DNA of 64,000 nt from Megasphaera coli (GTDB lineage Bacteria > Bacillota > Negativicutes > Veillonellales > Megasphaeraceae): positions 1,533,697-1,597,696 of the forward strand of contig NZ_FMIY01000002.1 in the NCBI RefSeq assembly GCF_900095855.1. The letters are read 5' to 3'. The number at the start of each line of letters is the position of its first letter. Position 1 is the first letter of the stretch. The translations under genes were made by a program, and so were the position numbers. The notes beneath the pieces were generated by a model. That model did no database searches. It had not been told where the DNA came from and was given only the letters and a program-made list of their open reading frames with translations. This document shows positions 1 through 64,000 of this stretch, piece after piece.

Positions 1-1
1 T

Positions 2-148
2 ATGAGCGGTGTTATTATTAAAAAAACGGGAAATTTTACTATGCAGGAAGCTATCGACGGAATGAACGATACGTTTCGGCGTAAGGGCAAAGAGAAATTT
101 GAAGCATTGAACACTGCCGCTATGAAAACAGGGTTTACATTTACATAG
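2..148 (+). CDS. C-terminal end of a probable 2-oxoacid:acceptor oxidoreductase gamma subunit (5' partial)
   Basis: An open frame enters from the left edge and stops at 146-148, leaving about 48 residues. The tail has the pattern EAIDGMNDTFRRKG followed by an alternating EALN..AMKTGF end. This resembles the end of gamma subunits of pyruvate/2-oxoglutarate:ferredoxin oxidoreductases, where a short helix precedes a motif of the kind N.kALe.Gy. The first Met in view may be internal. Assignment rests on this short tail only, so it is tentative. A hairpin at 223-264 closes the unit. Confidence 0.35.
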   Translation: MSGVIIKKTGNFTMQEAIDGMNDTFRRKGKEKFEALNTAAMKTGFTFT

Positions 149-222
149 TATCCGGTATTTAATACTGTATTACGATGTCCAATATTTATAATATAACGCA
201 AAGAACGAACCCTCTCTTAATT

Positions 223-264
223 TTAAATCCACCCGGACAACTTCGTCGGTCCGGGTGGATTTAA
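223..264. terminator. Strong hairpin between two rightward units
   Basis: A 16-bp perfect stem (223-238 with 249-264) has a 10-nt loop and A/T-rich flanks. It probably ends transcription of the gene at the left edge. No long U-run follows beyond the TTTAAAA of the stem base. Confidence 0.7.
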
Positions 265-270
265 AATGTT

Positions 271-332
271 TTGGAAATTTATTATAGTAATGATAAAATA
301 TGAATGTATTTATTCATATTTTATCATTACTA
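271..332 (+). promoter_or_regulatory. iclR promoter overlapped by a perfect 21-bp inverted repeat (candidate operator)
   Basis: TTGGAA (271-276), a 17-nt spacer and TAAAAT (294-299) form a good sigma-70 promoter. Two perfectly complementary 21-nt arms lie at 285-305 and 312-332, separated by 6 nt. The left arm covers the -10 box and the right arm ends just before the ribosome site AAGGAGGGG. This placement fits autorepression by the IclR-type protein encoded next. In RNA the same arms would form a long A/U hairpin next to the ribosome site, so an RNA role is an alternative. Confidence 0.6.
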
Positions 333-345
333 AGGAGGGGCGGAG

Positions 346-1119
346 ATGAATAATAATATTGCATCTGTAGAAAGAGCTCTCGATATATTGCTTTTATTAT
401 ACGGTGAAGGAAAAGAAATGGGAGTATCTCAAATTGCAGGGACATTGGGCATATATAAAAGTACAGTTTTCAGGACCTTATATACACTGCAGGAAAAGAA
501 CTTTGTACAGAAAAACGAGCTTACAGATAAATATTGGCTGGGCCCCAGTTTATATACGATCGGAATGATGGTAGCCAATTCATACTCTTTAAGTGATATC
601 GTTGCGCCGGAGGCCGAGGTGCTTTGCCAAAAAGTAAAAGAAGTTATTAATGTCTCCGTACTTCATGCAGATCCCATTAACGGATATCGCAGTGTCGTGG
701 TCTTTAAGGCAAAAGGACCGCAGCAAATTTTGGGGGTCGATCCGCAAATCGGTTCCAGCACAGCCGCATATTCTTCCTCTGTCGGTAAATGTATGCTTGC
801 TTTTAATAATATTGATTGGCAAATTATTAAGGGCACAAAATTTCAACAATTTACAGAGCATACTATTACGGATGTAGCCGAATTAAAGACGGAACTGGAG
901 CGAATTCGTGCGCAAGGATATGCAATTGACAATGAGGAACGCGAAATAGGGTTGTTTTGTATAGGCGCACCTATTTTTAATAAACATGGGAAAGCAATTG
1001 CCGCAATTTCTGTTTCAGGACCCAAGGCACGCATTACTGACAGCCGATTTCATGAAAAAGTAAAGTTATTAAAAGAAGCGGCACGGCATATTTCTATAGC
1101 TACCAATGAATTAGCGTAA
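346..1119 (+). CDS. IclR-family transcriptional regulator
   Basis: This 257-residue protein has the usual IclR size. Residues about 7-60 form the winged helix-turn-helix (VERALDILLLL, then GVSQIAGTLGIYKSTVFRTL). Residues about 75-250 form the effector-binding domain, with the typical GKCMLAF and EREIGLFCIGAPIF stretches. The start ATG follows AAGGAGGGGCGGAG at good spacing. IclR proteins sense small carbon metabolites, often aromatic or organic acids, and frequently repress themselves. The inverted repeat over its own promoter supports that here. The next gene is convergent, so its targets are not evident. Codon use is more AT-rich than in the following genes and resembles the 38-46 kb island. 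Confidence 0.9.
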   Translation: MNNNIASVERALDILLLLYGEGKEMGVSQIAGTLGIYKSTVFRTLYTLQEKNFVQKNELTDKYWLGPSLYTIGMMVANSYSLSDIVAPEAEVLCQKVKEVINVSVLHADPINGYRSVVVFKAKGPQQILGVDPQIGSSTAAYSSSVGKCMLAFNNIDWQIIKGTKFQQFTEHTITDVAELKTELERIRAQGYAIDNEEREIGLFCIGAPIFNKHGKAIAAISVSGPKARITDSRFHEKVKLLKEAARHISIATNELA

Positions 1120-1130
1120 GAAGTCATTAT

Positions 1131-2078
1131 TTATCGCCTAAATAAATTATAATGCGATTTGGTTTGCGGATTCTTTACATAGTCGATTTTGACCTGCAAT
1201 GAAGAAATCGTGAAAATAATCAAGGAAACCCAAATAAAAGACAGCGCAATGAGCTTGCCGAAACCTAATTCTTCCTTAAAGAAGAAAACACTTAATAAAA
1301 AAGAAATCGTCGGACTGATATACTGAATGAAGCCGAGGACGTTCAACGGCAGGTTATTGGCGCCATAGGCAAAGAGCAGAAGCGGCACGGCCGTGACGGC
1401 GCCGCAGCCGATAAGCAGCAAAGCTGTCGGGACATCGGCTGTACTGAAGTGGCCGCCCGTACCTTGGCCCAAGTTGTAAATATAAATGACCGCCGGTGCC
1501 AGCACGATAAGTGTTTCCAGGGTAATGCCCGAGACCGGGTGCAGATGCAGACTTTTCTTTACAGCACCGTAAACGGCAAAGGATGAGGCGAGGAAAACGG
1601 ATATCCACGGGAAGCGGCTGTATTGCCAGGTCATGAGGATGATACCCGTTGCAGCGAGGATGAGGCTGGCCTTTTTCGGTGTATTGAGCTTTTCGGAAAA
1701 GCAGGTGATGCCGAGGAATACGGACATGAGCGGATTCAGGTAGTAACCGATACTCGTGTCGAGAACATGGTTGTGCGTGACGGCCCAAATGTAGGTGAGC
1801 CAGTTGGCCGTAATAAGCAAGGCCGCTGCAATTAAGAAGAAAAGCTTCTTCTTTTCCGCCCACAGACGGCGGCAGTCATCACGTAAGTGCTTTTGATTCG
1901 AAAAGATGAGAATGGCCGACATGAGGACGAAGGACCAGGCAATGCGGTGTGCCAAAATCTCGTTGGCGTTCACGTGAGTGAGCAAGTGCCAGTAGAGGGG
2001 CAACAGACCCCAAATAACATAACAAAGGCACGTGGACAGTAAGCCGCGGCGATAATTTTTATATTCATTTTCGTTCAA
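1131..2078 (-). CDS. rarD: RarD-like EamA-family permease
   Basis: This 315-residue integral membrane protein has about ten hydrophobic segments in two EamA halves. It opens with the RarD hallmark (YRRGLLSTCLCYVIWGLLPLYW). Conserved internal stretches include ANWLTYIWAVTHNHVLDTSIGYYLNPL and a second-half GFIQYISPTISFLL. RarD proteins are drug/metabolite transporter superfamily members; their substrate is generally unknown (chloramphenicol sensitivity in some species). The gene converges on iclR with only 11 bp between stops and no clear terminator. Family identity is firm, substrate is not. Confidence 0.9.
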   Translation of the reverse strand: MNENEYKNYRRGLLSTCLCYVIWGLLPLYWHLLTHVNANEILAHRIAWSFVLMSAILIFSNQKHLRDDCRRLWAEKKKLFFLIAAALLITANWLTYIWAVTHNHVLDTSIGYYLNPLMSVFLGITCFSEKLNTPKKASLILAATGIILMTWQYSRFPWISVFLASSFAVYGAVKKSLHLHPVSGITLETLIVLAPAVIYIYNLGQGTGGHFSTADVPTALLLIGCGAVTAVPLLLFAYGANNLPLNVLGFIQYISPTISFLLSVFFFKEELGFGKLIALSFIWVSLIIFTISSLQVKIDYVKNPQTKSHYNLFRR

Positions 2079-2115
2079 TATAGTTCACATCCCGGATAGT
2101 AAGTAATGTACGGAA

Positions 2116-3483
2116 TTATTGCCGGTCGTTGTAAAGGTTGATTTTCTTCGGCAATGCTTTGTTCAAGATGATGGCCACGACGGCCGCCGCAGCAATAGAT
2201 GAGCTCAAAAGATAGCGCAGGAGCTGCGGCAGCGTTGCCACATAGTCCGGCGGCAGGAGATAAAGGGCCAGCGTCGTGATGACGGGCAGGCCGATAATGA
2301 ACATGTTGCGTTCATCCAGCTCCAGCCGACGAATGACGCGCAGGCCGCTGAGGGCGATAATGGATGAGACGATGACAAAAATGCCGCCGATGACGGGTGT
2401 CGGGATGGAGGCGATGAGAGTGGCCAGCTTGTTGGACAGACCGAAAAGCAGCATCCAGAAGGCGCAGCCGTAAAAGGCATGGCGGCTGGCAACGCCGGTA
2501 ATGGAAATGAGGCCGGCATTGGTGGAGTAACCCGTGGCGGGCGTGCCGCCGAAGAGGCCTCCTAAAAAGCAGCTCAGCCCTTCACCGAGGATGCCGCGGT
2601 CGAGCTGCTCGTCCGTAAGCGGTATTTCGATGACGGAGCTTACGGCAAACCACGTGCCCGTCGTTTCCGCCAAAAGGACAATATAGATTAGAATCATCGT
2701 CACGATGGCAGGAAGCTCAAAGGCAACGGGGAAGCCGGCAAAGGCCGGATGAGGCAAAGTGAACCATTCCGCCTGGGCGACGGCATTGAGGGAGAAGCGC
2801 CCCATGGAAGCGGCCGCGAGGCAGCCTGCAATGAGGGCCATGATAACGGAGCCGATACGCAGCCAGTTCCCTTTTTTTCCCAAGTGCAGGCCGAACATGA
2901 CACAGAGTGTAAGAACGCCTCCGGATACGAGAGCGAGGACGATGTTTTCCGTAATCGTGCCGCTGCCGCGGACTGTGAATATGTTGTCCTTCAGACCGAT
3001 GGGAATGAGGGAAAGGCCGACGACAAAGATAATCGTGCCGCCTACGAGGGGCGGTACAAAGTAGTTGACGGCTTTGCGTACGATGCCTGTCAGGCCGAGA
3101 AGGCAGACGACAAGACTGCCCGCGAGAATGGCGCCGAAGACGGCGGCCAGACTGTCAAGGCCCGTGCCGGATGCCGCGGCAATACCGGCAATGGCGCCGA
3201 TGGGAACGTACGACGGTCCCTGGGCGACGGGGAGCTTCATGAGAAAACGGGATTGAATGAGCGTGCCCAAGCCGGCGGCAATGAAGGTTGCCTGAATGAG
3301 AAATGCCGAATCCTTGACAGATAAGGCAAGGATGCCCGAAATGATGAAAGGGACGACGTAAATATCCATAGCCAGCAGGTGCTGCAACCCCAAAATGAGC
3401 GACTGCAGGGGAGGTAAAGCTTCGTCAGGCTTGACGAGAAGCGAGCCTTCATAGTGATGTACGGTCGTAGTTTCTGTAGACAT
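2116..3483 (-). CDS. Nucleobase:cation symporter-2 family permease (guanine/xanthine/uracil type)
   Basis: The preferred start is the ATG at 3483 (MSTETTTVHHYEG), preceded by GGAGGACAT, giving 455 residues. A longer frame to 3525 would overlap the upstream gene. The protein has about 14 hydrophobic segments and the NCS2 features QHLLAMDIYVVPFI in segment 1, AQGPSYVPIGAIAGIA and TPATGYSTNAGLISITGVASR. It starts 8 bp after the guanine deaminase stop, so it is surely co-transcribed and probably imports guanine or a related purine for deamination to xanthine. Substrate is inferred from this pairing. Confidence 0.9.
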   Translation of the reverse strand: MSTETTTVHHYEGSLLVKPDEALPPLQSLILGLQHLLAMDIYVVPFIISGILALSVKDSAFLIQATFIAAGLGTLIQSRFLMKLPVAQGPSYVPIGAIAGIAAASGTGLDSLAAVFGAILAGSLVVCLLGLTGIVRKAVNYFVPPLVGGTIIFVVGLSLIPIGLKDNIFTVRGSGTITENIVLALVSGGVLTLCVMFGLHLGKKGNWLRIGSVIMALIAGCLAAASMGRFSLNAVAQAEWFTLPHPAFAGFPVAFELPAIVTMILIYIVLLAETTGTWFAVSSVIEIPLTDEQLDRGILGEGLSCFLGGLFGGTPATGYSTNAGLISITGVASRHAFYGCAFWMLLFGLSNKLATLIASIPTPVIGGIFVIVSSIIALSGLRVIRRLELDERNMFIIGLPVITTLALYLLPPDYVATLPQLLRYLLSSSIAAAAVVAIILNKALPKKINLYNDRQ

Positions 3484-3491
3484 ATGTCCTC

Positions 3492-4850
3492 CTAATGAAG
3501 TGAAACGGCATTTCCCTGTATCCACAGGGCCGCAATATTTTGTCGCTGCCCGGTGAGTACTATTTTCTGCAGTACGTCGGCGAGGTTGTCGAATTCGTAG
3601 TAACGGCTGTTGCTCTGCAGCGCGTTGAAATCAAAAATAAAAGCGTCGAAATTGTACCCTGTTTCCAGCTTGCCGCTTCGAATGCGGAGCGCTTCGGCGC
3701 CGCCGACGGTTGCCATGTAAAAGGCCTGCCTGAAATCAAGGTCGCTGTCCGATACGCCGCGTCTTTCTGCGGGCAGCCGGTAATCCGTGCCGCTTGCCAG
3801 GATACGCGATGACACGATTGCCTGCCGCATGGCGTCGAACATGGATGGCGTGTAGCCGGCGGAGAGGTCTGTTGCCAGAGAGATGCGGACACCTTGGTCA
3901 AGACGCTTCTTGACGGGGCAAACGGCGCCGGCAAAGAAGGCGTTCGATAAAGGGCTGTGGGCGATGGATGCGCCGTGCTTGCGATACAATTCGGCATCGT
4001 CGTCGCTGAGATGGACCGAGTGGGCCAGGACAGTACGCTTTGTGAGGAGCCCGTAGCGAAGATGGGCTTTCGTATCACTGAGGCCCGTACGGACAAGTAC
4101 ATGATCGTGCTCCCAGTCGCTTTCGGAGCAGTGGGACTGAACGGGTGCGTCGTATTTCACGGCAAGCTCACCGAGGCCGTAGAGGGCGTCGTCACTGCAG
4201 GCCGGAATGAAGCGGGGTGTAACAACACCGACAATGTCCTGGACGGTTTGCTTGTTTATGTCCGCCGTATAGCGGAGAAAGGCTTCCGTATCCGCGAGAG
4301 CCTGTTCGGCCGATTTGTCGCGGCAGTAATCCGGACATTGAGCGGGCAGGTCCATGACGACCTTGCCTACAAAGGCCCGCTGCCCGGCATCCGCGCAAAG
4401 GTCGGCAAGGAGTTTGTTCGGCTCCAGGTGGACGGAGCCGAAGTATTGGGCCGTTGTTGTGCCGTTGGCAAGAAGTGTTTGCACCAAATCCCTGTAGACC
4501 GTCTCGGCAAAGTCGAGGTCCGCGTAAGCTGCTTCCAAGGGAAAGGTGTATTTGTTCAGCCAGACGGGCAGTTTTGCGTCGAGAGCCTTGCCCGTTTGCG
4601 CCCACTGCGGTGCGTGAACGTGTGTGTCCACGAAGCCGGGCAGGAGAAACTGTCCCTCCTTCAGCACGATGAGGCTGCCGTCGGTTTTGGCAGTGTCTCT
4701 CGTTTCTTCGTATGCCGCGGTGCCGGGGGCAATACAGGTTGCCAAGGTGCCGTCGTTATCGACGCAGAAGAGATGGTTCTCCAGTACGGCAAAGGAATCG
4801 GGCGACTTGCTGTAAAAACCCGTTCCCTTAATAACATATCTATAGGGCAT
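3492..4850 (-). CDS. guaD: Guanine deaminase
   Basis: This 452-residue amidohydrolase carries the zinc-site motif PGFVDTHVHAPQ. The APQ after HVH is typical of guanine deaminases rather than cytosine or chlorohydrolase relatives. Later metal and catalytic stretches include VQSHCSES (His, Glu), VLAHSVHLSD (His) and ISLATDLSAGYTP (Asp). The reaction is guanine + water to xanthine + ammonia. The gene leads a two-gene operon with the downstream NCS2 permease. No guanine riboswitch core is visible in the 90-bp leader; a possible -10 TATACT lies about 45 bp upstream of the start. Confidence 0.93.
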   Translation of the reverse strand: MPYRYVIKGTGFYSKSPDSFAVLENHLFCVDNDGTLATCIAPGTAAYEETRDTAKTDGSLIVLKEGQFLLPGFVDTHVHAPQWAQTGKALDAKLPVWLNKYTFPLEAAYADLDFAETVYRDLVQTLLANGTTTAQYFGSVHLEPNKLLADLCADAGQRAFVGKVVMDLPAQCPDYCRDKSAEQALADTEAFLRYTADINKQTVQDIVGVVTPRFIPACSDDALYGLGELAVKYDAPVQSHCSESDWEHDHVLVRTGLSDTKAHLRYGLLTKRTVLAHSVHLSDDDAELYRKHGASIAHSPLSNAFFAGAVCPVKKRLDQGVRISLATDLSAGYTPSMFDAMRQAIVSSRILASGTDYRLPAERRGVSDSDLDFRQAFYMATVGGAEALRIRSGKLETGYNFDAFIFDFNALQSNSRYYEFDNLADVLQKIVLTGQRQNIAALWIQGNAVSLH

Positions 4851-4940
4851 GAGAAAAACCTGCTTTTCATTTTATAAGGATATGTAAAAATAATAGTAAT
4901 AGTATAGTACTTTTTATGGCGTTAGGAAAGAATAAAATAA

Positions 4941-4978
4941 TAAAACGGCTCCGCTTAAAAAGAGGCGGAGCCGTTTTA
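4941..4978 (-). terminator. Rho-independent terminator of the symporter gene
   Basis: A 14-bp perfect stem (4941-4954 with 4965-4978) is followed, on the minus strand, by a T/A-rich tail. It lies 24 bp after the stop of the leftward symporter gene. Confidence 0.85.
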
Positions 4979-5001
4979 TATTGTCTTTATTGAGAAGGGA
5001 T

Positions 5002-6231
5002 TTATTCCAGTTCCGCACCCTCCGCACCGGCAGGAGCGGTGTCGGCGTTGCCGCTGACCTTGTCGATAATCATGGCCAGGGCCTGGTCGCCCGTTACATT
5101 CGTCGCCGTGCCGAAGCTGTCCTGTGAGAAGTGGAGAGAAATAATGAGCTGCTGCATGGGTTCCGTGAAGCCGAGCATGGAGGTGATGATGCCGAGCGCC
5201 GCCATGACACCGCCGCCGGGGACGCCGGGAGCGGCGACCATGGTGATGCCGAGCATGAAAATATACGGTGTAAAGAGAGAAAGGCTGACATCCATACCCA
5301 TGGCCATCATGATACCCATCGTACCGAGGACAAGGCAAATTGTATCACCTGCCAGGTGGATGGTGGCGCATAAAGGAATGCAGAAGTTTGTAACGTCTTC
5401 GGAGATATTGCTGTTGCGGGCACATTTCAAGTTGACCGGGATGGTGGAGGCCGAAGACTGGGTACCGACAGCCGTGAAGTAGGCCGGTAAAATGCGCGGA
5501 ATATAGCGGAAATTATTCTTTCTGCAAACAGCACCGGAAATGGCGAACTGCAAAGCGATGTAGAGAACTTGCAAGAGGAGAATGCAGACATAGAGTGAAA
5601 TGAAGATTTTGGCTGTAGCCACAATTTTACCCTGTGCCGCGAGCTTGCAGAAGAGGCAGCCTACATAAATGGGAATGAGGGGAATGATGATTTTCGTCAA
5701 AGTCTTCGTAATGATGTCGCGCATTTCACGCAGTACTTCAAGCAGCTTGCCGGCTCTGCCGATTTTCAGGTTCGCCATGCCGATACCGAGGATAAAGGCG
5801 AGCATGAGTCCCGTCATGACGTCAAAAACGGGGGCTACTTTGATGACCAGGAACGGGTCATACGGATTTACGTCGGCAATGGAACCCGAAAAGGATTGGA
5901 TAAAGTTGGGCAGGACGGCAATGCCGAAGAAGTAGGAAATGTAACCGGCCAGGATAGTTGACGCATAAGCAAGAAAAATCGTAATGCCGAAGAGTTTGTT
6001 CGCCTGTTTGCCCAGATCGGCCATACCGACAGCGACGAAAGCGACTATGAGGAGAGGTATGATGAAGGAAAGAAAAGTGCTGAATAAAGATGTAAATGTC
6101 GAAAAAAGGCGAATCATCCCTTCATATGCCGGCGCGTCGTGAAAACCGAGCCATGAACCGAGCGAACCTAAAACAATGCCGCCGACGATGCCTAAGAGCA
6201 GCTTGGTCAGCAGGCCGGAACGAAAATTCAT
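5002..6231 (-). CDS. Dicarboxylate/amino-acid:cation symporter (DAACS, GltP/SstT-like)
   Basis: This 409-residue membrane protein is of typical DAACS length. It has eight or more helices and the re-entrant loop signature GTQSSASTIPVNLKCA (serine-rich HP1 equivalent). The second loop region reads PGVPGGGVMAALGIITSMLGF, followed by DSFGTATNVTGDQALAMIID, where the Asp and Asn/Thr residues bind substrate and sodium. It imports an acidic or small neutral amino acid or C4-dicarboxylate with Na+ or H+; which one cannot be told from sequence. The start ATG has AAAGGAGTTG upstream. It is transcribed alone from the promoter/operator at 6258-6321. Confidence 0.88.
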   Translation of the reverse strand: MNFRSGLLTKLLLGIVGGIVLGSLGSWLGFHDAPAYEGMIRLFSTFTSLFSTFLSFIIPLLIVAFVAVGMADLGKQANKLFGITIFLAYASTILAGYISYFFGIAVLPNFIQSFSGSIADVNPYDPFLVIKVAPVFDVMTGLMLAFILGIGMANLKIGRAGKLLEVLREMRDIITKTLTKIIIPLIPIYVGCLFCKLAAQGKIVATAKIFISLYVCILLLQVLYIALQFAISGAVCRKNNFRYIPRILPAYFTAVGTQSSASTIPVNLKCARNSNISEDVTNFCIPLCATIHLAGDTICLVLGTMGIMMAMGMDVSLSLFTPYIFMLGITMVAAPGVPGGGVMAALGIITSMLGFTEPMQQLIISLHFSQDSFGTATNVTGDQALAMIIDKVSGNADTAPAGAEGAELE

Positions 6232-6257
6232 AAAAACAACTCCTTTGATGTCCTATT

Positions 6258-6321
6258 CAAAAATACAAATGTATTTTTGTATTACACTGATTAGTCTAAG
6301 CATTTTAAGTTCACTTGTCAA
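6258..6321 (-). promoter_or_regulatory. Symporter promoter with downstream 22-bp palindrome
   Basis: Reading leftward, TTGACA (plus-strand 6316-6321), a 17-nt spacer and TAGACT (6293-6298) give a promoter. A palindrome at 6258-6279 has two perfect 10-nt arms around an AA centre. It sits at about +7 to +28 of the transcript, a position fitting a repressor roadblock. The likely binding protein is not identifiable. Confidence 0.6.
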
Positions 6322-6378
6322 ATGCGGATTTTGATTCACGGGCAGGTTGAAGAATTCTCTTTTTGTGAAAAAATCGCA

Positions 6379-6443
6379 TTGACAGGTGTGCCGTTCTGTA
6401 ATAAGATAAACCGAGTTAGGCGTCCGGGACGCCTAGCCTTTTT
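6379..6443 (+). promoter_or_regulatory. Consensus promoter directly followed by a terminator-like hairpin
   Basis: TTGACA (6379-6384), 17 nt and TAAGAT (6402-6407) predict a start near 6414. An 8-bp stem with 3-nt loop (6417-6424/6428-6435) and then CCTTTTTA follow at once, so most transcripts would end after about 30 nt. No gene lies upstream in this direction, because the symporter is divergent. Confidence 0.5.
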
Positions 6444-6459
6444 AGTTGTTCCCTTTTTC

Positions 6460-6489
6460 TTGACGCCGGACCGCTTTTTGTGGTAAGTT
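6460..6489 (+). promoter_or_regulatory. Probable promoter for rpmG-secE-nusG
   Basis: TTGACG (6460-6465) and TAAGTT (6484-6489) are separated by 18 nt, about 60 bp upstream of the rpmG start. It is the nearest promoter-like pair before the block and lies downstream of the short hairpin unit. Confidence 0.4.
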
Positions 6490-6551
6490 ATATAAGCAGT
6501 CTTGCGCAAAAAGCAGGTTTTTGACTACTCTTGTGAAGTGAGGTGTAAGGA

Positions 6552-6701
6552 ATGCGTACAGCTATTACCATGGCGTGCACGGAATGCAAGAATCGTAATT
6601 ATCGCACGAATAAAAATAAGAAAAACAATCCCGATCGCTTGGAATTGAAGAAATATTGTTCGTTCTGCAAGAAAGAAACATTACATAAAGAAACGAAGTA
6701 G
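6552..6701 (+). CDS. rpmG: 50S ribosomal protein L33
   Basis: This 49-residue protein begins [17 protein letters not shown] and ends with a [16 protein letters not shown] tail. Both CxxC pairs are intact (C9/C12 and C36/C39), so this is the zinc-binding form of L33. The start follows GAGGTGTAAGGA. It stands directly before secE and nusG, the usual order in Firmicutes. Length is normal for L33. Confidence 0.96.
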
Positions 6702-6737
6702 CTTTCGGGCTTACATTTTTGAAACGTGAGAGGGTAT

Positions 6738-6974
6738 ATGTCACTTTCGGCGGCACAAAAAGCAGCACAAAAAAATAAGAGAAAAAAAGAGTCGGGCCGA
6801 TTTCTGCAAGGCGTCAAAACGGAAATGAAAAAGGTCATCTGGCCGACGCGGAGAGAATTGCTCAGTTATACGATTATGGTTATTGTGGCAACAGTGGTCG
6901 TCATGGCGATTATTGCCGTATCGGATGCCGTATTCGCGCAATTGTTTCAATTGCTTCGCAGCGTAATCGGTTAG
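6738..6974 (+). CDS. secE: Preprotein translocase subunit SecE
   Basis: This is a 78-residue single-membrane-segment form. The conserved cytoplasmic amphipathic stretch FLQGVKTEMKKVIWPTRREL precedes one hydrophobic helix (TIMVIVATVVVMAIIAV). The ATG at 6738 is chosen because GAGAGGG lies 4-10 bp upstream; an in-frame GTG at 6726 would bury that site. SecE clamps SecY in the inner membrane. It sits 13 bp before nusG, as in nearly all bacteria. Confidence 0.95.
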   Translation: MSLSAAQKAAQKNKRKKESGRFLQGVKTEMKKVIWPTRRELLSYTIMVIVATVVVMAIIAVSDAVFAQLFQLLRSVIG

Positions 6975-6987
6975 GAGGCTGAGCCTG

Positions 6988-7527
6988 ATGGAATCTGAAA
7001 AAAGTTGGTATGTCATTCATACGTATTCCGGGTATGAAAAGAAGGTCAAAGACAACTTGGAGCGTAAGGTCAAATCAATGGGCCTGGAAAATGTGATTAC
7101 CCGCATTCTCGTTCCTGAAGAAGATGAAATTGATATCAAAGGCGGCCAAAAGCGTACGGTAAGACGTAAAATTTTTCCGGGCTACGTCTTTGTCGAAATG
7201 GATGTCAACGATCGCTCCTGGTACGTCGTCCGCAATACGCCGGGCGTAACCGGCTTTGTAGGTTCGGCGACGAAACCGGTTCCTTTGGATCCCGATGAAG
7301 TCAAACGCATCTTGAGGTCGCAAGGCATAGAAAAGGAAGTAAAGCCTCAAATTACCGTGGAAATCGGCGAACAGGTCCGCATTACGTCGGGACCTTTTGA
7401 AAATTTTTATGCTACCATTACAGAGGTCAACAGCGAAAAGGGCACCTTAAAGGGCCTTATCGACATGTTCGGCCGCGAAACGACTGTAGAAGTCGACTAC
7501 TCTCAAATAGAGAGCAGTCTGAAATAA
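6988..7527 (+). CDS. nusG: Transcription termination/antitermination factor NusG
   Basis: This 179-residue protein has the NGN domain at residues about 5-115 (SWYVIHTYSGYEKKVKDNLE at the start, KIFPGYVFVEM, then VRNTPGVTGFVG). The C-terminal KOW domain spans about 125-179 (EIGEQVRITSGPFENF through ATITEVNSEKGTLKG). It binds RNA polymerase and links it to ribosome or Rho. The start has GGAGGCTGAGCC upstream. It is co-transcribed with secE and probably reads into the L11/L1 genes. Confidence 0.97.
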   Translation: MESEKSWYVIHTYSGYEKKVKDNLERKVKSMGLENVITRILVPEEDEIDIKGGQKRTVRRKIFPGYVFVEMDVNDRSWYVVRNTPGVTGFVGSATKPVPLDPDEVKRILRSQGIEKEVKPQITVEIGEQVRITSGPFENFYATITEVNSEKGTLKGLIDMFGRETTVEVDYSQIESSLK

Positions 7528-7538
7528 ATACTTCTAAT

Positions 7539-7583
7539 GCGGTTTACGCCGCGAGTGGGAGGAGCGGAGCTCCGTCGAACCAC
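7539..7583 (+). promoter_or_regulatory. Structured spacer before rplK (candidate L11/L1 leader element)
   Basis: Two short hairpins lie between nusG and rplK: GCGG/CCGC at 7539-7552, and a GTGG...CCAC closure (7555-7583) enclosing GGAG/CTCC. A GTGGGAGG...CCACAT arrangement at this spot is common in Firmicutes. L1 autoregulation through the L11 leader is known from E. coli. A regulatory role here is inference. Confidence 0.4.
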
Positions 7584-7613
7584 ATCTTGTAACGTAAGGA
7601 GGTGTGTAACACC

Positions 7614-8039
7614 ATGGCAAAAAAAGTGGCAAAAATGGTAAAGCTTCAGTGTGAAGCAGGGAAGGCAACTCCGGCGCCTCCTATCGGCCCTGCATTAGGC
7701 CAGGCCGGCGTCAATATTATGGCTTTTGTCAAAGAATTTAACGAACGTACGGCAAAACAGGCCGGTTACATCATTCCTGTTGAAATTACCGTATACGATG
7801 ACAGATCCTTTACCTTTATTACCAAGACTCCGCCGGCGGCAGTGCTTCTGAAAAAAGCGGCAGGCCTGGATAAAGCTTCGGGCGAACCGAATAAGAAAAA
7901 GGTTGCCAAACTCGGCCGCGATAAGGTGCGGGAAATCGCCGAAACGAAGATGCCCGACCTCAACGCCAACGACGTTGAACAGGCTATGAAGATGATTGAA
8001 GGAACTGCTCGCAGCATGGGCATCGATATCGTCGACTGA
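7614..8039 (+). CDS. rplK: 50S ribosomal protein L11
   Basis: This 141-residue protein starts [35 protein letters not shown], the canonical L11 N-terminal domain with its proline-rich hinge. The rRNA-binding C-terminal half is also complete ([24 protein letters not shown]). The ATG at 7614 follows AAGGAGGTG. L11 forms the GTPase-associated centre with L10/L12. It is paired with rplA 62 bp downstream. Confidence 0.97.
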
Positions 8040-8101
8040 GACGACGGGATGCCGTGGAAGGGGATATTCTCCGTAGACCACAAAAGGAGGAAACAAGTAA
8101 G

Positions 8102-8818
8102 ATGGCAAAAGCAGGCAAGAAATATGCCGAAGCCGTGAAAGCTTTCGATCAGGCAAAATTGTATGATGCGGCTGAGGCAATTGATATCTTGAAAAAACTG
8201 GATACGGCCCAATTTGATGAAACCGTTGAATTGGCTGTCAATCTTAACGTTGATCCGAAATATGCGGATCAGCAGGTGCGCGGTGCGTTAGTATTGCCGC
8301 ACGGCATCGGTAAAACAAAGCGAGTTCTCGTCTTTGCACAGGGCGAAAAGGAGAAAGAAGCCTTGGAGGCAGGTGCCGATTTCGTCGGCGGTGACGATTT
8401 GGTAGAAAAGATCAAGGGCGGTTGGCTCGACTTCGACGTAGCGGTTGCAACTCCCGATATGATGGGTAAAGTAGGCCGCCTCGGCAAAGTGCTCGGGCCT
8501 AAAGGCCTCATGCCCAACCCGAAGGTCGGCACCGTAACGATGGACGTTGCCCGTGCCGTAAGCGAAAGCAAGGCCGGCAAGGTTGAATATCGTACGGATA
8601 AAGCCGGCAATATTCATTCCCCTATCGGCAAAAAATCTTTTGATGCGAACAAGCTCGTCGAAAATTTGACGACCCTTGTAGATACGCTTATTAAGGTGAA
8701 ACCGTCCGGTGCGAAAGGCCAGTACATCAAATCGATTACGGTCAGCTCCACTATGAGCCCGGGCATTCGCATTAACCAGTTCAGCATTAAAGACGCTGTA
8801 AAAGCGGAAGAAAAATAA
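8102..8818 (+). CDS. rplA: 50S ribosomal protein L1
   Basis: This 238-residue protein carries the conserved core [15 protein letters not shown] and the flanking domain with [17 protein letters not shown]. The ATG at 8102 ([16 protein letters not shown]) is preceded by AAAGGAGGAAACAAG. L1 builds the L1 stalk and often represses its own operon by binding its mRNA. It is followed by the separate L10 leader and promoter. Confidence 0.97.
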
Positions 8819-8848
8819 TATCTCTCTTAGCTGTAGACTGAAGGTATG

Positions 8849-8945
8849 TATAATGGACGCAAGTCCGCCCTCTGAGGCTATGAAACGGGTTCATTCTGTT
8901 GACCTCGATTCGGCCTCACATGCGGTTGCATAGGAGGCCGTTTTT
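8849..8945 (+). promoter_or_regulatory. rplJ promoter and L10 leader with attenuator hairpin
   Basis: A perfect TATAAT stands at 8849-8854. About 60 nt of leader follow, then a hairpin with outer stem CGGCCTC/GAGGCCG (8911-8917/8934-8940) and inner stem ATGC/GCAT, ending in TTTTTATT. The position between rplA and rplJ matches the L10(L12)4-binding ribosomal protein leader of Firmicutes, where bound protein favours the terminator. The -35 is weak. Confidence 0.75.
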
Positions 8946-8989
8946 ATTGCTAAGATGATATAAAAATTACTTGCAAGGAGGTGTGTCTG

Positions 8990-9544
8990 ATGTCTATGCC
9001 CAAACATGGCGTATCGCCGGCGAAAGCCGCTGTCGTTGCGGAAATGAAAGAAAAGTTGGAATCGGCCAAGGGTGCCGTTCTCGTAGGCTTTACCGGCCTT
9101 AATGTTGCCGACGCGACGAAGCTGCGCCGCAAGTTCCGTGAAGGCGGTGTAGAATACAAGGTCATCAAAAATACGTTGACCCGTATTGCTGCCGATGAAC
9201 TCGGTTACGATGATTTGAATGCACATTTGGAAGGCCCGACGGCCATCGCCGTTTCTACGGAAGATGCCGTAGCGCCCGCCAAGATTCTCAAGGCGTTCAT
9301 TAAAGAAACGAAGACCGAAGCACTCACAGTCAAAGCCGGTATCGTTGACGGCCAGGTTATTGATGCCGCAGCGGTCAACGCATTGGCCGATTTGCCGAGC
9401 CGGGAAGAGCTTATTGCCAAATTGCTCGGCAGTATGCAGGCTCCCGTTTCCGGTTTGGTCAACGTTCTTCAGGGCAATATTCGCAATGTCGTCTATGCTC
9501 TTGAAGCCGTTCGCGCTAAGAAAGCCGAACAGGAAAGCGCTTAA
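8990..9544 (+). CDS. rplJ: 50S ribosomal protein L10
   Basis: This 184-residue protein has the N-terminal rRNA-binding domain (AKGAVLVGFTGLNVADATKLRRKFRE; EYKVIKNTLTRIA) and a C-terminal helix that holds L7/L12 dimers. The ATG at 8990 follows AAGGAGGTGTGTCTG. An in-frame GTG at 8981 lies inside the ribosome site and is rejected. It is co-transcribed with rplL and is probably the ligand of the upstream leader. Confidence 0.96.
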   Translation: MSMPKHGVSPAKAAVVAEMKEKLESAKGAVLVGFTGLNVADATKLRRKFREGGVEYKVIKNTLTRIAADELGYDDLNAHLEGPTAIAVSTEDAVAPAKILKAFIKETKTEALTVKAGIVDGQVIDAAAVNALADLPSREELIAKLLGSMQAPVSGLVNVLQGNIRNVVYALEAVRAKKAEQESA

Positions 9545-9591
9545 TTTTAAAATTACTTTTATCAACACTTATATGACGGAGGGAATTTAAA

Positions 9592-9966
9592 ATGACAAAA
9601 GAAGAAATTTTACAAGCCATTGAAGGAATGACCGTATTGGAACTTTCCGAACTCGTTAAAGATATGGAAGAAAAATTCGGCGTATCCGCAGCAGCTCCCG
9701 TAGCAGTTGCAGCAGCTCCCGCAGCAGGCGGCGCAGCGGCCGGCGGTGAAGAAAAATCCGAATTCGATGTTGTTTTGGCATCTGCAGGCGACAAGAAGAT
9801 CAACGTTATCAAGGTTGTCCGTGAAATTACGGGCCTTGGCTTGAAAGAAGCCAAAGCTTTGGTTGACGGCGCTCCCGGCACCGTAAAAGAAGGCGTTGCC
9901 AAGGCAGCTGCCGACGAAATGAAAGCTAAATTGGAAGAAGCCGGCGCAACGGTAGAATTGAAATAA
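9592..9966 (+). CDS. rplL: 50S ribosomal protein L7/L12
   Basis: This 124-residue acidic protein has an N-terminal dimerisation domain ([29 protein letters not shown]), an Ala/Gly hinge (residues about 34-53) and the conserved C-terminal factor-binding domain ([27 protein letters not shown]). The start has ACGGAGGGAATTT upstream. It ends the operon and is followed by a strong terminator. Confidence 0.97.
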
Positions 9967-9981
9967 GCTTCTTTTTCGGAG

Positions 9982-10018
9982 AACTCCCCGGTTTTTACGG
10001 CCCGGGGAGTTTTTTTTA
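9982..10018 (+). terminator. Terminator after rplL
   Basis: A 10-bp GC-rich stem (9982-9991/10002-10011) is followed by eight T residues. Confidence 0.93.
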
Positions 10019-10112
10019 CTATTCATAGCGATAATAAGCCGAGTGTGTAGGCGGACGGAGGAGCTTTAAAATTGTATGAATAAACGTTTATATATTAATT
10101 TTTTCTGAATTA

Positions 10113-10148
10113 TAAAGCAGGCTTCGGCGAGTGGCGAAGCCTGCTTTA
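10113..10148. terminator. Second strong hairpin between rplL and pgi
   Basis: A 14-bp perfect stem (10113-10126/10135-10148) with an 8-nt loop is flanked by A/T on both sides. Between the two hairpins lies a 10-codon frame (10076-10108, MNKRLYINFF) with GGAGGAG 12 bp upstream. No gene else is visible in 10019-10218. The pgi promoter lies downstream, so this hairpin cannot attenuate pgi. Confidence 0.6.
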
Positions 10149-10218
10149 TTTGCGTATTATATATGCCGCAGACGCTATAAAACTTCCCGACTTCTTCGCA
10201 ATCCGTATGAACGTGTTA

Positions 10219-10247
10219 TTGCCAAGACCCGCGAATTTGTCTACAAT
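10219..10247 (+). promoter_or_regulatory. pgi-galE promoter
   Basis: TTGCCA (10219-10224), exactly 17 nt and TACAAT (10242-10247) lie about 80 bp upstream of the pgi start. Each hexamer matches consensus at five of six positions. Confidence 0.7.
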
Positions 10248-10329
10248 GAATATAATAAAATCATGTATAAAGAGAAATGTTTTTAGGAATATATACGCTT
10301 GTTTTCTCCGCGAGAGGAGTTCTACCGGT

Positions 10330-11769
10330 ATGATACAAATTTCCCTGGCGTCGGGGTTTGTTTTTGACGCTGCCAACGTATATGGCAAAATATGTGTTAC
10401 GGCTGAAGAAATGGCGGTCTTCTCGCCGCAACTGAGACAAGCTCATGCGGCGATTTGCGCCATGCGGGAATCCGGCGAGGCGAAGGTACATGTGTCCAAG
10501 GACGGTGCTCCTGAAAAGGTCCTTTTTTATAGATTGCCCTATGTTAGAGACCGCGGCCTCAATACGCCTGAACGGCTGGCCTATATGGAAGCTTTTGCCG
10601 AAAAGGCGCGCGGCCGCGTAGATGCGGTCATTCTTTACGGTGTCGGCGGCTCTTATTTGGGCGGTAAAGTTCTCTTTGATGCTCACTGCGGTACATTGTG
10701 GAATCTCCTGCCCGAGGCGGAGCGGCACGGGCGGCCGAAAATATTTTTTGTCGGCAACAATGCCGATCCCCGCTCGCTCAGTGAATTATTGCGGTTCTTC
10801 CGAGCCGAGGCGGCGCAAAAAGACGAATATCGCGTCATGCACGTCGTCATCTCCAAGTCGGGCACGACCATTGAGCCCATGGCGGGATATATAATTATGG
10901 AGGCCGAACTGCAGCGCAGCGCTATTGCGACGGAGACCGTTGCCGTCACGAGTCCTGCCGGCGGTGCAGATGAAACGCTGCTGCACCGTTTGGCAAGAGA
11001 GGCGAATTGGCCCGTGTTCTTCATTCCCGACGGCGTGGGCGGCCGGTTCAGCGTCTTTTCGGAGGCGGGCCTTCTGACCGGGGCCTTGACGGGCTTTTCT
11101 CTGCGCAGCTTCCTGGACGGCGCACGGGCCATGGACAAAGCCTGCCGCAGTGATGATATCACGGAAAATCCGGCCCTGTTGAACGGTGCCTTGAAGTATT
11201 TGGCCGCCAAGAATCACGGCCGAAGCATAGAGGTATTCATGCCCTACGCGGACTGCCTGAAATCTCTGTCCGAATGGTATGTGCAGCTTCTGGCCGAATC
11301 GCTCGGCAAGCGCCTTGACCGGAACGGACAGGTCGTAAACTATGGCCGCACGCCTGTGGCTGCCGTAGGGACGACGGATATGCATGCCCAGACACAGGAA
11401 CACCAGGAAGGGCCGCAGGATAAGATTATTCAGTTCGTATCGCTCGGAGACTGGCAAGACGACTTAATCGTCCCCGAGACATATAACCGGCATGCCGGCC
11501 TTGATATGCTGAGCGGCGTACCGCTCAGCCGGATTATGAGCGAAGCATGCCGCGCCAACGCGGCGGCCCTGGCCGAAGACAACAGGCCGTCGGCGAATTA
11601 TATTTTACCCGAGTTGAACGCCTTTCACTTGGGTGAGCTCATGTATCTTCTCTGCCTTTCCGTCGCCTATGAGGGAGAACTCGCCGACGTGGACGCTTTT
11701 GACCAGCCGGGCGTGGAAATTTATAAACGACATTTGCGTGCAAGCTTAAAGGCATTACAAACGAGGTGA
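10330..11769 (+). CDS. pgi: Glucose-6-phosphate isomerase
   Basis: The ATG at 10330 (MIQISLASGFVFDAANVYG) follows GAGAGGAG. Longer in-frame starts lie upstream of the promoter and are rejected. This gives 479 residues. Sugar-isomerase features are GVGGSYLGGKVLFDA, the phosphate-binding VVISKSGTTIEP, and QEHQEGPQDKIIQFV near the C-terminal signature. It interconverts glucose-6-P and fructose-6-P in the cytoplasm. The galE start follows within 5 bp, so the pair supplies sugar nucleotides and central carbon flow together. Confidence 0.93.
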   Translation: MIQISLASGFVFDAANVYGKICVTAEEMAVFSPQLRQAHAAICAMRESGEAKVHVSKDGAPEKVLFYRLPYVRDRGLNTPERLAYMEAFAEKARGRVDAVILYGVGGSYLGGKVLFDAHCGTLWNLLPEAERHGRPKIFFVGNNADPRSLSELLRFFRAEAAQKDEYRVMHVVISKSGTTIEPMAGYIIMEAELQRSAIATETVAVTSPAGGADETLLHRLAREANWPVFFIPDGVGGRFSVFSEAGLLTGALTGFSLRSFLDGARAMDKACRSDDITENPALLNGALKYLAAKNHGRSIEVFMPYADCLKSLSEWYVQLLAESLGKRLDRNGQVVNYGRTPVAAVGTTDMHAQTQEHQEGPQDKIIQFVSLGDWQDDLIVPETYNRHAGLDMLSGVPLSRIMSEACRANAAALAEDNRPSANYILPELNAFHLGELMYLLCLSVAYEGELADVDAFDQPGVEIYKRHLRASLKALQTR

Positions 11770-11773
11770 TGTG

Positions 11774-12766
11774 ATGAACGTCTTGGTAACGGGCGGTGCC
11801 GGCTACATCGGCAGCCATACGGTGCGCGCCCTCTTGGCTCAGGGCCATGAGGTTACGGTTCTTGACAACCTTTCACGCGGCCATCGTGATGCCGTTCCGG
11901 CAGAAGCCGCTTTGTGCATTGCGGATATTCGCAATGTCGAACTCGTACAGCGTCTTCTTACGGAACGGCGCATTGAAGGGATTCTCCACTTCGCCGCACA
12001 CAGCTGTGTAGGCGAGTCCATGGAAAATCCGACCGTTTATTACGACAACAACGTTGTCGGTTCGTGGTCACTGTTGGAAGCGGGGCGGCGCGCTGCCGTA
12101 CCGTATTTTGTCTTTTCGTCGACCGCTGCCGTTTACGGTGAGACCGATATTACGCCTATTACGGAAGACGTACCGTATAAGCCCATCAACGTGTACGGCC
12201 AGACGAAGCTCATGATCGAATGCATGCTCAAGCAGTTTGAACGGGCCTATGGCTTAAAATATGCGGCCTTGCGCTACTTTAACGCTGCCGGTGCCATGCC
12301 CGACGGCTCGTGCGGTGAAGACCACGAGCCGGAAACGCATTTAATTCCGCTTATCCTGCAGACCGCCTTGGGCCTGCGTGACCACATCAGTATTTACGGG
12401 ACGAACTATCCGACGGCCGACGGCACGTGCATTCGCGACTACATTCACGTCGTCGACCTGGCCGACGCACATTGCCGTGTCCTGCAGTATTTGGCCGACG
12501 GCGGCAAGCTGCGGGCCTTTAATCTCGGTTCGCAGCGGGGATTCTCCGTGCGGGAAATGATTGAGGCGGCCCGTAAGGTGACGGGCCGTGAGTTTACGGT
12601 CATAGAAGCGTCGCGGCGGCCTGGCGATCCGGCAGTACTCGTCGCCTCATCCGAGCGTATCCGCGAGGCGACACGGTGGCAGCCGCAGTACAGTGACCCT
12701 GAAACGATTATGATCCACGCCCTGCGCTGGTATGAAACACATCCGCGCGGTTACGAGGACAGATGA
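11774..12766 (+). CDS. galE: UDP-glucose 4-epimerase
   Basis: This short-chain dehydrogenase-type epimerase of 330 residues has the N-terminal NAD motif GGAGYIGS. Its YGQTK triad is preceded by FSSTAAVYG, and it has the GalE-typical YFNAAGAMPDG and GTCIRDYIHVVDLADAH. The ATG at 11774 overlaps the ribosome site region GAGGTGATGTG; a GTG at 11771 is also possible. It makes UDP-galactose for cell-surface glycans. Its stop overlaps the start of the next gene (ATGATGA), implying translational coupling. Confidence 0.94.
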   Translation: MNVLVTGGAGYIGSHTVRALLAQGHEVTVLDNLSRGHRDAVPAEAALCIADIRNVELVQRLLTERRIEGILHFAAHSCVGESMENPTVYYDNNVVGSWSLLEAGRRAAVPYFVFSSTAAVYGETDITPITEDVPYKPINVYGQTKLMIECMLKQFERAYGLKYAALRYFNAAGAMPDGSCGEDHEPETHLIPLILQTALGLRDHISIYGTNYPTADGTCIRDYIHVVDLADAHCRVLQYLADGGKLRAFNLGSQRGFSVREMIEAARKVTGREFTVIEASRRPGDPAVLVASSERIREATRWQPQYSDPETIMIHALRWYETHPRGYEDR

Positions 12767-13350
12767 TGAAAGATAAAATAATATATGTTGCGCAGTCAGT
12801 ACGGAATCTGTCGATTCACCACGTAAGAACGGTGCTCCCTTACGGAGTTATCCTCCTTGTTTTAGGAGGTGTCGGTTTTTTGTGGGACGGCAATCCGACG
12901 GAAATGCAGGCAGACTCGAGGGAGAAGACGCAGACGGAACATGCGTCTTCTCCCTCTTTTACGGCGACGGCGCAGCAAAACGGTGAAGACGGCCGGGAAG
13001 GAACATTGCTTTTCGGGACGGCGGCGGCCCGCAAGCGGCATCCTCTTCCGGATTTGTTTGCTTCCGCCATGCCGAAGAGGGCGGAAGCGGGGACGCCGGA
13101 AAACGGAAAGGCTTCATCCGGCGATAAGGACGAAAATGAATCTGTCGGAAAACAGCCGGCCGTCATGCAGTTTCCGCAAGTGTGCGGTCGTGTGCAGAAC
13201 GGTGCGGCGACGGTAGTCATCCTGGCCTTGGGAAATGAGTCGAAAGCCTGCGTACAGGGCGAGTATTTCGGCGGTTTTTATATTTCGTATATTGCCGCGT
13301 TTTCCGTTGTTCTGGAGAAAGACGGGCAGGCTTGGGAAATTCGGGGATAA
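12763..13350 (+). CDS. Single-pass membrane protein, probable secretin partner (PilP/GspB-like tail)
   Basis: This 195-residue protein has one hydrophobic segment at about residues 25-42 (VLPYGVILLVLGGVGFLW) and a long polar, low-complexity periplasmic region. A short C-terminal beta-rich module (CGRVQNGAATVVILALGNESKACVQGEYFGGFYI) resembles in pattern the homology-region domains of PilP or GspC/GspB. No confident family can be named. It overlaps galE and lies 15 bp before a secretin gene, which is the main reason to propose an inner-membrane link to that secretin. Confidence 0.55.
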   Translation: MMKDKIIYVAQSVRNLSIHHVRTVLPYGVILLVLGGVGFLWDGNPTEMQADSREKTQTEHASSPSFTATAQQNGEDGREGTLLFGTAAARKRHPLPDLFASAMPKRAEAGTPENGKASSGDKDENESVGKQPAVMQFPQVCGRVQNGAATVVILALGNESKACVQGEYFGGFYISYIAAFSVVLEKDGQAWEIRG

Positions 13351-13365
13351 GGAGAAACGGGCGTT

Positions 13366-14499
13366 ATGAATATACGCATATTCACGGCGGCAGCGCTGCT
13401 GGCCGTTTACGGCGGCACGGCCTGTGCCGCGGGAAATTTGCAAATCGATGTACATGAAGTGCCGACGCGAACCGTCCTGGAAGGATTGGCGCGGAGCAAC
13501 AACATGAACCTTGTCGTCAACGAGACCGTGACGGGGAACTTGACGATGCACCTTCATGACGTGTCGGTGGAAGAAGCATTACAGGCGGTCGTGGACAATC
13601 AGAACCTCTTCGTTGAAGAGCACGGCGGCATTCGCGTCATCAGCGGTGCTGTAAAAGATGACGGCGCGCAGACATCGTATTCATGTGTTCTCGCCTATGC
13701 CGGGCCCGATGAAATCGGTGCGGCCCTGACGTCCCGCCTGTCTGCGGAAAAGGTAAAGGTCTACAGTGAGGGAAATGCCGTCGTCGTAAGCGGCACGCGG
13801 CGCGATGTGGAAGCGGCAAAGCGGCTTATAGGCGAATTGGATAAACCGGCCGGGCAGGTCGATGTGGAAGTGGAGATCCTTTCTCTCAACAAAGAAGCCG
13901 TAAAGGAATTGGGCATCGACTGGTCCTGGTCGGGTATAGAAGGCGGTGTCGGCCGTACGCATTTGCCTTATGCGGAGGCGCAGATTCATGCCTTTCTTTC
14001 GACGGGCAAGGCCGATGTGCTGGCACGGCCCCACATTGTCGCCAAGAACGGGCAGGAAGCGCGCATCTTTATCGGCGATAAGATCCCTGTCGTAACGGAG
14101 CACGTGTCCGGCGGCGAGCGGACGTCGACGACGGAATACAAAGATGCAGGTATCCTGTTGCAGTACACGCCGCGTATTCACCGGGACGGGACGGTGACGG
14201 CGAAGATTCACGGTGAAGTGAGTATGCCCGTGTACGTACGTGACCTCAAGGCCTACAGCATCGCCACGCGCCAAGTAGACACGGAAGTGCGCGTAAAGGC
14301 GAATGAATCGCTGGTCATCGGCGGACTTATCGGCAAGGAAGAAGTGGAGAACTTCCGTAAAATACCGATTCTCGGTGACATTCCCATTTTAGGCAAACTC
14401 TTCCAAAGCCGGTATCGTTCCAGGAAGGAAACGGAAGTGGTCATCATCATTAAATCGGCTGTTTTACCTTCTCCTTTCATGACGGGGGCCGATATGTGA
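13366..14499 (+). CDS. Secretin-domain outer-membrane protein (PilQ/GspD type, short)
   Basis: This 377-residue protein has a cleavable signal peptide (ends GTACA at about residue 22). An STN/N0-like domain (about 25-90, LQIDVHEVPTRTVLEGLARSNN) is followed by one secretin N1-like (NolW) module (about 100-160) and the C-terminal secretin pore domain. The pore domain has the signature VIGGLIGKEEVENFRKIPILGDIPILGKLF. Secretins form gated outer-membrane rings for type IV pili, type II secretion or DNA uptake. No ATPase, pilin or platform genes are nearby, so the apparatus it serves is unknown. It is short compared with typical PilQ (over 600 residues). Confidence 0.88.
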   Translation: MNIRIFTAAALLAVYGGTACAAGNLQIDVHEVPTRTVLEGLARSNNMNLVVNETVTGNLTMHLHDVSVEEALQAVVDNQNLFVEEHGGIRVISGAVKDDGAQTSYSCVLAYAGPDEIGAALTSRLSAEKVKVYSEGNAVVVSGTRRDVEAAKRLIGELDKPAGQVDVEVEILSLNKEAVKELGIDWSWSGIEGGVGRTHLPYAEAQIHAFLSTGKADVLARPHIVAKNGQEARIFIGDKIPVVTEHVSGGERTSTTEYKDAGILLQYTPRIHRDGTVTAKIHGEVSMPVYVRDLKAYSIATRQVDTEVRVKANESLVIGGLIGKEEVENFRKIPILGDIPILGKLFQSRYRSRKETEVVIIIKSAVLPSPFMTGADM

Positions 14500-14511
14500 A
14501 TCCAACTTCAT

Positions 14512-14541
14512 ATGACAGACTGACCGCAGGCGTGGTACAAT
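14512..14541 (+). promoter_or_regulatory. Probable promoter for the queT-like and metal-handling genes
   Basis: ATGACA (14512-14517), 18 nt and TACAAT (14536-14541) lie about 45 bp upstream of the start. No preQ1 riboswitch core is recognisable in the leader. Confidence 0.45.
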
Positions 14542-14587
14542 GACAATAATCGCGATTTTGTATTTTTATGGAGAGGTCGTTATTATA

Positions 14588-15076
14588 ATGTCTCAAACAC
14601 GCCTGCTTATGTTGAACGCCGCCGTTGCAGCCCTCTACGCGGCGCTTACGATAGGCCTTGCGCCCGTCAGCTATGGTCCCGTACAGGTGCGCCTGTCCGA
14701 ATGTATGACGCTTCTCGCCTTTGGCAGCAGACGGTATGTGCCGGGCCTCATATCGGGCTGTTTTATTGCCAACTTCGGCAGCCCTCTGGGTGTTGCCGAT
14801 ATTTTCGTCGGCACGGCCGCGACGGCCCTGTCCGTATATATCATGTCCCGTTGCAGAAACCTCTGCTTGGCTTCGCTCGTTCCGGTTGTCGTGAACGGTG
14901 CCGTCATCGGGTTGGAACTCTTCGGCCTTGATATTATTCCGGCCGAAGCGCTGGTGCCGACGGCCCTTTACATCGGTGCCGGCGAGCTCTTGTCCGTCAC
15001 GGTCTTGGGCGTGATTTTATACTCCGTATTAAGACGCAACGATGTCATCCGGCAGTATATAGAGCCTCGCAAGTAG
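14588..15076 (+). CDS. QueT-family transporter (putative queuosine-precursor permease)
   Basis: This 162-residue protein has about five hydrophobic helices. It has the QueT-family opening ALYAALTIGLAPVSYGPVQVRLSE and FGSPLGVADIFVGTAATAL. The ATG at 14588 is supported by GGAGAGG upstream. QueT proteins act as substrate-binding S components of ECF transporters, usually for preQ1-type precursors. The lack of a preQ1 riboswitch and the metal-handling genes downstream leave another substrate possible. Confidence 0.8.
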   Translation: MSQTRLLMLNAAVAALYAALTIGLAPVSYGPVQVRLSECMTLLAFGSRRYVPGLISGCFIANFGSPLGVADIFVGTAATALSVYIMSRCRNLCLASLVPVVVNGAVIGLELFGLDIIPAEALVPTALYIGAGELLSVTVLGVILYSVLRRNDVIRQYIEPRK

Positions 15077-15114
15077 GCGGACGGCGGAGGCGATTCCCTT
15101 TTGGAGGTGTATTT

Positions 15115-16050
15115 ATGGCTATTCCCGTATATATTGTTTCCGGCTTTTTAGGAAGCGGTAAAACGACGTTTATACAGACTTGGATCTCGCAGATGGAAAA
15201 TTCGCGCCATGTCATGGTTATTGAAAATGACTTCGGCGAAGTCGGTTTCGACTCGGCTCTCTTGCAAAAGCAGGGGATCCGTTTTGAAGAATTGGCATCC
15301 GGGTGCATTTGCTGTACTCTTGTCGGCGATTTTAAGAAGTCCCTGCACAAGGTGCTGCAAAATGCCGATACGGACTGCATAATTATCGAGCCGTCAGGCG
15401 TGGCGAAGTTGTCGGATATCATTGCCGTCTGTAAAGATGTGGAAAAGTCCGGCGCCATTGCCTTGGCCGAACCGATAACAATCGTCGACGGCAGGCAGGG
15501 GTACATGTATGTCGAAAACTTCGGCGAGTTTTTTGTCGACCAGATTCGGCACAGCCGTCATATCTTCATCAGTCACGGCGACGAAAGCCCGGCTGAGACG
15601 GAAAAGACCGTCACCGCCGTGCGGGCTGAAAATAAGGCGGCCCCCGTTCATTGCGAACCGTGGCAGGACCTGGATTTGCCGGCGTACCTGCAGGGTATCG
15701 GCCCTGACAAGCACGATTGCTCCTGCAGCGACCGGTGCAGCTGCGGTCATCACCATGACCATGATCACGGGCATGACCACGGCGCCGCTGCAATTTTTCA
15801 AGCGTATACAGTCTATCCCCGCTCGCCGCGGACTGCTGTGGCCTGGACGGAAAGGACCCGTAATTTTTTGGCGGCTGCAGGAAATTGCGTGCTGCGCATA
15901 AAGGGTGTTTTGCCCGTGGAGGGCGGTTACATAGAGCTTCAGTACAGCGGCAGAGAAATAGAGACGGTACCTACGACGTTGGCGCCGTCCGCCCTGACCG
16001 TCATCGGTACGGCCTTGGATGAAGAAGCCGTCCGGAAGGCGTGGGCTTAG
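15115..16050 (+). CDS. COG0523 (CobW/ZNG1-type) GTP-dependent metal chaperone
   Basis: This 311-residue protein has Walker A GFLGSGKTT near residues 8-16 and the family hallmark metal site CxCC (C64, C66, C67 in SGCICC). Switch/Walker B comes with IIEPSGVA. A Cys/His-rich insertion (residues about 202-222, CSCSDRCSCG then alternating His/Asp) precedes the C-terminal CobW_C-like domain. Such proteins deliver zinc or other metals to target enzymes under limitation. It starts 38 bp after the QueT-like gene and is followed within 2 bp by a second COG0523 gene fused to a permease. Confidence 0.9.
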   Translation: MAIPVYIVSGFLGSGKTTFIQTWISQMENSRHVMVIENDFGEVGFDSALLQKQGIRFEELASGCICCTLVGDFKKSLHKVLQNADTDCIIIEPSGVAKLSDIIAVCKDVEKSGAIALAEPITIVDGRQGYMYVENFGEFFVDQIRHSRHIFISHGDESPAETEKTVTAVRAENKAAPVHCEPWQDLDLPAYLQGIGPDKHDCSCSDRCSCGHHHDHDHGHDHGAAAIFQAYTVYPRSPRTAVAWTERTRNFLAAAGNCVLRIKGVLPVEGGYIELQYSGREIETVPTTLAPSALTVIGTALDEEAVRKAWA

Positions 16051-16051
16051 G

Positions 16052-17596
16052 ATGAAGCCTATTCCCGTATACGTCGTCACCGGCTTTTTAGGCAACGGCA
16101 AGACGACCTTTATTAACAGTATATTACCGACGCGGCCTGCCGGTGCCGCCGTCGTGCAAATAGAACGGGGACGGTGCACCGCAGCTTGCAGCGAAATCCT
16201 CTCCTTGCCGCCCGTTACGGCGGAAAACGCCAAGGGGACGGCCTTTCTGCTGGAGCAGTTCGGCCGCGAAAGGCGGCCGTCCGAAGTTTGGATCGAATGG
16301 AACGGCATGTCGCCCTTCGCGGCGTTGGAAAAAATCTTTTCCCGTAAGGCCGTAAGAGAAATGTACGACCTGAAGGAAATCCTTTTTGTCGCAACACCCC
16401 GTTTTTGCCTGCATATGTTGGGTGCTACGGGCGAGGCCGTATACGGTCAGCTCGTACAGGCGGACCGCTTTATCATGACCGGTCATGACAAAGGGGAGTA
16501 CAAAAAAGCGGTTCAGCTCATACGGGCCGTGCGGCCGGATATTCCCGTTACGCCCTTGCAGGAAGCGGTATCCGGCAAGATGAGCAAGGTCATTGCCAAG
16601 CGGCCACTGCACATCGGCGCGACTGCCGTGACCATAGGGCTCGTCCTCTTGGCGGCGGTCTATGCCTTCGTCATAACGGACGGTGACCCGGCGACGGGCA
16701 ACTGGCGCCTGGCCCTGTCCTTCTGGACGGCTACGCTTTTACAGGCGCTGCCTTTTCTCGTCGTCGGTATTGTGGCGGCATCTCTCTTGCAGCTGGTTTT
16801 ATCACCGGCTTTTTTAGAGCGGTCGTTGCGGAAGAATCATTTTACCGGTACGGCGGCAGCCTTGGCGGGTGCTTTCCTTTTTCCAGTTTGCGACTGTGCG
16901 GCCGTTCCCGTCTTTCGCAGCCTTGTCGCCGCACGGGTTCCCGTCTCGACGGCTCTGGCCTTCATGCTTGCCGGGCCGCTCATCAACCCGGTCGTCCTCG
17001 TTTCGACGTACGTCGCCTTCGCCGGAAATATGGAGATATTTTTATGGCGTACCGTAGGAGGGATCGCGGCGGTCCTTTTTATTTCCCTGACATTTTTCGC
17101 CTATACGGATCTTGACGGTATAAGCGGCGGAAAAATACCGCTGTTCCCGGGTGACACGCTTGACGGGGGAAATACGAATAACGTGATCCGCCTTATATTG
17201 CACGGCAGGCGGGAATTTTTGCGCATGGCACCGTACGTCTTGGCAGGTACGTTTTTGTCGTCTCTCTTTCAGGTATACGGCAGCACGCTCTTACAGGATT
17301 TCGGCATTTGGCCGAGTGCGATCCTGATGATTCCGCTCATGCTGCTCATTGCCTTTTTCCTCTCCGTCTGCTCGACTGCCGATGCCATGGTGGCCCGCAA
17401 CTTCTCGGCCCATATTCCGACGGCCGGTATCATCGCCTTTCTCTTGTTCGGGCCTATGATGGATTTGAAAAACTTCCTCTTGCTGCGTGCGCTCTTTCCC
17501 AAGGCGTTTGTGTACCGATTGGCGGCAACGACCTTTTGTATCTGTGCGTTTATAGCGGCAATGTATGCTTTAATGACAGGAGGCGGTTTACGATGA
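16052..17596 (+). CDS. Fusion of a degenerate COG0523 GTPase domain with a UPF0718/ArsP-type permease
   Basis: The ATG at 16052 (MKPIPVYVVTGFLGNGKTTFI) gives 514 residues. Residues about 1-180 form a COG0523-like P-loop domain with Walker A GFLGNGKTT, but the CxCC metal site is missing (VVQIERGRCTAACSE stands there). From about residue 185 the protein becomes a permease with eight or so helices. It contains the UPF0718 motif FPVCDCAAVPVFRSL, AGPLINPVVL, and a second half with CSTADAMVARNF and FGPMMDLKN. The start is 2 bp after the previous stop. The fusion ties a metal-chaperone-like domain to a membrane transporter, suggesting metal export or loading at the membrane. Substrate unknown. Confidence 0.85.
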   Translation: MKPIPVYVVTGFLGNGKTTFINSILPTRPAGAAVVQIERGRCTAACSEILSLPPVTAENAKGTAFLLEQFGRERRPSEVWIEWNGMSPFAALEKIFSRKAVREMYDLKEILFVATPRFCLHMLGATGEAVYGQLVQADRFIMTGHDKGEYKKAVQLIRAVRPDIPVTPLQEAVSGKMSKVIAKRPLHIGATAVTIGLVLLAAVYAFVITDGDPATGNWRLALSFWTATLLQALPFLVVGIVAASLLQLVLSPAFLERSLRKNHFTGTAAALAGAFLFPVCDCAAVPVFRSLVAARVPVSTALAFMLAGPLINPVVLVSTYVAFAGNMEIFLWRTVGGIAAVLFISLTFFAYTDLDGISGGKIPLFPGDTLDGGNTNNVIRLILHGRREFLRMAPYVLAGTFLSSLFQVYGSTLLQDFGIWPSAILMIPLMLLIAFFLSVCSTADAMVARNFSAHIPTAGIIAFLLFGPMMDLKNFLLLRALFPKAFVYRLAATTFCICAFIAAMYALMTGGGLR

Positions 17597-18339
17597 GGCG
17601 TTCTTTTTCCGGGCGTGCTTCCATAGCGGAATCAGCGGCCTTCCTTATTTTGGCCGGGCTCGATATTTGTCTGCTGGTGACGCAGCGATATATGGCCTTT
17701 GTTACTCCTCTCCTGATGCCCGTATTGGGATTTATGGCGGTCGTCTTTATCCTTTGGGGAATTGTCGGCCTCCGGCAAAGCATATCGTCTTATCGCCGCG
17801 TCTATACGAACGCTGCCGGTCTGTTTATCGCCGCCCTGCTTCTTGTAGGCCCGGCCGTGTTCGGCATCGTGCCTGTCGTGTTTCAGGCGGCGGCTCAGCA
17901 CGACGACGGCGAGGGGGAAGCCAGGCCTTTCGGCATGGACCTTGAGAGTGTGGACGGTGACGGCATCGACACGGCTCATAAACGGATTATTTTAAATACT
18001 AAAAATTGGTATAAGACCATATTCAAGCTGACAAAGCACAATGAAGAGTACGTGGGCTACGAAGTGTATATGACGGGTTTCGTATCATATCACGACGACA
18101 GTCTGAACGGCAACGACTTCACACCGTCGCGGTACCTTATGCTCTGTTGTGTCAACGATATGTCGCCTTTCGGCATTGCCTGCCGCGTGCAGGGTGATAC
18201 GCATTACCCTGAATTTACGTGGCTTGCCGTCAAGGGCAAGCTTGAGACCGGTGACTACCACGGCATGGCAAGACCGGTTCTCGTCGTCGAAGACGTGCGG
18301 CGCGCCCGCAAGGTGGACGGATATGTATATCCCTATTGA
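17593..18339 (+). CDS. TIGR03943-family (YcgQ-like) membrane protein
   Basis: The ATG at 17593 follows AGGAGGCGG and overlaps the previous stop (ATGA), giving 248 residues. Two or three N-terminal helices are followed by a soluble C-terminal half. That half contains RYLMLCCVNDMSPFGIACRV, where the paired Cys are typical of this family, and GYEVYMTGFV. In other Firmicutes UPF0718 permeases and TIGR03943 proteins occur as pairs (B. subtilis YcgR/YcgQ), often near zinc-responsive COG0523 genes. The same trio here points to metal homeostasis; direct function is unknown. Confidence 0.85.
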   Translation: MRRSFSGRASIAESAAFLILAGLDICLLVTQRYMAFVTPLLMPVLGFMAVVFILWGIVGLRQSISSYRRVYTNAAGLFIAALLLVGPAVFGIVPVVFQAAAQHDDGEGEARPFGMDLESVDGDGIDTAHKRIILNTKNWYKTIFKLTKHNEEYVGYEVYMTGFVSYHDDSLNGNDFTPSRYLMLCCVNDMSPFGIACRVQGDTHYPEFTWLAVKGKLETGDYHGMARPVLVVEDVRRARKVDGYVYPY

Positions 18340-18359
18340 CAAAATAGGGATTTTTTTTG
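18329..18359 (+). terminator. Terminator overlapping the end of the TIGR03943 gene
   Basis: A 9-bp stem (18329-18337/18343-18351) with a 5-nt loop is followed by a run of T. The stop codon TGA lies at the loop edge. Confidence 0.85.
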
Positions 18360-18393
18360 CCCTGAAAAAGAAAATTTTATAAAAGTTGCTGTC

Positions 18394-18451
18394 CGAATGG
18401 ATTATTTACGGACTGAATGGAGTAGAAATAAGCAACACATTTTGCTATTAT
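18394..18451 (+). promoter_or_regulatory. Activator-type promoter of the exbB-exbD-tonB operon (TonB box promoter copy 1)
   Basis: The heptamer GAATGGA occurs at 18395-18401 and again at 18415-18421, exactly 20 bp apart. The second copy runs into AGTAGAA (18421-18427), then 18 nt, then TATTAT (18446-18451). No TTGACA-like -35 exists; the second repeat occupies its place. The same arrangement precedes both TonB receptors at 21325 and 26309. Confidence 0.75.
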
Positions 18452-18560
18452 ATATACAGCTATTGATGACCAATATCAAAATTAGGTGCGCAAAATACCG
18501 GGCCTTGATTCCGCAATCGCGTGCAAGGTCGTGGGGCGCAGACAAGGAGTGTTCAAGAAG

Positions 18561-19184
18561 ATGGAAAGAATTTACGCGGCAATACAATTATTGGAAAGTG
18601 GCGGCCCCGTTATGATACCGCTCTTTATTTTATCTGTAATCACAATTGCCATTGCTTTTGAACGGGGTATGTACTACCGTCGTCATCGCAAAAACTCGCG
18701 GTCCTTTTTTGAGAAGGTGGCGGCATCGGCGAAGAGCGGCGATTGGGCCGGCGTAAAACAGGCGTGCGCCGGATCGAAGACGGCAATTGCGAAAATTGTC
18801 GGTGCCGGTCTCGAACGGGACGGGTCGGAAGAAGAAATGAAGTCGGCCTTCATGGAAACGATGACCCTCGAATCGGCAGGTTTCCAACGTTATCTCGACT
18901 ACCTGAGCGCCATCGTTACGGTTGCGCCTCTCCTCGGCCTGTTGGGGACGGTTACGGGCATGATCTCGTCGTTCAGCGTTCTCGACAGCGGTGCCGGCGC
19001 GACAGCTATCTCCGGCGGGGTAGGTGAAGCCCTGGTGGCAACGGCGACGGGCCTTTGCGTGGCGATTATCGCCTTTGCCGTGTATACCTTCTTTACGCAC
19101 CAGCTCGACACGATTGTAGCTGATACGGAACGGCTCTGCATTACAGTAGTAAATGCGAAAAAAAGCGGTTGGGGGCGTGACTGA
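18561..19184 (+). CDS. exbB: ExbB/TolQ/MotA-family proton channel protein
   Basis: The ATG at 18561 (MERIYAAIQLLESGGPVMIPLF) follows AAGGAGTG, giving 207 residues. Three membrane segments are visible (about 16-35, 115-140, 160-180), with the conserved APLLGLLGTVTGMISSF and GGVGEALVATATGLCVAIIA blocks. It forms the proton-driven motor with ExbD that energises TonB. It is first gene of an exbB-exbD-tonB-flavoprotein operon, with a 1-nt overlap to exbD. Confidence 0.93.
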   Translation: MERIYAAIQLLESGGPVMIPLFILSVITIAIAFERGMYYRRHRKNSRSFFEKVAASAKSGDWAGVKQACAGSKTAIAKIVGAGLERDGSEEEMKSAFMETMTLESAGFQRYLDYLSAIVTVAPLLGLLGTVTGMISSFSVLDSGAGATAISGGVGEALVATATGLCVAIIAFAVYTFFTHQLDTIVADTERLCITVVNAKKSGWGRD

Positions 19185-19588
19185 TGTTTAGCAATTACAA
19201 GACGAAAAAGAAACCTCAGTTCATGATTATACCCATGATCGATATCATCTTTTTCCTGCTCGTCTTCTTCATGATGAACAGCTTGCAGACTGTAGCGCAA
19301 AAGGCCCTGTCCGTGCAGCTGCCGCAGGCGCAGAACGCATCGAATCAGGTGCAGATGCCTGTTATCATTACTGTCGACGAAGTGGGGCATATTACAATGG
19401 ATAATCGGCCTGTCACGATTGACGAGGCTTCACAGGTCATGACTGAGCGCATGGCGGCCAATCCGAATGCGGCCGTAATATTACAGGCAGATAAGCGGAC
19501 GGCACACGGCCAGGTCGTAGCCGTTATGGACATGCTGAAAACGGCCGGCGTAAAACGTCTTGCCGTAGCTGCGGAACAGAAGGGATAG
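19184..19588 (+). CDS. exbD: ExbD/TolR-family biopolymer transport protein
   Basis: This 134-residue protein has a short cytoplasmic N-terminus and one membrane helix containing the essential aspartate (MIPMIDIIFFLLVFFMM, Asp at about residue 15). The periplasmic domain has VIITVDEVGHITMDNRPV and NAAVILQADKRTAHGQVVAVMD, typical of ExbD. Its start codon overlaps the exbB stop by one base. Its stop is 4 bp before tonB. Confidence 0.94.
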   Translation: MFSNYKTKKKPQFMIIPMIDIIFFLLVFFMMNSLQTVAQKALSVQLPQAQNASNQVQMPVIITVDEVGHITMDNRPVTIDEASQVMTERMAANPNAAVILQADKRTAHGQVVAVMDMLKTAGVKRLAVAAEQKG

Positions 19589-19592
19589 GTAT

Positions 19593-20337
19593 ATGAGAGA
19601 CTATACGCGAGCGAAATCGTTTGCCCTGTCAATCATCGTCAATATTCTTTTGCTGCTCGCCGTAGCTGTGTTTATTGTGCCGAAAATTATACAGTATCAG
19701 GAAGAACAACTGTATGTGATCGACTTGGAATCCGATTGGGAACCGGACAACGGCGGCGGTCATGCCGGCGGTGGCGGCGGCGGCAATCTCTTTCCTGACA
19801 AATTGAGTGATGAAGATATGGCCAAACGGATAAATCAGGTTGTGCAGGCCCAATCTACGGCAGTGACCCCCGTCAGTGACGCGCCGGAAGACGCGGTCAA
19901 CGTACCCGAAGCGTCGGCGACGGGAGATAAAAACAGCAGTTCCAGTTCGCAAGGCGGCTCGCAGAGCGGCAGCGGTCCGGGAACGGGCGGCGGCAGCGGC
20001 GGGCAACGGCAGCGGTTACGGAGACGGCAGCGGCGACGGTACGGGTACCGGTGAAGCCGCACATGAACCCTTTGATACGGAAGGATTCAGACAGGCCATT
20101 GAAGCCAATAAGGTCTATCCGCCTATGGCGACGAGAAGAAGATTGGAAGGATATGCGACTATTGAATCGACCATCGAAACGAGCGGTGCCATCAGCAACG
20201 TTTCCGCCGTGGATTCAACCGATTCCCTCTTTGCCCAGGCGGCTGTGGCTGCGGCCTATGCTGTCGGCAGCTATCCGAATCCGACAGGCGAAACCATGCA
20301 TGTGACGACGACAGTTCGATTTGAATTGATCGAATAG
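19593..20337 (+). pseudogene. tonB: TonB energy transducer gene with an apparent +1 frameshift in its Gly/Ser linker
   Basis: The first frame (19593-20054) gives the membrane anchor (SFALSIIVNILLLLAVAVFIV) and an acidic/Gly linker. Near 19998-20001 the run GGCGGGCAAC moves the frame, and the rest becomes an Arg-rich nonsense tail. Removing one G restores a repetitive Gly/Ser linker (NGSGYGDGSGDGTGTGE) and then a normal TonB C-terminal domain (FRQAIEANKVYPPMATRRRLEGY, to stop 20337). The linker is Gly/Ser/Asp-rich, unlike the usual Pro-Lys linkers. The shift may be a true mutation, ribosomal slippage or a sequencing/assembly error. As the only tonB in view, loss would disable both receptors unless another exists. 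Confidence 0.85.
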
Positions 20338-20393
20338 TACGGGATACAGGCTGTAACAAGAAATTGTTGCAGCTTTCTTTTCAGGAGGAGAAT

Positions 20394-21233
20394 ATGGGAA
20401 ACACGCTGTTTATCTACCGTGATGCCGTGACAAAGAAGGTTGCCGTCACGGCCGGGAGCGTCCTTGCCATGAGTGCCTATAAAGCTGCAGGTGAAACTGC
20501 GGACGCACAGAAATACGCGCGCCTCATCCTCGTCGTAAGTGCCGGTGCAAGGACGGCGGACTATGCGGTGCCGGTACGGGCCTTTGCCGGAAAAGAAATT
20601 ATTTGCTTCTTTGTCGGCCTGACGAAAGATGAGGGGACGTCTTTTCAGGCGGCCGTGGCCGGCAGCAGCGGCAAAACCTTTTATATTAGCGCCGAATCCC
20701 TTACGGAGGATACGTTGGCCGCTGCAAGTGCGCTCCTGCCGAAAAAGACGGAAACGGCGGATCCGGCGGATGTCGTCATCGCGGCGATACAGCGGTTTTT
20801 GCACGGCCATAATACGGGCGTCCTGGCAACGGGCCACGGTGATACGGTTCGGGCCACGCCCATTGAGTACCTTTGGCATGACGGCAGGCTATGGCTCTTT
20901 ACGGAAGGTGGCCGCAAATTCCTCAACATCTATCGTAACCGAAACGTTTCCTTTTCCGTCTTCGATCCCTTTGCGGGACTTTCGAGTTTGGCAGGTCTGC
21001 AAATACACGGGCAGGCAGCAGTGCACGTACCCGGTGAAGATATATATGAAACCATACGTAAAGTAAAGGGAATTTCCGATAAAACCATGGCGACCATGCC
21101 CGTTGTCCTTCATCTCGTTGAAATCGTGCCGGAGCACATGACTTTTCTGTGCGGTGCCTTTATTAAAGAGGGCCTGGCCGTGCAGCAGCATATATGCGGC
21201 GACTGGACGAGAATCGGGAACGGGGTCAAATAA
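20394..21233 (+). CDS. Flavodoxin-like plus pyridoxamine-5'-phosphate-oxidase-like fusion protein
   Basis: The ATG at 20394 is preceded by AGGAGGAGAAT, giving 279 residues. Residues about 1-110 look like a worn flavodoxin fold (NTLFIYRDAVTKKVA, ARLILVVSAGARTADYAVPVRAFAGKEIICFFVGL). Residues about 130-279 match the FMN-binding split-barrel (PNPOx-like) family (NTGVLATGHGDTVRATPIEYLWHDGRLWLFTEGGRKFLNI, FSVFDPFAG, LQIHGQAAV). It is last in the ExbB-ExbD-TonB operon. Split-barrel proteins of the HugZ/HutZ kind degrade haem and sit beside TonB genes, so an iron-release role is plausible. Ligand and reaction are unproven. Confidence 0.75.
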   Translation: MGNTLFIYRDAVTKKVAVTAGSVLAMSAYKAAGETADAQKYARLILVVSAGARTADYAVPVRAFAGKEIICFFVGLTKDEGTSFQAAVAGSSGKTFYISAESLTEDTLAAASALLPKKTETADPADVVIAAIQRFLHGHNTGVLATGHGDTVRATPIEYLWHDGRLWLFTEGGRKFLNIYRNRNVSFSVFDPFAGLSSLAGLQIHGQAAVHVPGEDIYETIRKVKGISDKTMATMPVVLHLVEIVPEHMTFLCGAFIKEGLAVQQHICGDWTRIGNGVK

Positions 21234-21257
21234 ATTACATATTATTTCGTTTTATGT

Positions 21258-21302
21258 ACTGCTTTTCTTGAGGACGATTGTCTCGGGAAAAGCAGTTCTT
21301 TT
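21258..21302 (+). terminator. Terminator after the TonB operon
   Basis: A 10-bp outer stem (21258-21267/21287-21296) has an inner pairing in the loop and is followed by TCTTTTG. Confidence 0.75.
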
Positions 21303-21324
21303 GAAAAAAAGTAAAATAAATGTC

Positions 21325-21383
21325 TGTTTGGAGCATTTAAAGACTGATTGGAGTAGAAGAACCAGGTATCTTCCTGATAAAAT
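21325..21383 (+). promoter_or_regulatory. Activator-type promoter of TonB receptor 1 (copy 2)
   Basis: TGTTTGGA (21325-21332) and TGATTGGA (21345-21352) are 20 bp apart. AGTAGAA (21352-21358), 19 nt and TAAAAT (21378-21383) follow. The layout is the same as at 18394 and 26309. Confidence 0.75.
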
Positions 21384-21431
21384 TAAGAAAATCTATCATT
21401 GCATAAACATGAGGGGGAAGAGGACGCACAC

Positions 21432-24400
21432 ATGAATAAAAAGGAAAGAAGGACCCGTTACATGAGCCGATACATTGCCTTGACCTGCGCCGTTGTGACA
21501 TGGCTTGCCATGCCCGTCTGCGCCGATAACGGCGGCAAGGCGACGACGAAAGATGTCATCGTTCAGGCGACGGCTGCCGAAGAAGCGGCGAAGTACGAGT
21601 CGCAGCAGACGACGATTATCACAAAGGCCGATATCGAAAAAAAGCAGGCTAAATCCGTAGAGGATATCATTTTCAATGAAACCGGCGTGTCCCGTACCGT
21701 CGATGCCATGGGCCGCGTGGGGGTCTCCATTCGCGGCGCCGAACCGCGTCATACGCTCATCCTCGTGGACGGGCAACGTGTCATGGGGGATCTTGCCAAA
21801 TATTATGGTGCAAGTGATGAAGTTATGCGCCTCGGTGCAGAAAATGTCGATCACATTGAAGTTATTCAAGGTGCTGCCAGCGCCAAATACGGTGCCGATG
21901 CTATCGGTGGTGTTATCAATGTTGTCACGAAGAAGGCCGCTAAAAAACCGACACTGCAGTTTAATGCGGAAGGCCGCCGCGTTAACGGCAACGGTGATAT
22001 TGCGCCGTATCAGAACTTCTTCCTTCGGGCCGACTCGGGCGACCTCGGCAACTTGAGACTGGGATTATACGGCAGTAAGCGGGATATCATGCCCGTCTAT
22101 GCATCCCGTCAACGTTCGAGCAGCGTTATGAAATCGAATGTAAGCAATTTTGAAAAAAACTCTTTGCGTTTTTACGGGACGGCAGCCGATACGGGTCTTA
22201 CCGGTACGTATAAGATTAATTCACTAAACAGTATCGACTTTCGCGTAGATAGATATACGGAAGACCTGGAACGGTATTTAAAGCGTAGCGACAGCATGAT
22301 GGAGCCGCAGCAACACTTTAAGCGCAATATGAGTCGCAATACATACGGTATTACATGGTCCGGTCGGGATAAGGGAAAAACGGACTGGACAGTGGACGCC
22401 AATTATACGCGGACTAAAGAAGACGATATAACACTTGACAGTTACTATGGCAAGTCCTCATATGAAGGGAAAAATAAACTTGACTACGTCGACGATGTGG
22501 ACCATAAGCAAATCAGTATTTCCGCCACGGCGAATACGCAAGTAAACGACAAGCATTTATTGACCTACAGTGTGGGATATTCGCGCGAAGACGGCTCGGG
22601 GAGCCGTGTGAAAAGTGCGCCTAATGTCCATTTAAAGACCATAGACCCGTGGGATTATGACAAAAACCTGTTTGTCATTTCTAAAGAAAGCCCCCTTGTG
22701 GAAGGCAAGGTGGGCGACGTTGCGTCTGATGTTCATGCTTACGAAATGGTGCGCGGCGCAGACGGAATCCCTCGTTGGAACAATGATTTTGAGTGGTATA
22801 ACTACGACCGCAATGTAGCAGGGAGCAAGAAACCGGATTTTACGTATACGGAATACAAGCAGTATTTCCCGAACGGAGCATCCGTTGTAGCTTATGACAA
22901 TTTGCCAAGTGATGTAAAACGCCGTGCCGATGCCTTTGCGGGTAAGATTATTGCTGAAAACCCCGGTAAATTCGATTCGATTTATGCCTACAGTAGAAAT
23001 ATGACGGCTATTGCCAATTATTTCGAAAAGCTGAATATATCCGACGTTACATTTAACGGCAAAGTGTTTAAAGGTGCCTATACGGATAGAAATAATAAGG
23101 TTTTTGTCGGCGAAGCGACGATTAAGAAAGAGTTTGTAGTTCTGCAGGATCTGTGGCAGATCAATAAAGATACGACTGTCAGTCCGACTCTGCGTCTCGA
23201 CCATAGCGACCTTTTCGGCTCGCATGTGACGGCCAACCTGGGTATGACCCATAATGTGGGCGGCAATGTTCATCGCCGTTTCAAAGCGAATATCGGTACG
23301 GGCTATGCTGAGCCGGGTATGGGTGAACTGTACTACAACTGGGAAATGTACGGAGGCAGTCCTGTCGGCTCCGATACAGCTCGGTTAGGATGGTACTTTA
23401 TCGGCAATCCGGACTTAAAGCCTGAAAAATCCTTGAACTTTGATATCAGTATTGAAGGGGAGAATAAAAACACAACGGCTCGCTTGAATCTTTTTCACAA
23501 TCGCATCAAAGACTATATGAGCATTTATTTTACCGGCGCTCTCATGGATTTCCATCCGGAGCTGAATGAGTCGTCCACGTGGGGCGCAAGTAAATTCTTA
23601 TATGCTCCCGATATGATTTACAGCTTTAAGAATATCGGCAAGGCTGAAATTACGGGCCTTGAATTGGAAGTAAAGCAAAAGTTTAATAAGCATTGGAGCG
23701 GTAAACTCGGTTATACATATTTGCATGCCATAAATAAAACGGATCCGACCATGCCGCGGCAGCTCTTGGATAAGCCTGTTCACAAAGTGGATATCGGTCT
23801 TTCTTACGAAAATGAAAAGAGCGGTTGGAGCGGCAGTATTTGGGGAGATTACTATATTCGCATGCTCGACAGCAACACCATCGGCAATAACGGCAATTAC
23901 ATGGAATCCTATATTGCACCGGACAGCGTACATTCGGAAATCCACTACAACTTTGCGCGGCAGGGTGCTCAAACGTACGAACGCAAGACCTTCGGCGTTT
24001 GGAATTTCATGATTCAAAAGAAATTTAATAAAGATTCGCTGGCTTATTTTGGCATTGACAATATTTTTGCTCATCGCGATGATGACAGAGCCTTACAGGA
24101 TCGGGTATACCGTTTCGGTGTTAATATGAAGTTCGGCGCATCCGGTGAAGAAAGCGGAGATAAGGCCGCGACATCCGGCAATAAGGCAAATAAGGCCGAT
24201 ATTTCGGCGGCGGCAGGCGCTGCAGGCAAGGAAACGGCTGCAATCGCTAAAACAAGCGGTTTTATTACGCGTCCCTTTGAAGAAGGACGGGAAAAGGGTA
24301 TCGACTTCATCGGCGATTATCGTCTGCGTTGGAACGCTCATGACGGTTCCGAACGTCCGACGGCGAAGGTTACCTTTGATTCCCGTGTCGGTAGTGCCGA

Positions 24401-26201
24401 GAAGAATTTGATTGATAATGATGAACACGGATTTGAACAGCGCATCCGCGTCGGCTTCGATGCGCGTCTGGGGAAAAATACGAACTTGAAGGCTCTCGGC
24501 AGCGCATCCGGTATGTCCGGTGTCGACACGTCATACGACATGTCCGAAAACAAGGGCTTAAAACACAAGCGTTTAGAGACGCTTGATTTAACGCACCACA
24601 CGAATAAATGGGACTTCTCCGTAGGCCGTTTGACAGAGCCGATGGGCGTAACGGGATACTGGTTCGGCAAAGAATTTGACGGTGCGCGTGCCGTGTGGAC
24701 CGGTAAACGTTCGCAAGTCCGACTGGGCTACGGCAGCTTTAAGCACAGTACGGGTATCAGTGATTCGCCGTATACGCACGTTATTCGGGAAAACTATATG
24801 CGCGTGCCCACGCTTGACGAATTTATCGGTCTCGTGTCGCGTGATGCAGGCATCAGCTTTGACGGTGAACGCCGTGTTGAAGGCGCTCCCAATACGATTA
24901 ACTTCTATCAGCAGCTCGAAGCGGCAAAGGCTGCAGGTGCATCAAGTGAAGAGTTATTGGGCATTATGCGCCGCATGTACGATATTGCCAAGGCTGCATA
25001 CGGGAATTACTTGAATGAAGCCGTGCTCTCGGAGACGAAATTTGAATTGGCATTATCTGAACGAGTACCGTTTAAGTATACCTATGAAGATGAAAATGGA
25101 GATGAACAGGAAGGTACATTCGTTCTTCCTCATGATCCTGCTTTTTACTATGATTCCCATCGTTTTCTTATCCCCTTTGATGATGCATCTCCCCTTCAAG
25201 GCAAAGCGTTCTTTGATTCCTGGTGGGCTGCTAATGAGGCCAAGGTTAAAGAATGGTACACCGATGCCGCTTATGGAGCCCTTGGAGAACGAGGGATCGA
25301 GGCAGATAGCGTAGATATTGATGTGAATGCTTTGAAAGATAAGATATACCGGGAAAACTTCGTGGATCCGTCGAGTAGAGACAGCTTATTCGAACGTCGG
25401 GATATGCCATATGTTATTAATCAATACTTCAGCGCGGTTGCCAAACGTATTCAAGAAACAGATCAGGGCAGCCAGCTGCCGCGTGAGGCCTTTAAGAAAG
25501 TCATTGGTGAAGTTATTCCGGCATACACGGCCGTTCTTGTAAAAGATGATATACCTTCATTGAAACGAGCCGCATTCATTCAGGCTAAACACGAGATAAC
25601 ACCGTCCTTCGGTGTTGCCGCATGGTATTTACGTTCCTTCGGTGATGATTATATGACCTTGCGGGCGACAGAAAGAGGAAACGAGATTCATGAGTTCGGT
25701 AAGCTGGCCAATATTATCGGTATCGGTATGAACTGGGAAATCGACAATGACGTGAACCTGTCCTTTGATTACGGTCAAAACCGCACCGATTTTGGCCGAT
25801 TCATGAACGGCAATACGCAGTATAGACATAAATACGGTTCGTCAACGTATGACATTATAGGCCATCAATCAGGCGGTACGCCCCATTTCTGGGCTGTACG
25901 CTTTGACATCGGCAAGTCCGACACGGACGTGCCGGGCAGCTGGAACGCTTTTGCGGACTATAAATACTTCCAGCACGGCTCCTTCTTCGGCGGGACCGGG
26001 GCTGAAGGAGTGCCCGACCGTTACCTCGACGGTATCCGCAGCTTTACAGTCGGTGCGGGCTACGTACCGGCGAAAAACTTCCTCCTTGAAGCGTTCTACA
26101 CCTTTGACGCGAAGGGGATCAACAAGCGTGACACCCTGTACGGACCGGAAAACTTCAAGCTCGGCAACTACACACGCATCCAGGCAACATATAAATTCTA
26201 A
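21432..26201 (+). CDS. Double-barrel outer-membrane receptor 1: TonB-dependent receptor fused to a porin-like barrel
   Basis: The ATG at 21432 (MNKKERRTRYMSRYIAL) follows AAGAGGAC, giving 1589 residues. The signal peptide ends MPVCA at residue 31. A TonB-box-like DVIVQAT lies at 41-47 and the plug domain at about 50-180 (SVEDIIFNETGVSRTV, GVSIRGAEPRHTLILVDG, GAASAKYGADAIGGVINVV). The receptor barrel runs to F901 with GNPDLKPEKSLNFDI. An Ala/Lys/Gly-rich linker (about 902-945) leads to a second beta-rich region (about 955-1589) starting GDYRLRWNAHDGSERP. That region ends in a typical barrel terminus, TRIQATYKF. Usual TonB receptors have 600-1000 residues. It is transcribed alone from the shared-type promoter. 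Substrate unknown. Confidence 0.9.
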   Translation: MNKKERRTRYMSRYIALTCAVVTWLAMPVCADNGGKATTKDVIVQATAAEEAAKYESQQTTIITKADIEKKQAKSVEDIIFNETGVSRTVDAMGRVGVSIRGAEPRHTLILVDGQRVMGDLAKYYGASDEVMRLGAENVDHIEVIQGAASAKYGADAIGGVINVVTKKAAKKPTLQFNAEGRRVNGNGDIAPYQNFFLRADSGDLGNLRLGLYGSKRDIMPVYASRQRSSSVMKSNVSNFEKNSLRFYGTAADTGLTGTYKINSLNSIDFRVDRYTEDLERYLKRSDSMMEPQQHFKRNMSRNTYGITWSGRDKGKTDWTVDANYTRTKEDDITLDSYYGKSSYEGKNKLDYVDDVDHKQISISATANTQVNDKHLLTYSVGYSREDGSGSRVKSAPNVHLKTIDPWDYDKNLFVISKESPLVEGKVGDVASDVHAYEMVRGADGIPRWNNDFEWYNYDRNVAGSKKPDFTYTEYKQYFPNGASVVAYDNLPSDVKRRADAFAGKIIAENPGKFDSIYAYSRNMTAIANYFEKLNISDVTFNGKVFKGAYTDRNNKVFVGEATIKKEFVVLQDLWQINKDTTVSPTLRLDHSDLFGSHVTANLGMTHNVGGNVHRRFKANIGTGYAEPGMGELYYNWEMYGGSPVGSDTARLGWYFIGNPDLKPEKSLNFDISIEGENKNTTARLNLFHNRIKDYMSIYFTGALMDFHPELNESSTWGASKFLYAPDMIYSFKNIGKAEITGLELEVKQKFNKHWSGKLGYTYLHAINKTDPTMPRQLLDKPVHKVDIGLSYENEKSGWSGSIWGDYYIRMLDSNTIGNNGNYMESYIAPDSVHSEIHYNFARQGAQTYERKTFGVWNFMIQKKFNKDSLAYFGIDNIFAHRDDDRALQDRVYRFGVNMKFGASGEESGDKAATSGNKANKADISAAAGAAGKETAAIAKTSGFITRPFEEGREKGIDFIGDYRLRWNAHDGSERPTAKVTFDSRVGSAEKNLIDNDEHGFEQRIRVGFDARLGKNTNLKALGSASGMSGVDTSYDMSENKGLKHKRLETLDLTHHTNKWDFSVGRLTEPMGVTGYWFGKEFDGARAVWTGKRSQVRLGYGSFKHSTGISDSPYTHVIRENYMRVPTLDEFIGLVSRDAGISFDGERRVEGAPNTINFYQQLEAAKAAGASSEELLGIMRRMYDIAKAAYGNYLNEAVLSETKFELALSERVPFKYTYEDENGDEQEGTFVLPHDPAFYYDSHRFLIPFDDASPLQGKAFFDSWWAANEAKVKEWYTDAAYGALGERGIEADSVDIDVNALKDKIYRENFVDPSSRDSLFERRDMPYVINQYFSAVAKRIQETDQGSQLPREAFKKVIGEVIPAYTAVLVKDDIPSLKRAAFIQAKHEITPSFGVAAWYLRSFGDDYMTLRATERGNEIHEFGKLANIIGIGMNWEIDNDVNLSFDYGQNRTDFGRFMNGNTQYRHKYGSSTYDIIGHQSGGTPHFWAVRFDIGKSDTDVPGSWNAFADYKYFQHGSFFGGTGAEGVPDRYLDGIRSFTVGAGYVPAKNFLLEAFYTFDAKGINKRDTLYGPENFKLGNYTRIQATYKF

Positions 26202-26240
26202 TCGCCCTGTGGCGGTATATGGCAAAAGCAGCCTTCTTTT
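25887..26240 (+). repeat. Near-identical 3' end shared by the two receptor genes (copy A)
   Basis: About 350 bp from TTCTGGGCTGTACG through the stop codon and into the terminator match 31144-31497 with only a handful of mismatches. The rest of the two genes is much more divergent. The duplicated stretch encodes the last ~105 residues, identical but for one Leu/Ile change. Confidence 0.9.
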
Positions 26241-26266
26241 CTTCCGGAAAAGAGGCTGCTTTTTTA
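26224..26266 (+). terminator. Terminator of receptor 1
   Basis: AAAAGCAGCC (26224-26233) pairs with GGCTGCTTTT (26254-26263). An inner TCTTTTC/GGAAAAGA stem and a T run are also present. Confidence 0.9.
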
Positions 26267-26308
26267 CTCACGAAATACACATAACATAGAATGTGAAAAA
26301 TTTTTGTC

Positions 26309-26366
26309 CGATTGGATTATTTCAGGACTGAATGGAGTAGAAGAAACAGCGCTTACTCGCTATTAT
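26309..26366 (+). promoter_or_regulatory. Activator-type promoter of TonB receptor 2 (copy 3)
   Basis: CGATTGGA (26309-26316) and TGAATGGA (26329-26336) are 20 bp apart. AGTAGAA (26336-26342), 18 nt and TATTAT (26361-26366) follow. Spacing is identical to copy 1. Confidence 0.75.
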
Positions 26367-26439
26367 AAAGATAATGATAATTGGAATTATCACGCATGTA
26401 TGCAGTATTTGGGAAAACAGTTATGTAAGGGGGATGCAT

Positions 26440-29400
26440 ATGAAACGATCGTTTAGGCATGCTGAAAAGTATACTCTTTTGATGTGTGCCGTATTATCCT
26501 GGCTGTCCATGCCCGTTTATGCCGATAACGGCGGCAAGGCGACGACGAGAGACGTCATTGTGCAGGCGACGGCAGCGGAGGAAGAGGCAAAGTATGAGTC
26601 GCAGCAGAAGACAATCATTACAAAAGCCGACATTGAAAAGAAACAGGCAAAGTCTGTTGAGGATATTGTCTTCAATGAAACAGGCGTATCTCGGACGGTG
26701 GACTCAATGGGGCGCGTCGGTGTATCCATTCGCGGTGCCGAACCGCGCCATACGCTGATTCTTGTTGACGGCCAGCCCGTTATGGGGGATCTGGCGAAGT
26801 ATTCCGGCGCCGGCGATGAGCTGCAGCGCCTCGGTACGGAAAATGTGGATCACATCGAGATCGTGCAGGGTGCGGCCAGTGCCAAGTACGGATCGGACGC
26901 CATCGGTGGGGTCATCAACGTCATTACGAATAAACCGCGGAAAACGGCCGGTATCCAATTTAATATTGAAGGCCGGCGGGAAAAAGGGAACGGTGACATC
27001 GCTCCTTTCTCCAATTACTTCCTTCGTGCCGATTCGGGGCAAATGGGAAAATTCCGCTTCGATATTTACGGCAGCAAGCAGGATATCATGCCGATCTATG
27101 CCAGTGAGCACCGTAAGGTCAGTGTCTTATCTTCCGATGAAGATCACGGCTTTTTGAAAAATTCGCTGCGTTTTTACGGCACGAACTCGAATATGGGAAT
27201 ATTCGGTATATATGATATCAATAAAAATAATTCTCTTTCCTTTCGAGCAGACAGGTATACGGAGGATTTAGAGCGATATGTAAAGCGCAGTACTTCGTAT
27301 ATGGAACCGCAGGTTCATTATAAGCGTGATTTGGACCGCAATACTATGAACCTTACGTATAACGGGAAAAACAACAAGAGTACGTGGAAGACCGAACTGA
27401 ACTATGCGCGCGTTAAAGAAGACGACGTGACCTTGACGAGCGATTACGGCAACAGCACGTATGAAGGGAAAAATACGCTTAATTATGTGGATAATGTGGA
27501 TCACCGGCAGTGGAGCTTCGACGTTTCCGCCGATACGCAGGTAAACGAGAAACACCTGGTGTCGTACGGCTTCGGCTATGCACTGGAAAAAGGCGAAGGG
27601 AGCCGCTTGAAGAATGCCCCTCATACATACGTGCGCAATATTGACCCGTGGGACTACGATAAAAGCCTTGCCGTCAAGAACGGAGTCCCTTCTTCAACCG
27701 TTTACCGCCATTCTTTTGCAAAAAATAATGCCGGCGTCGAACAGTGGGATAAGGAAAAGGAATGGTATAACGGCAATAAAAACGATCCGTCTACGCTGCC
27801 GCAGTTTACGTATGAAGAATACCTGCAATATCTGGATCCCGAAGCGGGAATTGATGCTGCCGCCGTCATGGGACTTGTAGACGGACCCGTGACGGAAAAG
27901 ACGCTGAAAAAACGGAATCCCGAAGCATATGAAAGGTATAAACAGTTTGCCAAAACACTGCTGGAAAACAACCGGGAGTTTATTGAGGATTACCATAATA
28001 ATAAAGAAGGCCGGAAAGATGAGAACGGTCACTATTATCCGGCTCTGTATGACGCGTATTTACCTAGCTTTTATTACGGCGCCGTACCGGGGTTTGATTC
28101 GACGAAGCTGAAGCTGAACGGCGCTTATTTCAAAGAAGAATACAATAAGCGCATCAATCAGCAGACCGTCGGAGAGGCAACCATCAAGAAGCAGCATTTT
28201 TTCATACAAGATATGTGGCAGGTCAACAAGGACACGATCCTGTCGCCGATCCTGCGTCTTGATCACAGCGATCTCTTCGGTTCCAACCTGACCTTCAATA
28301 TGGGGATGACTCATAATTTAAGCGGTAATACGCACCGCCGTTTGAAAGCTAACATCGGTACGAGCTATACCGAACCGGGTATGGGTGAACTTTATTATAA
28401 TTGGGAAATGTACGGCCCGAATATTACGAACGCCACCATTGGCGGCGGCGAAGCCCGCCTCGGCTGGTATTGGGTCGGCAATCCGAACCTGCAGCCCGAA
28501 AAATCACTGAACTTCGATATATCCGTGGAAGGAGAGAATAAGAATACCTATTCCAAGCTGACCTTGTTCCATAATAAGATCAGAAATTACATGTCCGTTT
28601 ATAATACGGGTTATCTGATGGATTTTTATCCTCAGTATGATGAGTCGACGACGTACGGTGCGGCGAAATTTGCCCATGCACCCGATCTGATCTACAGCTT
28701 CCGCAATATCGGCCGTGCCGAGATCACCGGTGTCGAATGGGAGCTGAAGCAGACCTTGTCGCAACACTGGAAGGCCCGCTTCGGCTACACCTATCTTCAC
28801 GCCGTGAACAAGAGCGACGCCGATATGCCGCGCCAGCTCTTGGATAAGCCGCAGCATAAGATAGATATCGGTATCGATTACATCAATGAGAAGAGCGGCT
28901 GGAGCGGCAGCCTTTGGGGCGATTACTACATTCGTATGCTTGACAGCAACTCGCTGAGCGGGGGGGGGAATTATATGGTTTCGTATATCGATCCGAACAA
29001 TTCCGACCGTTCCGTCATCCGCTATAATTTTAACAACAGGCGTACTGCCGATATGTATGAGCGCAAGACCTTCGGCATTTGGAATCTGATGATTCAAAAG
29101 AAGATCAATAAGGATTCACTTGTCTACTTCGGCATCAATAATCTCTTCGGCCACCGCGATGATGACCGCGCCTTTTCCGGCCGGGTCTATCGTATCGGCG
29201 CCAACCTGAAGATCGGCAGCGATGCGAATACGAAAAAAGGGGCGGCCGTGGCGACAGACCGCGTAATGAGTCCCGTATTGCTGCTGGACTTTCTCAACCG
29301 TCCCTTTGATACTGAAAAGGCGGAAGGCGTTGAGGTTACCGGTGATTATCGGGGTCGTTGGGACAGTCATCTCGGCTCGGAACGCCCGGCTGCACGCGTT

Positions 29401-31458
29401 ACGGCAACAAGCTATGTCGATGCCGGTGCGGCGAAGAACCTGGCAGATAAAAAAGAACACGGCTTTGAAGGTCGGCTGCGCCTTGGCGTCGATGCGCGCA
29501 TCGGTGCACATACAAATGTTACCCTTCTCGGCAGTGCGTCCGGTCAAGCCGGCGTAGATTCCATGCATGAAACGGAGGGCTCTAAAGGGCTGAATCACCG
29601 GCGCCTGGAAAAGGCCGATATTACGTATAATACGGGCAAGTGGGACTTCAGTGTCGGCAGATTGAGCGAATCCATGGGCGTGACTGGATACTGGTTCGGC
29701 AAGGAATTTGACGGTGCCCGTGCCGTGTGGACGGGAAAACGTTCACAGGTTCGCGTCGGCTTCGGCGATTTCAGCCATAGCACGGGTATTACGGATTCGG
29801 CCTATACCCATCCGATTTACACGGACTTTATGCGTGTGCCGACTGTTGATGAATTTCTGGGGATCACGATGGATACGGACGGATCGAAGAAAGAGCTGAC
29901 CGTAGCCGATGCGGCGCCGACAATCAACTTCTACCAGCAGCTCAAGGAATTGCGTGCTCGCGAACAGGCCTTGGCGGACCGCGTGAAGGATGCGGAGAAA
30001 AAAGCGGAAGATTTGACAAGTGATATTTGGACGAAGGAAAATCTTGAAGGTGCTCCCGAGTCGGTGCTGCAGCCCATGCGGGAGGAATTGGCGCGTATTC
30101 AGGCGTCTATTCCCGTTCTTCGGTCCGAATATACTACGCAGCTGGAACCGCTGCGGAAAGCGCAGTTCGACGTCGTCCACCGTATGCAGGACATCGTCGT
30201 CAAGGCCTACGGCAGCGACACGGCTAAGCAGACCGTGACCTTGCGAATGCCCGAAATTCCCGTTACCTATACCTATCATGAACGCTATTACGATGAAGAT
30301 GACGAGCAATGGTATGATGAAGAACGGACGTTTACACAGAATCTGGCTCCCGGCGTAACGGGGCTGAATCAGAAAGATCCCCTCTTTGAACTGTCCCTTG
30401 CGGATATGTCCGTATTAGCGAACAACGGCAAGGATTATCTCGAAAGGTGGTATGACAATAATACGGCAGCTATTAAGGCGGCATATGAGCAGCGTGCCAG
30501 AGATGTGGCAAAGTTTGCATTTAACGGCAGTCCCTATACGATGCATATTGATGATACGGCACTGAATGACTTGAAAAATAAAATTTATCAGGGAAATTCC
30601 GTCGACTTGCCTGATTCAGGGACAAGCGGCAAGATTAATGTCAAGACAAGTGAGTACTATCCCACCTTATTGGCCGATTATTTCAATGCCTTGGCGCGTG
30701 TGCTGGAATCGACCGACGGTTACAGCAAACTGCCGCGTGAAGCCTTGGGCAAATACACGGGCAATGTTATCCCGTCCCGGGGCGTCGTCCTGCAGCGTGA
30801 CTATATCCCGCCTATCGACAGGGCGGCTTTCCTGCAGGTGCGCCGGCTTATCGGCAACAGGCTCGGCCTTACGGCATGGTACCTGCGCTCCGTTGGCGGC
30901 GATACGTATACGTTCCGTACGGCTGTCGGCACACATACGGAAGGTCGGGATTTCAGCAGTCTTGCCAATGTCTTTGGCATCGGGGCGAAATATCAATTAG
31001 GACGGAACGCTTCCGTTTCCTTCGACTACGGTCAAAACCGCACCGATTTCGGCCGGTATATGAACGGGCACACGCGGTATGATCATACGGCAGGTTTATC
31101 GGATTTCGTTATTCAAGGCAGAGACATGGGCGGCACGCCGCACTTCTGGGCTGTACGCTTTGACATCGGCAAGTCCGACACGGACGTGCCGGGCAGCTGG
31201 AATGCTTTTGCGGACTATAAATACTTCCAGCACGGTTCCTTCTTCGGCGGGACCGGGGCTGAAGGAGTGCCCGACCGTTACCTCGACGGTATCCGCAGCT
31301 TTACGGTCGGTGCGGGTTACGTGCCGGCGAAAAACTTCATCCTTGAAGCGTTCTACACCTTTGACGCGAAGGGGATCAACAAGCGTGACACCCTGTACGG
31401 ACCGGAAAACTTCAAGCTCGGCAACTACACACGCATCCAGGCAACATATAAATTCTAA
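26440..31458 (+). CDS. Double-barrel outer-membrane receptor 2: TonB-dependent receptor fused to a porin-like barrel
   Basis: The ATG at 26440 (MKRSFRHAEKY) lies 6 bp after AAGGGGG, giving 1672 residues; an ATG at 26434 touches the ribosome site and is rejected. The signal peptide ends MPVYA, followed by DNGGKATTRDVIVQAT with the TonB-box-like stretch. Plug and barrel follow to about residue 927 (GNPNLQPEKSLNFDIS, RQLLDKPQHKIDIGIDY). The second barrel begins at about 965 (GDYRGRWDSHLGSERP). It contains a likely external coiled-coil loop (about 1165-1240, LRAREQALADRVKDAEKKAEDL) absent in that form from receptor 1. The end is TRIQATYKF. It is a tandem paralogue of the preceding gene with its own promoter and terminator. 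Substrate unknown. Confidence 0.9.
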   Translation: MKRSFRHAEKYTLLMCAVLSWLSMPVYADNGGKATTRDVIVQATAAEEEAKYESQQKTIITKADIEKKQAKSVEDIVFNETGVSRTVDSMGRVGVSIRGAEPRHTLILVDGQPVMGDLAKYSGAGDELQRLGTENVDHIEIVQGAASAKYGSDAIGGVINVITNKPRKTAGIQFNIEGRREKGNGDIAPFSNYFLRADSGQMGKFRFDIYGSKQDIMPIYASEHRKVSVLSSDEDHGFLKNSLRFYGTNSNMGIFGIYDINKNNSLSFRADRYTEDLERYVKRSTSYMEPQVHYKRDLDRNTMNLTYNGKNNKSTWKTELNYARVKEDDVTLTSDYGNSTYEGKNTLNYVDNVDHRQWSFDVSADTQVNEKHLVSYGFGYALEKGEGSRLKNAPHTYVRNIDPWDYDKSLAVKNGVPSSTVYRHSFAKNNAGVEQWDKEKEWYNGNKNDPSTLPQFTYEEYLQYLDPEAGIDAAAVMGLVDGPVTEKTLKKRNPEAYERYKQFAKTLLENNREFIEDYHNNKEGRKDENGHYYPALYDAYLPSFYYGAVPGFDSTKLKLNGAYFKEEYNKRINQQTVGEATIKKQHFFIQDMWQVNKDTILSPILRLDHSDLFGSNLTFNMGMTHNLSGNTHRRLKANIGTSYTEPGMGELYYNWEMYGPNITNATIGGGEARLGWYWVGNPNLQPEKSLNFDISVEGENKNTYSKLTLFHNKIRNYMSVYNTGYLMDFYPQYDESTTYGAAKFAHAPDLIYSFRNIGRAEITGVEWELKQTLSQHWKARFGYTYLHAVNKSDADMPRQLLDKPQHKIDIGIDYINEKSGWSGSLWGDYYIRMLDSNSLSGGGNYMVSYIDPNNSDRSVIRYNFNNRRTADMYERKTFGIWNLMIQKKINKDSLVYFGINNLFGHRDDDRAFSGRVYRIGANLKIGSDANTKKGAAVATDRVMSPVLLLDFLNRPFDTEKAEGVEVTGDYRGRWDSHLGSERPAARVTATSYVDAGAAKNLADKKEHGFEGRLRLGVDARIGAHTNVTLLGSASGQAGVDSMHETEGSKGLNHRRLEKADITYNTGKWDFSVGRLSESMGVTGYWFGKEFDGARAVWTGKRSQVRVGFGDFSHSTGITDSAYTHPIYTDFMRVPTVDEFLGITMDTDGSKKELTVADAAPTINFYQQLKELRAREQALADRVKDAEKKAEDLTSDIWTKENLEGAPESVLQPMREELARIQASIPVLRSEYTTQLEPLRKAQFDVVHRMQDIVVKAYGSDTAKQTVTLRMPEIPVTYTYHERYYDEDDEQWYDEERTFTQNLAPGVTGLNQKDPLFELSLADMSVLANNGKDYLERWYDNNTAAIKAAYEQRARDVAKFAFNGSPYTMHIDDTALNDLKNKIYQGNSVDLPDSGTSGKINVKTSEYYPTLLADYFNALARVLESTDGYSKLPREALGKYTGNVIPSRGVVLQRDYIPPIDRAAFLQVRRLIGNRLGLTAWYLRSVGGDTYTFRTAVGTHTEGRDFSSLANVFGIGAKYQLGRNASVSFDYGQNRTDFGRYMNGHTRYDHTAGLSDFVIQGRDMGGTPHFWAVRFDIGKSDTDVPGSWNAFADYKYFQHGSFFGGTGAEGVPDRYLDGIRSFTVGAGYVPAKNFILEAFYTFDAKGINKRDTLYGPENFKLGNYTRIQATYKF

Positions 31459-31497
31459 TCGCCCTGTGGCGATATATGGCAAAAGCAGCCTTCTTTC
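31144..31497 (+). repeat. Near-identical 3' end shared by the two receptor genes (copy B)
   Basis: Counterpart of 25887-26240 at an offset of 5257 bp, including stop codon and the first half of the terminator hairpin. Confidence 0.9.
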
Positions 31498-31521
31498 CTT
31501 TCGGAAAAGAGGCTGCTTTTT
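31481..31521 (+). terminator. Terminator of receptor 2
   Basis: The hairpin AAAAGCAGCC/GGCTGCTTTT (31481-31490/31511-31520) is the same as after receptor 1. Confidence 0.9.
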
Positions 31522-31602
31522 GGGATTCAAGCCCAATTTATAATTTAACGTTACTGTAAATAACATGGTTTGTCAAGGCTGGAAAAATAACAAAAAAATA
31601 TG

Positions 31603-32250
31603 TTAGTGTAAGATAATTGTGGGAAAACTTTATCGGGGTAAAGTATAGGCATACAAAAAGAGAAGGAATCCTTCGGTATAATTAAGTATCAACATCCCAA
31701 CGCAAAGGAGACCTTCTCATGAACAACATTATACAACAAATTGCAGATAACAGCACAACTTTCTTCAATAAAACGATGGAAGATATTTTATGGGTAAAAC
31801 CGCGTTGTCCGGTATTACGGAGAGTGTGGAAGCCTATTCACGGCGGCTTGGCATGGAGCTGTTTCGCGCGGTACTGCAGGAAGTAGATGAGGCAATTTAC
31901 GAAAGTGTAAAACAAACACAAGCGTATCACGTAAAAGATAAGGAGCGTCCACGCACGTTAGTTACCCCGTTTGGAGAATTAACCTTTTCGCGCCGCTACT
32001 ACTAACACAAGCAAAGCTGAAGTACCCGTAGCGGTGGTAAGCGAGCCTGTATTACAGAAACAGTGCGTACGGCGCAAGTTGGCTTACTGTACGTATGAAG
32101 CCGCGCAAAAATTCCGGATGCCCGGAAGCGAAGTGGCAACATATGGCAGTTGGATGCGCAACATACAAAATGGAGGCTATCATTATCTAAATTAGTTTTA
32201 GTTCCAAAGGAGTCCCTGTCAATCCATTTCCCACAACAACTTGACACTGT
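31603..32250. mobile_element. Decayed ISLre2-like insertion sequence
   Basis: Imperfect terminal inverted repeats are visible at 31603-31626 and 32227-32250; both share AGTGT and TTGTGGGAAA when one is reverse-complemented. Inside is a broken transposase. At about 650 bp the element is far shorter than a complete ISLre2 element (about 1.5 kb), so a large internal part is gone. The 110 bp after the right end hold a short open remnant (ending LQLQQH at about 32334) that I cannot assign. Confidence 0.65.
31719..32195 (+). pseudogene. Remnant of an ISLre2/UPF0236-type transposase
   Basis: Three frames must be joined: MNNIIQQIADNSTTFF... from 31719, then a frame at 31790-32005 with EEVDEAI-like VLQEVDEAIYESVKQ, and a third to 32195 (VLQKQCVRRKLAYCTYEAAQKF). 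The second frame ends in PFGELTFSRRYY, the conserved N-terminal signature of this family. The catalytic C-terminal half is missing. It has AAAGGAGACC as ribosome site. It cannot be active. Confidence 0.7.
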
Positions 32251-32361
32251 CAAAAATATCGAAACTATTGACGTGCTGCGCCGCAAAATGTTACGTTATA
32301 CACAAATGAGCAACTTGCAGTTGCAACAACATTAAAATTTATTTGTGAGGAGTGTGTCAGT

Positions 32362-33342
32362 ATGCGATTGTCTCGACGGATTCATATTTTATTAGGTGCG
32401 GCCGTTCTTTCTTTGTGCACTGCCGTTCCGGGATTTGCTTCGTTTGTGCCCGTTCATTCGGTAGTATTCGGCCCGGAAAGAAACAATTACGATGATTCTT
32501 TTAAAGATCACGGCAACAAATTTCATATTTCCTATACTCGTGAGAACGGTGTACCTCAAATTATTGTAAAATCACACGGCAAGGTGATTTACACGAAGGA
32601 AGTTCCTTCACTGGGACGTTTTTACACGATGGAAATTCATCAGATCGTAAATGAAGATGACGGCCGGAACTTCTACATCGTTCAGTCCAAGGATTCCGAA
32701 TTTTCCTATCTCATGGGCTATGATGAACGAAAGAAGGAATGGCAGACCTATACGGAAGCGCAGAACTACTATTCACCTGTTCCCGGTGAAGCCGTGCATG
32801 AAGGCATTACCATTCACTACGGCGACCTGGGCGTATATCACTTCAACAACCTGAACGACAGCTATCACTGGTACAAGTTGTTCTGGGATAAGAATGCCGA
32901 TTGGTTCGGTTACAGAGAAGGTGAAGAAACGCGGCGGACGACATATTTCAACAGCGCCTTGGTTTACAATCCGCAGTACCGTCCCGTTTATGCCAATGCG
33001 GACTACGAAACGTACCTTGATATGGACTCCATCGACACGGATAAGGACAAGAACGGCGTGTGGACCTTTACGGCCAGAAAATACGAAACCATTATGGAAT
33101 CGGATATCCTGACGGGTGAAGGCAAAAAGGCGAAGTACCGCGTCGATACGAACGACAGCCGGGCGTATATTTACAATAAGGCTACGAAGAGCTGGGATGA
33201 GCTGCCCGTTCATACGACGCCGTCAAGCTCCGAAATGGCGGACAGCGTTGCCGTCAACTGGGCGTGCAAGCATCATTTCGGTTATTTCCTCGGTGACCTC
33301 GGCGGTGCCATGGACCGCTATGTGGCCGATTATAAAGGCTAA
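32362..33342 (+). CDS. Secreted protein of unknown function
   Basis: This 326-residue protein has a clear signal peptide (MRLSRRIHILLGAAVLSLCTAVPGFA). The mature part is rich in Tyr, Asp, His and Trp (WYKLFWDKNADWFGY, YLDMDSIDTDKDKNGVW, NWACKHHFGYFLGDLGGAMDRYV). It has no membrane helix after the signal, so a periplasmic or outer-surface location is expected. I do not recognise a family. The start has GTGAGGAGTG upstream. It is a single gene between the dead insertion element and a convergent antiporter, sharing a bidirectional terminator with it. Confidence 0.8.
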   Translation: MRLSRRIHILLGAAVLSLCTAVPGFASFVPVHSVVFGPERNNYDDSFKDHGNKFHISYTRENGVPQIIVKSHGKVIYTKEVPSLGRFYTMEIHQIVNEDDGRNFYIVQSKDSEFSYLMGYDERKKEWQTYTEAQNYYSPVPGEAVHEGITIHYGDLGVYHFNNLNDSYHWYKLFWDKNADWFGYREGEETRRTTYFNSALVYNPQYRPVYANADYETYLDMDSIDTDKDKNGVWTFTARKYETIMESDILTGEGKKAKYRVDTNDSRAYIYNKATKSWDELPVHTTPSSSEMADSVAVNWACKHHFGYFLGDLGGAMDRYVADYKG

Positions 33343-33373
33343 GGCTGCAGCAGTTCATTATAATGCGAACAGA

Positions 33374-33405
33374 AAAAGGGCGCTCTTTTGCGGGAGCGCC
33401 CTTTT
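33374..33405. terminator. Bidirectional terminator
   Basis: A 12-bp perfect stem (33374-33385/33394-33405) has A-tracts on one side and T-tracts on the other, and lies between two convergent genes. Confidence 0.9.
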
Positions 33406-33417
33406 AGCTGTGTACGT

Positions 33418-34860
33418 TTACAGGAAGAAGACAAGCGTGTTCAAGATGAACACCGGGACGAGGATGGCGCAGGACCAACCCATATAACCGAAAAAGCTGG
33501 GCATTTTAATGCCGTTCTCTTCGGCAATTGCCTTGACCATGAAGTTAGGTGCATTGCCGATGTATGTATTGGCACCCATGAAGACGGCACCGGCCGAAAC
33601 GGCGAGGAGCATGTGCTGCGTAATCGTGCCGACTGCCGTGGGGATGCCGACGGTCGCACCGAGAGCGCCGGCTGTCTGCATGAAGACGAGATACGTCGGC
33701 GTGTTGTCGAGGAAGGACGAAAGGAATCCCGTCGTCCAGAAGAGCTGCCACGGTTCGGTCAGACCGAGCTGGCTGCCGTGGATTTTAAGGAAGATGAGGG
33801 CCGGAATCATGGTGATGAAAATGCCCATGAAGAGAACCGCCACTTCGATAATCGGCGCGTGAGAGAATTCGTTCAGTTCGCGCGTCGAGTCTTTTGTCGT
33901 TTTTAAAGACAGGTATGCCGCAATGAGGATGATAACGACTTCGGCCAATGTCGCATAGGGGAAGACGAGCTCGTCGAAGACGGGAATACCCGCGTTATCG
34001 GCGAAGAAGGCAAACTCTTTCGGTAAAACACCGTTGGCAATGACGCCGACGATAATAAGGGCAATGAAGAGAATGTTGTGCAGCCCTTCAATACGAATGG
34101 GCTCTTTTTCCGCTTCCGCCAATTCGTCCATGGGCGAGCGGCCTTCAGCCAATTCCTGCCTGCACCGGTAACTGTCGAGGAAATAGAAGAGGACGAAGAG
34201 AAGGATCATATTGAAGATGAGGATGGGCATCAGGTGGAAGGTCCATGTAAAGGGTACGCCGCGCTGGAAACCCATGAAGAGGGGCGGGTCGCCCAGGGGT
34301 GTAAGACAGCCGCCGATGTTGGCAACGAGGAAGATGAAGAAGATGATGACATGCGTTTTTTTCCGCCGCCACTTATTGGCGCGAATAAGCGGGCGAATCA
34401 TGACCATGGCCGCGCCGGTCGTGCCGATCCAGCTGGCCAGGAGCGTGCCGATGAGGAGTATGACCGTATTGACCTTAGGTGTACCCGGCAGCGTTCCTTT
34501 GACGGCAATACCGCCGGCGGCGACGAAGAGCCCGAAGAGGAGGACGATGAACGGCACGTAGTCGAGGAGAACCGATTCGAGGAGGCGGAACCATGCTTCA
34601 CCGACGCCGTAGGCATAGGCAAAGGGAAGAATGAAGACCAGTGACCAAACACCGGCAGCAACGTGCATATTCTTTTCCCACCAGTGGGGATGTGTCAGCG
34701 GCATAACGGCAATGGAAAGAAGCATGCCCACGAAGGGGAGAATGCTCCAAACCGGCAAGGACGCTTCCACCTGACCGTGCATATCATTGGCCAGGACGGG
34801 TGCAGCCCAACAGACTGCCAACGTGAGAACTGAAAAAAGCGTTTTACCTGAGGTACTCAT
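33418..34860 (-). CDS. nhaD: NhaD-type sodium:proton antiporter (ion transporter superfamily)
   Basis: The ATG at 34860 (MSTSGKTLFSVLTLAV) is preceded by GGAGGGTGG, giving 480 residues. The first segment looks like a cleavable signal (ends PVLAND). About a dozen further helices follow. Family stretches include FFIFLVANIGGCLTPLGDPPLFMGFQRGV, SFLDNTPTYLVFMQTAGALG and GAVFMGANTYIGNAPNFMVKAIAEENG. These match NhaD-like antiporters that exchange Na+/Li+ for H+. It is transcribed alone. A 17-bp imperfect dyad (34916-34932, GTATC...GATAC) lies in the divergent region shared with the stress protein gene. Confidence 0.88.
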   Translation of the reverse strand: MSTSGKTLFSVLTLAVCWAAPVLANDMHGQVEASLPVWSILPFVGMLLSIAVMPLTHPHWWEKNMHVAAGVWSLVFILPFAYAYGVGEAWFRLLESVLLDYVPFIVLLFGLFVAAGGIAVKGTLPGTPKVNTVILLIGTLLASWIGTTGAAMVMIRPLIRANKWRRKKTHVIIFFIFLVANIGGCLTPLGDPPLFMGFQRGVPFTWTFHLMPILIFNMILLFVLFYFLDSYRCRQELAEGRSPMDELAEAEKEPIRIEGLHNILFIALIIVGVIANGVLPKEFAFFADNAGIPVFDELVFPYATLAEVVIILIAAYLSLKTTKDSTRELNEFSHAPIIEVAVLFMGIFITMIPALIFLKIHGSQLGLTEPWQLFWTTGFLSSFLDNTPTYLVFMQTAGALGATVGIPTAVGTITQHMLLAVSAGAVFMGANTYIGNAPNFMVKAIAEENGIKMPSFFGYMGWSCAILVPVFILNTLVFFL

Positions 34861-35058
34861 AAAAACCACCCTCCAATAAATTTATAATATTCAACCTTGA
34901 AACTTTAAAAATATTGTATCATAATACGATACGGAAATGCACTGTTTTTACTTAAACGGTTAATCCGGTTAAAATAATATGGAAATCATTCAGCCAGGCA
35001 GGAATTTACGTTCTTGCGGCGAACTTATCTTATTATATAAAATTCCTAGGAGGGGTGC

Positions 35059-35508
35059 ATGATGAAAGATTACAAAACCATTGTCGTTCCCGTCGACGGT
35101 TCGGAAAACTCGAAACGCGCTATAGAACATGCCGTTACGCTTGCGTCCACAGTAGGGGCGGCGCTTTTGTTGGTATATGTGGCGAATATCGTATCCGTTA
35201 TTTCCAATTTCGATCAGATCCCCAATGCCAGCGGCTACGTGACCGAACAAGTGGCACTGGACATGGAAGAAGAAGGAAAGAAGATTTTGGCCGAATTGGC
35301 CAAGGATATTCCCGACACGATTACGGTTAAAGAAGCTTTTGAAGTGGGTTCACCCGGGCCGGCCGTCTTGTCCGTTGCCAAGAAAAACAATGCCGATCTC
35401 ATCGTCATGGGCAGCCGCGGCCTCGGACCGCTTAAGGGGCTTTTTATGGGCTCTGTCAGCAGCTTCGTCGTAACCCACGCCGCCTGCCCCGTTATGATTG
35501 TCAAATAA
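35059..35508 (+). CDS. Universal stress protein, UspA family (ATP-binding type)
   Basis: This 149-residue single Usp domain begins YKTIVVPVDGSENSKRAIEHAVTLA. It carries the nucleotide motif GSRGLGPLKGLFMGSVS (G-x2-G-x9-G-S pattern), placing it in the ATP-binding subgroup, and ends CPVMIVK. The start region is TAGGAGGGGTGCATGATG; either ATG (35059 or 35062) can serve. It is a cytoplasmic stress or dormancy-related protein of undefined molecular role, monocistronic with its own terminator. Confidence 0.93.
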   Translation: MMKDYKTIVVPVDGSENSKRAIEHAVTLASTVGAALLLVYVANIVSVISNFDQIPNASGYVTEQVALDMEEEGKKILAELAKDIPDTITVKEAFEVGSPGPAVLSVAKKNNADLIVMGSRGLGPLKGLFMGSVSSFVVTHAACPVMIVK

Positions 35509-35519
35509 ACCGTTCATGT

Positions 35520-35557
35520 AAAAAGCTGTAATCAAGCCTTTTTGATTACAGCTTTTT
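35520..35557 (+). terminator. Terminator between usp and lacI-type gene
   Basis: A 16-bp perfect stem (35520-35535/35542-35557) ends in TTTTT. The genes converge, so it may act both ways. Confidence 0.9.
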
Positions 35558-35570
35558 GCGTTTTTGACAC

Positions 35571-36587
35571 TTATGCTTCCGGCGAAGATTGACCGATAAT
35601 TTTCCGGCCGTCTATATAAATTGTTGCGGGAACAGTCGTTTTTTGTTCAATAAGATCCGTAATCAGCCGCATACAGGCTTCACCGATTTGTCCCATCGGG
35701 ATGTCAACGCGGGACAGAGAAGGAATGGAAAAATCATTTATTTCGGGCATCGTAATCCCGATAGTAAATACTTCCAAGTCTTGCGGAATAGCAATGCCCA
35801 GTTTGTGGCAGGCGAAGAGTACGCCGTGAGCGAGAACGTCGGACTCGCAGAAGAGCGCCTGCGGCATACGCCCCGTGCGGTACAGTTCTTCGCAGACCGT
35901 GACGGCACTTGCCGACGACGTGTCGCAGAGAATGATGTTGTCGTCGCTGATGGGATGTCCCGCTTCGGCAAAGACGTCGAGGAAGCCGTTCATCCACATG
36001 CGCATAATCGGAAAGGACGTGTCGTGTGTCAGAACACCCGTGTGGAAGAGGTTTTTTTCCAGAAAGTGTTGTCCTACATTGCGGCCGATTTGATAGTTGT
36101 CCATAGTCACGCAGCCGTATTTGTCGGAAATTCGGTTGAAGAGGACGACCGGGCAGGTGAAGGTCGTACGGTTCAAGTAGTCCATGTCCTTGTCGGACAT
36201 GTTGGCGATGATAATACCGTTAAAAAATTTATTCTGCTCCGTTTCCAGCTGCTTGTGCAGTTCGTCGACCTTATAGGGGACGACGGTCAGGTGGACGGGG
36301 TTGTTTTGCCGCATAATTTCACGCTGCAGTCCCAGGGTAATGCGCGCTAAGTAGTTAATACGAAAGTCCGTAGCCCAGTAAAAGGCGACAGAATACGAAT
36401 CGGACTGGGCAACACGCAGCTTTTTGGCCGATTGATTGGGCACGTAATTCAGGTTGTGCGCAATTTCCAAAATACGCTGCTGCGTGTCGTGTGAAATTTT
36501 TCGTTCTTTTCCTTTGCCGTTCAGTACGATGGAAACCGTCGCAATCGACACATCCGCCGCTTTGGCAATATCCTTTATGGTAGGCAT
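35571..36587 (-). CDS. LacI-family transcriptional regulator
   Basis: This 338-residue protein has the LacI HTH at residues 3-25 (TIKDIAKAADVSIATVSIVLNG) and the hinge helix at about 45-60 (YVPNQSAKKLRVAQS). A periplasmic-binding-protein-like sensor domain with VVLFNRISDKYGCVTMDNYQIGR and a C-terminal dimer surface follow. It is divergent from cobT with 155 bp between starts, and no sugar gene is adjacent, so its ligand and targets are unknown. The ATG follows AGAGGGTGAATATAT. Confidence 0.93.
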   Translation of the reverse strand: MPTIKDIAKAADVSIATVSIVLNGKGKERKISHDTQQRILEIAHNLNYVPNQSAKKLRVAQSDSYSVAFYWATDFRINYLARITLGLQREIMRQNNPVHLTVVPYKVDELHKQLETEQNKFFNGIIIANMSDKDMDYLNRTTFTCPVVLFNRISDKYGCVTMDNYQIGRNVGQHFLEKNLFHTGVLTHDTSFPIMRMWMNGFLDVFAEAGHPISDDNIILCDTSSASAVTVCEELYRTGRMPQALFCESDVLAHGVLFACHKLGIAIPQDLEVFTIGITMPEINDFSIPSLSRVDIPMGQIGEACMRLITDLIEQKTTVPATIYIDGRKIIGQSSPEA

Positions 36588-36659
36588 ATATATTCACCCT
36601 CTTTTCATATATTTTGCCATAAGTATTCTTTATTTTCAATTATCCTTGCCTATTCGGTA

Positions 36660-36668
36660 TGATATAAT
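36660..36668 (+). promoter_or_regulatory. Extended -10 promoter for cobT
   Basis: TGATATAAT combines a TGn extension with a perfect TATAAT (36663-36668), about 75 bp before the start. No cobalamin riboswitch core lies in the leader. Confidence 0.6.
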
Positions 36669-36742
36669 AGGCAAGCAGGCGCTGAGTGTCATAAAGGGCG
36701 GCGCCGTATTTAAGACGGAGCAGGCGGAAGGTGCGAACAAAC

Positions 36743-37828
36743 ATGGCTTATAGAGAAGAAGTGGACGAAAAATTACGAAATCTGGCCAAGCCGCCGGGAA
36801 GCTTGGGCCTGTTGGAAAAACAGGCCAAGCAGATTTTTCTTGCCTGGGGAGAAATGTATAGGGAACTGAAACCGAAACATATCATTTTTGCCGCCGATAA
36901 TGGCATCGTCCGCTCCGGCGCGGCAGCACAATTATCGGAAATTACATACTTGCAGACGAAAAATATGGTCGACGGATTGGCGGCCGTGTCCTGTTTCTGT
37001 GACTATAACGGTATTCCTTATGAAGTCGTCGACGTGGGTATCGACAGCGAAGACGCGGTGGGGCTGGATTACAAAATCCGCCGCCGTACGCGGGACTTTG
37101 CCGTCGAGCCGGCCATGACGGCAGACGAGGTGCGGCGTGCCATGGACATCGGCGGAGAAAGAGTGAGCCTTGCGGTAAAAGAAGGTTTCAATCTTCTCTC
37201 TTTCGGTGAAATGGGCATAGGCAATACGACGACGTCCGCCGCCGTTCTGACGGCTCTTGCACCGGCACATGCGGCACTTATCGCCGGGTACGGGTCGAGC
37301 CGAGGCAATTATAAACTCTTGCGCCGCAAAGAAGCCTTAATCACGAAGGCGCTGAAGAAATACGGCGGTGCCATGAAGACGCCCGTCGATGTCCTGCAGC
37401 ATGTAGGCGGATTTGATTTGGCAGCCATTTGCGGCGCCATGCTGGCCTGCGCGGACCGGCACATCCCCTTTTATGCGGACGGATTTATAACGGCCGCCGC
37501 TCTCGTCTGCGCCGTGCGTATAAACGACGGCGTGCGGCAGTACGCGCTTCTTTCTCATATGTCCTGTGAAGCCGGCATGGCCGTCGCCTTGCGTCTTATC
37601 GGCATGGATGAATCGCAAATCCCCATTCACGGCGAATTTTCCCTGGGTGAAGGCACGGGCGCAGTCCTCGCCGTTTCTCTCATGCAGTCCATGATGTACG
37701 CAATTTGGCATATGGGCACCTTGGACGGCGTTAACGAAGAAGCGGAACGGAAAAACAGGAGGAAAATACCGAAAAAAATCAAACGTAAACGTATGAACGA
37801 GCGATTTGCCGAATGGGATGCGTTTTGA
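36743..37828 (+). CDS. cobT: Nicotinate-nucleotide:dimethylbenzimidazole phosphoribosyltransferase
   Basis: The ATG at 36743 (MAYREEVDEKLRNLAKPPGSLG) follows GGAAGGTG, giving 361 residues. The KPPGSLGxLE opening, ADNGIVRSG and especially GEMGIGNTTTSAAV are CobT hallmarks. The catalytic glutamate region near the end (IPIHGEFSLGEGTGAVLAV) is intact. It makes alpha-ribazole phosphate, the lower-ligand nucleotide of cobalamin. The last ~30 residues are an unusual basic tail (RKNRRKIPKKIKRKR). It stands alone rather than in a cobalamin operon. Confidence 0.94.
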   Translation: MAYREEVDEKLRNLAKPPGSLGLLEKQAKQIFLAWGEMYRELKPKHIIFAADNGIVRSGAAAQLSEITYLQTKNMVDGLAAVSCFCDYNGIPYEVVDVGIDSEDAVGLDYKIRRRTRDFAVEPAMTADEVRRAMDIGGERVSLAVKEGFNLLSFGEMGIGNTTTSAAVLTALAPAHAALIAGYGSSRGNYKLLRRKEALITKALKKYGGAMKTPVDVLQHVGGFDLAAICGAMLACADRHIPFYADGFITAAALVCAVRINDGVRQYALLSHMSCEAGMAVALRLIGMDESQIPIHGEFSLGEGTGAVLAVSLMQSMMYAIWHMGTLDGVNEEAERKNRRKIPKKIKRKRMNERFAEWDAF

Positions 37829-37866
37829 AGGGAACATCCTGTTGAATGGCTGCATATAAGCTGCAT

Positions 37867-39744
37867 TTACTTATATAATTGTCGCCAAAGCGTGGTTCTG
37901 CTTATTGATAGCGAAACGGCGATTTCATTGTATGTATATCCTAAAAGTTTTCTTATTTTTTCAACACCCGCTTGAAAATCTTTTTTGTCCGAGATTTTTT
38001 CTTTTGTCAGCTCCGGGTGTTGTTTTTTTATGTCATCCAGGATATTCGCTTCTCCAATCGCACTTACTAATACGGCATATCGATGTTCGGCAGATTTTGA
38101 CCGGGAAGAATTTAATAAAAAAACATAGCGAGTACTTATAGAACGCAGCTCAAGAATATTACCGGGCCAGGAATATGTTCTCAGCAAATTACTCATTTCA
38201 TCTGTTACGGCGGCCAGTTTTTTGGATGAAGAAAGATTTGAAATATATTTGGCGAACAGCAGGGGAATATCTTCAAGGCGCTCATGGAGAGTCGGAACCG
38301 AGATTTTTAAAATAGACAGCGCCTGTTTCAAATCGGGTCGGAGTTTATTGAATTCCGTCTCGGTTATAATGGTATAAAATATTATATTAAAAGTGACGGG
38401 AGAATCCATGCCGGGTAAAAAGAATTGTCGTGTATTCAGCGCCCTTAGGATAATTTCTTGGGAACGGGCTGTAGCCAGTCCTATATTTTTCAATATAATA
38501 CTGCCGCCGTTGCCGGCTAATAACAAACCGGTCGTTGAATTATTTTTTGTAGTATGGCCATATAGGATTTGAATGACATTGTCATCGTTTATAGTAGCGA
38601 AATCAATCGTAATGCAAGGCATGGAAGATCTGGCCGACGCGTTATGCAGACAGTTGGCAATTTCTTCTCTGCCGGAGCCGACAGGGCCCGAAATTACAGT
38701 CTGTGTATTTATTGGAGAGAAGTTTTTGCAAGTATCCAGCAGTTTTTTCATGGCCAATGAGTGCGCTGTAATATTGTTTAAATTATGAACCGGTGAAATG
38801 CTAAAAAGCTCCTTCTTATTTTTATTTTTTAAATTATGCGGATTGGGATGAAATGTCATAATAACTCCGGCAACGGTATTATTTACCATTATTTTATCGA
38901 ATACGCACCTCATCATGACTGAATTGATCAAATGGTAACGGTCACTTGACTGCAGACTGTTGCGGATAAATTTTTTTAAGGGAAGATTGGGTAATATATC
39001 CTGTACCGATAAAGATATAGCCTGGTGATGCGGGATATTAATATGTCCCTCCATTGTATGATTGATAAATTCTATATTTCCGTGTATGTCAGTAATAATA
39101 ATACCCAGCTGTGATGTATTTAAAACAGAATGAAAGATCGCTTGATTACGCTTGGTTTCGTAAACCTGCTTTACAAGCTCTCCTGCTTGATGTATGGCTT
39201 CGCGAATTGTTTCTTCTCCGGCATATACCAAAATTCCTCTTTTGCCTAACAGTCGCGCCCACTTTATTGCCGCCGTGGCACCGATAATAGTATCACAATC
39301 GGATTGTTTTATTAAAGCAGGTAAGTCGGGAATATTGTCGAAGATGATGGGAATTAATTGTATATCCATTATATGGCTGTATAATGATAAATTAGGCGGC
39401 GGCGTGAAACGGTAGTAAGCAATTCCGAGTTTGTGACAGCCGATGTTTTTGGCCTGTTTTATTGCCGTAATATAATCAATATCATGAATTCGGAATGATA
39501 CCAGCGGCAGGTCATAATTTCTGGTGAATTTGGCGGCACTGCCGCCTCCGGTTATAAATACTTCACAACCCATTTGTTTAGCCGCCGCAACACAGGCGTC
39601 TTGTGAATCCAAGTCGGATTCCATTACAATGTATTCAATTTCTGAAGGGGGCAATGTTAAAACTATTTTTCGAGCGAGCTGTATCATATAGGAATATCCC
39701 AATATACAGACTTTATATTTCCCGGATATATCTCCTGTATGCAT
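37867..39744 (-). CDS. PrpR-type regulator with degenerate AAA+ domain (sigma-54 motifs lost)
   Basis: This 625-residue protein has an N-terminal PrpR_N sensor domain (about 10-190, CEVFITGGGSAAKFTRNYDLPLVSFRI, GKRGILVYAGEETIREAI) and a PAS-like region (about 200-300, LGIIITDIHGNIEFIN). An AAA+ module and a C-terminal Fis-type HTH (YNEIAVSLSISRTTLWRQLYK) follow. The AAA+ part is worn: Walker A reads GPVGSGREE instead of GESGTGKE, the GAFTGA loop that touches sigma-54 is replaced by YGHTTKNNSTTG, and Walker B reads GGSIILKNIG without Asp-Glu. It therefore probably binds DNA and ligand but cannot act as a normal sigma-54 activator. It is divergent from the CoA-transferase operon, which it likely controls. 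Confidence 0.88.
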   Translation of the reverse strand: MHTGDISGKYKVCILGYSYMIQLARKIVLTLPPSEIEYIVMESDLDSQDACVAAAKQMGCEVFITGGGSAAKFTRNYDLPLVSFRIHDIDYITAIKQAKNIGCHKLGIAYYRFTPPPNLSLYSHIMDIQLIPIIFDNIPDLPALIKQSDCDTIIGATAAIKWARLLGKRGILVYAGEETIREAIHQAGELVKQVYETKRNQAIFHSVLNTSQLGIIITDIHGNIEFINHTMEGHINIPHHQAISLSVQDILPNLPLKKFIRNSLQSSDRYHLINSVMMRCVFDKIMVNNTVAGVIMTFHPNPHNLKNKNKKELFSISPVHNLNNITAHSLAMKKLLDTCKNFSPINTQTVISGPVGSGREEIANCLHNASARSSMPCITIDFATINDDNVIQILYGHTTKNNSTTGLLLAGNGGSIILKNIGLATARSQEIILRALNTRQFFLPGMDSPVTFNIIFYTIITETEFNKLRPDLKQALSILKISVPTLHERLEDIPLLFAKYISNLSSSKKLAAVTDEMSNLLRTYSWPGNILELRSISTRYVFLLNSSRSKSAEHRYAVLVSAIGEANILDDIKKQHPELTKEKISDKKDFQAGVEKIRKLLGYTYNEIAVSLSISRTTLWRQLYK

Positions 39745-39849
39745 AGAAAAACACCTCCTTTACCTTTTTATCATGCGAATATTTTAACATTCCTATAATG
39801 TGAAGGAAATATTATCGATTTTAGAGCTGAAAACGAGTAAATATGTTTC

Positions 39850-39900
39850 AAAGAATAAGAGCGGCAACTTTATGAAACAAAGTTGCCGCTCTTATTCTTT
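39850..39900. promoter_or_regulatory. 22-bp perfect inverted repeat between regulator and CoA-transferase operon
   Basis: Arms at 39850-39871 and 39879-39900 match perfectly around a 7-nt loop. TATAAA follows at 39904. It could be an operator for the divergent regulator, a leader hairpin or a terminator for upstream transcription. The rest of 39745-39986 shows no gene or sigma-54 promoter. Confidence 0.6.
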
Positions 39901-39986
39901 CAGTATAAACGAGTGGAGTGAAGACATGGCGGTTGATAACATAAATTACAAAGCCGGAGGTTATTACATATGGAGGTGCATTTGAA

Positions 39987-41180
39987 ATGAATAAAGCGTT
40001 GGAAGATATTGTTGTCTTGGACTTGACCCGGGTTTTGGCCGGACCTTACTGTACGATGATGCTGGCTGATTACGGGGCCGAGGTGATTAAAATCGAGGTT
40101 CCTGAAAAAGGAGATGATACGAGAGCGTTCGGGCCGTTAAAAAATGGCGCCAGCATGTATTATGCCAATGTCAACAGAGGAAAGAAAGGCGTCACATTAA
40201 ATTTAAAAAATCCTAAAGGCAGGCGGCTGTTTCTTGAGATGGTCAAGAAAGCCGATGTTGTCGTCGAAAATTATCGGCCGGGAGTTATGGAGAAGTTGGA
40301 ACTGGGGTATGAAACATTGCAGAAAATAAATAGTCAGATTATTTATGCTGCCGTATCCGGTTTCGGCTGTTACGGGCCTAAGTCCCGGCGTCCCGGATAT
40401 GACATTATTGCGCAGGCTACCGGCGGGCTGATGAGTATTACCGGTGAACCCGGCGGACACGGTATCAGAGTGGGGAATGCCATGGGCGATGTTCTCGGAG
40501 GGATGAATTTGACTATCGGAATTTTGATGGCACTTCATGCGCGAAATTTGACAGGGAAAGGGCAGCGGGTGGATGTCTCTTTGGTTGATTCGGTAGTGGC
40601 CAGCTTGGAAACGGGGACACAACGCTTTTTTGCTTCGGGAAAACAGCCTGAATTAATGGGAAATCGGTATGCGGCGGCTTACCCGTATGATTCATTCAAA
40701 GCTGAGGACGGAAGTTTTGTTATCGGCTGTGGGAATGACAAGTTATTTACCCTGTTTTGCACAAAGGTATTGATGCAGCCGCAATTATTGGAAGATCCTC
40801 GTTTTGCGACAAATCTGAAACGCTGTGAATATCATGATGAATTGAAGCCGATTATTGAGGAATGGAGCTGTAAGCATACTGTTGATGAGGCCGTTGACCT
40901 GCTTAATGCCGCAGGCGTTCCTGCCGCTCCGATCAATGGGTTAAAGCGGGTAACGGAAGATGAACATATTGTTAAAGCTCGTGAAATGTTTGTTGCGCTT
41001 CCGCATCCGATTATTGGCGACATGAAGGTTAATGGCAATCCGGTCAAATTATTGGCTACAAAAGCTGATATAAGCCGGCCGGCACCATCGCTGGGACAGG
41101 ATAATGTGGCCGTTTATGGCAAATTATTGGGATTGGACGAGCAAACGCTGGAAGAATTGAAGAAGGAAAAAATTATCTAA
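39987..41180 (+). CDS. CaiB/BaiF family III CoA-transferase
   Basis: This 397-residue protein begins with LEDIVVLDLTRVLAGPYCTMMLADYGAEVIKIE, the family opening. The catalytic aspartate lies in GNAMGDVLGGMN (D168), followed by GKGQRVDVSLVDSVVASLE. It transfers CoA between an acyl donor such as succinyl- or acetyl-CoA and a carboxylic acid. Its start has GGAGGTGCATTTGAA. It leads an operon with an HMG-CoA-lyase-like gene 16 bp downstream and a carboxylate carrier, so the acid is probably a branched or dicarboxylic acid taken up by that carrier. Confidence 0.93.
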   Translation: MNKALEDIVVLDLTRVLAGPYCTMMLADYGAEVIKIEVPEKGDDTRAFGPLKNGASMYYANVNRGKKGVTLNLKNPKGRRLFLEMVKKADVVVENYRPGVMEKLELGYETLQKINSQIIYAAVSGFGCYGPKSRRPGYDIIAQATGGLMSITGEPGGHGIRVGNAMGDVLGGMNLTIGILMALHARNLTGKGQRVDVSLVDSVVASLETGTQRFFASGKQPELMGNRYAAAYPYDSFKAEDGSFVIGCGNDKLFTLFCTKVLMQPQLLEDPRFATNLKRCEYHDELKPIIEEWSCKHTVDEAVDLLNAAGVPAAPINGLKRVTEDEHIVKAREMFVALPHPIIGDMKVNGNPVKLLATKADISRPAPSLGQDNVAVYGKLLGLDEQTLEELKKEKII

Positions 41181-41196
41181 GAACGGAGAAATTACA

Positions 41197-42096
41197 ATGC
41201 AAACGGTTAAATTTATTGAAGTAGGACCGAGAGACGGATTTCAGAATGTAAAAAAATATATACCGACCGAAGTGAAGCTGAAGGTGATTGATTTGTTGAT
41301 TGATGCGGGAGTGAAGTCGATGGAAATCGGTTCTTTCGTGCATCCGAAGGCAATTCCGCAAATGAAAGACGCAAAAGAGGTCGTAACTAAAACTTTAGAG
41401 ACGCACCAAGATAAGGGAATTGAATTTTTTGCGTTGGTTCCCAACCTTTTTGGCGCAAAAGCGGCGGCAGAATGCGGGCTCAAAAAAATTGATACTGTTA
41501 TTTCCGTCAGTGAATCACATAATAAAGCAAATATCAACAGGACAGTTGAAGAGTCATTGCAAGGTCTGGAACGGATTCGAGAGACATTACCGGATATGGA
41601 AATTATCCTGTCCATGGCGACAACATTTACTTGCCCGTTTGAGGGAATTACGCCGATAGAAAATGTGTTGAATATAATCCGGCAAGGGGTGAAGATTGGA
41701 ATACATCAATTTTGCTTAGCCGATACGATCGGGCAAGCGGATCCGGCAATGGTCAGGAAAACCGTTCAGGCAGTAAAAGAAAATTTTCCGGATGAATATT
41801 TTGAGTTGCATATTCATGATACCCGAGGAATGGGTATTGCTTCTACGTTAGCCGGTATTGAAGCAGGTATTGCCAATGTTCAGGCGGCGGTGGGAGGCTT
41901 AGGCGGTTGTCCGTTTGCTCCCGGTGCCTCAGGAAATGTTGCTTCTGAAGATTTAATTTACATGTTGGATGCGATGGAAATAAAAACAGGAGTTGATTTT
42001 AATAAAATTCTTGCAGCCGCAAAATATGAAAGGCAAGTTATTGAGGGTAATTATAGCGGGCATCAAGTGCTGATCGGAGAACACTGTAATACATAG
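41197..42096 (+). CDS. Hydroxymethylglutaryl-CoA lyase-like enzyme
   Basis: This 299-residue TIM-barrel protein has the metal/active-site opening VGPRDGFQNVKK and the metal-binding HIHDTRGMG. It has the full HMG-CoA lyase signature GGLGGCPFAPGASGNVASED with catalytic Cys at residue 238. The expected reaction is cleavage of 3-hydroxy-3-methylglutaryl-CoA to acetoacetate and acetyl-CoA, or of a related 3-hydroxyacyl-CoA. It lies between a CoA-transferase and a carrier, giving an uptake-activation-cleavage order. AT-rich codon use is shared with its neighbours. Confidence 0.9.
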   Translation: MQTVKFIEVGPRDGFQNVKKYIPTEVKLKVIDLLIDAGVKSMEIGSFVHPKAIPQMKDAKEVVTKTLETHQDKGIEFFALVPNLFGAKAAAECGLKKIDTVISVSESHNKANINRTVEESLQGLERIRETLPDMEIILSMATTFTCPFEGITPIENVLNIIRQGVKIGIHQFCLADTIGQADPAMVRKTVQAVKENFPDEYFELHIHDTRGMGIASTLAGIEAGIANVQAAVGGLGGCPFAPGASGNVASEDLIYMLDAMEIKTGVDFNKILAAAKYERQVIEGNYSGHQVLIGEHCNT

Positions 42097-42135
42097 ATTG
42101 CTATGGGTTGCTTCTGAGAGAGGAGTTTATTGATT

Positions 42136-43407
42136 ATGGAAATGGATCTTTTAGCTCTGTCATTGTTTATTGCCACTATTTTTCTGGCTTTTTTCCGTAA
42201 AGTTAATGTGGGTATCGTAGCGTTGGCAGTAGGTACGGCATGTGTAAGAATTTTCGGTATGACTGATAAACAGCTTGTAAGTGCCATCAGCAGTTCTATG
42301 TTCTGTACGCTTGTCGGAATCACATTTTTATTTGCCGTAATCAAATCCACGGGGGCATTGGATTTATTGGCAAAGAAAATTGTAACGGCGACCGGTAAAA
42401 AAGTCTGGCTATTGCCGATAGCAATTTATGCAGCCGGATTTATTGTTGCCGGTGTCGGGCCGGGGGCTATTCCTGCGTTGGCTATTATTCCGGCTTTGGC
42501 CGTTACGACAGCACTGCAGGTGGGATATAATCCTTTGATGTTGGCGTTAATCGGTGAATTCGGCCTTATTGCAGGAAGGATGACGAGTGTAACTCCCGAG
42601 GCGGCGATTATATCTGCTGCTGCCGCAAGTGCCGGGATGTATAATGTAATGCCGGTTATTTTGGTATGTCAAACACTTGCGACATTGGTTTTCTCGGTTG
42701 TTGTATATATAGTTTTTAAAGGATATCAATTAAAAGAGCCGATCCGGACATATGAAGCGGTGGAGATTCCGCCCTTTACAAGGACGCAATTAACTTCTTT
42801 GAGCGGGGTACTCCTTATGCTGATATTAATGATAGTTTTCCATGTCAATATTGGCTTGGCGGCCTTTATTTCCGGCACGCTGCTTGTTTTGGGCGGAGTT
42901 GCGCAAGACGGAGAATGTTTGAAGGCTTTGCCGTGGGGAACTATTATTATGGTTTTAGGGGTAGGTGCCTTATTATCCGTGGTTGATAAAGTAGGAGGGA
43001 TTAAGTTAATGAGTGCGGCCATTTCCTCCATTATGAACAGCACGACGGCAGTGCCGTTGATCGGGATATCGGCAGGGTTATTAAGCTTGGTAAGCTCCGC
43101 CTTGGGGGTCGTGTATCCGACGATGATGCCTATGTGTTATGATATTGCCGTGCAAGTCGGCGGAGTTGAACCGGTTGCGTTAATGGCAGCTGTAGGAGTC
43201 GGCGGCTCTTTGGCGGGAATATCCCCGATGTCTACCGGAGGAGCTTTGATTTTAGCTGCAATGGGGACTAACATCAAAGACTTTACAGCAACTAAGCAAA
43301 CAAAACTTTTTGCCGAATTGTTGATGATGGCCTGCATTGGGTTGGTTGTTATTGCCGTAGTCTCGGGGCTTACATTCAATTTGATTGCTGAAATTATGTA
43401 CGGATAA
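42136..43407 (+). CDS. MatC/SLC13-like carboxylate permease
   Basis: The ATG at 42136 (MEMDLLALSLFIATIFLAFFRKVNVGI) follows GAGAGGAG by 11 nt; a TTG at 42130 has closer spacing and is possible. About 423 residues with eleven to twelve helices. The first half matches the malonate-carrier-like (MatC_N) pattern, with GPGAIPALAIIPALA and GRMTSVTPEAAIISAAAA. The second half has VSSALGVVYPTMMPMCYDIA and GISPMSTGGALILAAMGTN. A di- or monocarboxylate substrate is expected, likely the one handled by the two upstream enzymes. Confidence 0.82.
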   Translation: MEMDLLALSLFIATIFLAFFRKVNVGIVALAVGTACVRIFGMTDKQLVSAISSSMFCTLVGITFLFAVIKSTGALDLLAKKIVTATGKKVWLLPIAIYAAGFIVAGVGPGAIPALAIIPALAVTTALQVGYNPLMLALIGEFGLIAGRMTSVTPEAAIISAAAASAGMYNVMPVILVCQTLATLVFSVVVYIVFKGYQLKEPIRTYEAVEIPPFTRTQLTSLSGVLLMLILMIVFHVNIGLAAFISGTLLVLGGVAQDGECLKALPWGTIIMVLGVGALLSVVDKVGGIKLMSAAISSIMNSTTAVPLIGISAGLLSLVSSALGVVYPTMMPMCYDIAVQVGGVEPVALMAAVGVGGSLAGISPMSTGGALILAAMGTNIKDFTATKQTKLFAELLMMACIGLVVIAVVSGLTFNLIAEIMYG

Positions 43408-43413
43408 CGGAAT

Positions 43414-43463
43414 AAAAAAACTGCGACTAATGAGTGTGATGCTCACTTAGTTGCAGTTTTTTT
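43414..43463 (+). terminator. Terminator after the carrier gene
   Basis: A long, slightly imperfect hairpin (AAAAAACTGCGACTAA... with ...TTAGTTGCAGTTTTTT) is followed by T. It shows that the symporter fragment beyond the IS was not simply the next gene of this operon with its head in place. Confidence 0.88.
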
Positions 43464-43479
43464 GTGGAATTCTGACGGT

Positions 43480-44532
43480 GAATTGTAAAATATATTGCGA
43501 CAAATAAAAAGACTCATATTGGAGATCTCGTGTAAAATGTAAATAACCACAAATACATGACACGGAGGTCTCTAATATGAGCTATATACATCTTACCATA
43601 GAAAAACGAAGTCAAATAGAAGTTTTACGAAGAGAAGGATACTCTGTTCGTAGGATTGCTAGCTTAAACGGGGTTCACCATTCTACTGTAGCAAGAGAAT
43701 TAAATCGCGTTGAAGGTGAATATTCTGCGATTAAAGCACAGCAATTAGCAATTAGTAAGTCTGCTAATAAAGGCAGACCAACAAAGTTAACACCTCAATT
43801 AGCGGCTTTAATTGAATCCAGGTTACAACAAACTTGGTCTCCAGAAGAAATAGTTGGTGCTGAATTAGTTGGAGTTCTAAGCTTTAAAACAATTTATTCT
43901 TGGATCCATCGTGGTTTTCTTGCTGTAACAGAAAAAGTACTTCGCCGGAAAGGCAAAAAGCCTGGTACACAAGAAAAGCGTGGACGGTTCAATGTGAAAA
44001 AGACCATTAAGGACCGACCTCAAGAAGTTGAAAACCGTAAGACTTTTGGTCATTGGGAACTAGATACAATGGTGTCTTCCAGAGGTCAAAGTAAAGGTTG
44101 TTTAGCTATATTTGTTGAACGTAAAACTCGATTTTATGTAGCAATAAAAATGGACGACCGAACTAAGGAGTCTATGTTTTTAGCTATTAGTTCCCTATAC
44201 AAAACACATTAACAAGTAAATTACTTAAAAACTTTACAGTGGACCGTGGTAAAGAATTTGCGTGCTTTGAACAGGTTGAAAACGACAATGTATTTTGCTG
44301 ATGCCTATGCAGCATGGCAACGTGGCTCTAATGAAAATAGTAATGGTTTACTTCGAGAGTTTTTTCCTAAGAAAACCGATTTAGCTAAAGTAACACTAGA
44401 TAAACTAACAGAAGCACTAGTGCTGATTAATAATCGACCTAGAAAATGCCTTGGGTTTAAAACACCATTTGACATGTTTAAACATGAGATTAAAAAATTG
44501 ATTTAATTTTGTCGCATTACTTATTGCAATTT
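43480..44532. mobile_element. IS30-family insertion sequence (inactive)
   Basis: About 1.05 kb is bounded by imperfect inverted repeats. The left one is at 43480-43504 (ending TTGCGACAAAT) and the right one at 44507-44531 (starting ATTTTGTCGCA). The transposase inside is frameshifted at two places. The element abuts a symporter gene that has lost its N-terminal half. Confidence 0.8.
43577..44506 (+). pseudogene. Broken IS30-family transposase
   Basis: The first frame (43577-44212) has the IS30 helix-turn-helix (GYSVRRIASLNGVHHSTVARELNR) and the first catalytic Asp in GHWELDTM. After SLYKT the frame breaks at about 44206. The expected second Asp region (TVDRGKEFACFEQ) is readable only in another frame. 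A second break at about 44288 leads to the last frame (44246-44506), with the catalytic Glu region GSNENSNGLLREFFPKKTDL and NRPRKCLGFKTP. All DDE residues survive but in three frames, so the protein is not made intact. Confidence 0.88.
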
Positions 44533-45379
44533 ATCGTTTAAAATTCCGTCAGCTGAATTTCATCGCGTTTTTCCGGCTGAACCCTGGTTTGACCTTTTTG
44601 GACGCGGTGTCAGCGAGGTTTTAGGGAATTTGTTTTCTATGATAGTGGGGATTTTGTCTGCACAAGCTTATATTCAAGCATTATTTTCTGCAAGCGATGC
44701 TAAAACGGCTGCGCGTGGTGCCCTTACGGCGTCAGCTATAATTATCCCGTTTGGATTGCCTATCGTTGCCATCGGTATGTACATGCATTATGCGCACCCT
44801 GAAATAGTGCCTATTACGGCATTGCCTACGTTCTTTTTGACATATCTTCCGGACTGGCTGGGCGGTATTGCCATTGCAGGCGTTTTATTAGCTATTATCA
44901 GCTCTACGGCCGGCATGGCATTGGGTATCGGTACGTTGCTTTCGCGTGATTTTGTTGCCAACGTTTTTAATGTGCAGTCCAACTTTAAAATCCTTTGGGC
45001 CAATCGTATTACAATTTTTCTTACAATGGTGATAGGAACGCTGGTTTCATATATTAATTTGAATGCGACGATTTTGGAGCTGAACTTCCTGTCATTTATT
45101 TTACGCGGAGCGGGTGTATTTGTTCCGTTGACAATTGCCGTGTTTAAGCCCGGATGGTTGCCGCCTAAATGGGCCTTGGCTTCTATTATAATTGCTACAA
45201 TTGTGCCTATCGTATCGAAAATGATACTTCACTTGACTGTCAATCCCTTGTATCTGGCGTTAAGCGTCAGCTTGGCTGTTATCGTAATCGGCATATTGGC
45301 GGGCGGCAAGAAGCAACATGAAGTATATTTGCAAAGCAAGGTGAACGCGGCCGGGATAGATAATGAAAGCGAAGCTTAA
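44533..45379 (+). pseudogene. C-terminal part of a sodium:solute symporter (SSS family), N-terminus lost
   Basis: The frame is open from the IS end (KIPSAEFHRVFPAEPWFDLFGRGVSEVLGNLFSMIVG...) to the stop at 45379. It shows SSS features: GILSAQAYIQALFSASDAKTAARG, AGVLLAIISSTAGMALGIGTLLSRDF and five to six helices. The missing 200 or so N-terminal residues hold half of the sodium and substrate site. A TTG at 44630 could start a short product, but it would not transport. Nothing upstream of the IS encodes the missing head, so a deletion accompanied or followed insertion. Confidence 0.85.
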
Positions 45380-45426
45380 TCCGGGTAATTAAAAGAGGTC
45401 GGTATTTACGGAAAGGAGTAATCAAC

Positions 45427-46638
45427 ATGGAGCGGTCCTATAATTTCAGCGTGGGAGCAAAACGGTTGGCGAATGTTCAGCCGTCGGCAATCCGTAAGGT
45501 TTTGGAAAAAGCTGTTAAATTACAAGGTGAAGGGCATCATGTAATTTTTTTCAGTATCGGAGAGCCGGACTTTAATACTCCGGAGGCGATTAAATCGGCT
45601 ACCATACAGGCAATAAAAGATAATTTCACGCATTATACCTCTAACAGAGGGCATGCTGGGCTAAGAAAATCTTTGCAAAATTATATATATGGTGAGACCG
45701 GTGTCAGTTATGATCCGGAAACAGAAATAATTTTAACCTCAGGAGGTGCGGAAGGATTAAATAATGTAATGCTGAGCTTTGTGGATGAGGGTGATGATGT
45801 TATTGTACTGACACCGTTTTTTGTCAACTATAAAATGCTGGTAAATATGTGTGGCGCCAATTTTATAGACGTCCCGTTAGATGATAAGGAAGGGTTTAAG
45901 CTTAATATTGCAACACTTGAAAAGGCAATTACACCAAAGGCCAAAATGTTGATCATTAATAATCCTAATAATCCCAGCGGTGTAGTATTTTCTAAAGCTG
46001 AGCTCAATGCAGTTTGTGAAATGGCTAAAAAGTACAATTTCCTGGTTTTATCAGATGAAATGTACAGCCGACTTACATATGGAGCTGCTAAGTTTTATTC
46101 TATGGCAGCCTTCCCGAATATGAAGGAGCGGACGATTATTGTCAGCGGATTCTCCAAAACCTTTGCAATGACGGGTTGGCGGGTAGGTTACCTTGCTGCT
46201 GCGAAACCGTTGGCAGATGTGTTAATTCGTACACATCAGTACTCTACTACCAGCGGAACCACTTTTATTCATGTCGGATTAACAAAATCTATGGACAGCG
46301 AAGAAACTAAAGTTGATGTGGAACATATGGTAAATACATTTGGAAAGCGCCGAGCTCTAATGCTGCAAAAGCTTTCGGAGATTCCCGGAATCTCTTATTC
46401 AAATCCTGCCGGTGCGTTTTATTTATTGATGAATGTCGCCGCATCAGGCTTGAGCGGGGAAGCCTTTTCCGAACGATTGCTTGCAGAAAAACATGTGGCG
46501 ACTGTTCCGGCTAAGGCGTTTGGGGATAATTTTGCCGACTATATTCGAATATCTTATGCAACATCTGAATCCGACATAGAAGAAGGAGTTCGGCGAATAA
46601 AAGAATTAGTTAAAGAATTGAAAGACGGCAAAAACTGA
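45427..46638 (+). CDS. Class I/II pyridoxal-phosphate aminotransferase
   Basis: This 403-residue fold-type I aminotransferase has GEPDFNTPEAIKSA, the substrate loop FTHYTSNRGHAGLRKSL, NNPNNPSGVVFSKAEL, and the PLP lysine in SGFSKTFAMTGWRVGY (K244). The C-terminal Arg region (FADYIRISYATSE) is present. It resembles aspartate/branched or aromatic-type aminotransferases; the amino acid cannot be fixed. It starts 47 bp after the truncated symporter with GGAAAGGAG upstream, so transporter and enzyme were probably one amino-acid-use unit. Confidence 0.92.
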   Translation: MERSYNFSVGAKRLANVQPSAIRKVLEKAVKLQGEGHHVIFFSIGEPDFNTPEAIKSATIQAIKDNFTHYTSNRGHAGLRKSLQNYIYGETGVSYDPETEIILTSGGAEGLNNVMLSFVDEGDDVIVLTPFFVNYKMLVNMCGANFIDVPLDDKEGFKLNIATLEKAITPKAKMLIINNPNNPSGVVFSKAELNAVCEMAKKYNFLVLSDEMYSRLTYGAAKFYSMAAFPNMKERTIIVSGFSKTFAMTGWRVGYLAAAKPLADVLIRTHQYSTTSGTTFIHVGLTKSMDSEETKVDVEHMVNTFGKRRALMLQKLSEIPGISYSNPAGAFYLLMNVAASGLSGEAFSERLLAEKHVATVPAKAFGDNFADYIRISYATSESDIEEGVRRIKELVKELKDGKN

Positions 46639-46650
46639 AACTGAATTAAA

Positions 46651-46706
46651 AAAGAGGCCCGGATGAAATATCAGTATAAGTTACTTCATCCGGGTCTTTA
46701 TTTTTT
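46651..46706. terminator. Terminator between convergent aminotransferase and aldo/keto reductase genes
   Basis: GGCCCGGATGAA pairs with TTCATCCGGGTC across a 17-nt loop, with A-rich left and T-rich right flanks. Confidence 0.85.
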
Positions 46707-46709
46707 CTG

Positions 46710-47558
46710 CTATACCGTTCTTTTAATCATATTCTCCGTATAGGTCGCGTCCTGACTGTTGCCGACGAGGACGTCTTCCTTATCCAGCGCGGCGAGGGTT
46801 TTCATTTCGTCGTCCGTCAGAACGAAGTCGAAGATGTCCGCATTGTTTTTGATGCGGTCGGCATGAGAGGATTTGGGCAAGACGGAAATGCCCGACTGAA
46901 CGAGGAAGCGCAGCGCGATTTGGTGCGGCGTCTTACCGTATTTTTGAGCCGCCGCCGTAACGGCATCCTCTTTATACATGTCCATGTTGCGGTTGCGGCC
47001 GAAGGGGGAGTAGGCCTGGTGGGCTACACCGTAGCGGCGCATGACGTTCTGTAATTCCCGATACTGGCAATAGAGATGCGTTTCAACCTGATTTACGGCC
47101 GGCGTGACATCGTTAAAGCAAATGAGGTCTATGAGCTGGCTGGGCATGAAGTTGGAAACGCCGATGGAACGGACGAGGCCGTCATGCTGCGCCTTTTCCA
47201 GAGAGCGCCAGGCCTGATAGACATCGTTGTACGGCCAGTGAAGAAGAACAAGGTCCACGTAATCGAGATCCAATTTACGAAGTGATTCTTCAAGGCTTTT
47301 GCGGCACTTGTCGCCGGGAAAATTGGAAAACCAAATTTTGGTCGTAATAAAAAGGTCGTTGCGCGGCACTTGGCAATGAGACAGGGCTTTGCCGACGATT
47401 TCTTCGTTTTTATAGGCCTGTGCCGTGTCGATAAGGCGATAGCCGCTTTCAATAGCTGTAATGATGGCTGTTTCATCGGCCTTCGGATCGGTCAGCTGAT
47501 ATGTGCCGAAGCCGACGAGAGGCATTTCATAGCCCGTATTTAAGGTGCATGTTTTCAT
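46710..47558 (-). CDS. Aldo/keto reductase
   Basis: This 282-residue (beta/alpha)8 oxidoreductase has the full catalytic set: Asp and Tyr in RLIDTAQAYKNEE, Lys in FITTKIWF and His in VLLHWPYND. NADPH-site stretches IGVSNFMPSQL and VLPKSSHADRIKNN are also present. It reduces aldehydes or ketones with NADPH in the cytoplasm; substrate unknown. It is followed by an AlkA-type gene upstream in the same direction (13-bp gap), so they may be co-transcribed. Confidence 0.93.
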   Translation of the reverse strand: MKTCTLNTGYEMPLVGFGTYQLTDPKADETAIITAIESGYRLIDTAQAYKNEEIVGKALSHCQVPRNDLFITTKIWFSNFPGDKCRKSLEESLRKLDLDYVDLVLLHWPYNDVYQAWRSLEKAQHDGLVRSIGVSNFMPSQLIDLICFNDVTPAVNQVETHLYCQYRELQNVMRRYGVAHQAYSPFGRNRNMDMYKEDAVTAAAQKYGKTPHQIALRFLVQSGISVLPKSSHADRIKNNADIFDFVLTDDEMKTLAALDKEDVLVGNSQDATYTENMIKRTV

Positions 47559-47570
47559 AGTAAAGACCTC

Positions 47571-48221
47571 CTATTTCTTTTTCTTCAGCGCGTAATCCTT
47601 CATATCCGCAACGGCACCGCCTGCGACGGCCCATAAATACAGGGACGCAACGCTGCAGTAAGGGCTGAAGCGTCGTTTGTATTTAGCGAAAAGCTTGCGG
47701 TCGATACGGCGGCGGTGGTAAATCATGCGCAGACCGCGCTGAAGGGCCAGGTCGTCAAAGCTGAAAATATTCGGCCGCTCGAGGCAAAAAAGCAAAATCA
47801 TTTCGGCCGTCCACACGCCGATTCCCTTCAGGGACGAAAGTGCTTTTATAGCCCCTTCATCAGACATTTCGGTGATGCGGGCCAAGTCGAATTCCCCGCG
47901 GTTTATTTTTTCGGCAAAGTCTTTGATGTAGGCGGCCTTGCGAAAGGAAATGCCCGCTTCCTGTAATTCGGCCTCCGTTACACCGGTAACGGTTTTTGCC
48001 GTTACCGGACCTAAGCGTTCATTCATGCGCTGCCAAATAGTCGTCTGCGCCTTCGTGGATATTTGCTGTCCCACAATATGATGAACGACGGAAGCAAATA
48101 AATTACTGTCCACTTCCCTGTCAATGTGGCCGATTTTTTCTATGACAGCCCCTAAGCGGGCATCCCTGCTTCTTAAATAAGCGACCTCATTGTCGCCGTA
48201 GCGAAAATACACGGTATTCAC
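47571..48221 (-). CDS. DNA-3-methyladenine glycosylase II family protein (HhH-GPD)
   Basis: The frame is open to 48278, but AAGGAG (48226-48231) supports GTG starts at 48221 or 48212, giving 216 or 213 residues. The HhH-GPD core is clear: HHIVGQQISTKAQTTIW, then LSSLKGIGVWTAEMILLF and the catalytic Asp region FSFDDLALQRGLRMIYHRR. Such enzymes excise alkylated bases. It lacks the N-terminal domain of E. coli AlkA, as do many short bacterial relatives. Confidence 0.88.
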   Translation of the reverse strand: MNTVYFRYGDNEVAYLRSRDARLGAVIEKIGHIDREVDSNLFASVVHHIVGQQISTKAQTTIWQRMNERLGPVTAKTVTGVTEAELQEAGISFRKAAYIKDFAEKINRGEFDLARITEMSDEGAIKALSSLKGIGVWTAEMILLFCLERPNIFSFDDLALQRGLRMIYHRRRIDRKLFAKYKRRFSPYCSVASLYLWAVAGGAVADMKDYALKKKK

Positions 48222-48335
48222 CTCACTCCTTGTATTGTACTGCAGGCAGGCGAAAAGAAAAAGATATTCGAAAAGCATGGGAACGGAAAAAGATGTGTTT
48301 GAATGAAATGGGATGTATAGATATAAATGATTTTG

Positions 48336-48344
48336 TGGTATACT
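48336..48344 (+). promoter_or_regulatory. Extended -10 promoter for the PIG-L/glycosyltransferase pair
   Basis: TGGTATACT (TGn plus TATACT) lies just before the gene. Transcription from about 48351 makes the ATG at 48366 the first usable in-frame start. Confidence 0.5.
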
Positions 48345-48365
48345 ATGCGTGAAGACGGTTCAATA

Positions 48366-49583
48366 ATGTCAAAACGGTATAGAGTTTTAATCAGGCAACC
48401 GGTTGTTGGGGAGTGTATTGTGTATCAATCGAGTTTTACATATCATGACTTTTTTGGAGGCAATACATTGCTTGTCATTGTGCCTCATCAGGATGATGAG
48501 ATGAATATGGCGGGAGCTGCCATATATGGCGCTTTACATGAAGGAATGACCGTATATTGCGCGTACTTTACTGACGGTGATTATGAATATCCGGCATGGC
48601 TGCGACGGCGGGAAGCGGAGCGTATGGCAGTACGGATTGGATTGCCGAAAGAAAATCTTTGTTATTTAGGATTTCCCGATCGCGGACATGAATTGGGAAT
48701 ATATAAAATTACCGAAGCAATTGAAGCGATGGAAACCTTGTTATTGAAAATTCAGCCTGATGCCGTAATAGCGACGGATTGTGACACACATCCGGATCAT
48801 AAGATATGCTCGGAGGCATTTGACCAAGCAATTCAAAACTTGTCTTCTCGCGGCGCGTTGTTGCCGACAATGCGCGTTTTCAAGGGTTTTGCGTATGCAA
48901 CGGGATATGAAACTGTTGATGATTTTAATGCGCTTAACTTGAAGTCGACTAAAATTAACAGACAATTGTTATCTGAAGGCTGTACGACGGAAAACCCGGA
49001 TTTAGAGTGGGTTGATCGCATCCGGATTCCCGTACCGGAGGATTGCCGCAGCTTGGATTTAATTCATAATCCCGTTTTCTCGGGCATGTCCGCTCATGAA
49101 TCGCAGCGCGCATATAAAAGAGGACGCCGCCTTATAAACGGAGATAATGTATTGTGGCAAGTGTCTTTAAGACGATATAAAGAAACTTATAAAGCGAATA
49201 CGTATAAATATTGTCATATACTTGCAGGAAATGAATTTATGTACGACTGGATACTATATCCCGGAGAAACTGTGCCGGTTATCAATGCATATGTATCTAA
49301 TGCCGGTATAGATGCAAAGGCGTTGCGATGGAAGATTAACGACCGCGTGATTGCGTCTGAAAAAGTACAGCCGGAGATTACCGGTCAACTTACAAAAGAG
49401 GCAATAAGAATTCGGTTGGAGATTGCAGGAACAGACGCTTTCTGTGAAGTTACGTTGAGAAAAGGGACTTATAAAGATTTATTTTACCGATGGTATGTGC
49501 GGTTACGCAATTGGTGGAATTATCAACGGGTTCGTCAAGAGTATAAACGTGCTTGGCGTACCGTACAGGCCTATCGAAAATGA
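48366..49583 (+). CDS. PIG-L (LmbE-like) family deacetylase with C-terminal extension
   Basis: From the ATG at 48366 (MSKRYRVLIRQPVVGEC) the protein has 405 residues. The zinc site is visible as VPHQDDEMNMAG (a variant of the family HPDDE) and THPDHK. Residues about 30-230 hold the deacetylase fold. The last ~150 form an extra beta-rich and basic tail (RWYVRLRNWWNYQRVRQEYKRAW). PIG-L enzymes remove acetyl groups from N-acetylglucosamine-type sugars. The ribosome site is weak. An AT-rich glycosyltransferase gene follows in the same direction, suggesting surface glycan work. Confidence 0.85.
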   Translation: MSKRYRVLIRQPVVGECIVYQSSFTYHDFFGGNTLLVIVPHQDDEMNMAGAAIYGALHEGMTVYCAYFTDGDYEYPAWLRRREAERMAVRIGLPKENLCYLGFPDRGHELGIYKITEAIEAMETLLLKIQPDAVIATDCDTHPDHKICSEAFDQAIQNLSSRGALLPTMRVFKGFAYATGYETVDDFNALNLKSTKINRQLLSEGCTTENPDLEWVDRIRIPVPEDCRSLDLIHNPVFSGMSAHESQRAYKRGRRLINGDNVLWQVSLRRYKETYKANTYKYCHILAGNEFMYDWILYPGETVPVINAYVSNAGIDAKALRWKINDRVIASEKVQPEITGQLTKEAIRIRLEIAGTDAFCEVTLRKGTYKDLFYRWYVRLRNWWNYQRVRQEYKRAWRTVQAYRK

Positions 49584-49647
49584 TGAACGCATACATAAAA
49601 GATTGCCTGAATATACTTGACGGCTGAGTAAAGGATAATGGCAGTAT

Positions 49648-50673
49648 ATGGAGACAAGTCGACAAAATCCGCTTATTTCGATTATTGTACCGGTATATCG
49701 AGTAGCAAAATATCTCGGAAGGTGCATTGAGAGTATTCAAACACAAACGTATTCCGATTGGGAACTTATATTGGTGGATGACGCCTCTTCCTCGTCTTCT
49801 TTCCCCGCTGATGAGAGCGGAATGATTTGTGATGCCTATGCAGCACAAGACAGCCGGATTCGCGTTATTCATCATGCAAAAAATCAAGGTGTCAGCGTTA
49901 GCCGGAACGATGCATTACAAGTCATGAGCGGTGATTATGTCGTATTTATTGACGGGGATGATTACGTAGCGCCTACTATGCTGGAAGAATGTTTACAGGA
50001 GCTCCTTGATAAGCAGGTGGACGTCGTGATCTTCAATGTTGCTATTGTGGAAGGCGGCGAAATCAGACCATATCCGATGAATACGAGTTGTATGATTAAT
50101 CGTGATACGACATATCGTGCGTTGATTGAAGATAAAATTCCCTGTTATTTATGTAATAAGTTTTTTAAGAGGTATTTATGGGAACATATTCGTTTACCGG
50201 CAAATACATTTTATGAAGATTTACTGATTATGCCGACAGTATTTCAACAAGTCAAGACTGTTTCGTATTTACCGAAAGTATTGTATTACTATAATTGCAA
50301 TAATGAAAATTCAATAACCTCCAATTTAAGCGCCAAAAGTAAATATGGCTTATTTGCCGCTTTTTTATCGCGTCAGCCTTTAGCTGCGGCTGAAGGAATG
50401 CATGGATTTGTGCAATATGCAAGACATCGCGCTATTCGCAGCGCAGTCGGATGCATGGGTTTTCATTTGGCCCGCGGGGAATTGACAGGTGTACAGGTGA
50501 AGCACTTGCTTGCGTATTTAAAGAAAGAGGAAGCGGCTCCGGATCGGCCGAAAATCGGATTGAAATATGAACTGTTACTTTATGGCGCTTTACATCGACG
50601 ATGGATTCCCAAAACCTACGGATATTTCATGTTTGTTTTTGAAAAAATTAAACAGATTGCACATATAGGATAA
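49648..50673 (+). CDS. Family 2 glycosyltransferase
   Basis: This 341-residue GT-A enzyme starts PLISIIVPVYRVAKYLGRCIESIQTQTYSDWELILVDDAS. It has the metal-binding DxD-like DGDDYVAPTMLEE at about residue 105. The C-terminal part is basic and hydrophobic and suits membrane association. It adds a sugar to a surface polymer or lipid carrier; donor and acceptor are unknown. AAAGGA lies 11 bp upstream of the start. Its codon use is AT-rich like the preceding PIG-L gene. Confidence 0.92.
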   Translation: METSRQNPLISIIVPVYRVAKYLGRCIESIQTQTYSDWELILVDDASSSSSFPADESGMICDAYAAQDSRIRVIHHAKNQGVSVSRNDALQVMSGDYVVFIDGDDYVAPTMLEECLQELLDKQVDVVIFNVAIVEGGEIRPYPMNTSCMINRDTTYRALIEDKIPCYLCNKFFKRYLWEHIRLPANTFYEDLLIMPTVFQQVKTVSYLPKVLYYYNCNNENSITSNLSAKSKYGLFAAFLSRQPLAAAEGMHGFVQYARHRAIRSAVGCMGFHLARGELTGVQVKHLLAYLKKEEAAPDRPKIGLKYELLLYGALHRRWIPKTYGYFMFVFEKIKQIAHIG

Positions 50674-50777
50674 ATAATTGGAAAATATCGATTATTTTGC
50701 GGTACTTGAACGAATCGACGGGAAAAGTAGTTCTTGGCAACTAATGACATAATCAAAATATAGAGGAGGCGTGACAC

Positions 50778-50909
50778 TTGACAAAAATGCAGGTTGGTCT
50801 GGTTATACTGGCCGCGGCGCTCGTGTCGGCCGGGCTTATGCGGGGAGAAGAACTGGCCGTTTTACAAAAGGGAGCCTTCGTTTGTTTGGAGTGTATCGGC
50901 CTTGGTTAG
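50778..50909 (+). CDS. Small CXXC-motif membrane protein (CD1871A-like)
   Basis: This 43-residue protein starts at TTG 50778 (or ATG 50787) behind GAGGAGGCG. It is one hydrophobic helix (VGLVILAAALVSAGLMRGEE) followed by VLQKGAFVCLECIGLG with a CxxC pair at the very end. Tiny proteins of this form precede 4Fe-4S membrane protein plus TlpA genes in many anaerobes. Its last 8 bases overlap the start of the next gene. It likely passes electrons or helps assemble the redox pair. Confidence 0.8.
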   Translation: MTKMQVGLVILAAALVSAGLMRGEELAVLQKGAFVCLECIGLG

Positions 50910-51747
50910 GCGCGGCGTCATTCAATTTATCAGTACTATCGTGTGCAATGCCAATTGGCGCAGTTTTCGGGACGGTACGGTCTATACGGGAAAGACTAAA
51001 TCTTTCTGTGTGCCGGGCCTTAACTGTTATTCCTGTCCCGGCGCTCTCGGTTCCTGCCCCGTCGGTTCTCTGCAAAGCTCCCTGAGCGGCTTTCTCCCGC
51101 GCATTCCTCTTTATGTTTTGGGCCTTCTTGTCCTCTTCGGAATTCTCTTCGGCAGAGTTGTTTGCGGCTTCCTGTGCCCTTTCGGCTTTTTTCAGGAGCT
51201 TCTCTATAAGCTGCCTGTCCGAAAGGTAGGCAAATCAGCCTTGACGAGAAAGTTTACATACGGAAAATACGTATTTTTGGCACTTGTTTGTGTCGGCCCA
51301 CCGGCGGCGTATGTTATTATCGGGCTGGGCGAGCCGTTGTTTTGCAAGTATATTTGTCCTGCCGGAACGATTGAGGGGGCCGTACCGCTCTTTATTGCCA
51401 ATGACGGCCTTCGCAGCGCCGCCGGTATGCTGACGGCATGGAAAGGTTTTTTGGCGGCTGTTCTTGTAATGGTGAGTATTGTCATCTTTCGCCCGTTCTG
51501 CCGCTTTATTTGCCCCTTAGGTGCGCTATACGGCTTTTTTAACAAATATTCTTTACTGGGGATTGCCGTTGACAACAATCGTTGTGTTAACTGCGGCAGG
51601 TGCGCGGCAGTCTGCAAATCGGACGTGCGCATTGCCGGCGACAGAGAATGCATTTCTTGCGGCGACTGTATAACAACGTGTCCCGTAGATGCCATATATA
51701 TGAAAAAACCGATATCACGTCGGATGAAGGAGGAGAAAAATGATTAA
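50902..51747 (+). CDS. Polyferredoxin-type 4Fe-4S membrane protein (NapH/CcoG-like)
   Basis: The TTG at 50902 is chosen because GGAGTG lies 8 bp before it and because upstream in-frame sequence is the shadow of the small CXXC gene. It gives 281 residues (LVRRGVIQFISTIVCNANW). CVPGLNCYSCPGALGSCPVGSL, CGFLCPFGFFQELLYK, CKYICPAGTIEG and CRFICPLGAL carry Cys pairs between four to five helices. Two classical ferredoxin clusters close the protein (CVNCGRCAAVCK, CISCGDCITTCP). It carries electrons across the inner membrane, probably to the TlpA protein encoded next (8-bp overlap). Confidence 0.9.
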   Translation: MVRRGVIQFISTIVCNANWRSFRDGTVYTGKTKSFCVPGLNCYSCPGALGSCPVGSLQSSLSGFLPRIPLYVLGLLVLFGILFGRVVCGFLCPFGFFQELLYKLPVRKVGKSALTRKFTYGKYVFLALVCVGPPAAYVIIGLGEPLFCKYICPAGTIEGAVPLFIANDGLRSAAGMLTAWKGFLAAVLVMVSIVIFRPFCRFICPLGALYGFFNKYSLLGIAVDNNRCVNCGRCAAVCKSDVRIAGDRECISCGDCITTCPVDAIYMKKPISRRMKEEKND

Positions 51748-52282
51748 AAAATGTATTTCCATGGTGGCCGTACTTACGTGCCTCGTCTTTTTGACCGCCT
51801 GCGGTTCGGAGCAGAAGACCGATGCGGTACAACAGCAGCCTGCAGGGCAGACGGAAAAAATAGAAACCGGCATGACGGCACCGGATATGGAGCTCGTTGC
51901 CTTTGACGGGAAGAAGGAGAAGTTGTCCGCTCTTTATGCGGATGGCCCCGTATTCATGAACTTCTGGGCGTCCTGGTGCCCGCCGTGTGTACAGGAAATG
52001 CCGGATATTGAAAGGGCGTATAACGCATACGGAACGAAGATTCATTTTGTTTCCGTCAACTTGGATACGAAGCGTGAAGACGCGCAGGCCTTTTGGCAAA
52101 AAGGCCGGTTTACCATGCCCCTTTATGGCGGCGACATGAACCGTGTCGGTAAGGATTACCACATTACGGGCATTCCCGTATCGGTTCTCATCGACAAAGG
52201 CGGTAAAATTTTGGACGTTCGCGTCGGCTCCATGTCGGGAACGGAGCTGGAAGCATTTCTTAAACCGGCCGTAAACAAATAA
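51740..52282 (+). CDS. TlpA/ResA-like thioredoxin lipoprotein
   Basis: This 180-residue protein has a lipoprotein signal with lipobox LTAC (Cys at about residue 21), a short disordered linker, and a thioredoxin fold. The active site is FMNFWASWCPPCVQEMPDIE, and the cis-Pro loop is TGIPVSVLIDKGGK. It would act at the outer face of the inner membrane as a thiol-disulfide reductant. Operon order (CXXC peptide, 4Fe-4S membrane protein, TlpA) suggests that the electrons come through the upstream membrane protein rather than CcdA, which is absent. Confidence 0.93.
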   Translation: MIKKCISMVAVLTCLVFLTACGSEQKTDAVQQQPAGQTEKIETGMTAPDMELVAFDGKKEKLSALYADGPVFMNFWASWCPPCVQEMPDIERAYNAYGTKIHFVSVNLDTKREDAQAFWQKGRFTMPLYGGDMNRVGKDYHITGIPVSVLIDKGGKILDVRVGSMSGTELEAFLKPAVNK

Positions 52283-52365
52283 ACTTGCGGTCGGGAGCAT
52301 GTTTTTGGAAGCGGCAGGAAGGTAACGGCATAAGAATGTCTTTTTGAGGGCTATACAAAACACGG

Positions 52366-52405
52366 AAAAAGCGTGTGCCGAAAGTAATCGGTACACGCTT
52401 TTTTT
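52366..52405. terminator. Terminator between convergent tlpA-like and ychF
   Basis: AAAAGCGTGTGCCGA pairs with TCGGTACACGCTTTT (one mismatch), followed by T. Confidence 0.88.
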
Positions 52406-52418
52406 GTGTCCTATGAAT

Positions 52419-53525
52419 TTAGACATTGAAGCGGAAGTATGTCACGTCGCCGTCCCGCATGGGATAGTTTTTTCCTTCCAGGCGGACAAGTCCCTTTTCC
52501 TTGGCGGCCTGTTCGCTGCCGCAGGCGATAAGGTCGTCATATGAGATAATTTCGGCACGAATAAAGCCGCGTTCAATATCCGTATGGATTTTGCCGGCCG
52601 CTTTTTGTGCGTGCGTTCCTTTGACGATGGTCCAGGCGCGTACTTCGTCGGCACCGGCTGTGAAGAAGTTGATGAGGCCCAAAAGGGAGTAAGCCGCCTT
52701 GATGAGTTTTGTCAGGCCCGCTTCGGGAAGACCGAGCTCTTCGAGGAACATGGCCGCTTCGTCGTCGGGGAGTTCCGCAATTTCCGCCTCAATCTTTGCC
52801 GATACGGCTACGACCTGCGCGCCTTCTTTGGCGGCAAATTCGGCAAGCTGCCGGACGTGCGGATTTTTATCGGCTGCGGCGGCCTCTTCTTCAGCCACGT
52901 TGGCAATATAAAGGATAGGCTTTAAGGTAAGCAGGTTGAGCTCTTTCAGCAGAAGCCGTTCATCCTTGGTCAACTCCGCCTTACGGGCGGGTTCACCGTT
53001 TTCCAGGCAGGCCGATATCTTTTCCAGAACTTCCAGTTCGGCTTTCGCGTTCTTGTCACCGCATTTGGCTATTTTCGTGACGCGGTCGACCCGTTTTTGC
53101 GTTGTTTCCATGTCGGCCAGGCAGAGCTCCGTGTTGATGATGTCAATATCGCGAATAGGGTCGACGGATCCGGATACGTGTGTAATGTTTTCGTCTTCAA
53201 AACAGCGCACGACCTCGGCTATGGCATCGGTTTCTCTAATATGGCTGAGAAACTTGTTGCCCAGTCCTTCGCCCTTGGAGGCGCCGGCAACGAGGCCTGC
53301 AATATCGACGAAGCGCATGAACGCCGGAACGGTACTCTTGGGGTGATACATATTCGTCAGGACCTTGACGCGTTCGTCCGGGACTTCGACGACGCCCACG
53401 TTCGGCTCAATCGTACAGAACGGGTAGTTGGCCGCTTCGGCGCCGGCCTTGGTAATGGCATTGAAAAGCGTACTTTTGCCGACATTCGGCAAGCCTACAA
53501 TGCCGACTTCTAAGTTTGTGCTCAT
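52419..53525 (-). CDS. ychF: Ribosome-binding ATPase YchF
   Basis: The ATG at 53525 ([19 protein letters not shown]) follows AAAGGTGATC, giving 368 residues. G1 is [10 protein letters not shown]3 is [17 protein letters not shown], and the usual NKxD is replaced by the YchF-type [13 protein letters not shown] domain ends the protein ([28 protein letters not shown] through [18 protein letters not shown]). It binds ribosomes and hydrolyses ATP. It begins 21 bp after ddh, so it may be read from the ddh promoter. Confidence 0.96.
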
Positions 53526-53545
53526 GAAGATCACCTTTATCGTTT

Positions 53546-54520
53546 TTATAAGGAGTGAGCGCGGAGTTCTTTGCCGCTGTGCGGAGAAATCCAAGCAGGC
53601 GGAATATCGAAGACCGTGAACGCGCCGACGGAGCCGTTAAGTGCAAGGCGATGGATGCCGCGGGCATAGGCCGTAAGGACAGCTCCCGTAAATTCGGGAT
53701 TGCTGTCAAGTTTGAGGACATATTCGACAACGTGCTTTGTTCCTTCTGTCGTATCACCGCTGCGCATGACGAAACCGCCGTGAGGGATACCCTTGTGATT
53801 GCGATCCAATTCTTCCTGTGAAATGAAATGAACGACTGTTTCATAACCGACGAAGTAATTCTTCATCGTCTTGATCTCCCGTTCAATCCGATTCTTGTCG
53901 GCACCGTCCGCCGCGACGACATAGCAGTCGCGCAGGTGGGCGTCCAAGGAGGTTACATCCGGCGTTTCACCGTTGCGAATGGCGTTTAAGTACTGTTCCT
54001 TGGGCACCGTATACTGACGGGCATCGACGACGCCGTCAATGCGGCGAATGGCGTCGGAATGTCCCTGACTGACGCCGCGGCCCCAGAATGTATAGGTTCG
54101 TCCCTGGGGGAGAATACTTTCGGCAAAGACACGCTGCAGTGAAAACATACCGGGATCCCAACCGCAGGAAATGAGCGCCGCCGTGCCGCCTTCTTTAGCT
54201 GCCTTATCGACGTTGCCGAAGTGTTCCGTAATGCGCGGATGCGTATCGAAACTGTCGATGCAGGTGAAATCTTCGGCAACGGCAGGTGTCTGTTCAATTA
54301 AGTCCGTAGCCGAGCCGCCGCACAATATCATGACGTCGATTTTTCCCTTAAAGCCGGACATTTTTTCCATCGCGTAAGCGGGGACGCCGCTTACTGTTTT
54401 TATGCCGTCACGACGGGAAAAGACGCCGATTAATTCCATGTCCGGCTGCAACTTGACAGCCGCTTCCACGCCGCGGCCGAGATTGCCGTAACCGACGATA
54501 CCGATGCGAATTTTATTCAT
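53546..54520 (-). CDS. ddh: meso-Diaminopimelate dehydrogenase
   Basis: This 324-residue NADPH enzyme has the Rossmann start [16 protein letters not shown]. Family stretches are [60 protein letters not shown] and [11 protein letters not shown]. It makes meso-diaminopimelate from tetrahydrodipicolinate in one step, feeding lysine and peptidoglycan synthesis. The start has TCAGGAGGC upstream. A likely extended -10 (TGCTACAAT, plus-strand 54572-54580) lies about 55 bp before the gene. Confidence 0.95.
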
Positions 54521-54712
54521 TAGTTTGCCTCCTGAGATTAGTGAATTAATATTTTTAAAATCTTGGTTTATATTGTAGCACCGGGATTCTCTTTTTGTAT
54601 AGAACTTAATGTAAAAGAAAGGTAAAAATGTTGCTTTTTATGCATATTTAATATTTCATGGGGTAAAACAAAGAAATCTGCAGGAAAGAACGGCAATTTC
54701 CGTATTCAGAGG

Positions 54713-54741
54713 ACCATAATTGTGGTATCCTGAACTCAGGA
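54713..54741 (+). promoter_or_regulatory. Two adjacent dyads upstream of the methyltransferase pair
   Basis: A near-palindrome ACCATAATTGTGGT (54713-54726) is followed by TCCTGAACTCAGGA (54728-54741, 6-bp arms). They lie about 100 bp before the first methyltransferase and could be operator sites, possibly for the CsoR-type domain encoded in the same unit. The rest of 54521-54831 shows no gene. Confidence 0.4.
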
Positions 54742-54831
54742 CATCTTAACCGGGAGGTGGGGATAGATAAGGGTATGTGCCTTTTGTATACTGAACATAT
54801 ATTAAGAACATACGAAAGGTCGTGTTTATAC

Positions 54832-55557
54832 ATGGAATCGTTACAAGAACGGGTGCAGGCTTATTGGGATAACCGCAGTGCCGACTTCAGTGCCGTGCGT
54901 CAAAAGGAGTTGAAAGGCATTGACGGGGCGGCGTGGCTTGATTATATACGGAAATTTTTGCCGTGTGAAGGTACGCTTGACGTTCTCGATATCGGCACGG
55001 GTCCCGGGTTTTTGGCTATTCTGGTGGCAGCCGCCGGCCATCGGGCCGTGGGTATGGACATGTCACCACTCATGCTGAAAGAGGCGAAGAAAAACAGTGA
55101 AAACTATGGTGTTCACGTTGACTTTATTCTCGGCGATGCACAAATGCCGCCTTTTGAGGAAGCTTCCTTTGACGTAATTGTCTCGCGGAACGTGACCTGG
55201 AACCTGCCGGACGTGCACGGTGCTTACACCGGCTGGTACGGTCTCTTGCGTCGCGGCGGTGTATTGCTCAACTTTGATTCCAATTACGGGCCCGTTGACT
55301 TTGCGGCCAATGCGGCCGAACCGAATAACGTCCATAACGAACTGGATCGGGAGCTCCTTCGCGAGTGCGCCGTCATTAAGGACTCGCTCGCTATCAGCAA
55401 GGAAGCACGGCCTCTGTGGGATATGTACAGGCTGAAGGAGATCGGTTTTACAGAGTGCCGCTGCTGCGGCGACATACGGGAATTCGTGCGCAAAGACGAG
55501 ATGATGCGGTATGATTCGGAGCCGCTTTTCTGTCTGTATGCGCAAAAGAAAGGATAA
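54832..55557 (+). CDS. Class I SAM-dependent methyltransferase
   Basis: The ATG at 54832 (MESLQERVQAYWDNRSADFS) follows GAAAGGTCG, giving 241 residues; an in-frame ATG at 54775 behind GGGAGGTGGGG is an alternative. Motif I is VLDIGTGPGFLAILVAAAGHRAVGMDMS. The post-motif reads FILGDAQMPPFEEASFDVIVSRNVTWNLPD, and LLRRGGVLLNFDSNYGP follows. A C-terminal Cys pair (ECRCCGDIRE) may bind metal. Substrate unknown. Thirteen bases separate it from a second methyltransferase fused to a copper-sensor domain, suggesting a shared metal- or metalloid-linked job. Confidence 0.9.
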   Translation: MESLQERVQAYWDNRSADFSAVRQKELKGIDGAAWLDYIRKFLPCEGTLDVLDIGTGPGFLAILVAAAGHRAVGMDMSPLMLKEAKKNSENYGVHVDFILGDAQMPPFEEASFDVIVSRNVTWNLPDVHGAYTGWYGLLRRGGVLLNFDSNYGPVDFAANAAEPNNVHNELDRELLRECAVIKDSLAISKEARPLWDMYRLKEIGFTECRCCGDIREFVRKDEMMRYDSEPLFCLYAQKKG

Positions 55558-55570
55558 GGAAATTTCTGCA

Positions 55571-56482
55571 ATGGATAAGGAACAGGTGTATTTTGATAAT
55601 TACGCGGAAAACTGGGATCGTGACAGGAAAGCGGATCGGGAAAAAATAGAGCGCTTACTGCGATGGTGCCGCATCGAGAAAGGCAGCCGCGTCCTGGATG
55701 CGGGCTGCGGGACAGGCATCCTTTTGCCCTATTTGCATGACCTTGTCGGCGCAGGCGGTCACATAGACGGTATGGACTATTCGGGACAAATGGTGGCAAA
55801 GGCGGTCAAGAAATTCGGTCATTATGACAATATCGACTTTATTGAAAAAGATATTTTGAAGTATGCCTTTCCCGATGAAATTTATGACACTGTCATTTGT
55901 TTTAATCTGTACCCGCATGTAAGCCGTCACAGGGAAGCGTTCGTCAAAAAAATCGCCAAGGCCGTCGTTCCGGGCGGACAGCTTGTCATTATGCACGATA
56001 TTTCGCGTCGGGCCGTACAGGCCATACAAAAGCAGGGGCCTGCCGATTCGGAAGAATTGTTGCCGCCTCTTGATGTAGTCGGCACGATGCTCGTCAGTGC
56101 GGGCTTTACCGTGACTGCCGCCGTAGATGAAGGAGATCTCTATTTCATTCGAGCGAAAAAGTTGCATGACATTGAATGCGGAGATACTCCGTTGAAAGCG
56201 CACGGTCATGCGCATACTCACCCTCATACGGAGACGAAGGCCGTTTTAAACCGTCTGGCCAGAATAAGCGGTCATATAGAGGCGGTCAAGCGTATGATCG
56301 AAGGCGGCCGTGACTGCACGGAAGTGCTGACACAGCTTTCCGCCGTGGACTCGGCCGTTGTCAGTGTGAGCAAGGTCATTTTAAAGGATCACATCGACCA
56401 TTGTATTGTCGACAGCGTGCGCCACAACGATATGGAAGCTGTGGAAAATTTGAAACGTGCTGTCAATACGTTTATGAAATAA
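55571..56482 (+). CDS. Methyltransferase fused to a CsoR-type metal-sensing repressor domain
   Basis: The ATG at 55571 (MDKEQVYFDNYAENWDRD) gives 303 residues. Residues about 1-200 are a class I methyltransferase (VLDAGCGTGILLPYL, MDYSGQMV, VVPGGQLVIMHDIS). A His-rich linker (about 212-222, HGHAHTHPHTE) leads to a complete CsoR/FrmR domain (about 225-303, LNRLARISGHIEAVKRMIE, VLTQLSAVDSAV). Cys249, His274 and Cys278 have exactly the 25- and 4-residue steps of the Cu(I) ligands C36/H61/C65 in Mycobacterium tuberculosis CsoR. The fusion could be a metal-sensing regulator with an enzymatic head, or an enzyme gated by Cu(I). DNA binding is not assured. Confidence 0.88.
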   Translation: MDKEQVYFDNYAENWDRDRKADREKIERLLRWCRIEKGSRVLDAGCGTGILLPYLHDLVGAGGHIDGMDYSGQMVAKAVKKFGHYDNIDFIEKDILKYAFPDEIYDTVICFNLYPHVSRHREAFVKKIAKAVVPGGQLVIMHDISRRAVQAIQKQGPADSEELLPPLDVVGTMLVSAGFTVTAAVDEGDLYFIRAKKLHDIECGDTPLKAHGHAHTHPHTETKAVLNRLARISGHIEAVKRMIEGGRDCTEVLTQLSAVDSAVVSVSKVILKDHIDHCIVDSVRHNDMEAVENLKRAVNTFMK

Positions 56483-56495
56483 GAGGAAAATCGCC

Positions 56496-57317
56496 ATGGA
56501 CATACTTTCGTCACGGTTCATTACGAAGGAAAAGAATATTCATATTTCCTGCCCGGCTTGCCGCAGAGAAGGTCGGTTTCACGGCTTTGAGCGCATTGAC
56601 GGCGACTCGTTCATGCGCCTGCGCGTTCTGACGGACGGCAGCCTGTTTATGTACGACTGCCCGTACTGCGGCGAGACCGTGCGGGTGGAAGCGCCGTGTC
56701 TCTATGTGGATAAAAAGCGAAAAATCGCCGTTTGGAATATGCCCGACCGCACATTTGAGATTACGCCCGAGGCGGTGCGAAAGGAGACGGACGGTGAAAC
56801 TTTGAGACTTTATGAATGCCGCTTTACGCGGACCTGGGGCGAGATGCGCGAAAAAATCGTGGAAATGGAAAGCGGCATGGACGACAGGCTTTGTGAAATC
56901 ATCAAATACGGCGCTTATAATCTCGTCAAAGAAGAAGACCGCAGGCTTCTGCCTTTGGAATCGTATCATATCGACTATGCAACGGATGGGCGCGAACCGA
57001 AAAAATTATCACTTGTATTTATGCGTTCCGATAAGCCCGATGAAGGGTATATTTACACAATTACGGACAAGCTCGTCGAAGTGACGCGCGACGTATTTCA
57101 GCCTTTAATCGAAGGCGTACCGTCATTAAACGAAAAGGGCAAGTTCCAACGCTTTTCTTACGACTGGGGGCAAAAGTTTATAGAACAGGTCATTGCCGCA
57201 GCTTCGCAAAAGGAACGGCAGGAATACAACCGACTCCTCGGTTTTTGGATCCACACGCTCGGCAAGGAGCTCTTCGGCATGGATATCAAGCCCGTAGACG
57301 AAAAGAACGGCAATTAG
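56496..57317 (+). CDS. CpXC-domain zinc-ribbon protein
   Basis: This 273-residue protein starts MDILSSRFITKEKNIHISCPACRREGRF and continues YDCPYCGETVRVEAPCLYVDKKRK. The two CPxC knuckles and spacing fit the CpXC domain (about 18-130), a zinc-ribbon module of unknown role. The C-terminal half (about 130-273) is helical, charged, and I cannot assign it. It is 13 bp after the methyltransferase-CsoR gene and 48 bp before the giant gene, in the same direction, so it probably belongs to that unit. Confidence 0.75.
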   Translation: MDILSSRFITKEKNIHISCPACRREGRFHGFERIDGDSFMRLRVLTDGSLFMYDCPYCGETVRVEAPCLYVDKKRKIAVWNMPDRTFEITPEAVRKETDGETLRLYECRFTRTWGEMREKIVEMESGMDDRLCEIIKYGAYNLVKEEDRRLLPLESYHIDYATDGREPKKLSLVFMRSDKPDEGYIYTITDKLVEVTRDVFQPLIEGVPSLNEKGKFQRFSYDWGQKFIEQVIAAASQKERQEYNRLLGFWIHTLGKELFGMDIKPVDEKNGN

Positions 57318-57365
57318 GCGGCACGGCGGCATCTTTGGGAAGTACCTTTTGATAGAGGAGAGACT

Positions 57366-60300
57366 ATGAACGCGTACAGCATTTCGAGTTTGAGTGAAAT
57401 TTTGAGCGACGCCTTTCGTCAGGAGCGGTTTTTGCGCTTTGCCGGCATGACGGAGGCAGACATTCGGCGCCTCTTGCCCCGGGAAAAACAGGAGGCTTTA
57501 GCGGCCGCGGCAGTTACCGCCGTCGGCGAGGATGGGCGCTTTGATCTTGCCCTTATTCCGGACCTTATGGGGAAATACGTGGAAGAGATGCGCAAGGAGC
57601 CGCCTGTCGGCTGGCTGCGCTACTGCTATTACTACATATTGGCGCAAATTTACCCGGAAAACGTCGCCTTTTGGACGGATGACCGGTTGGAAGAAGTTCT
57701 GCAGGACGACCCGGTGTATAAGACGGGGCGCGTTTTATTGCTGCAGGTTCTGCGCGCACTCTTCCGCTATGAAAAGAAATATCTGCCCTTTGATCCGACG
57801 CGGGAAATGCATTTTCTTTCGGAAGAGGAAATCGTAAAACATGATTTTAATTGCGAATACCTGCGCCTGCGCGAAGTGATCACGGAGCTGTATATTTACG
57901 AGTTTATGCGCATCGGCAGCGTCATTACGCCCTTTGATACGCTCGGTCATGTCGGCGGTGTCCACTATGTGGCTACTTATGCGGCGCGGCAACTCTATCA
58001 TGCCGGCATTCCCGTCGATTTGGGTCTCGTGTCCGGTGCGGCCGCGACCCACGACATCGGCAAATACGGCTCGAAAAAGAGCGAAGAACGGCGCGTGCCG
58101 TACTTGCATTATTTTTATACGGACCTTTGCTGCCGCCGTATGGGTATCCCGGTTATCGGTCATATTGCAGCCAACCACTCTGTCTGGGACTTGGAGCTGG
58201 AAAACCTCTCCGTCGAGTCGCTTCTCCTCATATATGCCGACTTCCGCGTCAAGAGCAAGCGCGCAGACGGCAAAGAAACGGTCTGCTTCTATACGCTTGC
58301 CGAAGCGTTCGACGTCATTTTGAGCAAGCTCGATAATGTGGACGAAAAGAAGAAACAGCGATATCAGAAGGTCTATGCGAAGCTTGCCGATTTTGAGGCA
58401 TACATGAAGGAACTGGGCGTGCAGACGGATCTGCCGGCAGACTTTGCGGACGAACCGGCCGAATATACGCCGGCAGTGCGCCCCGAGGCGGTTCTCCTGG
58501 AAGGAGAAGACGTTGTTGCCGCCTTGAAGTACGCCGCCATTGACCACAACATAAAACTCATGAATATTTTCCAAAAGGAAAATGAGTTTTCCCGTCTTGT
58601 TGAAGCGGCGCGCAGTGAACGCAGCTGGAAAAACGTGCGCAATTACATCAGCATTTTTGAAGAGTATTCGACTTATATGACGGAACGGCAGAAGCTCATG
58701 ACCTTGCAGTTCCTCTATGAAATACTGGCCTATAAAGACGTGGATATTCGCATGCAGGCGGCACGATTGATGGGCGTTATTGTTGCCAAGTTTACGGAGC
58801 ATTATTCCAAAGAACTGCCCGAAGGCGTGACGCTGCCCGCAAAGGATGTAACCGGCGTGTCGCTCTTTGCCAATTACCTGGCCGTCATGATTAAGCCCGG
58901 CTGGCGGTTTACGTCACAGCACAGAACGTGGATTGCCTACTGCCTCGGCACCTTTGTGCAGGCCGTCCTGCAGCATTGTGACGATGCGGAACAGGCCGGG
59001 TACGTATCTCTCTTGCAGCCTTACTATACACGTTTCGACTATCAAAGCGAGACCTTTATCGTCCTTTTGACGGCACTCATGGAAGTGGAAGCCGTCCATG
59101 TGGACAAGTCTTTTTTGGAAACGGCCCTCGCGTTTACGGAAGCGGGTCTTTGCAGTGACGACACGAATATTAAGGTAGCCGCCCTGCGCTGCAAGGCGCA
59201 CCTCATTACGAACTATGACGAAACGCGGTATTTCGAGGAGCTGTTGGCAGTCCTCAATTTGCCGGACGATGAAACTACTGTTGCCGAAAGAGAGGGCACT
59301 CTCTTTTTGGATAACCTCAAGATGGGCACTCACTGGGTCATCAAAGAGGCCAATATAGAAATTTTATTGCACTATTTGCAGGCGTCGCCCGACAGGAGCA
59401 GCGTCATGCACTTGGGAACGCATTTGGCCAATGTCCTTAAAGTGAGCGAAAATCCTTTCGTTCGCTGTGCCGCCGGGGCTGCGCTGTTGCGCGTGTCTCA
59501 GTATATGTCCTATACGCAGCGCAACGAAATTGCCGTGGAACTCGTCAACGGTCTGAAGGTCGGCGACTTGCGCATATCCAAATACGTGCCTGAATACTTG
59601 GGCCATATTATTCTGCAGTTGTCACCGCAGGAATTGGATGAATGCGTTTATACGTTGGAGATGCAAATCCTCACGTCTTCTTCACAGGTGGCGTCATCCA
59701 TGATCCATACGGTCGGCGTCATGCTCGGCAGTTTCCATGAATTTTCCGAACGCTTCCCTGAAGATGCGGCGGAGCAGGAATTGCGCAAGCGGCGGCTTTT
59801 GTATATCATGCTGAAGGCTTACGCCCACTACGACAAGGAGCTCAGTCGCGATGCCTTCCGGCATTTGGGGCGCTTCGTTTTTGCCAATCCGGACCTGCCT
59901 TTAGAAGAAGTGGACTTCCTCTTTGTTCATTCGTATAAGAAGATACTCGTCCTTTTATCGGAAGAGACGGAAGAATCACTGGATTTTTACAGCAATGCTG
60001 CCGTACTGAATCATATTTACCGCTACATCGGCAATCACCAGTTCAGCACGGGCGCCTTTGTCTTTGAAGAAAAACGGAAAGTTTGTTTCTATCCGGGCAC
60101 GTTTGATCCTTTCAGTCTCGGTCATAAAGCCGTGGCCGTTCAGATTCGCGATCTCGGTTTCGACGTGTACCTGGCACTCGACGAATTCTCCTGGTCGAAG
60201 CATACGCAGCCGCGCCTCATGCGGCGCAAAATCATGAATATGTCCACTGCCGACAGGGAGCGAATTTACCCCTTCCCGGACGACATTCCCATCAACATGG

Positions 60301-62216
60301 CCAATCCGGCGGACTTGAAGCGGTTGAAGGAAATATTTGCAGGCCGCGATTTGTATATTGCCGTCGGTACGGATGTTATTAAAAATGCGTCCGCCTATAA
60401 GGTACAGCCGACGGAAGATTCGATTCATACACTCAACCACATTGCCTTTGAAAGAGAAACGCGTGAGAATACGCAAACGGGCGGCGACATGCCGCATCCG
60501 ATTAGAGGGAAGGTCATATCCCTGCTCCTCGATAAGTTTTACGAAGATATCAGTTCGACGCGGATTCGGGAAAATATCGATCTCAACAGGGATATTTCCA
60601 ACCTCATTGATGCGGTGGCGCAGAATTTTATTTACGAAAACAACCTTTACCTGCGCGAACCGGCGTACAAACATGTCTTTGAAGCGAAAGACATGGGCGT
60701 CGGTACCTTTAAAGCCCGCGGGCATGAAAGCCTCTGGCCCATTCAGGATAAGCTCGTCGCCCTGGGCTATTGTGCGGAAACGGTGGAAGAGTATATTGAA
60801 CGCGGTAACGTGCGGACACTGTACATTGACAGTGTTGACAAGAACAAAGCCATTATCGCATATGCGGCAGCCCACCATGTTGGGACGAAAGATCTCCATG
60901 ACGAGTTCGGTGATATTCAAATCGCCTCGCATATTCGCGATGCCGCCGAAGGCAGTGTGGCGGCTATCGGCTTTATTTACGCCGATACGGCAGCGGCTAT
61001 TGCCAATATCGGCGAAATCGTTATTACCGAGCTCATGTCCGAGCTCATTGCCCGCGACTATGCCTATGCCGTGTATCATCCCGTCGACCCGTCCGGCCGG
61101 AACGACGACGTCATCAAGGCTTTGAAGGATCAAGGTTTTACGGATATTGCCCCGCCCGGCGAAGAACCGCTTTATGCGGTGAGCTTGAAGGCGCCTGTCG
61201 TTATTTTCCGCGACGTCGAAACTGTGCTGAAAAATCCTTTTAATAAAAATCCGCGCGTCCTGCAGGTCCTTGATAAGGCCCATAAGCGCCTGCTTTCGGC
61301 TATGCGCCACATCTATCCGGGGAAACTCATCCTCTCTTTTAATACGAGCATCGTCCACAATAAGATCATTAAGAAGGCTGTGCGCCTGAACGGCGTGTCG
61401 GCGACACGCAGTGAAAAACGCCGCTACGGTCCGTATATGTCCGTTCCTTTCGGCAAAACGTTGAGTGATGTGCTCGTGCCCAACACGGTGACGAAGGCAT
61501 TGCACCTGGAAAAATACTTCAATCGTTCCGTCCAGGGCTTTACTATGGCCGAGTCGCGCTACTATTCGTCCGTTGACAATCAGGTGCGGACCATTAAGTC
61601 TTTTAATCGGCCGGTCATTCTCATTGATGATTTGCTCCATAAGGGTTACCGTATGCAAATGCTCGTGCCCCACTTGGAACGCAATGAGATTGATATTAAG
61701 GCTGTCCTCACGGGTGTCATGACCGGGCGTGCCATGGACATGATGACGGGCCGGAAGATTAAAACGGAAAGCGCATACTTTCTGCCGACATTGGAAGTGT
61801 GGCTCAACGAACGGGACTGCTATCCCTTCCTCGGCGGCGACAGTATTGAGAGCGTCGAAGCGTTCGAAGGGTATAGCTCCAATCCCTTTATCAACCTTGT
61901 CCTGCCTTACGTGAAGCCGGGATTTATCGGCGGCGGCGATGATAATGCCATTTACATTTACTCTATGATTTGTCTGGAAAACGCTCACGACATTATGGAG
62001 GTACTCCAGGAAGAATACCAGCGCATTTATGAAAAGCGCCTGACCTTGAAGCGCCTCGGTGAGGTTGTTACGCCTCTGCGCATTCCCGACATGGATGTGG
62101 GCGTTCACTTTGACGAAAATATGAATCCGTCCCGTTTTATAGAAAATGATATTGAGCGTTTGACGCGGCTCCGCTGGAAGGGCGCGAACCGCAAACAGGA
62201 AAGGGACGGGAAATGA
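57366..62216 (+). CDS. Giant multidomain protein: HD hydrolase, helical repeats, nucleotidyltransferase, GNAT-like and phosphoribosyltransferase-like domains
   Basis: This is a 1616-residue cytoplasmic protein without signal or membrane helices. Residues about 165-345 form an HD domain, with metal-site candidates H195, H200, H229-D230 (AATHDIGKYG), H266 and H271. Residues about 380-880 are alpha-helical HEAT-like repeats. Residues about 900-1110 form a NadD/CoaD-type adenylyl/cytidylyltransferase, with GTFDPFSLGH at 911-920 and SSTRIRE at 1063-1069. Residues about 1120-1290 look GNAT-like. Residues about 1300-1520 contain a type I PRPP-binding motif (VILIDDLLHKG, about 1417-1427). All visible key residues are intact. 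The stop overlaps the next start. Full-length function is unknown; nucleotide or NAD-type cofactor chemistry is the natural guess. Confidence 0.85.
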   Translation: MNAYSISSLSEILSDAFRQERFLRFAGMTEADIRRLLPREKQEALAAAAVTAVGEDGRFDLALIPDLMGKYVEEMRKEPPVGWLRYCYYYILAQIYPENVAFWTDDRLEEVLQDDPVYKTGRVLLLQVLRALFRYEKKYLPFDPTREMHFLSEEEIVKHDFNCEYLRLREVITELYIYEFMRIGSVITPFDTLGHVGGVHYVATYAARQLYHAGIPVDLGLVSGAAATHDIGKYGSKKSEERRVPYLHYFYTDLCCRRMGIPVIGHIAANHSVWDLELENLSVESLLLIYADFRVKSKRADGKETVCFYTLAEAFDVILSKLDNVDEKKKQRYQKVYAKLADFEAYMKELGVQTDLPADFADEPAEYTPAVRPEAVLLEGEDVVAALKYAAIDHNIKLMNIFQKENEFSRLVEAARSERSWKNVRNYISIFEEYSTYMTERQKLMTLQFLYEILAYKDVDIRMQAARLMGVIVAKFTEHYSKELPEGVTLPAKDVTGVSLFANYLAVMIKPGWRFTSQHRTWIAYCLGTFVQAVLQHCDDAEQAGYVSLLQPYYTRFDYQSETFIVLLTALMEVEAVHVDKSFLETALAFTEAGLCSDDTNIKVAALRCKAHLITNYDETRYFEELLAVLNLPDDETTVAEREGTLFLDNLKMGTHWVIKEANIEILLHYLQASPDRSSVMHLGTHLANVLKVSENPFVRCAAGAALLRVSQYMSYTQRNEIAVELVNGLKVGDLRISKYVPEYLGHIILQLSPQELDECVYTLEMQILTSSSQVASSMIHTVGVMLGSFHEFSERFPEDAAEQELRKRRLLYIMLKAYAHYDKELSRDAFRHLGRFVFANPDLPLEEVDFLFVHSYKKILVLLSEETEESLDFYSNAAVLNHIYRYIGNHQFSTGAFVFEEKRKVCFYPGTFDPFSLGHKAVAVQIRDLGFDVYLALDEFSWSKHTQPRLMRRKIMNMSTADRERIYPFPDDIPINMANPADLKRLKEIFAGRDLYIAVGTDVIKNASAYKVQPTEDSIHTLNHIAFERETRENTQTGGDMPHPIRGKVISLLLDKFYEDISSTRIRENIDLNRDISNLIDAVAQNFIYENNLYLREPAYKHVFEAKDMGVGTFKARGHESLWPIQDKLVALGYCAETVEEYIERGNVRTLYIDSVDKNKAIIAYAAAHHVGTKDLHDEFGDIQIASHIRDAAEGSVAAIGFIYADTAAAIANIGEIVITELMSELIARDYAYAVYHPVDPSGRNDDVIKALKDQGFTDIAPPGEEPLYAVSLKAPVVIFRDVETVLKNPFNKNPRVLQVLDKAHKRLLSAMRHIYPGKLILSFNTSIVHNKIIKKAVRLNGVSATRSEKRRYGPYMSVPFGKTLSDVLVPNTVTKALHLEKYFNRSVQGFTMAESRYYSSVDNQVRTIKSFNRPVILIDDLLHKGYRMQMLVPHLERNEIDIKAVLTGVMTGRAMDMMTGRKIKTESAYFLPTLEVWLNERDCYPFLGGDSIESVEAFEGYSSNPFINLVLPYVKPGFIGGGDDNAIYIYSMICLENAHDIMEVLQEEYQRIYEKRLTLKRLGEVVTPLRIPDMDVGVHFDENMNPSRFIENDIERLTRLRWKGANRKQERDGK

Positions 62217-63181
62217 TGTATATTCACGATTTACCCGGCGAAATCGGCGTAATTACACCCGTTTCGTTACGGGCTTTGCCGCAGCTGCGGAAAAAGAATC
62301 GTCTTCATATTGTCGCCCTCGGCGATGTGGGCATGACCATGCTCCTCGGTTTGCGACTTTTAGGCGGTGATGTCCTCGAGTATTGCGGTATTTACGACAT
62401 AAATGAGAAAAATTCGGAACGGCTGGAAATGGAAATGAACCAAATTTCCTATCCCGGCGGTGAAGGGGGCCTGCCGCCCGTAAAAATCGTGGCGGAGGAA
62501 GGACTTTTCGACTGTGATGTCTTCGTTTTCTGTGCTGCTAAGGGTGTTCCCGCCTTGGACACTGTCGGAGATGTACGCATGGCGCAGCTTGCGGCTAACG
62601 GGGAGCTCGTTCGGCATTTTGCGGCCATGGCCGCGAAGGCCGCCTACAAGGGCCTTATCTGCATCGTGTCCGATCCGGTTGATCCTCTGTGTAAGGTGTT
62701 TTTGCAAACTTCAGGGTTACAGGCCGTGCAGGTGCAGGGCTACGGTCTCGGTGTCATGAACGGCAGGGCGCGTTATTATGCCGAGAGAAACCCCGAGTTC
62801 AAACAGTACTTGACGGAAGGGCGCGTCTTCGGCCCGCACGGCGGGGATCTTGTCGTTGCAAACAGTGTGGTGCACTACGATGATGACGTGTCCCGCCGTC
62901 TGACGGATCTCGTCGTTCGTGCCAATTTGGCCGTCCGCGGCCTGGGCTATAAGCCCTATATTGCGCCGGCTCTTTCGTCGGCGGCACTGTCCGTTTTACT
63001 TACCCTGCGCGGCGACAGGCATTACAGCTCCCTCTGGTTCGGTAATGCCGAAAAAGGCGCGTTCCTGGGTCTGTGCAACCGCTTTACGCCGGACGGCGTG
63101 GAATATGAAGACCTGCCTTTGCAGGACGCCTTGTACGAACGGATTAAGACTGCCTATGTCCGGCTGTGTGAATTGTCGTAG
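62213..63181 (+). CDS. Lactate/malate-dehydrogenase-like NAD(P)-binding protein
   Basis: This 322-residue protein (ATG 62213, overlapping the previous stop) has the LDH/MDH fold order. The nucleotide site is HIVALGDVGMTMLLGLRLLGG with the acidic ribose ligand in GIYDINEKNSER. Next are VFVFCAAKGVPA, IVSDPVDPLCKVFL and the catalytic His in FGPHGGDLVVANS. The dinucleotide loop is atypical (GDVGMT for GxGxxG), and the substrate Arg of true LDH/MDH is not obvious. It is therefore probably a divergent dehydrogenase or a scaffold using NAD(H). Translational overlap with the giant gene implies a shared process. Confidence 0.82.
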   Translation: MMYIHDLPGEIGVITPVSLRALPQLRKKNRLHIVALGDVGMTMLLGLRLLGGDVLEYCGIYDINEKNSERLEMEMNQISYPGGEGGLPPVKIVAEEGLFDCDVFVFCAAKGVPALDTVGDVRMAQLAANGELVRHFAAMAAKAAYKGLICIVSDPVDPLCKVFLQTSGLQAVQVQGYGLGVMNGRARYYAERNPEFKQYLTEGRVFGPHGGDLVVANSVVHYDDDVSRRLTDLVVRANLAVRGLGYKPYIAPALSSAALSVLLTLRGDRHYSSLWFGNAEKGAFLGLCNRFTPDGVEYEDLPLQDALYERIKTAYVRLCELS

Positions 63182-63196
63182 AAAGGGCGGTACACC

Positions 63197-64000
63197 ATGC
63201 TCTATGTTATTCACCTGAGGGGGACGGGTTCATCGGAGACTCGCCTTGCCGCTATATTGCAGGCCGGCTTGAGCGGGACGGTATATGAAGAAATAAACGA
63301 CCCCGATGTGTTTTTGCTCCGTGCGGCGGATTTGCAGGGGCAGGCGTGTCTCTTTGCGATTTCCCTCGGCAGGGGCGGTGCAAATGATGCATATCATCGA
63401 CTCATAACGCTGCTCTATACACATACAGACTTTCTGGCCGGCGTATGTGCCGGCCTTGTTATAGACGGGCCGGATGAACTGTTCACAAAAAAAATGGGCA
63501 GAGAACTGCTCTTCATGGCCAATCGGGCAGGCTGTCTCTTTCCGGGCAAGCCTCTTGTCGAAGCGACGGGCTCCTTATATAACTTCAGCACGCAGGCAGG
63601 CCTCTTGGGCGTACATAAAAAAGAAGCCTATAAAAAGGCGGTTGCCGGGCTGATAGACAAGGTCATCTCTTTTTCCGGAACGGGTATGGGAAAAAGGGCG
63701 TGCCAACGCCTCCTTGTCTTACACGCGAGCAGTCGCGGCACGTCAAATACGCTCCTTTTGTGGGACATGGTGAAGCAAAATCTCGGTGCGTTCACAGAAA
63801 TTGAAGAGATTTCTCTGCGTGACGGTGAGCTCGTCGACTGCCGCGGCTGCAGCTATGAAACGTGTCTGCATTACGGCGAAAAAGGAGACTGTTTTTACGG
63901 GGGCCTCATCGTGGACCGCGTATACCCGGCAGTAAAACGGTGCCATGCCGTTCTTCTGCTGTGTCCCAATTACAACGATGCCGTCGGCGCCAATATGACA
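63197..64000 (+). CDS. NAD(P)H-dependent FMN-reductase-like protein (3' partial)
   Basis: The ATG at 63197 follows AAAGGGCGG; the frame is open to the window end (268 codons seen). Residues about 1-150 form an alpha/beta domain I cannot name (MLYVIHLRGTGSSETRLAAIL). Residues from about 172 match flavodoxin-fold NADPH:FMN reductases: LLVLHASSRGTSNTLLLWDMV, EEISLRDGELVDCRGCSYETCLHYGEKGDC and VLLLCPNYNDAVGANMT. The Cys-rich loop (C-x2-C-x4-C-x8-C) recalls iron-sulfur flavoproteins. It lies 15 bp after the dehydrogenase-like gene and completes a redox/nucleotide cluster. Confidence 0.82.
   Translation, partial: MLYVIHLRGTGSSETRLAAILQAGLSGTVYEEINDPDVFLLRAADLQGQACLFAISLGRGGANDAYHRLITLLYTHTDFLAGVCAGLVIDGPDELFTKKMGRELLFMANRAGCLFPGKPLVEATGSLYNFSTQAGLLGVHKKEAYKKAVAGLIDKVISFSGTGMGKRACQRLLVLHASSRGTSNTLLLWDMVKQNLGAFTEIEEISLRDGELVDCRGCSYETCLHYGEKGDCFYGGLIVDRVYPAVKRCHAVLLLCPNYNDAVGANMT

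Follow-up and report, generated by a model that had tools for sequence, protein, structure and literature searches.

A large HD–nucleotidyltransferase protein found across scattered Bacillota and its two conserved, predicted redox partners

We found that a gene for a large multidomain protein (gene A), carried by the 64,000-nucleotide stretch of DNA analysed here (the window), makes up one obligate biochemical unit together with the two genes that follow it, B and C. The best explanation for this unit, to which we give about an even chance, is a dedicated pathway in which A adenylylates a nucleotide other than NaMN, with hydrolysis or editing by its HD domain and redox steps by B and C. The initial annotation had treated A by itself, thereby missing both partners, which provide the strongest functional evidence. 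The arrangement in the window, where C starts 15 bp after B, is as follows.

57356..57360, + strand: AGGAG, likely ribosome-binding site of gene A, 5 nt 5' of the ATG (direct sequence read)
57366..62216, + strand: gene A, 1616-aa multidomain protein (open reading frame, Pfam scans, member alignment)
57813..58445, + strand: HD domain segment of A, residues about 150–360 (HDIG and NF045665 matches, conserved residues)
58443..60035, + strand: helical region of A with HEAT-like repeats, residues about 360–890 (Pfam HEAT)
60063..60665, + strand: NadD-like nucleotidyltransferase of A, residues about 900–1100 (GTFDPFSLGH 911–920, GTD 1001–1003, SSTRIRE 1063–1069)
60657..61214, + strand: poorly conserved alpha/beta segment of A, residues about 1098–1283 (Acetyltransf_1 in a few members)
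61212..62213, + strand: type I phosphoribosyltransferase (PRT)-like domain of A, residues about 1283–1616 (Pribosyltran)
62213..63181, + strand: gene B, LDH/MDH-family protein of 322 aa, its start overlapping the stop codon of A (ATGA) (Ldh_1_N, PDB profiles)
63197..64000, + strand: gene C, FMN_red-type flavoprotein, cut by the window end and continuing in the genome as a 369-aa open frame

A conserved three-gene unit

Surveying 54 loci with A in 52 genomes, two of which had two copies, we found B in 47 of the 54, on the same strand as A in every case (47/47) and no more than 423 bp away in 45, with B lying 5.4–5.6 kb from A in L119 and L120; C was found in 42 of the 54. C did not adjoin B in two Acidaminococcus loci (L024 and L025), as judged within the locus only. 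Among the seven A loci having no B, two are cut off by a contig border (L144 and L145), two are second copies of A (L129 and L135), and for the remaining three (L055, L137 and L139) B sits on another contig of the same genome. B was on a contig other than that of A in G463 and G464, and in G340 B and C were found together on a contig separate from A, which indicates that the A–B–C linkage outlasts physical separation. No upstream gene was conserved across groups in the 54 loci; the CpXC gene preceding A in the window recurred in 3 of them, and the other clusters near A were ordinary genes (RecG, phosphotransacetylase, serine dehydratase) in the examples scanned. Neither a base-making, amidating or kinase gene in the unit, nor a sensor, DNA-binding or effector gene beside it, was conserved over these 54 loci.

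Determining the occurrence of the three genes in a sample of 398 genomes from the phylum, we found full-length A in 8 genomes, B in 8 and C in 10, with 8 of the latter at E≤1.6e-49, and the sets of 8 with full-length A, B and strong C were identical, covering 7 genera in 4 families. Identical sets of 8 have a random-draw chance of 7e-17 for one pair of genes, a figure that ignores the relatedness of the genomes. The matches to A totalled 24, 16 of which were weak, short and confined to the nucleotidyltransferase or HD part, and the two weaker C matches, at about 1e-7, were apparently generic. Using 64 further genomes, we found B in 47 of the 49 that carry A and in 0 of 15 A-less relatives, several of these 15 being incomplete; the two A-bearing genomes in which B was not found, G462 and G634, are 79% and 84% complete. 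Over 39 loci the pairwise distances correlated at 0.85 for A–B, 0.87 for A–C and 0.82 for B–C, with species kinship not separated out, and 500 label shuffles of the A–B comparison peaked at 0.24.

Two genomes, G612 and G655, have two copies of A each and a single B. The partner-less second copy at L129 carries SPA in place of SST, and that at L135 has lost the PG, GxD, SST and Arg positions of the nucleotidyltransferase, with the HD residues intact in both. As a pair of cases only, these copies tie the nucleotidyltransferase activity to B and C, both being lost together.

Of 17 genomes in the family, 11 had gene A, as did 18 of 300 in the class of the window, there in two families only; the class of genome G391 gave 7/43 strong matches, and A was present in 8/46 and 24/291 for the classes of G107 and G212, respectively, the family and class samples overlapping in part. 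The A protein of Eubacterium pyruvativorans, which we take to be a member of the Clostridia, has 60% identity to that of the window, compared with 56–58% for Acidaminococcus, and most other sampled members outside the class of the window have 32–47%. With the Eubacterium protein being as close as those of Acidaminococcus, the sequences suggest that A has moved between classes. Outside Bacillota, no A was seen in the plasmid, phage and viral collections or in one pattern-limited genome scan. Plasmid cargo was rejected, as the single match in 72,556 plasmid records was a 2.63-Mb Acetoanaerobium noterae record that is probably a chromosome, and so was phage cargo, with no match among 50,697 phage records; viral contigs gave only two fragments of 32–35 residues on one contig. 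PADLOC returned no family for the four proteins searched (A from two members, B and C).

Domains and conserved residues

Gene A begins with ATG and runs for 1616 codons with no internal stop, in the open reading frame listing as well as on direct reading, and a frame of this length has a chance probability of about 1e-32 at its own base composition. The highest hydropathy mean over 19 residues was only 1.46, so that there is no clear membrane segment. The single continuous frame free of membrane segments that had been annotated initially was thus upheld, and the motifs placed at residues 229 (HD), 911 (GTFDPFSLGH), 1063 (SSTRIRE) and 1418 (ILIDDLLHKG) were all found there. The open reading frame is real and the same architecture, for which a wider search had been proposed, is kept across scattered Bacillota at about 32–80% identity. 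The host genome of the window is 1.71 Mb and 89.9% complete; judged by the A protein, Anaeroglobus geminatus (80%) is its nearest named relative, followed by Megasphaera micronuciformis (68%). The Anaeroglobus geminatus copy (L014:8001-12858), from a draft assembly, is split into two frames near the C-terminus, with B and C intact behind it. Two long antisense frames within gene A, at 57735–58802 (−, 355 aa) and 59976–62108 (−, 710 aa), are probably no more than shadows of a gene rich in G+C at third codon positions. Elsewhere in the window, two consecutive genes for TonB-dependent receptors of 1600 and 1694 aa (21399–26201 and 26374–31458, +) have a barrel match that stops near residue 890–925, followed by a C-terminal extension of about 700 residues with no Pfam match, and a 323-aa frame (55511–56482, +) combines a SAM methyltransferase-like domain with the metal-sensing repressor domain Trns_repr_metal (residues 242–319).

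In the window protein only CTP_transf_like exceeded its Pfam cut-off (36.6 bits, residues 908–1070), the HEAT and HD matches staying under theirs. Scanning 23 members at E≤0.5, we found CTP_transf_like in 23/23, HD in 20/23, HEAT in 20/23 and Pribosyltran in 12/23. Conservation in 50-column blocks was highest in the HD and nucleotidyltransferase segments (0.73–0.76) and lower, at 0.32–0.67, in the helical region, although a long HEAT-like region was kept in every full-length member aligned; neither Pfam nor NCBIfam named an RNA-binding domain in A. Of the five-domain fusion originally proposed, profile scans hence left the HD and nucleotidyltransferase domains as firm, with the HEAT-like and PRT-like regions as likely and the GNAT domain as weak. 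For the GNAT candidate, Acetyltransf_1 matched in 4/37 members (best 0.0048) amid noise-like matches in single members and the PDB profile search found nothing significant; residues about 1098–1283 are possibly a degenerate GNAT-like domain.

The HD residues H195, H229, D230, H248, H271 and D292 were present in 50 of 50 members, and H266 in 43 of 50. The H229–D230 pair singled out initially is thereby confirmed as part of a larger metal set, the extended H...HD...H...H...D residues of two-metal HD phosphohydrolases. A review links such a set with a site for two metals, of the kind found in YqeK (PMC8177086), and for the predicted two-metal site of A we infer which of the histidines would bind the second metal. 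Scanning 35 HD segments, we found HDIG in 22 (best 3.2e-5), NF045665 in 34 (best 7.5e-9) and TIGR00295 in 29, and a PDB profile search with the HD segment gave weak support (0.013). The YqeK model was absent from the listed NCBIfam matches of A and of the 35 HD segments (E≤0.1), and the NadD–YqeK fusion model PRK07152 matched A over its NadD part only. With no YqeK model among the listed matches, identity of the HD domain with YqeK was rejected.

The nucleotidyltransferase proved NadD-like throughout. In most A copies from 28 genomes the match to the NadD model TIGR00482 covers positions 2–194 of the 194 (from position 1 in one), at 31.2 bits for the window protein and 31–59 bits for the copies in the 28 genomes, as against a curated cut-off of 112.45, and a PDB profile search returned NMNAT and NadD chains (best 8.4e-5). 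A canonical NadD above the cut-off was also present in 27 of these 28 A-bearing genomes, the exception being G520, where none was found; with A itself far below the cut-off, a role as the housekeeping NadD was ruled out. The GxD and SSTxIR motifs are kept (G1001, D1003, S1063, S1064 and R1068 in 49/50, the exception being the second copy at L135), whereas in HxGH the first His is Ser (41/50) or Thr (9/50) and the last His is invariant (50/50). Aligning 18 members of A with 15 stand-alone NadD-like frames, one of which (G008) scores above the NadD cut-off, we found consistent differences, with Ser or Thr at position 917 in 18/18 members as compared with His in 15/15 NadD-like frames (the first His of HxGH), Tyr at 1011 in 18/18 as compared with Trp in 15/15, His at 1025 in 18/18 as compared with Phe in 14/15, and Pro at 910 in 17/18 as compared with Gly in 15/15. 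In NadD, the nicotinate ring presumably stacks against the Trp that corresponds to Tyr1011. The step for which the NadD/NMNAT fold is chiefly known is the one that yields NAD, and known acceptors of NadD-type transferases are small phosphates. The changed base pocket within a fold of this type suggests that the acceptor of A is a mononucleotide other than NaMN and that the product is a dinucleotide.

The C-terminal segment is likely PRT-like, albeit divergent. Pribosyltran was found in 25 of 37 segments at E≤1 (best 7.5e-5), the window segment scoring 11.5 bits with a cut-off of 26.3, and the PDB profile search gave nothing significant, with best plausible matches at E 0.29 and 0.41. The type I PRPP motif that had been seen in ILIDDLLHKG stood with regard to its two acidic residues, D1421 (49/50) and D1422 (46/50), which are not absolutely conserved, but not with regard to the phosphate loop, as H-K-G-Y-R follows where T-T/x-G-x-T is expected and TGxT is replaced by K-G-x-R (K1426 39/50, G1427 47/50, R1429 49/50). 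The pair N1373–T1374 is invariant (50/50). The segment may serve to bind a phosphoribosyl compound and have no transferase activity. As to the catalytic residues, the conservation of which the initial annotation had asked about, the metal set of the HD domain is kept, as is the catalytic frame of the nucleotidyltransferase apart from the set differences given above, and the PRT phosphate loop is altered.

Gene B scored 31.9 bits against a cut-off of 27 for Ldh_1_N and matched LDH chains in the PDB (best LDH E 1.2e-7). Mapping its residues by alignment to the LDH-like chain MGS-M5, we found Met182 at the position of the LDH catalytic Asp in 23/23 members, so that the catalytic Asp–His pair of LDH/MDH is incomplete; R122, R185 and the catalytic-position H209 (23/23) are kept, and an Asp38 within the glycine loop is invariant; the roles of these residues (Asp/Met182, R122, R185 and H209) we assume to be those of LDH/MDH. 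Gene C scored 74.7 bits for FMN_red, with a cut-off of 24, and has Cys 218, 221, 226 and 235 in 22/22 members, spaced C-x2-C-x4-C-x8-C, which differs from the Isf spacing. These cysteines are probably an iron–sulphur cluster site. The N-terminal part of C holds an invariant Thr-Lys, and a second conserved region, likewise N-terminal, carries no Pfam name.

Proposed function and alternatives

If the unit is such a dedicated pathway, the nucleotidyltransferase of A would form a dinucleotide by transferring a nucleotidyl group, in all likelihood the AMP of ATP, to a nucleoside monophosphate other than NaMN. The HD domain would act as a hydrolase on a precursor, on the finished product or on faulty product, in a role like that of YqeK next to NadD. 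The PRT-like domain might hold a phosphoribosyl compound, either for mononucleotide supply or as a binding module, this being a weaker suggestion, and the HEAT region would keep the catalytic modules together. B, of a modified LDH/MDH type, and C, with flavin and probably iron–sulphur, would supply or use reducing steps on the nucleotide. We favour this because of the linkage of A, B and C, the NadD-like nucleotidyltransferase with a changed pocket, the invariant HD set and the YqeK–NadD precedent, whereas we count against it the non-canonical PRT loop, the lack of a base-making, amidating or kinase gene, the Acidaminococcus loci in which C does not adjoin B, the genomes in which B was missed and G520; HEAT repeats, moreover, are unusual in small-molecule enzymes. 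A more specific form, with A–B–C making and using a new NAD-like dinucleotide of a non-nicotinate mononucleotide joined to AMP, for which B and C would be the dedicated redox partners, is a good deal more doubtful. The suggestion made initially, that one chain builds, edits and breaks down a nucleotide in the manner of the NadD/YqeK pairing, fits the NadD-like nucleotidyltransferase and the invariant HD set.

The combination of synthetase-like and hydrolase domains in a single chain could also belong to a regulatory make-and-break enzyme, in which the two domains would set a nucleotide signal, or the modification of a partner such as B, according to a redox state read via B and C. HD and nucleotidyltransferase domains share one regulatory chain in SpoT and GlnD, the redox partners are always present, and B keeps its fold signature and not the LDH/MDH catalytic Asp. 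We nonetheless consider this unlikely, given the NadD type of the nucleotidyltransferase, with its small-phosphate acceptors, the lack of any conserved sensor, DNA-binding or effector gene beside the unit, and the PRT-like parts that a signal would not need. That the unit modifies an RNA or protein bound by the HEAT region would agree with the long HEAT-like region of all aligned full-length members and is quite unlikely, since no RNA-binding domain was named and conservation peaks in the HD and nucleotidyltransferase domains rather than in the helical region.

Similarity to NadD over the full domain and the YqeK–NadD precedent could as well point to A being merely a bulky extra NadD/NMNAT for NAD synthesis or repair, which we judge improbable with scores that far under the NadD cut-off, pocket residues that are consistently different, and B and C, for which plain NAD synthesis has no use, accompanying A almost universally. 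An anti-phage defence system, finally, would suit the patchy distribution, exemplified by 11/17 in the family and 24/291 in the class of G212, but is very improbable considering that PADLOC matched none of the proteins, that phage records held no A, with viral contigs giving short fragments only, and that the conserved neighbours are redox proteins.

In the limited open-access literature searched, we recognised no paper describing A or the A–B–C unit, which is consistent with the undescribed pathway proposed at the outset; the parts are known folds and a NadD–HD fusion is already known, with no account of the whole unit recognised in that literature. Over large evolutionary distances, a divergent NadD/NMNAT with a changed pocket has stayed associated with a hydrolase domain and two redox proteins, alongside an ordinary NadD. 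Should A make a distinct nucleotide, gut, oral and rumen anaerobes would have a cofactor or signal that is new, and should the NAD-like dinucleotide be true, these bacteria would possess a second redox cofactor of the dinucleotide type, private to them. The residues and partners to be tested directly can be read from the sequences.

Comparison with known systems

Compared with the NadD/NMNAT family, A aligns throughout in GTFDP..xGH, GxD, SSTxIR and the closing helix pattern, but differs in having Ser or Thr for the first HxGH His, Tyr for Trp and His for Phe. The closest named matches of its HD segment are the DVU_1551 family NTP transferase (NF045665) and TIGR00295, in parts that we take to be HD domains. 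In contrast to A, the NTP-transferase part of DVU_1551 lies outside the match to the HD segment and is of a different fold family from the nucleotidyltransferase of A. B resembles the LDH/MDH family in its Rossmann signature, two Arg and catalytic His positions, and differs from it by the Met for the catalytic Asp, the invariant Asp in the glycine loop and SDPVD for SNPVD. C shares the FMN_red domain and a four-Cys cluster with the iron–sulphur flavoproteins of the FMN_red superfamily, unlike which it has its own Cys spacing and an extra conserved N-terminal region.

One report on mycoplasmas describes a NadD–YqeK fusion in which the YqeK domain proofreads the NadD products by hydrolysing aberrant analogues of NaAD (PMC9426524). 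As far as described there, this fusion, like A, joins a NadD-type adenylyltransferase and an HD phosphohydrolase in one chain, with the HD domain editing, whereas A has the reversed domain order with a helical region between the two, an altered base pocket, extra C-terminal segments and two dedicated redox partners. The NadD–YqeK fusion is the closest precedent for a possible mode of action of A, as distinct from proof of membership.
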